A DNA stretch of 21,333 bases, from positions 1-21,333 of IMG/VR virus record IMGVR_UViG_3300042090_002162. The stretch is one strand, 5' to 3'. A program made the position numbers and the translations under genes. The stretch comes from a virus. Shown here one piece after another: positions 1-21,333 of this stretch (position 1 is its first letter; each line of letters begins with the position of its first letter). The notes under the pieces were generated by a model, which was given only the letters and a program-made list of their open reading frames with translations, made no database searches and was not told where the DNA came from.

Positions 1-446
1 TGTTCTCCGTAGGAGAGTCCGCGGCCCATCGCGGACCTGCGGCCCTCCGCCACGGAGGAAGACAGGCGATCGATGCCCCAGAGCCCGCCCCCGAGGCCCA
101 AGAGGCCCAGGGAGCCCCACTTGGCCACGTCCAGGATCATCCCAGCCACGTTGGCGGAGACCTCCTTGGTGGTGCGGGCGAGGTTGCGCCAGTGCTGGCT
201 GATGGAGGCAGACGCCCGGTCGAGGCCGTCGTATGAAGACCGCATCTTCTTGGCGGCCTCGGCCTGGTTCTCGGCAGACGACGCGGTCTCCCTCATGGCC
301 ACGCCCACCAACTTACTCTGCCTCGCGGCCTCGATCCACGCCTTGGGCATCTTGGCCAGCTGGGCGTCGAACTGGTCGTAGAGCCGCTTGAAAGCTATGA
401 ACTGCTCGTCGTTGACGTCGACTTCAAGTATGGTCTTCATGGCCAT
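1..446 (-). CDS. Tape measure protein, N-terminal part (runs off the left edge)
   Basis: The 148 visible residues begin MAMKTILEVD at an ATG (446) with a GAGGGG ribosome site 8 nt upstream; a second Met two codons later (440) is an alternative start. The reading frame stays open to the edge. The first ~100 residues are hydrophilic and probably helical, followed by a glycine/leucine-rich hydrophobic stretch (roughly residues 105-128, containing SLGLLGLGGGLWGI) that could be a membrane-active segment. Its place directly after the tail chaperone pair, downstream of tube and sheath, is the standard place of the tape measure gene, which sets tail length and is wrapped by the chaperones. No domain motif is recognised, so the call rests on position and composition. 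The rest of the gene lies outside the window. Confidence 0.75.
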   Translation of the reverse strand, partial: MAMKTILEVDVNDEQFIAFKRLYDQFDAQLAKMPKAWIEAARQSKLVGVAMRETASSAENQAEAAKKMRSSYDGLDRASASISQHWRNLARTTKEVSANVAGMILDVAKWGSLGLLGLGGGLWGIDRLSSSVAEGRRSAMGRGLSYGE

Positions 447-450
447 GGGA

Positions 451-1145
451 TTAACCCCTCAACGTCAACTTCTGGTGCCTCGCCCGGAACTCGTAGGCGG
501 TCCTGTATTCCTGGTCCGATGGCAGGTAGCGGCCGAAGAACTCCTGGAAGCCCTCGCCGGTCGCCCAATCTAGTAGGCTATGGAGGACTGAGTCTCCCTC
601 TCTCCAGTATTGCCTCCCCGATTCGACGTCGTCAACGAGGCTGCGAAATCCATACAGCTCAACGACTCGGTCCGCGCCCCCCAGAGTTTCCCAACGGCCT
701 CCAGCACGATCTTGAGGACCTGCCGGGGGTACATCGAGGAGGCCACCGTAAAAAATATCAACGCGTTCTCCACGCCCGACACGTCGTCGGAATCGAGGAA
801 ATCCTGGTCGACGGCGTCCTGCAGCGGCACGGACTCCCACCCGCGCGGGGTGGGGCTGAGGACGCTGGAGAGCCTGCGGATCTCGGCCAGGAGGCCCTGG
901 GCGCCCGAAGGCCCCTCCCACGACCCCATCTTCTCAGCCTCGGACTTCAGCATCATGGCCGCCACGGGCGGGCCCGCCACGTAGTCCAGACCGTTGTTGT
1001 GGAGGGAGGCGAAGGTGCGGGCGATGACGAGGTGGTACTTCTCGAAGACCTCCCTCGATATCGCCATCGCGTGGACGTAGGCGTAGGGGTCCTCCCCCTC
1101 ACGGTAGAGGGGAATCACCAAGTTGAGCTTCCTGTCGATCTTCAT
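451..1145 (-). CDS. Tail assembly chaperone, -1 frameshift fusion (lambda gpGT analogue)
   Basis: Past the zero-frame region, the -1 frame is open and ends with TAA at 451-453. It encodes a plausible protein tail (GFRSLVDDVE, then SLLDWATGEGFQEFFGRYL) with no convincing start of its own: upstream of about 676 this frame gives proline/arginine-rich nonsense. The frame offset between the two reading frames is exactly -1. A slip at the G6 tract on the minus strand (677-682) would join KLWG to ADRVVELYGF and give a product of 231 residues. The stop is followed 4 nt later by the tape measure start. The T-like domain is expected to bind tail tube protein while the G-like domain binds the tape measure. 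The heptamer is not a textbook X-XXY-YYZ, so the exact slip site is uncertain. Confidence 0.65.
570..1145 (-). CDS. Tail assembly chaperone, short form (lambda gpG analogue)
   Basis: A 191-residue protein starting MKIDRKLNLVIPL, with AGGAAG just upstream of its ATG. It is alpha-helical and mixed in charge, without recognisable catalytic motifs. It lies between the tail tube gene and the tape measure gene, where nearly all long-tailed phages encode a tail assembly chaperone made in short and frameshifted forms (lambda gpG/gpGT). The last ~35 residues (after about KLWGARTESL) look low in quality compared with the alternative -1 frame, which supports frameshifting before the zero-frame stop. The role is transient coating of the tape measure protein during tail assembly and it is not expected in mature virions. 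Function is inferred from position and overlap architecture, not from sequence similarity. Confidence 0.72.
   Translation of the reverse strand: MKIDRKLNLVIPLYREGEDPYAYVHAMAISREVFEKYHLVIARTFASLHNNGLDYVAGPPVAAMMLKSEAEKMGSWEGPSGAQGLLAEIRRLSSVLSPTPRGWESVPLQDAVDQDFLDSDDVSGVENALIFFTVASSMYPRQVLKIVLEAVGKLWGARTESLSCMDFAASLTTSNRGGNTGERETQSSIAY
677..683 (-). promoter_or_regulatory. Candidate -1 ribosomal frameshift site (G6 tract)
   Basis: The minus strand reads CTC TGG GGG GCG CGG in the zero frame. The six G bases let a GGG-decoding tRNA re-pair perfectly one base back, giving TGG GGG then GCG GAC in the -1 frame. This is where the zero frame begins to look poor and the -1 frame begins to look protein-like. 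A T6 tract further upstream (about 750-755) is a second, less likely candidate, because the -1 frame after it looks non-coding. Confidence 0.5.
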
Positions 1146-1173
1146 GGTCTTCCTGCCTGCCTGTTAGAGTCAC

Positions 1174-1620
1174 TCAGAGGTCCCAGAGCCCGGCGTTGAC
1201 GTTGTAGTACCCGCCGACGGTGATGATCCACTCCGGGTCCGTGCCGTTGAAGTCCATGGGCCTCACGCCCCGGATGGAGCAGTTGTTGATGAGGTAGGGC
1301 GTGAGTCCGGTGGACACGTCCGGCCGGACGATCCCGCTGCCCAGGAAAGCTAGGAGCTCCATCTGGGCCTTGTAGGCGCCGGCCAGGGCCTGGGCCTTGA
1401 CCAGGTGCACCGTCATCTCGATCATCATGTACGGTTCGAGCGACGGGACCGCCCCGGTGGCCGTGGGGAAGTAGACCGAGGCCTCGCCCTGCAGCGCCAG
1501 GTTGATCTGCCCGCGCCCCAGGTAGGGGGCCGTGACGTTGAGGGTGGGGAACGTGGTCCAGGTGACGGAGGCCCGCAGCTTGTTGAGCTGGCCTTGGTCG
1601 ATGAGTGGGTTGCCGGCCAT
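1174..1620 (-). CDS. Contractile tail tube protein
   Basis: A 148-residue protein beginning MAGNPLIDQGQ, with a GGAGA ribosome site. It is compact and beta-rich, with the pattern TLNVTAPYLGRGQINLALQG then a central helix (VHLVKAQALAGAYKAQMEL) and a closing GGYYNVNAGLWDL. Length and secondary-structure pattern fit tail tube proteins of contractile-tail phages of the Bcep781/AP22 type, as I remember them. It follows the sheath gene by 14 bp and precedes the chaperone gene, the canonical sheath-tube-chaperone-tape measure order. It should polymerise into the inner tube through which DNA is ejected. No signal peptide or membrane segment is seen. Confidence 0.78.
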   Translation of the reverse strand: MAGNPLIDQGQLNKLRASVTWTTFPTLNVTAPYLGRGQINLALQGEASVYFPTATGAVPSLEPYMMIEMTVHLVKAQALAGAYKAQMELLAFLGSGIVRPDVSTGLTPYLINNCSIRGVRPMDFNGTDPEWIITVGGYYNVNAGLWDL

Positions 1621-1634
1621 CTTTCAGGTCTCCG

Positions 1635-3281
1635 TTATGCGCCGACCACGAAATCGGTCACATTTATGTTGAAACTGATGGACACGAAACCGTTCTGCGT
1701 GATGTAGACCACGGAGAGGCCGTTGTAGGTGCCCGTCTTGTAGTCCGCGGGGCTCGCCGTCAGGTAGGGAATGAACGGCACGGCGTTCACCACGATCTGG
1801 TCGGAGAAGGTGCCGTTGGACAGCGCCTGACTGAGCTGCGGCCCGGTGTAGGCGGTCTGGATGACGGTGCCCGCGGCCATGCCGAAGGTGATCGCCGAGG
1901 ACATGGTGTTGGCCAGCGTCTGCTGGATGGTGTTGATGCCCTGCTGGTTATAGTACAGCGGGTTGATCGGGTCGTTGCTGCCGTTGATGACCGTGTTCGA
2001 GACGTTGAGGTCAGAGTTGATCTGCGCCCAGTCCACCGAGTACCAGTAGGTGAACTGGCGGCCGTCCATCGTCGTACCCCACAGCAGGATGGCGTCGCTG
2101 ATCCCTCCCTCCGCCCCGGTGCCGACCACGTTGATGTTGGCAGTCTTGAGGGTGGAGAGCAGGGCGCCGTTGCCCTGGGTGGGGAATGGCGTGACGCCGA
2201 ACAGGAAGGAGAACGCGGCCGGCGTGACCTTGTTCGTCGAGCTCGGCGCGTAGTCGAGGGCGTTCTGGAAGTAGGAGGCGGCGCTGAACTCCGTCGAGGG
2301 GATGCCCGCGGACGAGTAGGTGCTGGCCACCAGAGTGCCCAGGGTCGTCTCGGCGCCCAGGGCGGCGGGGACCGCGTAGACGATCGTGGAGCCCGTGGTG
2401 CCGGTGAGGGCCAGGAAGGTGCCGTTGTACCCCACCGGCACGCAGCCGGCGATAGTGAAGTAGTCGCCCGGGACCACGGTGTGGGCCGTGGTAGTGGTCG
2501 CAGTGACCAGGCCGCCCGAGTAGGAGATCGCCGTCAGCACGTTGGCCGGGTAGGCCCCGTAGACCGGGCACTCGATGAATGCCATGACGCACTTCTGCAG
2601 GGTCGTGTAGTTCTGGTACGTGGCCAGCGTGGTGGTGGTGAAGAAGTATGTCTTGGCACTCGTACCCTCAAAGTTCGCCAGCATCGCCAGGTAGTTGGCG
2701 TTGGCGTCCCAGGTCCTGGGCACCAGGTAGGCCCAGAACGTGCCGGGGTTGGCGGTGATCCACGACATAAGGTATGCCACCCCGTCGTTGGGGTTCCCGG
2801 GGCCGAGCTCCAGGACGTAGACCGCCTGTCCCGACCCCTGGGCGAAGAATGTCGTGACCATGGCGAGCAGCTCCGCCACGTCCTCCACGGTGTAGACGAT
2901 GGAGGACCCGGTCGCCGGGCTGCTGGTCGCCGACGGCACCGCGTAGGTGAAGGCGGTGGTGGTGGTCACGGTGGCCAGGAAGGTGCCGTTGTAGGCCGCG
3001 GGCGTCGCCCCCGCCACGGTGACGTAGAGGCTGTCGCCGACGGTGAACCCGTGGGCGCTGGTCGCCGTCAGGGTGGCGGTGCCGGAGATCTGGGTGATTG
3101 AGGTCACGGCCTTGGCACCCTGCAACGCGGTCGTCAGGCTGGAGGCCTGGGTGAGCAGCGTCTTGGTCCCCGGCGCCGTGTTCGTGGCGCCCTGGGAGAT
3201 GAGGGCGCCGGTCTTCTGGAGCGTCGAAGGCGTCGGGGCCACTGTCTGCGTGACACTGACGGTGACGATGGAATTTGTCAT
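1635..3281 (-). CDS. Tail sheath protein (DUF3383-like) with two inserted FCCH-like modules
   Basis: A 548-residue protein with a GAGGAG ribosome site 8 nt before the ATG. The core (about residues 130-245 and 320-548) contains features of DUF3383-type phage sheath proteins: ELGPGNPNDGVAYLMSWI, the TTMDGRQFTYWYSVDW region and the conserved-looking INGSNDPINPLYYNQQGI, then a beta-rich C-terminus. Two small beta modules interrupt it at about residues 58-128 and 248-320; both have the pattern TAxxAHxxxxGDxxxxxG-xPxxYNGTFLA and end TYAVPSA or VYAVPAA. These resemble the FCCH/Ig-like modules often inserted in virion proteins and are probably displayed on the tail surface. Being first of the sheath-tube pair, it should form the contractile outer layer of the tail. 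Confidence 0.82.
   Translation of the reverse strand: MTNSIVTVSVTQTVAPTPSTLQKTGALISQGATNTAPGTKTLLTQASSLTTALQGAKAVTSITQISGTATLTATSAHGFTVGDSLYVTVAGATPAAYNGTFLATVTTTTAFTYAVPSATSSPATGSSIVYTVEDVAELLAMVTTFFAQGSGQAVYVLELGPGNPNDGVAYLMSWITANPGTFWAYLVPRTWDANANYLAMLANFEGTSAKTYFFTTTTLATYQNYTTLQKCVMAFIECPVYGAYPANVLTAISYSGGLVTATTTTAHTVVPGDYFTIAGCVPVGYNGTFLALTGTTGSTIVYAVPAALGAETTLGTLVASTYSSAGIPSTEFSAASYFQNALDYAPSSTNKVTPAAFSFLFGVTPFPTQGNGALLSTLKTANINVVGTGAEGGISDAILLWGTTMDGRQFTYWYSVDWAQINSDLNVSNTVINGSNDPINPLYYNQQGINTIQQTLANTMSSAITFGMAAGTVIQTAYTGPQLSQALSNGTFSDQIVVNAVPFIPYLTASPADYKTGTYNGLSVVYITQNGFVSISFNINVTDFVVGA
2322..2540 (-). other. FCCH-like beta module 2 in the sheath (residues ~248-320)
   Basis: The module reads VLTAISYSGGLVTATT, TAHTVVPGDYFTIAGCVP, VGYNGTFLALTG and TIVYAVPAALGAETTLG. 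YNGTFLA is shared exactly with module 1. The closing AALGA…T pattern is shared with the capsid-associated protein (AAALGAST), which suggests the modules of different genes are related. Confidence 0.6.
2898..3110 (-). other. FCCH-like beta module 1 in the sheath (residues ~58-128)
   Basis: The module reads AVTSITQISGTATLT, then SAHGFTVGDSLYVTVAG, TPAAYNGTFLATV and FTYAVPSATS. The order of a turn with H-G-x-x-x-GD, an AAYNGTF motif and a closing TYAV strand matches the FCCH-type module found in many phage structural proteins. It shares the order of motifs with module 2 of the same protein and with the module in the capsid-associated protein at 7613-8500. Boundaries are approximate. Confidence 0.6.
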
Positions 3282-3310
3282 GGGCCCGACTCCTCAGGCG
3301 TTTCGGGAGG

Positions 3311-3805
3311 TCACTTGTACTGGACGGTGTTCTGCTGGCCGGAACCTGGAACGTAGACGATCCCGTAGTCCATCTGCAGCGGGGGCAGGGTCAGGGCCGG
3401 GAAGAAGGCGGTGCCCAGGGCCTGCGGCACCAGGGCTGCGATGTTGGTCGTGGTCAGCGTGGCGATCTGGGTCGAGGTCAGGGCCGCGACGCCGGTGACG
3501 CTGATGGCGTTGAGCTGGGTGGTGGTCAGGCTGGCGATCTGCGTGTCGTAGAGGGCGCCGATGCTCGCCGTGGTCAGGGCGGCGATCTGGGTCGAGCTGA
3601 TGATGGCCGTGTTGGAGATGGCCGACACCAGGCCCGCGGCGTTCTTGAAGATTGAGCCGGCGGTGATGCCGCCCACCTGGGTGTACGTGGCGGCGGAGTT
3701 GACGGTGATGTTGACCATCTGGCTGCCGCTGGAATCCACGCGTAGCGGGGCAGCTTGGCCCAAAGGGTTGACGGCGACGTCTGTGGGGATTGCGTTCTGT
3801 GGCAT
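3311..3805 (-). CDS. Putative virion protein with 8-residue repeats
   Basis: A 164-residue protein beginning MPQNAIPTDVAVNPLGQAAP, with GGAG 9 nt before the ATG. Residues 1-65 resemble the small beta-rich N-termini of phage surface proteins. Residues 70-125 form seven consecutive 8-residue repeats of the type [ST]xTQIAxL (STQIAAL, ASIGAL, DTQIASL, TTQLNAI, TGVAAL, STQIATL, TNIAAL), with a leucine or isoleucine every eight residues, suggesting a regular solenoid or coil. The C-terminus (LPPLQMDYGIVYVPG) looks like a short beta domain. It lies between the neck-terminator-like gene and the sheath, so it is probably a neck, tail or decoration protein. No family name is recognised. Confidence 0.7.
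   Translation of the reverse strand: MPQNAIPTDVAVNPLGQAAPLRVDSSGSQMVNITVNSAATYTQVGGITAGSIFKNAAGLVSAISNTAIISSTQIAALTTASIGALYDTQIASLTTTQLNAISVTGVAALTSTQIATLTTTNIAALVPQALGTAFFPALTLPPLQMDYGIVYVPGSGQQNTVQYK
3431..3598 (-). repeat. Seven degenerate 24-bp (8-codon) tandem repeats
   Basis: The codons for residues 70-125 of the host gene form a diverged 24-bp periodicity. Copies end in codons for L77, L85, L93, I101, L109, L117 and L125 and mostly carry T-Q-I-A before them. The DNA has drifted more than the hydrophobic pattern, so the repeat seems maintained for protein structure. Confidence 0.75.
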
Positions 3806-3820
3806 GGCTTAAAGCTCCAG

Positions 3821-4879
3821 TTACTGCAGGATGAGGGATGGGATGGCCGACAGTATCAACTGGCGCGCCAGGTCGTTGATCCTCGATTGGTGGTACGATA
3901 CCTCGAAGTCCACCGTCTTCTTCTGGGCGAGTGCGTTGAGTTCCACCTGGTTCCTCTTCTCGTCCCTGACCACCGGCGAGTTCATAATGCCGATGACGTC
4001 GTAGTCGAGGGACCACTGGTTGACGCAGTCCACGAAGTCCTGGGCCTGGTCGTTTCGCATCCCGTACATCGTGATCCGCACCCGGTCGGAGCAGAGCTGG
4101 TCGTGGGACGAGAGCGGGTCGATCAGGGGGGCGCTCTGCAGGGCCTTCGTGCCCTCCGGCGCCACGTGGACCGAGGCGTAGGGTTGGGTCGAGGGCAGGT
4201 TGGGCGGCAGCGCGAACGACGGGTAGAGCGTCATAACCGGGTTGCCGAAGGTCTGGTAGATCGGTACGTAGCCGTTGAGCCCGAGCCAAGCGGGGAGGCT
4301 GTTGGAGACCACGAGGCCCCTGGAGTCGAACCCGTCAAGCGCGTCCACGATCTGGGCCGCCATGTCGGAGTAGACCGCGGCGCCCGCGTAGTGGTAGGTG
4401 TTGGTCTGGGCGAAGAAGGCGCCCCGCTGGGAGAAGGTGAACCTGACCCCGTTGAAGGTCGCCAGGTACATCTCGTTGGGGCCGATCTGGTTGAGGAAGT
4501 CCACGTCCGTCTGGGTAGTGAAGAGGACGCGGTTCACCTCAAAGGTCTCGGTCTCCTCCTGCCGGCGGTCGGTGGCGTAGTGGAGGGCGCCCTGCACCAA
4601 GAGCGTCGCGGCCGGCACCTCCACGGTGGGCGCCTGGTTGAACGGCACCTGGTTGAACAGGGAGGCGTTGAGCTGGGCGGACGGACTCAGCAGGTCCGCC
4701 TTCACCCAGAACACGAAACCGTCAAGGGGCAGCACCAGGAGGACGTAGCGCGTGAATTCCACCGTCTGGGCGAGCGACAGGGCGTTGAGGCCCGCGCCGA
4801 ACGGCCCGGGGAGGCTCGTCGCGTTGGGGCTCGGTGGCTGTGGCCCGAAGCCCGGGTTGGGCGTGGTGGACGTGGTCAT
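3821..4879 (-). CDS. Virion protein, probable neck or tail terminator
   Basis: A 352-residue protein with a proline/asparagine-rich leader (residues 1-30) followed by a hydrophobic beta-rich section (VEFTRYVLLVLPLDGFVFWVKADLL). The middle (residues ~100-180) is rich in aromatic and beta residues (EMYLATFNGVRFTFSQRGAF). The C-terminal third includes DRVRITMYGMRNDQAQDFVDCV, a pattern I remember in Bcep781/AP22-type structural proteins found just before the sheath. The FVFWV segment is unlikely to be a true membrane span because it is short and flanked by charged residues. Start and upstream stop overlap as TGATG (4877-4881), indicating translational coupling. A neck or tail terminator role is inferred from its place between the connector-like genes and the sheath. 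Confidence 0.65.
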   Translation of the reverse strand: MTTSTTPNPGFGPQPPSPNATSLPGPFGAGLNALSLAQTVEFTRYVLLVLPLDGFVFWVKADLLSPSAQLNASLFNQVPFNQAPTVEVPAATLLVQGALHYATDRRQEETETFEVNRVLFTTQTDVDFLNQIGPNEMYLATFNGVRFTFSQRGAFFAQTNTYHYAGAAVYSDMAAQIVDALDGFDSRGLVVSNSLPAWLGLNGYVPIYQTFGNPVMTLYPSFALPPNLPSTQPYASVHVAPEGTKALQSAPLIDPLSSHDQLCSDRVRITMYGMRNDQAQDFVDCVNQWSLDYDVIGIMNSPVVRDEKRNQVELNALAQKKTVDFEVSYHQSRINDLARQLILSAIPSLILQ

Positions 4880-5319
4880 CAGTCGAACTCCACCCAGGCG
4901 CGGAAGCTGTCGAGGTACTCACCCGTGTCGACGAACGAGGGCCTTGGTCTTGATGGCTGCTTGTTATACGGACGTTTGAAACGTTGGCTCTCACGATCGC
5001 GCGCAGCTTGAGTAGGAACACCCGGATAACCCAACGCGTCCATCTCCTGTTTAGTGATGAAATCATCGAAGGCTTTCCGAATCACATCTGCCCCAGGCGC
5101 AAAAATATCTTCTGGCGGAGGAGCGCCTGTCACCACGTTCTCGAAGACTGCCGAGACGGAGGACTCAAGGGCAGGCATCACGACGTCCGCCGCGTGCTGC
5201 TCGTAGAAGATCTCCATCACGTGGTACTTCGCCTCCAGTATGTCCGCCACGTCGCCCGTGGTCTGGGCGTCCTTGGAGTCCACGTAGGGGACGTCGATCA
5301 CTCCCAAGTTGAGCTTCAT
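4879..5319 (-). CDS. Probable neck/tail completion protein (gp10-like position)
   Basis: A 146-residue protein starting MKLNLGVIDVPYV. An upstream in-frame Met (5382) exists, but 5319 is chosen because its ATG overlaps the preceding stop as TGATG and because the 21 extra residues look like antisense nonsense. Helical at the N-terminus (GDVADILEAKYHVMEIFYEQHAADVVMPALES), then a charged linker, and ending PSFVDTGEYLDSFRAWVEFD. The closing DTG-Y-SFRAW pattern is typical of short head-tail connector/tail completion proteins. Position between a DUF4054-like connector and the terminator-like gene supports this. Exact family not recognised. Confidence 0.65.
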   Translation of the reverse strand: MKLNLGVIDVPYVDSKDAQTTGDVADILEAKYHVMEIFYEQHAADVVMPALESSVSAVFENVVTGAPPPEDIFAPGADVIRKAFDDFITKQEMDALGYPGVPTQAARDRESQRFKRPYNKQPSRPRPSFVDTGEYLDSFRAWVEFD

Positions 5320-5798
5320 CACGTCATCCCGAAGACCACGGGGCCGAACGCCTGGGCGATGCCCAGGTACTGCCTGCCCCACGGCGTCTTGGAGTTCTGG
5401 ATGTCGGCGAAAGTCAAATTTTGGAGGCTGATGCTCACCGCGACGCTGGTCGACGTGCTCTCCGTGGAGGAGGACTCGACCAGGCCCGCGGCGAAGGCAT
5501 TCACCCCATAGACCGACCTCTGGTACTGGAAGTAGGGCAGGCCGTTCTGGTACTGCGGGGCGTTCGGCAGGTCTGGGGCGAAGTTGATCAGGTTGTCGCC
5601 GCCCAGGTTGTAGACGGCGACCTGGTACAGGGAGTATTGCCCGCCATTCCAGGAGCCCGCCCCGAGGAGGCCCTGGTTGACCAACGCCAGCGCCACGTTG
5701 TAGGCGTAGACGAGCGCCATGGACGAGTCCGGGAGGACCGCGTCCGTGATGCCCATCACGTTCCTGACGAACGAGAGGAAGCCGGCGAAGGTCGGCAT
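5319..5798 (-). CDS. Head-tail connector-like protein (DUF4054-like)
   Basis: A 159-residue protein beginning MPTFAGFLSFVRNVMGIT. Residues 1-50 contain helices with the pattern FVRNVMGITDAVLPDSSMALVYAYNVALALVN, as seen in DUF4054/connector-type proteins that sit one gene or so after the major capsid protein in related myoviruses. The middle is beta/loop-rich with YNLGGDNLINFAPD, and the C-terminus reads SKTPWGRQYLGIAQAFGPV. It should join the portal/head vertex to the tail neck. Its stop overlaps the next start as TGATG, implying coupled translation. The ribosome site (AAGAGGGG) is a little far from the ATG. Confidence 0.65.
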   Translation of the reverse strand: MPTFAGFLSFVRNVMGITDAVLPDSSMALVYAYNVALALVNQGLLGAGSWNGGQYSLYQVAVYNLGGDNLINFAPDLPNAPQYQNGLPYFQYQRSVYGVNAFAAGLVESSSTESTSTSVAVSISLQNLTFADIQNSKTPWGRQYLGIAQAFGPVVFGMT

Positions 5799-5801
5799 GG
5801 T

Positions 5802-6338
5802 CTAATGGCCCCTCTTCCTGGATCTGGGTGCGCGTTCCGGGGCGTGGTCGCCCTCCTGGCGCTGGACCCTGACGCCCTCGGCGATCGGGTCCGTCTCGTC
5901 GCGTTCATCGTGGTTCTCCTCGACGACGCTCATCTCGAAGTTGCGGAGGCGCTCAGGGCGGCCCGCCTCTGAGAGCGCACCTTCCAGCATCTCGTTGTTG
6001 GCGATGGCCAACTCCTTGCGCATCTCGCGGCCACGTTCCACTAGGGCCTGGGTGTTGTGGTCGATGGCCTCCATCAGTTTGGAGACCGAGATCGGCTTGT
6101 CGATCGAGTAGCAGATGCCCGCGAAGGCCTTGCTGCGGTTGATGTCCGCCACGTTGACGATCCCATAGACCCGGTGCTGTTCCAAGATGGCGTCGATCTC
6201 CACGGTGGAGAGGTCTCCGGTCACCTGGACCTGCTGGCCGATGGGGACCGGCTGTACCCGCAGGCCAGTCTGCTCCGGGACGCGGTAGGCGAACTCGTAC
6301 TTCTGCTTGGTGGCGTTGCCGACGAACAGTTTGCTCAT
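5802..6338 (-). CDS. Small head-cluster protein with charged disordered C-terminus
   Basis: A 178-residue protein beginning MSKLFVGNATKQKYEFAYRVPE. The start at 6338 is preceded by AGGAAGG; 26 residues further upstream in the same frame look non-coding, so they are excluded. Residues 1-75 look folded (beta strands plus VEIDAILEQHRVYGIVNVADI), followed by a helical segment (SKLMEAIDHNTQALVERGREMRKELAIANNEML), which could be a coiled coil. Residues ~140-178 are rich in E, D and R and probably disordered. It lies between the capsid gene block and the connector genes. I do not recognise the family; a virion or assembly role is inferred from context only. Confidence 0.6.
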   Translation of the reverse strand: MSKLFVGNATKQKYEFAYRVPEQTGLRVQPVPIGQQVQVTGDLSTVEIDAILEQHRVYGIVNVADINRSKAFAGICYSIDKPISVSKLMEAIDHNTQALVERGREMRKELAIANNEMLEGALSEAGRPERLRNFEMSVVEENHDERDETDPIAEGVRVQRQEGDHAPERAPRSRKRGH

Positions 6339-6342
6339 GGTC

Positions 6343-6543
6343 TCAACCTTCCTTCCTGCCTGTGCTGAACCTGTCGATGGTGTCGCCCTCCGCGTTGAGG
6401 AGGAAGGCTCGGCCATCGATCACGTATGACGCCCCGTCCACGACGATCGTGGCCGGCTCCGTCGCCGTGGCGGGACGGAAGCGGCAGTCTTTCCCTTCCA
6501 GGAACCTGACGCTCCCGTCTGAACCTACGGTCTTGACGAGCAT
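6343..6543 (-). CDS. Small hypothetical protein between capsid and connector genes
   Basis: A 66-residue protein beginning MLVKTVGSDGSVRFLEG, with a strong GGGAGGA ribosome site 6 nt before its ATG. It is a single beta-rich unit (ATIVVDGASYVIDGRAFLLNAEGDTI) with no Cys, membrane span or enzymatic motif. It is tightly packed between its neighbours (33 bp after the capsid gene, 4 bp before the next start). The beta-hairpin-like repetition of V-D-G-x-x-Y-V-I-D-G-R may form a small barrel. Function unknown; decoration or assembly role possible. Confidence 0.6.
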   Translation of the reverse strand: MLVKTVGSDGSVRFLEGKDCRFRPATATEPATIVVDGASYVIDGRAFLLNAEGDTIDRFSTGRKEG

Positions 6544-6576
6544 GGCGTATCCTCCCTCACGGGTGGGCCTACCTGC

Positions 6577-7599
6577 TCATTGGAACTTCATGGAGACCAG
6601 ACGGATGGCCTCCGGACGGACGCCCCAGCCCGAGGTTATGCGCATCTCGGAGAGGACGTCGATCGCGCCGCCGGGGAGTGGCGTCGGGATCTCGCGGGGG
6701 GCCGCCATGTCGCAGAGCTGGAGGGTGCAGGCGTCGAGGCCCGGCGCCAGCTTGGCGAACTCGCTAGTGTTGAAGTCCGAACCCTGGGGTTTCTCGACCT
6801 CAGGCATCGCCACGATGACCAGGTCGGTGCCGTTGGCGCCCTTGCCGATCAGAGTGTCGTCGTACGCCCAGATGATCTCGTCGTCGTTCATCTCGGCGAC
6901 GTCCTTGACCACGCCCGCGGTGGACGTGGAGCCGGCGCCGATCCGCTGGAACTGGACGAGCTGGACGATGTTCTGGTACTCGAACGCACCCAGGACCCGC
7001 TGGGGCCCGAGGATGGTGAACTTGCGCCCGATGCCCAGCTGGTTGGTGGCGGTCTTGATGGCGGAGAGCTGGCTGATCAAGAAGAAGGCCATCTGCCCGT
7101 TGTCGTAGGTGACCACCGTGGTGTTGCCCTGCGAGTCAGGCGGCAGGGGCACGCTGGTGGCGCCGTTGGTGTTCGCCAGGCCCTCGCCGTTGACGGGGTT
7201 GAACCCGTAAAGCAGCGCGGAACGGGCGAGCTGGAAGTGGCCCTGGCGCATGCCGAGGCGCTGGGCCTCGACGATGCTGACGCCCCAGCGGCCCATGGCG
7301 GCGGTGTCGTGGTGGTCGTACTCAGCGCGGACCCGCATGAGGTACGTCGGGGTGGAGATCTGGCTCATGGAGACGCTGACCGAGGGCAGGGCGTTGTAGG
7401 CGGCCTGCCCGGACGCCATCTTGGTGCGGACGTCCACGCGCTTGATGTAGGCCACCAGGTCCCCGTCCGAGAGGCGGACGAGGGGTTCCCCGGTGGGCAG
7501 GAGGTCGAAGGCTCCCGAGGCCTGGCTGTAGGGCAGCAGCAGCTCCGGCAGGGTGTAGGACGGGTTGACCGTCACGAAGGAGGGGGCAATGTTTGGCAT
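6577..7599 (-). CDS. Major capsid protein (DUF2184-like)
   Basis: A 340-residue protein with GAGGG upstream of the ATG. The start (MPNIAPSFVTVNPSYTLPELLLPYSQASGAFDLLPTG trimmed here to its pattern) leads to the DLVAYIKRVDVRTKMASG region and the RAEYDHHDTAAMGRWGVS helix, as in DUF2184-type capsid proteins of Bcep781/AP22-like myoviruses. The middle contains the QLGIGRKFTILGP and VLGAFEYQNIVQLV segments and the C-terminus TSGWGVRPEAIRLVSMKFQ. Size and order after protease/scaffold and before the connectors are those of a HK97-fold major capsid protein. No obvious N-terminal delta domain is present, in keeping with a separate scaffold. Family assignment is from memory of the pattern, not from a search. 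Confidence 0.8.
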   Translation of the reverse strand: MPNIAPSFVTVNPSYTLPELLLPYSQASGAFDLLPTGEPLVRLSDGDLVAYIKRVDVRTKMASGQAAYNALPSVSVSMSQISTPTYLMRVRAEYDHHDTAAMGRWGVSIVEAQRLGMRQGHFQLARSALLYGFNPVNGEGLANTNGATSVPLPPDSQGNTTVVTYDNGQMAFFLISQLSAIKTATNQLGIGRKFTILGPQRVLGAFEYQNIVQLVQFQRIGAGSTSTAGVVKDVAEMNDDEIIWAYDDTLIGKGANGTDLVIVAMPEVEKPQGSDFNTSEFAKLAPGLDACTLQLCDMAAPREIPTPLPGGAIDVLSEMRITSGWGVRPEAIRLVSMKFQ

Positions 7600-7612
7600 C
7601 TGTTTGTGTCCC

Positions 7613-8500
7613 TCAGATTAGGATGACGGCGCAGTTGCCGTTACGGTTCCACGTGGCGAAGCCGGTCGTGGAGTTGTAGCTGACGGTCATGCTGTTGCCG
7701 ATGTTGAAGTCGAGGACCTCGCAGGGCAGGGCGACGCTGGCGCCTGAGCCCAGGGTGACGGAGCCGCCGGTGATGGTGGAGGCGCCTAGGGCCGCGGCAG
7801 CCTGGTACGTCACCGACGTGCCGGAGGCGGTGAGGGCCGTGAACGTGCCGTTCAGGCTGGCGTAGGCGCCCGTGCCCGTCAGCGAGCTGACGATGATGGC
7901 GTCGCCCGCGCTGAAGGTGACGGAGGCCGACATGGTCAACGTGACCAGGCCAGTCGTGTTGTTGTAGGTGCCGGAGCTGATGGTCAGGGTGCCCAGGTAG
8001 GGGATCAGCAGCTGGTTGGTGAAGTCCCAGCTGACCTGCTGGGTGATCACGCCGCCCGACAGGCTGACGAGCGACGGGTCGCACGCCACCGGGATGCGGG
8101 CACCGGAACCCAAGCGGTAGTAGTTGACCGTCATCCCCGAGCCCGCGAGCGGGACGGGGGACTGGGGCGTGTTGATCATGGCCACGGCCTGGTCGAACAC
8201 GGAGAAGCCGGTGAGCTGGCCAGTGGTGTGGGCGGACAGCGTGGTGGCGCGGCCCACGATCGGACCCAGGACGCCGCTTGGGGTCGTGGAGCTGTAGGTG
8301 GAGTAGGGCACATCCTCGAAGATGCCGACGCCACCCCACATGGGGATGGTCTCGGTCTGGGCGAGGATGCCGCCCACCAGGGTGTTGCGGATGGCCGGCT
8401 GGTCGAGGGCGGTGCCCTGGATGTAACCGGTCGATTCGATGTTGAAGGACCCCGCAGCGTTGCTCGTCAGGACGGGGTTGAAGGGAACGTTGGCGACCAT
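7613..8500 (-). CDS. Capsid-associated structural protein with inserted FCCH-like module
   Basis: A 295-residue protein beginning MVANVPFNPVLTSNAAGSFN, with AAGGAGG 8 nt before its ATG. The core appears in two parts: residues 1-170 (containing GGILAQTETIPMWGGVGIFEDVP and VFDQAVAMINTPQSPV) and residues 250-295 (SVALPCEVLDFNIGNSMTVSYN, ending ATWNRNGNCAVILI). Between them (about 172-250) sits a small beta module resembling those of the sheath. Position between scaffold and major capsid gene suggests a head decoration, vertex or secondary capsid protein; similar proteins occupy this slot in AP22-like phages. It begins 4 nt downstream of the previous stop. Exact family not named. Confidence 0.7.
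   Translation of the reverse strand: MVANVPFNPVLTSNAAGSFNIESTGYIQGTALDQPAIRNTLVGGILAQTETIPMWGGVGIFEDVPYSTYSSTTPSGVLGPIVGRATTLSAHTTGQLTGFSVFDQAVAMINTPQSPVPLAGSGMTVNYYRLGSGARIPVACDPSLVSLSGGVITQQVSWDFTNQLLIPYLGTLTISSGTYNNTTGLVTLTMSASVTFSAGDAIIVSSLTGTGAYASLNGTFTALTASGTSVTYQAAAALGASTITGGSVTLGSGASVALPCEVLDFNIGNSMTVSYNSTTGFATWNRNGNCAVILI
7751..7987 (-). other. FCCH-like beta module in the capsid-associated protein (residues ~172-250)
   Basis: The module reads LTISSGTYNNTTGLVTLT, VTFSAGDAIIVSSLTG, SLNGTFTALTAS and VTYQAAAALGASTITGG. Order of motifs (GD turn, LNGTF, closing VTYQAA) matches the two modules in the sheath (GD, YNGTF, TYAV/VYAV). The flanking core strands appear to continue across the insertion, which is expected of a module placed in a surface loop. 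Confidence 0.55.
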
Positions 8501-8503
8501 GAC

Positions 8504-9427
8504 CTAGGCCTCCTTGCGGGCGAGGTTGAACTTGGTGACCTTCCGGCCGCGCCGGCTGAGGCCTCCGATGAAGGTCCCGCTCCCGTAGAAGGTCACGGTG
8601 CGCTGCCCCGTGGCGGAGTCGACGCGGACCATCTCGCGGAGGACGCCTGACGGCAGGCCCACGGGGTGGAGGGCCGCCTCCTTGGCCGCCTCGAAGATGT
8701 TCCGCTCGGCGATCGAGAGCAGGGCGGAGTCGTTGATGACGCCCAGGTCCACGTCCTTGAACTCGTTGCTGCAGGACTTGAACTTGGAGGCCAGGCGCTT
8801 GCGGTAGGCGAGCACGCTCTCGCCCAGCATCGGGCGGGGGGCGGAGTCGCCGTGCACCTGGTAGACGGCGTCGGCGCGGGCCTGGCTGTCGGCGAAGGCC
8901 TTGCGGTCGTTTTCCGTGGGCTCGGCGGCGCGGGCGGCCTTCAGCTCGTCCAGGAGGACGCGGTCGGCGGGGGTGATGCCCGAGTCCTTGCGGGCGCGGT
9001 CGTCATCGTCGTCGTCCTTACGCTTGGCGTCCTTGCGGTCGTCATCGTCGTCCTTGCGGGCCTTCTTGCGGTCGGCGACGACCTCGGGAGGCATCACGCC
9101 GCCCTCTTCGTCCTCTTCGTCCTTGCGCTTGGAGTCCTTCCGACGGGCGTCCTTGCGGTCGTCGTCATCGTCGTCCTTTGGCTCGTTCGGCTTGGGCTCG
9201 CCCTTGCCGCCCTCGTGGTTCTCCAGGGGGTCGGCGTCCTTGCGCTTGGCGTCCTTGCGGTCGTCATCGTCGTCTTCCTTGCGGTGCTCGATCGAGTCCA
9301 CGCGACTGGACAGGGCGTCCATGCGCTTCCCCACCGAGTCGAGGCAAGAAAGGATCTTGTCCAACTTCTCTCCGGCTTCGGCGTCGCCACGCAACCCCTC
9401 GGCCTTCTCTTTGTCAACTTCCGGCAT
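8504..9427 (-). CDS. Nested in-frame scaffold protein (lambda Nu3-like arrangement)
   Basis: Inside the polyprotein gene, Met358 (MPEVDKEKAEGLRG) is preceded on the minus strand by AGAGGAG with an 8-nt spacer, as strong a ribosome site as any at the true gene starts. Initiation here would give a 307-residue protein holding only the coiled coil, the charged repeats and the C-terminal domain, without Nudix or protease. Such nested scaffolds inside the protease gene are known from lambda (C/Nu3) and many other phages. The start lies exactly where the protease-like part ends, which supports a real function. Not proven: the site could be chance. Confidence 0.6.
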   Translation of the reverse strand: MPEVDKEKAEGLRGDAEAGEKLDKILSCLDSVGKRMDALSSRVDSIEHRKEDDDDDRKDAKRKDADPLENHEGGKGEPKPNEPKDDDDDDRKDARRKDSKRKDEEDEEGGVMPPEVVADRKKARKDDDDDRKDAKRKDDDDDDRARKDSGITPADRVLLDELKAARAAEPTENDRKAFADSQARADAVYQVHGDSAPRPMLGESVLAYRKRLASKFKSCSNEFKDVDLGVINDSALLSIAERNIFEAAKEAALHPVGLPSGVLREMVRVDSATGQRTVTFYGSGTFIGGLSRRGRKVTKFNLARKEA

Positions 9428-10498
9428 AGACGAATCTCCTCTGATGTCTGCCGATACGACGCCGACGGGGTCTCCGCCTTTGTCCCATACACCCTGCGCA
9501 CAGATGGCAAGGTGGTCGAGTAACGACGGCTTTCCCTCGATCAGGAGGGTGTGCCCGTCTTCCATCTCAAACTTGACGTTCCCGCTCCGGGCGCGGAACA
9601 CGACCGAGGGCGAGGTGCTGAGTTGCTCGTCCCGCATCAGCTCCGCGGTCTTCTGGTCGTAGATCTTGGCGATCCCCCAGACCTCCTGGCCCTTGATGTA
9701 GGGCACGAAGACGGCGCCGACGACGCGGTCGGCGTACTCCTTGGAGTCCAGGATGGAGCGGTTCTCGGGGTGCTCGACGATCACCGGGAGGCCGTTGCAG
9801 CGGGCCAGGAACTCGGGCGTCAGGTAGAGCTCCGGCGCCCGGTAGGCGTGCTCGTCGTAGCGCTCGCGGTAGGCCGTGTCCGTGCCCGTGACCCTGAGGT
9901 CGAAAAGCCAGATGTTCTCGTACTGCTGCGGGCTTGTGAGCTCGCCTTCGGCGATGGCCTTGGCGATGTCCAGCTCGTTCATGGTCAGCTTGGCCAGGGC
10001 CACGCGGACCCCCGGGTGGAGGGGCTCGGGTGGCAGGTCGGGCTGCGCCCAGGCGTAGCCGGTGTGCTCGCCCCGGACCTTTGGGATGAAGACCTCGCCC
10101 CCACGGGCTATGAACGTCGTGAAGTCCACGTCCTCGGGGGCGTTCGGGGCCATGGTGGGCTCGTCGCGGGCCGCTTGCTGGGCCACGTCCGGCATCTGAC
10201 CTGGGCCGACGGGGGCACCGCCGGGGGCGGGCTCGTGCTCCAGGGTCTCGGAGTACCCGAAGGGGTTCCTGGCGTCGAGCTCCTTGCGCCGCGCCCACAG
10301 CTCCAGCTCTCCCTCGAAGGGGAAGCCGGTCTCCTCCTCCCACTCGCGGCGGGCGGCCTGCTCTGAGGTCTCGCCTTCCTCGACGTGACCCCCCGGCAGG
10401 CACCACTCGCCCGGGTGGCCCCCGCCAGGTCCCCTCTTGAGGAACAGGGCGGAGCCGTCCTTGGCCAGGTAGAGTACGCCGGCGGCCTTGGTGGTCAT
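8504..10498 (-). CDS. Nudix domain + DUF2213-type prohead protease + scaffold polyprotein
   Basis: A 664-residue multidomain protein. Residues ~1-175 are a Nudix hydrolase domain with an intact Nudix box: G37, E43, R51-E52, E55-E56 and G58 (GGHVEEGETSEQAARREWEE…G). Residues ~195-345 match the DUF2213 prohead-protease pattern, with YDEHAYRAPELYLTPEF, LPVIVEHPE (candidate catalytic His243) and STSPSVVF (candidate Ser). Residues ~360-664 are scaffold-like: a coiled-coil stretch (EKLDKILSCLDSVGKRMDALSSRV), highly charged D5/RKDAKRKD repeats (405-507), then a folded C-terminal part ending KVTKFNLARKEA. It should cut scaffold and capsid proteins in the prohead; the Nudix substrate is unknown. Its start overlaps the previous stop as ATGA, and AAGGA lies 9 nt before it. 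An internal start at 9427 probably gives a separate scaffold. Confidence 0.82.
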   Translation of the reverse strand: MTTKAAGVLYLAKDGSALFLKRGPGGGHPGEWCLPGGHVEEGETSEQAARREWEEETGFPFEGELELWARRKELDARNPFGYSETLEHEPAPGGAPVGPGQMPDVAQQAARDEPTMAPNAPEDVDFTTFIARGGEVFIPKVRGEHTGYAWAQPDLPPEPLHPGVRVALAKLTMNELDIAKAIAEGELTSPQQYENIWLFDLRVTGTDTAYRERYDEHAYRAPELYLTPEFLARCNGLPVIVEHPENRSILDSKEYADRVVGAVFVPYIKGQEVWGIAKIYDQKTAELMRDEQLSTSPSVVFRARSGNVKFEMEDGHTLLIEGKPSLLDHLAICAQGVWDKGGDPVGVVSADIRGDSSMPEVDKEKAEGLRGDAEAGEKLDKILSCLDSVGKRMDALSSRVDSIEHRKEDDDDDRKDAKRKDADPLENHEGGKGEPKPNEPKDDDDDDRKDARRKDSKRKDEEDEEGGVMPPEVVADRKKARKDDDDDRKDAKRKDDDDDDRARKDSGITPADRVLLDELKAARAAEPTENDRKAFADSQARADAVYQVHGDSAPRPMLGESVLAYRKRLASKFKSCSNEFKDVDLGVINDSALLSIAERNIFEAAKEAALHPVGLPSGVLREMVRVDSATGQRTVTFYGSGTFIGGLSRRGRKVTKFNLARKEA
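8978..9286 (-). repeat. Charged low-complexity repeats (DDDDD-RKDAKRKD blocks)
   Basis: Residues ~405-507 of the polyprotein hold four imperfect blocks that alternate runs of five or six Asp with RKDAKRKD or RKDARRKD, separated by spacer segments. In DNA they appear as repeated GTCGTCATCGTCGTC and CTTGCGCTTGGCGTCC words. Alternating acid and base runs suggest an extended or helical polyampholyte within the scaffold; the repeated DNA is prone to copy-number change. Confidence 0.8.
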
Positions 10499-11019
10499 GG
10501 CCTAGTAATCCTTCTGGCGCTGAGGGTGTCGGCCTTGGCCACCGCCTCGTCGAGCCTCGAGTCCCTGGCGGGGCCGCGGGCGGAGGCGTTCTTCGCCTCG
10601 TAGATGGCCCGGTCCTCGGTGTCGTAGTGCTGGTAGCCCAGGTACGCGGTCTTGCCGTCCTTGTCCTTCACGTGGGCGCGGAACTTCTTGCCCTCCTTCA
10701 GGGTCGAGGGCTCGGCGTGGAAGGTGTAGCCGGGGAGGTCGGAGTAGCGGGCGTCGTCCTCGACCGAGTCCTTGCCGGGGTGCGGGGCCACGTGGGCGTC
10801 GTCTTGCTTCGCCTCCCTTCGCGCCATGATGGCGGCGGCGCGGAGGACCCGGTGGAGCGGGGCATCGTCCTTGGCCTCGCCCTCCATGACGTCGTCGCCC
10901 CTGGCGTTCGAGTAGGCGATGGCAGCCGCCTGCTTCGGGTCCATCGACGGGTGCGCCCGGAGCTCAGTAGCAATGTTGTGGCCGATGACCTCTTGCGAGG
11001 AACCTTTCTCTAGGGGCAT
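10495..11019 (-). CDS. Small head-cluster protein with KGSSQEVIGHNI-type N-terminal motif
   Basis: A 174-residue protein. Two in-frame starts are near: 11046 lies inside the upstream gene and has no ribosome site; 11019 has AGAGGAAC upstream, so MPLEKGSSQEVIGHNIATEL is taken as the start. The N-terminal motif KGSSQEVIGHNI…HPSMDPKQAAAIAYSNAR occurs widely in phage head gene clusters as a short helical module next to protease or portal genes (from memory). Residues ~75-110 are charged and helical; residues ~115-155 contain YTFHAEPSTLKEGKKFRAHVKDKDGKTAYLGYQHYDTED, possibly a small beta domain. Its stop overlaps the polyprotein start as ATGA. Function unknown. Confidence 0.65.
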   Translation of the reverse strand: MPLEKGSSQEVIGHNIATELRAHPSMDPKQAAAIAYSNARGDDVMEGEAKDDAPLHRVLRAAAIMARREAKQDDAHVAPHPGKDSVEDDARYSDLPGYTFHAEPSTLKEGKKFRAHVKDKDGKTAYLGYQHYDTEDRAIYEAKNASARGPARDSRLDEAVAKADTLSARRITRP

Positions 11020-11036
11020 GGCTCTGAGTTCCTCTG

Positions 11037-13373
11037 TCAGTGGCATTGGACGTAGTAGACGGCGCTTGCGAGGGCCGTCCCGGCAATGGTCACGCCTGAG
11101 GTACTGATGGCGCTGACGTAGGCCCCGGTGGTGCCCTGGGCGGCTGCCGTCGTGTTCCCCGGCGCGAACACGCAGGAGGATGGGGCATTCGTCCAATTGG
11201 CGCTCCCGAAGGTCACGGCGCACGATGTTACCAAAGTGGTCCCAACTGTTAATTTGAAGCTATTGTCCGTGCCGCCCGACGCGATGGTCCCCTGGGTGGT
11301 AGACCCACAGGCATTGTTGGATATTGTGGGCTTCTTGGGGGTGAAGATCGTCAGCTCCACCAAGGCGTTGGGTGTGCTGCTTGAAGTACCGGCTGGCGTT
11401 CCCGAGATGATGATGTCGCCGCCCAACCCTGTGCCGGTGCTAGCGCCGCCTGCGAGGCCAAGGTTGGCACCATTGGCGTTTGACCCGCTCCCGCCGGTCC
11501 CAAAGATGGTGTAGCTGGAGTACTGCGGGGCAGTGGAAGTGACCCCCGCGCCGAAGTAGACGTAATTGATGCGGGCTTGGTCGTCACCCGAGATGAAGGT
11601 ATTCGTCGCGCCCGAGCCCGCCGAGGACCCGGCGTTGTACCCGATGAACGTGTTGTTTGATCCCGTTGCGGCACTACCGGAAGCGCCCCCGATGTACACG
11701 TTGTTCGACGCCGTGGTCGCACTCAACCCGGCGTAGTAACCGAGGAACATGTTGCCGGACCCGGTCGTGAGGGCGTGGCCAGCCTCCCATCCGATCGCGG
11801 TGTTGAGTGCCCCGGTCCCCAGGGTATTCAGGGTGCCCCATCCGATCGCGGTGTTCGATCCGCCCGACATGGTCGCACCCGTCTGGGTCCCGGCGCACGA
11901 GTAGTTGCCGATGCAGACGTTGTTGGTGGACGTGCCGGTGATCGTCCCGGCCGCCGTGCCGATGACGAGGTTGTCACCCCCGGTGGAGGTCGCACTCGTC
12001 GCCGCACTCGATCCGATGTAGATGCTGTTGGCGTCGGTCGTCAGGGAGTTCCCTGCGTGAGATCCCAGATACATGCTGCTGGTGACGCTGGTCGGTCCCG
12101 TCCCGGCGAGTTCGCCAATCATGACGTTGTGGGCGGCGGTCGTCAGGTTGTATCCCGCCTGCAGGCCGATCAGAACGTCGTTCCAGTTCTCCGGGAAGGC
12201 GCAAGCGCCAGCATCGACGTAACTGTAACCGGCCTGGGTCCCGACCAGGACGGTGTCCGAACCGCACGTGCTGCTGTACCCCGCCTGGTAGCCGAGGAAC
12301 GTGTTCCTCCCGCCAGACGTGAGGGCCTTGCCGGCCTGGTAACCCATCAAGGTGTTGCCGGCAAAACTCTGCCCGGAGGGGTTCGTGGTGAGTGCCGCGC
12401 CCGCAGATGTCCCCACCGCGATGTTGCCGTTGCCGGTCATCACCTGGTTCCCGGCTCCCGAACCCATGAAGATGTGGTCGGAGACGATGGTCTGACCGAT
12501 CGGTATCGCGCCCTGCTTGACGTACGTAGACCCGTCCGTCTCGACGAAGTGGTCCTGGTTGTCCTGCGGGATGACGACGCCGTTGCCGACGGGGGAGTCT
12601 GAGGATGTGCTGATGTCCACCGTCACGCTATAGGCGCCGGTCGTGTTGTTCCTGAAGATCCACTGCTGACTCTGGGTCAGGTACGTCCCGTTGGTCATCA
12701 GGTACGTCTCGTTCTGGGCCAAGGTGCCGGTCAGGACGAAGGTGAAGGGTGCGGTGTTGAAGGGGACGGTCGCCTGGCACCCGGTCGAAGCGGTGTAGCC
12801 CGTGCCGCCGTAGAGGACGTTGAGAGAGGCCACGCCGCCAGACGACACGGAGGCCACCTGGAGCACCGCGTCGTTGTTCGACCCGGTCTGCTGGCACTGG
12901 ATGGCGTCGCCCGCCTTGTAGGCGGTGGTGGAGCCCCCGGCGCTCAGGACCGAGGCCCCGGTGATGGCACCGTTGGAGACGGTGTTGACGAAGAGGATCG
13001 CGTAGGGGGCGCCTACGGAGGAGAACGAGATCGTACCGACCGTGTCGTTGGACACGTTGAGCGGCGTCAGCGACATCGACAGGTAGATGGCGGCCTGCAG
13101 CGTCGCGCCGTTCACCGCCGAGGTCCCGGAGTAGTAAGAGGGCTGGGTCGCCACGGTGGGTGCGGAGGTCCACGAAGGCACGCCCCCGGAACTCTGGCTC
13201 AACACGCCCGTCCCGTTGGACAGCCCGGTGACCGTGGACCCGGCGGCGGAGTAGTAGCCCAGGTTGTTCTGGGCGCCCGGCGCCACGGAGCCCGTGCCGG
13301 CCTGGTAGGTGTTGGCGGCGAACGCGGGGGAGGCGAGGACCAGGACCGCCAGGGGGGAGAGGTACTTCTTCAT
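11037..13373 (-). CDS. Secreted-looking YadA-head-like repeat protein, probable fibre or adhesin
   Basis: A 778-residue protein. Residues 1-19 form a textbook Sec signal peptide (MKKYLSPLAVLVLASPAFA, cleavage after A-F-A). Residues ~20-300 are beta-rich with GGTGYTAS and low-charge threonine/glycine content. Residues ~299-608 contain about fifteen N-x-[FILV]-[IL]-G-x-x-A-G repeats (GNTLMGYQAG, NTFLGYQAG, NTAIGWEAG, NNTFIGYNAG), like the left-handed beta-roll of YadA head domains. The last ~100 residues (PKKPTISNNACGS, CAVTFGSANWTNAPSSC, VYYVQCH) match a C-terminal domain I have seen on phage fibre-like proteins in metagenomes. No membrane anchor is visible, so it is not a complete autotransporter. 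It lies between minor head and scaffold genes, 2 nt after the previous stop, with only a weak ribosome site (GGGG, 8-9 nt). Could be a head fibre or an exported adhesin. Confidence 0.7.
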   Translation of the reverse strand: MKKYLSPLAVLVLASPAFAANTYQAGTGSVAPGAQNNLGYYSAAGSTVTGLSNGTGVLSQSSGGVPSWTSAPTVATQPSYYSGTSAVNGATLQAAIYLSMSLTPLNVSNDTVGTISFSSVGAPYAILFVNTVSNGAITGASVLSAGGSTTAYKAGDAIQCQQTGSNNDAVLQVASVSSGGVASLNVLYGGTGYTASTGCQATVPFNTAPFTFVLTGTLAQNETYLMTNGTYLTQSQQWIFRNNTTGAYSVTVDISTSSDSPVGNGVVIPQDNQDHFVETDGSTYVKQGAIPIGQTIVSDHIFMGSGAGNQVMTGNGNIAVGTSAGAALTTNPSGQSFAGNTLMGYQAGKALTSGGRNTFLGYQAGYSSTCGSDTVLVGTQAGYSYVDAGACAFPENWNDVLIGLQAGYNLTTAAHNVMIGELAGTGPTSVTSSMYLGSHAGNSLTTDANSIYIGSSAATSATSTGGDNLVIGTAAGTITGTSTNNVCIGNYSCAGTQTGATMSGGSNTAIGWGTLNTLGTGALNTAIGWEAGHALTTGSGNMFLGYYAGLSATTASNNVYIGGASGSAATGSNNTFIGYNAGSSAGSGATNTFISGDDQARINYVYFGAGVTSTAPQYSSYTIFGTGGSGSNANGANLGLAGGASTGTGLGGDIIISGTPAGTSSSTPNALVELTIFTPKKPTISNNACGSTTQGTIASGGTDNSFKLTVGTTLVTSCAVTFGSANWTNAPSSCVFAPGNTTAAAQGTTGAYVSAISTSGVTIAGTALASAVYYVQCH
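11550..12479 (-). repeat. YadA-like N-x-x-x-G-x-x-A-G repeat region
   Basis: Residues ~299-608 contain about fifteen imperfect repeats with a spacing of roughly 16-28 residues and conserved N, I/L/V, G, and A-G. The spread in repeat length and the loss of DNA identity between copies show old repeats kept for a beta-roll structure rather than a recent expansion. Repeats at residues ~371-400 carry Cys insertions (STCGSDT, GACAFPENW). Confidence 0.7.
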
Positions 13374-13375
13374 CT

Positions 13376-13723
13376 TCAGGACCCCGAGACCACGATGGCC
13401 ATGCCGCTGACCGTGGCGGTGGACCCCGACGTGTTGGTGAGGGTCACCTGGAAGGAGATGGCCGGGAAGCCGTCGTTCACCGCGGTCCAGCCGGCGGTCG
13501 AGGCGACCAGGGTGGTGCTGACGGCGGCGCCGACGGGGATGGTCCCCGCCACGTCCGCGTAGCGTTGGATGGCGAGCGTGCCCGCCTGGGTCATGGTCGC
13601 GGCGACGTTGATGCCGTTGCCCCCGAGCTGGATGACGCCGGAGGTGTAGACGCCACCCCCCGCCAGCGTGGCGGGGTACGGGGTGGGGGGCGTGATCACG
13701 TAGTTTGAACCTAGGCCTGGCAT
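13376..13723 (-). CDS. Small beta-rich virion protein
   Basis: A 115-residue protein beginning MPGLGSNYVITPPTPYPATLAGG. Its ATG lies 13 bp inside the 3' end of the minor head gene in a different frame. Residues 25-115 are an all-beta domain (GVIQLGGNGINVAATMTQAG, LAIQRYADVAGTIPV, FPAISFQVTLTNTSGSTATVSG). This pattern of VAATMTQAGTLxxQRYADxAGT plus a TLTNTSG strand is one I have seen repeatedly in phage genomes. A decoration or fibre-associated role is likely given that the next gene is the YadA-like fibre. No signal peptide. Confidence 0.65.
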   Translation of the reverse strand: MPGLGSNYVITPPTPYPATLAGGGVYTSGVIQLGGNGINVAATMTQAGTLAIQRYADVAGTIPVGAAVSTTLVASTAGWTAVNDGFPAISFQVTLTNTSGSTATVSGMAIVVSGS

Positions 13724-14556
13724 GTCCAGCTCTTCCTCGTCACGGATTGGGCCTCGTCGAGGGCCTTCCGGCCCTTCTCGGTGAGCATCTCCGGGGGCAA
13801 CGCCCCCAGGGAGTAGAGGTACGTGTAGAAGCACCTGCAGAAGACGAACTCTCCCGGCTTCTCGACGTCGTCGGCGTAGCCGGCCTTGCCGGGCTTCACC
13901 AGCCCCCGCTCCTTGGCCCAGGAGGACCTCAGGAGGAAGACCTTGCCGTCGCGTGCCTTGTGCTCCGGCCGGTAGTCGTAGTTGGCCTGCAGGTGGTGGT
14001 CGTGCCACACGCAGGCGATGGCGTTGTTGGCCTCGGCGACGAGCTCGGAGATGGAGGCCCGGAGCTTGTGGCCCTGGTCGATCAGGACGCGGCGCTCCTC
14101 GAAGGGGAGGTCCGCGAGGGACTTGCGGATCGCCACCTTCTCCTTCGTCCGGTCCACGACCTTGGAGCCACCCGCGGGGACCGAGGTGGTCCACCCAGCG
14201 AAGCGGCGGAGGGTGGACTCGATCGCCTGGTTGCGGTTTAGACGGATCAGGTCGGCGCTGGCGAGGATGCGGCGGTCGAGCTCCAGGCGGAGGCGTGGCG
14301 CCAGTCGGTCCAGGGTGAACCTTGAAACGCCGGGGTGGAGTCTCAGCACCTGACCTCTGCCAACCAGCTTCTCGTAGACGGCCGTGAGCGCGTCCCTCAG
14401 GAGGCGCTCCATCTCGATCGGCGGCCTCAGGCTGCGGAGCGCGGCGTCACGCAGGCGCTGCTGCCAGTCGGCCAGGCGGGAGGTCCCATCGAACCCGTGT
14501 TCGGAGACGTCCCTCACGGCCTCGGTCAGCACGTCGTAGAAGGTCTCATCAGCCAA
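13711..14556 (-). CDS. Minor head protein (Mu gpF / SPP1 gp7-like head morphogenesis)
   Basis: About 281 residues from a TTG start at 14556 (LADETFYDVLTEAV), preceded by GGGAG with a 7-nt spacer and overlapping the stop of the 67-residue gene. An in-frame ATG at 14604 is possible but adds a proline/arginine-rich leader and lacks a good site. Residues ~85-125 are a helical, arginine-rich part (RFTLDRLAPRLRLELDRRILASADLIRLNRNQAIESTLRRFAGW). The C-terminal half contains NNAIACVWHDHH, YDYRPEHKARDGKVFLLRSSWAKERGLV and EFVFCRCFYTYLY. The H/C-containing ARDGKVFLLR…FCRC pattern is typical of Mu gpF-type minor head proteins, which act with portal and scaffold in prohead assembly. It follows the portal by one small gene, as expected. 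Confidence 0.7.
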   Translation of the reverse strand: MADETFYDVLTEAVRDVSEHGFDGTSRLADWQQRLRDAALRSLRPPIEMERLLRDALTAVYEKLVGRGQVLRLHPGVSRFTLDRLAPRLRLELDRRILASADLIRLNRNQAIESTLRRFAGWTTSVPAGGSKVVDRTKEKVAIRKSLADLPFEERRVLIDQGHKLRASISELVAEANNAIACVWHDHHLQANYDYRPEHKARDGKVFLLRSSWAKERGLVKPGKAGYADDVEKPGEFVFCRCFYTYLYSLGALPPEMLTEKGRKALDEAQSVTRKSWTCQA

Positions 14557-14752
14557 TCCGACACTCCCGGAACGAGGCGGCGACCGCGTCGGCGTAGGCC
14601 TCAAAGAAGCACAAGGCCTCGAAGCGACGCTGCTCGGCCACCTCCCACTCGCCCCCCTGACAGGCGCGGCCGAAGGCGTTGAGGGCTTGACAGAAGGCGT
14701 CCATCGCGCCCAGGGCGGAGGACGCAGCGGCCATGGCGGCGCGTTGGGTCAT
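14549..14752 (-). CDS. Small hypothetical protein after the portal
   Basis: A 67-residue protein beginning MTQRAAMAAASSALGAMDAFC, with a strong GGAGG ribosome site 8 nt before its ATG and starting 2 nt after the portal stop. It is helical and alanine-rich with three Cys residues (C21, C31, C48 approximately, plus CRIG at the end), with no metal-binding spacing that I can recognise. Its stop overlaps the TTG start proposed for the next gene, which suggests coupled translation. Function unknown. Confidence 0.6.
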   Translation of the reverse strand: MTQRAAMAAASSALGAMDAFCQALNAFGRACQGGEWEVAEQRRFEALCFFEAYADAVAASFRECRIG

Positions 14753-14754
14753 GC

Positions 14755-16245
14755 CTAAGACCTCCTCCCAAGGACCTTGAGGATGGCGCCACGGGTGGAA
14801 GCGGAGTCGTGGAGGGCCATGGGTTCGGGTTCGCGTGGCCCTTCGCCATCCGTGGCCCCAGGCTCCGGGGTCGGGGGGACGTAGTCAGCGAGGGCCTCGG
14901 CGTCGAGCTCCAGGGGCTGGGGCATCAGGATCTTGAGGCTGTTGAAGCTGTCCGCGGCCCACTGCACGAGGGTCGCCTTGTTGGCGGGGTCGAGCGCGGG
15001 CATCAGGACCTCAACCATCGAGACCACGGCCTCCATCTTGACCTTGTCGACCTCGACCTTCTTCGAGTCCGGCTCCGTGAGGAACGACGGGAAGGTGGCC
15101 TTGAAGGCATTCTTCCACTCGTAGAAGGCGGTGTTGAAGTCGACGTCGGCGTACTGGTCGGGGAACTGCTCCTGGATCGAGGCGTAGAATTCGGGCGTCC
15201 AGGCGCGGCGCATGCAGACCTGGTCGAAGAAGTCGTAGAGGGTGTGCATCTGCCTGCGGATGCGGTCCACGTAGTGAGCCACCGCCTTGGCGTCTTCGGT
15301 GCCTTCCCCAAAGCCCTCGGCGAAGGTCTCGGAGTTGAGCAGCTTGGCGGGCATGCCGTCCGACGCCGCGGCGATGTTGTCGATGATGTTCTTGCGGGCC
15401 ATCGAGGCCGCGCCGTCTAGGTTCTGCAGGTTGAGCGACTCGATCGCCTCGTCCTTGCCGATGCTGATGACGTTGTTGTTGCGGGCCATCTTGATGGCGA
15501 CGCGCTTGATGGCGCCCACCGCGGCCATAGCCTGGTTGATGATAGAGCCCGGCTGCTCCAGCTTGGCGACGAGGACCCCCGCCTTGCGGCTCACGAAGTC
15601 GTCCGTCAGCATGGTTTGCAGGAACGAGCGCAGGAGGAAGAACGGGCGCTGGTAGACGGAGCGGCCCACGAAGCCGAAGGCGCTCGTGGTGAACTCGATG
15701 TACAGGGGGTCCTCGTTCAGCACGACGACGGTGCGCGACGGGTGGAAGGTCTTCCCCTGCACGCTGACGTGCGAGTGCTTCATGAAGTCGGGCGACAGCG
15801 GGTTCTGGTTGAATACCAAAGACCCGGACGTGTTGAGCGGGTCGAACTCGCTGAAGAAAAGCTTGTAGTCCTTGACCTTCTCTGGGTCCACCGGGTCCCT
15901 GGGCTCCAGGCCCTCAGCCATCAGCGCCACGGTGGAGATGCCGTAGATGCGGGCCAGGCGCATGGTGCGGGCGATGTGGTCGTCAGCGCCGATGTCGACC
16001 CAAGCCTTGAGGAAGGCCTCCTTGACCTGCTCCTCGGGCGAGCCCGGGACCTCGATCTCGCGGGACTGGCTCATGGCCAGGTTGATCGGGACGTCGACGA
16101 GCTTACCCCCCAGGGGGTGGTAGGCGTAGATCGTCTTGCAAATCTGGTAGGACGGCGCCGCGCCGGGGACGATGTCGTCGCACTCCAACATCTCCATCAG
16201 GGCGGTGCCGGCCGACGTCCCGTTGATCTCCACCGAAGCGGTCAT
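14755..16245 (-). CDS. Portal protein (DUF1073-like)
   Basis: About 496 residues from an ATG at 16245 with AGAGGAAG upstream; the same frame upstream looks like antisense nonsense. It begins MTASVEINGTSAGTALMEML and includes motifs of DUF1073-type portal proteins: YQICKTIYAYHPLGGKLVDVPI, DHIARTMRLARIYGISTVALM, FHPSRTVVVLNEDPLYIEF, GRSVYQRPFFLLRSFLQTM, and the helix GEGTEDAKAVAHYVDRIRRQMHTLYDFFDQVCMRRAW. Expected size for the family is close to 450-500 residues. It should form the dodecameric ring at the head vertex, through which DNA is packaged by the terminase encoded just upstream. The C-terminal ~60 residues (proline/glutamate-rich then GAILKVLGRRS) look disordered. Confidence 0.83.
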   Translation of the reverse strand: MTASVEINGTSAGTALMEMLECDDIVPGAAPSYQICKTIYAYHPLGGKLVDVPINLAMSQSREIEVPGSPEEQVKEAFLKAWVDIGADDHIARTMRLARIYGISTVALMAEGLEPRDPVDPEKVKDYKLFFSEFDPLNTSGSLVFNQNPLSPDFMKHSHVSVQGKTFHPSRTVVVLNEDPLYIEFTTSAFGFVGRSVYQRPFFLLRSFLQTMLTDDFVSRKAGVLVAKLEQPGSIINQAMAAVGAIKRVAIKMARNNNVISIGKDEAIESLNLQNLDGAASMARKNIIDNIAAASDGMPAKLLNSETFAEGFGEGTEDAKAVAHYVDRIRRQMHTLYDFFDQVCMRRAWTPEFYASIQEQFPDQYADVDFNTAFYEWKNAFKATFPSFLTEPDSKKVEVDKVKMEAVVSMVEVLMPALDPANKATLVQWAADSFNSLKILMPQPLELDAEALADYVPPTPEPGATDGEGPREPEPMALHDSASTRGAILKVLGRRS

Positions 16246-16259
16246 GCGTGTCTTCCTCT

Positions 16260-17570
16260 TTAGAACCCTTCCGGGTCTCCGAGCGCTACGGCGACGCCGT
16301 AGCAGAAACAGTCGAGCAGGTCGTCCGCCCTGGTCGCCGCGTCTTTGTCGCCCACGTGGAAGGTGGTGACCTGGCGGAGCAGGTGGTTCTGCGTCTTCTC
16401 CTTGAAGTTCACCACCTTGTCGTACGCGGGCTGCGTGAACTTCACCTTGCCCTGGTACACCTTGCCGGACACGCCGATCGCGCGGGCGTCCTTGCCGAGG
16501 CTGGTGAGCTTCGAAGGGCAGGCCTGGGCAGGCCACCCCTTGTTCCTGGCGTTCTGGAGCAGGATCGTGCCGACGTTGGCGTCTTCTATGTAGGCGCCGA
16601 TCGAGCCCGCGCGGACCTTGGTCCTTCGGGCGAGCTCCTGGAGGTTCTCGAAGACCGTCATGAGCCAGGTCTCCAGCATGGAGCCCTCGAACATGACGAT
16701 GTCCCAATCCAAGATGACCAGGGGGTGCCCTATCTGCTGCGACACGCCCCAGTACACCACGGCTGTGCCGTCGTGCTCCTTGCCCCCTTTGATGCTCGTG
16801 TCTACCGTGGCGAACACGGCGTCGAGCAGCGGGGGGATGGGGACGGGGGAGCCGTCCACCAGCAGGCTTTCCTCGGCGAAGATGGACACGCCCGAGAAGT
16901 CGACGAAGGACCCCTCGTACTCCTGCTGGAATACCTTAGGATGCATGTCCCTGCGGGCGGCCTCGATCTCGGCAGCGGGGAGGATGTCGGCAGAGAACCA
17001 GGAGAAGGAGCCCCACTCGCTCTCAGAGCCCCTGAGAGCCATCTCGGCCTTGGCCTGCAGGTCCTTGTCGTAGTAGTGGTTGCGACCCTCGGGGACGCCG
17101 ATCAGGTCGCACCAGCCGTTGCGGTCCGCGAGCGCGGGGCGGACGTTCTCGCTCCAGGCGCCCTCCTTCATGTTGCCGTACTCGTCGAGGATGCCGCCGT
17201 CCCAGGGGCTGCCCTCGATGCGCTCGGGCTTGTCCATGCCCAGGACATGGAGTTCGGCGCCGGTTATCAGGGGGATGATGAGGTCGGACTCGTAGGGGTC
17301 GCGGCTCATCAGGTCCCTCGGCACCATGGCCTTGAGGTCCTGCCAGTAGATCCGCTTCGCCTGGGCCACCGTGGGGGCGGCGCAGAAGAAGCGGGGGTTG
17401 TCGAACTTGGTCCCTTTGAGGGCGTTCTTCACGACCTTGCGCTTGGCGAGCTCGGTCTTGCCTGAGCGCCTACCCGCAGGGACCACGTTGAAGCGGTGTG
17501 GGCTGTTCCAATAGGCGGCCTGCACGGGGTGGTACTTGAGGGTGGTCCACCTACTCGTCAGGATCGACAC
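16260..17570 (-). CDS. terL: Terminase large subunit (ATPase and nuclease)
   Basis: A 436-residue protein starting with GTG (17570), preceded by GAGGA with an 8-nt spacer; the upstream gene's 3' end overlaps it by 20 bp. The N-terminal ATPase has Walker A at residues 32-39 (AGRRSGKT), a C-motif-like region before 160, and Walker B at 127-130 (ILDE). The C-terminal RNase-H-like nuclease has its acids at D257 (TVDTSIKGG), E329-D330 (YIEDANVGT) and D416/D417 (ATRADDLLDCF). All catalytic residues appear intact. It packages DNA into the prohead through the portal encoded just downstream and cuts concatemers. Length fits other compact large terminases. Confidence 0.9.
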   Translation of the reverse strand: MSILTSRWTTLKYHPVQAAYWNSPHRFNVVPAGRRSGKTELAKRKVVKNALKGTKFDNPRFFCAAPTVAQAKRIYWQDLKAMVPRDLMSRDPYESDLIIPLITGAELHVLGMDKPERIEGSPWDGGILDEYGNMKEGAWSENVRPALADRNGWCDLIGVPEGRNHYYDKDLQAKAEMALRGSESEWGSFSWFSADILPAAEIEAARRDMHPKVFQQEYEGSFVDFSGVSIFAEESLLVDGSPVPIPPLLDAVFATVDTSIKGGKEHDGTAVVYWGVSQQIGHPLVILDWDIVMFEGSMLETWLMTVFENLQELARRTKVRAGSIGAYIEDANVGTILLQNARNKGWPAQACPSKLTSLGKDARAIGVSGKVYQGKVKFTQPAYDKVVNFKEKTQNHLLRQVTTFHVGDKDAATRADDLLDCFCYGVAVALGDPEGF

Positions 17571-18198
17571 AGGTCTTTTCCTCTATCTCCAGGGTCATGT
17601 CCCTGAGCCGCTGGGCGAGGGAGCGGACCTCCTTGTCCTTGTCGCTCGGTTCCTTCAGGGGTTCCTCCCACTTCTCCTTCCAGTTCGCCCGCTGGCGGTT
17701 CTTCAGCCAGTAGATCTGGGCGGTGGAGTCTGGGGGGTAGTACTCGGTGTAGGGGACGCGGACCACCTCGTGGTTCTTCGCGTCGTAGAAGATCTTCTCG
17801 GCCGGTCTCTCGTAGCCCTTGGCCTTCCGATACAGACTCGCCACGATCTCGGAGTCCGCCTCCTCGCGGCCTGCCCTGAGGGCAACGGCGAAGGAAGGGT
17901 GGCCGACGATCCAGGTCTCCACCGTCATCTCTGAGACGCCGAAGTACTTGGCTAAGTCGTAGTTGGTGTGGCCGAAGAGCGCCATCCTGAACGCCGCGTC
18001 ATCGTGGTACGGCTGGTCGTAGATAGGGGGACGGCCGGCTATCTTCGGGAGGTCCAGGTCTACCGTCGGTTTTGCCGGGCGGTCACCCGTCGACTTCTTC
18101 TTGCGTTGGCCACGGGGGAGAGGGGGGAGCTTTTTTAACTTAGCGGGCTTCGGCGCCGTGGGTTCAGCCGCCGGCTCCGCAGGCTTGCGTGGGGGCAT
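17551..18198 (-). CDS. terS: Terminase small subunit
   Basis: A 215-residue protein. Residues 1-50 are proline/lysine-rich and probably disordered. Residues 58-101 contain a helix-turn-helix (RMALFGHTNYDLAKYFGVSEMTVETWIVGHPSFAVAL shown here in pieces: GHTNYDLAKYFGVSE and MTVETWIVGH), then a helical oligomerisation stretch (REEADSEIVASLYRKAKGYERP) and the TEYYPPDSTAQIYWLKNR…NWKEK motif that is characteristic of phage small terminases. It should recognise the packaging start site on phage DNA and stimulate the large subunit. It is the first gene after the nusG-like gene and the tandem 23-bp repeats. Ribosome site GAAGGTG is moderate. Confidence 0.85.
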   Translation of the reverse strand: MPPRKPAEPAAEPTAPKPAKLKKLPPLPRGQRKKKSTGDRPAKPTVDLDLPKIAGRPPIYDQPYHDDAAFRMALFGHTNYDLAKYFGVSEMTVETWIVGHPSFAVALRAGREEADSEIVASLYRKAKGYERPAEKIFYDAKNHEVVRVPYTEYYPPDSTAQIYWLKNRQRANWKEKWEEPLKEPSDKDKEVRSLAQRLRDMTLEIEEKTCVDPDE

Positions 18199-18214
18199 GG
18201 CGGCACCTTCGAGA

Positions 18215-18271
18215 ATAGGTAAGGAACGCTGACCTAAATAGGTAAGGGACGCTGACCTAAATATTTAAGGG
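18215..18271 (-). repeat. Two tandem 23-bp direct repeats plus a degenerate third, between nusG-like gene and terS
   Basis: Copies 18215-18237 and 18238-18260 differ at a single base (AAGGAACG versus AAGGGACG) and abut exactly. A partial third copy (ATATTTAAGGG) follows at 18261-18271. Each unit is a hyphenated palindrome with arms TAGGT and ACCTA. They lie 17-73 bp upstream of the terS start in the transcript direction, in an 85-bp gap that is otherwise empty. They could be operators, a recruitment or pause element for the NusG-like factor encoded just upstream, or packaging-site elements for terminase. No clear -35/-10 pair accompanies them. Confidence 0.8.
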
Positions 18272-18283
18272 TATCAGGAAAAA

Positions 18284-18874
18284 TCAGGCATAGAGCCGTT
18301 TGATTTGGCTGCGCTTGAGTTCCAGTTGGGTGGAGGCTCCGAGCATCGTCATGAGGACGAACACCCGGTCCCTGGCGCTGCGCTCGACGACCGCTTGGAG
18401 CGAGGAGAATGGGCCTTCGACGATGGTCACCTCCTCGCCTGTCTCGATGGGCTGGTACTCAGGCCTCAGCCTGACCACCTCGGCCTTCTCGCCTCCGCAG
18501 GCGTCCATCAGCTCGACCATCTTCTGGCCGTCGACGCGCCAGGGCAGCGGGTCCTGCTCCCCATGGGCCTTCTCGCCAGGCTTGGCGCCGAGGACCATGA
18601 CCACGCCCTTGGCCCACATGACCTTCTTCCAGGAATCGTCTGAGAGGTCCAAGAGGACGAACAGGTAGCGGGGGAACATCGGCTCCCACTTGAGCTGGGT
18701 GAGAGGTCCCACCTTGGAGTGGCCGCAGCTCTTCGTCAGCGGCTGGGTGGCGAGCATCGGCAGGTACGTCCTGAAGCCGGTGTCCTGGAGTGCCTTCGCC
18801 GCCGTCCTCTCCTCTCCGGGGTGCGTGTACGCGCAGCACCACACCTCGGGGGTCGAGAACTGTCGGCGATCCAT
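18284..18874 (-). CDS. NusG/RfaH-like transcription elongation or antitermination factor
   Basis: A 196-residue protein from ATG 18874 (MDRRQFSTPEVWCCAYTHPG), preceded by AAAGGGG at 5 nt. Residues ~10-95 match the NGN domain: VWCCAYTHPGEERTAAKAL, GFRTYLPML, then the very typical PMFPRYLFVLLDL. Residues ~140-196 are a KOW-type C-terminal domain: PIETGEEVTIVEGPFSSLQAVVERS and LKRSQIKRL. This is the RfaH/NusG-specialised-paralogue layout. Such factors bind RNA polymerase's clamp and suppress pausing and termination over long operons. It is first in the virion operon, 85 bp before terS with tandem repeats between, and behind a strong promoter, so a role in reading through the long structural operon is inferred. 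Not general NusG, since the operon context is phage. Confidence 0.85.
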   Translation of the reverse strand: MDRRQFSTPEVWCCAYTHPGEERTAAKALQDTGFRTYLPMLATQPLTKSCGHSKVGPLTQLKWEPMFPRYLFVLLDLSDDSWKKVMWAKGVVMVLGAKPGEKAHGEQDPLPWRVDGQKMVELMDACGGEKAEVVRLRPEYQPIETGEEVTIVEGPFSSLQAVVERSARDRVFVLMTMLGASTQLELKRSQIKRLYA

Positions 18875-18930
18875 GAATACCCCTTTAGTTATCTTCCGAT
18901 AAATTAAGCAGACATGCTCCGCCACACCTC

Positions 18931-18944
18931 GGAGCCTGAGCTCC
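18931..18944 (-). promoter_or_regulatory. 5' leader hairpin before the nusG-like gene
   Basis: GGAGC, loop CTGA, GCTCC form a perfect 5-bp stem in the ~100-nt leader between the minus-strand promoter and the nusG-like start. A second short inverted repeat, CCGCC-G-GGCGG, lies beside it (18949-18959). Together they could fold the 5' end of the virion operon transcript. No function can be assigned. Confidence 0.4.
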
Positions 18945-18979
18945 CATCCGCCGGGCGGCGAAGCTCGACGGGCAGGGGG

Positions 18980-19008
18980 ATTATACCCCATGCGGGGGTG
19001 GATGTAAA
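18980..19008 (-). promoter_or_regulatory. Near-consensus sigma70-type promoter for the leftward virion operon
   Basis: On the minus strand, TTTACA (19003-19008) and TATAAT (18980-18985) are separated by exactly 17 bp. This is a 5/6 and 6/6 match to consensus. Transcription should start near 18973, about 100 nt before the nusG-like start. The -10 box sits in a short palindrome (GGGG-ATTATA-CCCC on the plus strand), which may bear on regulator binding or melting. Confidence 0.75.
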
Positions 19009-19338
19009 CGCGAACGGGCGACGGAGGCCGGGTGGAAACGGCAAAACGGGCTGAAATCTAAAAGGTTAAGCTTTTCAAAGGGTTATTTTCTCAAACTGTT
19101 TCCATTTTGAATGTTTTTGGAAAATATTGTTGTTTTTCAATAGGTTATAAGTGTTTTTTTCTCTTCTAACTCCTAATAGAAAAAAAGAAATTATATATGT
19201 ATATATTATATAGAATAATAATAATAAGATATATAATTCTTCTTTCTCTTAGTAGCTTTCGACGACGTTTTTTGAGTCTCCGATATAAGTGCTTGAAACA
19301 GATGATAAACAAGGTTTTGAAAACACACACTTACAAGC

Positions 19339-19374
19339 TTTTTCGCCTCTCGGCGCCGCCAGAAGGCAAAAAAT
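19339..19374. other. Inverted repeat with T- and A-flanked stem
   Basis: TTTTTCGCCT (from 19339) and AGGCAAAAAA (to about 19374) form a stem with one interior mismatch around a central CGGCGCCG palindrome. Because the T run is 5' and the A run 3' on both strands, this is not a simple intrinsic terminator with a U tail, but an A-T extended stem. Function unknown. Confidence 0.4.
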
Positions 19375-19611
19375 GCGCTTCGCAGCTCTTATATGTTTTC
19401 AATCCCCCCACCCCATGACGGCCCAAAAGTACACACCACTTTTGCCGAGTTTAGCTAGTACGTTGATCTTGAAGGGTAAAAGGCTTGTATCACTTACGAC
19501 AAAACCGATAAAATTTTTAATCCAAGAGACCTCAGAGGCGCGTCGCCTGTACCCACTTTTCGACCTATCTTTTCGTTTACAAAAAATGCACAATTTAACC
19601 CTTTGTTAAGG

Positions 19612-19639
19612 TTCAACAAACCACTCTTTCAGTTATAAT
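19612..19639 (+). promoter_or_regulatory. Candidate promoter for the rightward genes
   Basis: TATAAT at 19634-19639 is a perfect -10 box on the plus strand. The matching -35 (TTCAAC at 19612-19617, 16-bp spacing) is weak (3/6), so an activator may be needed. A start near 19646 would give a ~215-nt leader before the GTG at 19862. Another weak AT-rich candidate (-35-like TGTACA at 19757-19762, -10-like TATTAT at 19779-19784) lies closer to the gene. Confidence 0.45.
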
Positions 19640-19660
19640 ATCTTTACACTTATTAACGCC

Positions 19661-19680
19661 ACAGCGCTGTACCGGCCGGT
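19661..19680. promoter_or_regulatory. Two abutting perfect 10-bp palindromes (operator candidate)
   Basis: ACAGCGCTGT (19661-19670) is followed at once by ACCGGCCGGT (19671-19680). Both are perfect 10-bp palindromes. They lie about 15 bp downstream of the expected rightward start site, where a repressor could block transcription. A T run follows (19679-19684), but palindromes without loops make weak terminators. Confidence 0.45.
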
Positions 19681-19723
19681 TTTTCTCGCCGCACTTCTAA
19701 CTGTCGTCATCCACCCCCTTCGC

Positions 19724-19756
19724 AAAAACAGGATTCCTCCCGCCTGTAAAAACAGG
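19724..19756 (+). promoter_or_regulatory. Possible alternative-hairpin leader element
   Basis: AAAAACAGG occurs twice (19724-19732 and 19748-19756) with CCTGT between (19743-19747). CCTGT can pair with either ACAGG, giving two mutually exclusive 5-bp stems in the leader of the rightward genes. It is short and may be chance. Confidence 0.35.
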
Positions 19757-19861
19757 TGTACAAGTGATTAAATTAATATATTATATGCCTTGCCGCTCCA
19801 CCGACGGGGCGCCGAGACCGAAGATCTAAGAGGCTTAAAGGCCGTCCGGAGGACCTAGACC

Positions 19862-20326
19862 GTGGTGAAGAGTACGATAGATCCGCACGCCATGACCGAC
19901 CTGCAGAGGCGCCTCGCCCTCAGGTCCTACCTCTTGAGGACTGTGCCGAGGCAGTTCTGCCTCGTCCCCGTCGAGCAGGCCCGCCGGGCGGGGATGCAGA
20001 GGCACTTCGGCCCGGACGAGATGGGCCTGGGTCCGGACGAGCTGAAGCTGGAGTCCACGCGGAGGTTCCTAGCGGTGCAGCACTACCTGGGGGGGCCCGC
20101 CCCGGAGGACCTGGAGGCGACTCCCCCCGCAGGCTACGCCGGGAGGCGGGAGCCCGTGTTCGTCGTGTCCTCCCTCCAGGACCCCGAGAAGAAGGACTCG
20201 GAAGTGGTGGGGTGGGAGGCCCTGGCCTCCTGCGTCGACCTGAGTGCCAACACCTGCCGCGTCTACTGCTCCAGGGGCGTCGACGGGTTCAGCACCAGGC
20301 GCCACGTCGTGAAGCGTAAGATTTGA
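19862..20326 (+). CDS. Hypothetical protein with possible C-terminal helix-turn-helix
   Basis: About 154 residues from a GTG start (19862), with GGAGGA and an 8-nt spacer; a second GTG follows immediately. The N-terminal half is arginine-rich and helical (MTDLQRRLALRSYLLRTVPRQFCLVPVEQARRAG). The C-terminal segment (residues ~115-154: VGWEALASCVDLSANTCRVYC, then SRGVDGFSTRRHVVKRKI) resembles NUMOD1-like or other short helix-turn-helix units of phage DNA-binding proteins. It is the first gene after the AT-rich control region with palindromes, so a regulator acting there is possible. No family is recognised with confidence. Confidence 0.65.
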   Translation: MVKSTIDPHAMTDLQRRLALRSYLLRTVPRQFCLVPVEQARRAGMQRHFGPDEMGLGPDELKLESTRRFLAVQHYLGGPAPEDLEATPPAGYAGRREPVFVVSSLQDPEKKDSEVVGWEALASCVDLSANTCRVYCSRGVDGFSTRRHVVKRKI

Positions 20327-20372
20327 CGCCGCCTAAGGAAGACATTGAACAGTCACAAAAGGAGTACGAAGC

Positions 20373-20744
20373 ATGCGTATCAGCAAACCACACCAGGGTC
20401 ACCAGGGGGACGTCTACCTCCGCCAGGTGGAGTCCCTCCCCGCGGACGCCGAGGCCGTCGGAGCCACGACCGACTTCGTCGTAGCCGACGGAGCCCCGCC
20501 TCCCCGCCTGGAGCGGCTGGTCCTCGCCGAGGGCGAGGTCACCGGCCACGCCCACGCCGTCCACTCGGGCGCCGTCATGTTCCGCGCCGACGAGGGGCTC
20601 GGCACCTACCTCTGGACGGCCGATGGGGGCGCCCAGGTCTCCCACGAGGAGCACGCGCGGGCGGACCTGCTGCCGGATGCCATCTACGAGGCGGTCATCC
20701 AGAGCCAATACGAACCAGATGAGATCAGAAACGTCGCAGACTAG
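20373..20744 (+). CDS. Small protein of a widespread uncharacterised family (HAHAV…HEEHA)
   Basis: A 123-residue protein with AAGGAG 8 nt before its ATG. It has a recognisable pattern: QGDVYLRQVESLPADAEAV at the N-terminus, LVLAEGEVTGHAHAVHSG in the middle, VSHEEHARADLLPDAIYEAVIQSQYEP near the end, and IRNVAD at the C-terminus. I recall proteins of this pattern in many bacterial and phage genomes, often beside a larger protein like the next gene. The His-rich HAHAV and HEEHA motifs on a beta-rich fold suggest a cupin-like, possibly metal-binding protein. Function unknown. The next gene follows at once with its own AGGAG site. Confidence 0.75.
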   Translation: MRISKPHQGHQGDVYLRQVESLPADAEAVGATTDFVVADGAPPPRLERLVLAEGEVTGHAHAVHSGAVMFRADEGLGTYLWTADGGAQVSHEEHARADLLPDAIYEAVIQSQYEPDEIRNVAD

Positions 20745-20755
20745 GAGTTAAGATC

Positions 20756-21333
20756 ATGGGGAAGATGGTCCGCACGCCCACGCGTGCAGAGGGCGGGATC
20801 ACCGCCGAAGAGAAGTCGAGGATGGACGCCCACGCCCGGGGGTGGATCGAGAACGCCATGTCCACCGAGCCGGTCGACCCAAGCAGATTGGTGCCAGCGA
20901 TAAAACGCCTCTACGCGGCGACGGGACTCAAGGAGCCACGCGTCGTCGTCGTGCCGTCCCCTCTCGTCATGGCGTTCGCCGGGGGTTTCGCCGCTGCGAC
21001 GTGGCACCGAAGAAAAAGAGAGGGTGTAAAAATCGCCACGAGCAGCGCCACGGACGACGCCACACGCATCGCCACGGACGACGCCACACGCATCGCCACG
21101 TACGACGCCACGCGCATCGCCACGGACGACGCCACGCGCATCGCCACACGCATCGCCACGGACGACGCCACGGACATCGCCACGAACGCCGCCACGCGCA
21201 CCGCCACGGACGACGCCACACGCATCGCCACACGCATCGCCACGAACGGCGCCACGCGCACCGCCACGTACGACGCCACGAACGGCGCCACGCGCACCGC
21301 CACGTACGACGCCACGAACGGCGCCACGCGCAC
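20756..21333 (+). CDS. A-T-x-x tetrapeptide-repeat protein (DUF6745-like N-terminus), partial
   Basis: An open frame from ATG 20756 (AGGAG 8 nt upstream) runs off the right edge. The first ~90 residues (ITAEEKSRMDAHARGWIENAM, STEPVDPSRLVPAIKRLYAATGL, VVVVPSPLVMAFAGGFAAATW) match the start of DUF6745-like proteins found next to the small gene before it (from memory). From about residue 94 the protein becomes a run of A-T-x-x units (ATDDATRI, ATYDATRI, ATRTATYD, NGATRT). In the remembered family the equivalent region is often a repeat such as RASVWASV. The protein's function is unknown. Missing C-terminus prevents length comparison. Confidence 0.7.
   Translation, partial: MGKMVRTPTRAEGGITAEEKSRMDAHARGWIENAMSTEPVDPSRLVPAIKRLYAATGLKEPRVVVVPSPLVMAFAGGFAAATWHRRKREGVKIATSSATDDATRIATDDATRIATYDATRIATDDATRIATRIATDDATDIATNAATRTATDDATRIATRIATNGATRTATYDATNGATRTATYDATNGATR
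21033..21333 (+). repeat. 12-bp minisatellite coding A-T-x-x repeats
   Basis: From about 21033 the DNA is a chain of ~25 12-bp units, roughly GCCAC[GA]-NNN-NNN, reading A-T-x-x in frame +. The variable pairs are DD, RI, YD, DI, NA, RT and NG. Early units pair into 24-bp copies (GACGACGCCAC then ACGCATCGCC). The last 89 bases are a perfect 36-bp tandem repeat (21245-21280, 21281-21316, partial 21317-21333). It continues past the window. Confidence 0.85.

Follow-up and report, generated by a model that had tools for sequence, protein, structure and literature searches.

A NusG-like gene at the head of a phage virion operon, a probable late-gene antiterminator

Does a NusG-like gene that stands first in a long phage virion operon control the transcription of that operon? 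Late-gene control has mainly been worked out for systems based on Q, on sigma factors and on phage polymerases. From sequence comparison and structural models we propose, with a probability of about 0.7, that a specialised NusG paralogue would serve the phage described here as its late-gene processive antiterminator, doing the job that Q does in lambdoid phages.

The NusG-like protein and the operon behind it

The window, i.e. the whole stretch of DNA analysed, is an IMG/VR record of 21,333 bp carrying the genes of a contractile-tailed phage. Its NusG-like gene and the recognisable virion genes that follow it are:

18284..18874, minus strand: NusG/RfaH-like protein, 196 aa; NGN at about residues 10-125, KOW at about 146-193
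17551..18198, minus strand: terminase small subunit, terS (phrog_309, 1.9e-31)
16260..17570, minus strand: terminase large subunit, terL; GTG start, overlaps the end of terS (Terminase_6N 2e-7, phrog_2 2e-35)
14755..16269, minus strand: portal protein; start codon just inside these coordinates (Phage_portal_3 5e-16, phrog_146 1e-51)
13711..14604, minus strand: head morphogenesis protein (phrog_324, 6.7e-19)
11037..13373, minus strand: virion structural or fibre-like protein with YadA-like repeats (phrog_6002, 4e-13)
8504..10498, minus strand: Nudix-DUF2213-like fusion, head region (NUDIX 4.6e-17, phrog_6216 3e-141)
6577..7599, minus strand: major capsid protein (MCP), the query for finding related phages
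1635..3281, minus strand: tail sheath (myovirus), distal in the nusG-headed operon (phrog_205, 1.3e-28)

The nusG open reading frame begins with an ATG preceded by AAAGGGG, and its GC content by codon position (0.62/0.44/0.88) follows the same pattern as the adjoining virion genes, which indicates a resident coding gene. The first-pass annotation had read its product as an NGN and KOW protein, to be compared with RfaH and NusG by structure prediction, and both domains were recovered. The NGN domain matches Pfam NusG (PF02357; E=4.4e-12, 46.8 bits against a cut-off of 22.2). The KOW domain is weak by HMM (KOW2_Spt5 0.0056, under the cut-off), and in the AlphaFold2 model it forms a beta-barrel at residues ~148-193 with a pLDDT of 91-95. 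In the model as a whole (mean pLDDT 85.7) a flexible linker joins the NGN domain to this barrel, which superposes on the C-terminal domain of NusG (2mi6) at 1.3 A across 55 columns. Foldseek returned NusG and RfaH as top matches of the predicted model (E 4e-13 to 1e-9) and, in a viral library, uncultured-phage proteins named NusG or RfaH. PHROG 6386, a "transcription antiterminator", matches residues 10-193 of 196 (1.7e-19), and a profile of the window protein with 18 relatives found E. coli RfaH as the best PDB entry (1e-26), followed by NusG (2e-23). On this evidence of sequence and model the window protein is a member of the NusG/Spt5 superfamily with NGN and KOW domains, and would be expected to bind elongating RNA polymerase.

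Among the NCBIfam models the order was RfaH, then UpxY and NusG, all under their curated cut-offs. The equivalog scores of RfaH (68.9 against 144.5 bits) and of housekeeping NusG (55.3 against 135.7 bits) were missed, as were the curated scores of UpxY (56.4 against 100 bits) and LoaP (22.3 against 125 bits). The secE-nusG-rplK neighbourhood is absent from the window, the neighbours of the gene being phage genes.

nusG heads a leftward operon of at least 18.9 kb with terminase, portal, capsid and tail genes. All recognisable genes from 18874 to base 3 (terS, terL, portal, head morphogenesis, MCP, sheath and others) lie on the minus strand, and as the record stops at 21,333 bp the operon extends past the end of the fragment. 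The earlier description of a leftward operon of about 19 kb that begins with nusG holds within the limits of the fragment, the genes beyond nusG diverging on the plus strand. Rfam and tRNA searches of the window gave no matches. Two products of the operon have features worth recording: the 778-aa product of 11037-13373 carries an apparent Sec signal peptide (MKKYLSPLAVLVLASPAFA), odd for a virion gene within the head gene block, and the Nudix-DUF2213-like fusion (8504-10498) bears long acidic/basic repeats of the KDDDDDRKDAKRKD type. On the rightward side, dense 24/36/60/84-bp tandem repeats at 21032-21333 give an open reading frame that leaves the contig a C-terminal repeat of the DDATRIAT type.

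Candidate control elements around nusG

The following elements flank the gene:

18991..19861, no strand: AT-rich intergenic region without convincing genes, parting the leftward operon from the rightward genes
18980..19008, minus strand: candidate sigma-70-type promoter, TTTACA-17-TATAAT, 11/12 match; predicted start ~18973
18875..18973, minus strand: 5' leader of ~100 nt at the operon start, predicted to be structured (-39.7 kcal/mol, z = -1.7)
18214..18271, no strand: 23-bp unit in 2.5 tandem copies, located between the nusG stop and the terS start

The intergenic region upstream of nusG has 37% GC versus ~65%. Two promoter-like sites were found in 17400-21333 with 1.0 expected, and the candidate listed, which ends 106 bp upstream of the nusG start codon, is the sole one on the operon strand. 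The fold of the leader, equalled by 11 of 200 shuffles, is suggestive of moderate structure. The repeat unit reads TATTTAGGTCAGCGTYCCTTACC on the operon strand, each unit being an imperfect GGTMAG-N5-CTKACC dyad, and in shuffled sequences the expected number of such tandem repeats is 0. The repeat could be a cis element, i.e. an operator, a loading site or a terminator; it has no exact copy elsewhere in IMG/VR, and 18 other gaps between NusG and terL hold no repeat comparable to it. The ops element of RfaH is absent from the leader beyond chance-level matches. An ops-like GGCGGAGCATG in the leader was considered as a loading site (local p=0.017) but was rejected, dozens of equal or better scores occurring across the window; the related phage G031 has a better ops-like match, 273 nt ahead of the start.

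The earlier proposal that a specialised NusG controls the virion operon gains partial support, chiefly from comparative genomics and also from homology and structure prediction. No recruitment element was found, ops-like matches being at chance level and the 23-bp repeat private to the window. This absence favours an alternative in which the protein is a general elongation factor, replacing host NusG on most polymerases and lessening Rho silencing of all phage (xenogeneic) transcripts, with no dedicated operon and with a place before terS that reflects timing only. NusG-Rho silencing of foreign DNA is itself established (PMC7819879), and the gene lies in the early region of some relatives. Against a general factor stand the missed housekeeping nusG cut-off (55 vs 135.7 bits), a strong association in position with the virion operon and the two relatives that have Q ahead of terS, both described below, and we regard it as unlikely.

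Recurrence before the terminase genes and alternation with Q

Relatives of the window phage by capsid protein include Klebsiella, Yersinia, Pantoea and Shewanella phages and 229 IMG/VR stretches. In an unbiased scan of the entire records of 50 relatives, picked by capsid protein alone, NusG was present in 16, and in 10 of those 16 it precedes terL by 95-1129 bp on the same strand, leaving space for little beyond terS. After removal of one near-duplicate, 10 of 15 non-redundant carriers have NusG before terL against 0.3 expected under random placement (P ~1e-14). Portal-based searches added seven loci of this kind (L143, L168, L173, L190, L196, L204, L221), and two unrelated phages, Bradyrhizobium phage ppBjS10J-1 and Synechococcus phage MinM1, also carry NusG upstream of terS-terL; together with the window there are 20 same-strand cases lying 95-1129 bp ahead of terL. 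Rhizobial phages phiLM21 and RHph_TM3_3_3, likewise unrelated, have the gene a few genes further upstream of terS, and GenBank names their proteins "NusG-like transcription antiterminator". A search for the gene upstream of the terminase in related phages, the check suggested in the first-pass annotation, thus shows it to recur directly before terS-terL on the same strand in many of them. The homologues are not scattered far from virion operons; a minority occupy the early region, 3-11 kb upstream of terL.

In G034 (with its near-duplicate G035), G013 and G019 the distance to terL is 6-11 kb with mixed-strand genes between, so that autoregulation from the first position is not general. In G029 and G023 NusG lies at the far contig end, which a circular or permuted genome would place upstream of terL. 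The proteins of G034, G013, G019 and G023 form a subclade (40-60% identical) whose genes lie in the early region after a gene for 500-600 aa, away from terL, a placing like that of Q as a delayed-early gene. Left out of the counts were the NusG-like genes of a related group, L074, L200 and L239, which adjoin terL on the opposite strand and score under the Pfam cut-off; they are divergent to terL and 35-60% identical to one another. Apparent phage NusGs in Microcystis phage MaAM05 and in three faecal contigs were discarded, the sequences being bacterial secE-nusG-rplK or nusG-rplK segments and one UpxY-like gene. The GenBank 'phage' records L249, L250 and MW495066 (MaAM05) hold bacterial nusG-rplK or secE-nusG-rplK-rplA, which likely reflects contamination or misassembly.

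The phage paralogues are highly divergent. Most pairs are less than 30% identical, the nearest distinct pairs reaching 40-60%; the window protein has a top identity of 27-28% to any paralogue, no close relatives of it were found in viral_contigs, and the family is too divergent for an alignment-based scan. That such divergent proteins are encoded in the same place argues for a function there. The tree contains no single supported clade of phage copies apart from bacterial NusG and RfaH, and as its deep branches are poorly resolved and the window protein forms a long branch, a single origin is not claimed; the history may be one of several captures or of very fast evolution. Such a tree, which allows several acquisitions, and the absence of the gene from many relatives would suit a captured host gene with no operon role (a moron) or a negative regulator of the operon. 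Of 92 loci with 1.5 kb or more of upstream sequence, 15 had the gene, and its absence from most relatives also counts against the late-antiterminator reading. The repetition of the same slot and strand across divergent lineages and a composition like that of resident genes speak against a moron or a negative regulator, and we give this pair of readings very little weight.

The same position is occupied by Q in two enteric relatives. Yersinia phage vB_YenM_29.18 (phrog_753, 1e-59) and a Raoultella prophage (phrog_304, 2e-95) encode a Q-like antiterminator upstream of terS, and both have capsid, terminase and portal genes homologous to those of the window. One set of virion genes thus has Q in front of it in some lineages and a NusG in others, which supports, without proving, an equivalence of role. 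In most relatives lacking NusG, the scanned genes upstream of terL included none recognisable as a known antiterminator.

Proposed mechanism and comparison with known systems

In the mechanism that we propose for late antitermination, host RNA polymerase would start at the promoter 19008-18980 and transcribe nusG. The NGN domain of the product would clamp the elongating host polymerase near the operon start and, by outcompeting host NusG, would let it escape NusG-Rho silencing and pausing, as the known biology of NusG and RfaH suggests. The phage NusG would then travel with the polymerase across the terS-terL-portal-capsid-tail operon of at least 18.9 kb. Since the operon to be served begins with nusG itself, expression would be self-reinforcing. 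Intrinsic-terminator-like sites are few on the operon strand, so Rho or pausing is the likelier obstacle; that antitermination is needed on such an operon is assumed here.

The KOW domain may in addition recruit ribosomes. This could even be the chief function, with the polymerase-bound KOW domain bringing ribosomes to late mRNAs and antitermination being secondary: its predicted fold is a beta-barrel, the shape in which the KOW domains of RfaH and NusG bind S10, and RfaH has a translation role (PMC7819879). The operon genes have apparent ribosome-binding sites of their own, however, and coupling is compatible with the late-antiterminator reading; as the main function we consider it improbable. 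The late-antiterminator reading might be extended to a widespread class of NusG paralogues, repeatedly acquired by phages in the role of Q in many environmental phages and loaded through an element peculiar to each lineage, of which the 23-bp repeat of the window would be an example, although we put this forward tentatively, at somewhat less than even odds.

The available portions of three NusG-family papers (PMC7819879, PMC6391919, PMC7593976) list bacterial and plasmid paralogues and do not mention a phage-encoded one, and a search of the open literature, subscription papers and preprints being outside its scope, found no functional study of phage NusG-like antiterminators. The PHROG and GenBank antiterminator names indicate that the protein class is not new. 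The putative processive antitermination system of the earlier claim, distinct from lambda Q or N, is supported as regards the NusG/RfaH fold, but phage NusG-like antiterminators had already been named (PHROG 6386, GenBank rhizobial phages). What appears to be unreported is that such genes recur at the front of the late operon and alternate there with Q, and a phage NusG before the virion genes is probably a little-studied late-gene switch. If so, phages would turn a version of a host silencing cofactor against Rho, the expression of long virion operons in many uncultured phages without Q would be explained, and the range of specialised NusGs would extend beyond the bacteria and plasmids covered in those portions. 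Cultured carriers (MinM1 and the rhizobial phages) make the idea directly testable.

Among known systems, E. coli RfaH shares the NGN and KOW domains, is the best profile and NCBIfam match and is also tied to long foreign operons. It differs in being ~22% identical to the window protein, which misses the RfaH cut-off and whose leader yielded no ops element, in having an autoinhibitory alpha-hairpin as its C-terminal domain where the window protein is modelled as a beta-barrel (a prediction that leaves a second fold possible), and in a gene that stands alone, whereas the window nusG adjoins its presumed target operon. In this last respect the window resembles LoaP, TaA and UpxY, which are encoded beside the long operons they are thought to serve (PMC7819879); their targets are bacterial antibiotic or capsule operons, in contrast to a phage virion operon. 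In the Caulobacter gene transfer agent, GafZ is the antiterminator of a 14-kb virion-like cluster and is described as working with host NusG, NusA and NusE without being a NusG itself, and a direct-repeat terminator right after the first gene is overcome by the antiterminator (PMC11150451). Those repeats are 150 bp long, as against 23 bp in the window, where a terminator role would be by analogy only. The proteins of PHROG 6386, phiLM21 and RHph_TM3_3_3 are NusG-like, phage-encoded and upstream of terS-terL, as in the window; they are known by annotation only and are far from the window protein in sequence (18% identity). Q loads at a DNA element of the promoter. Lambda Q and Q-like proteins belong to an unrelated family, but share with the window NusG both the presumed role and the place upstream of terS.
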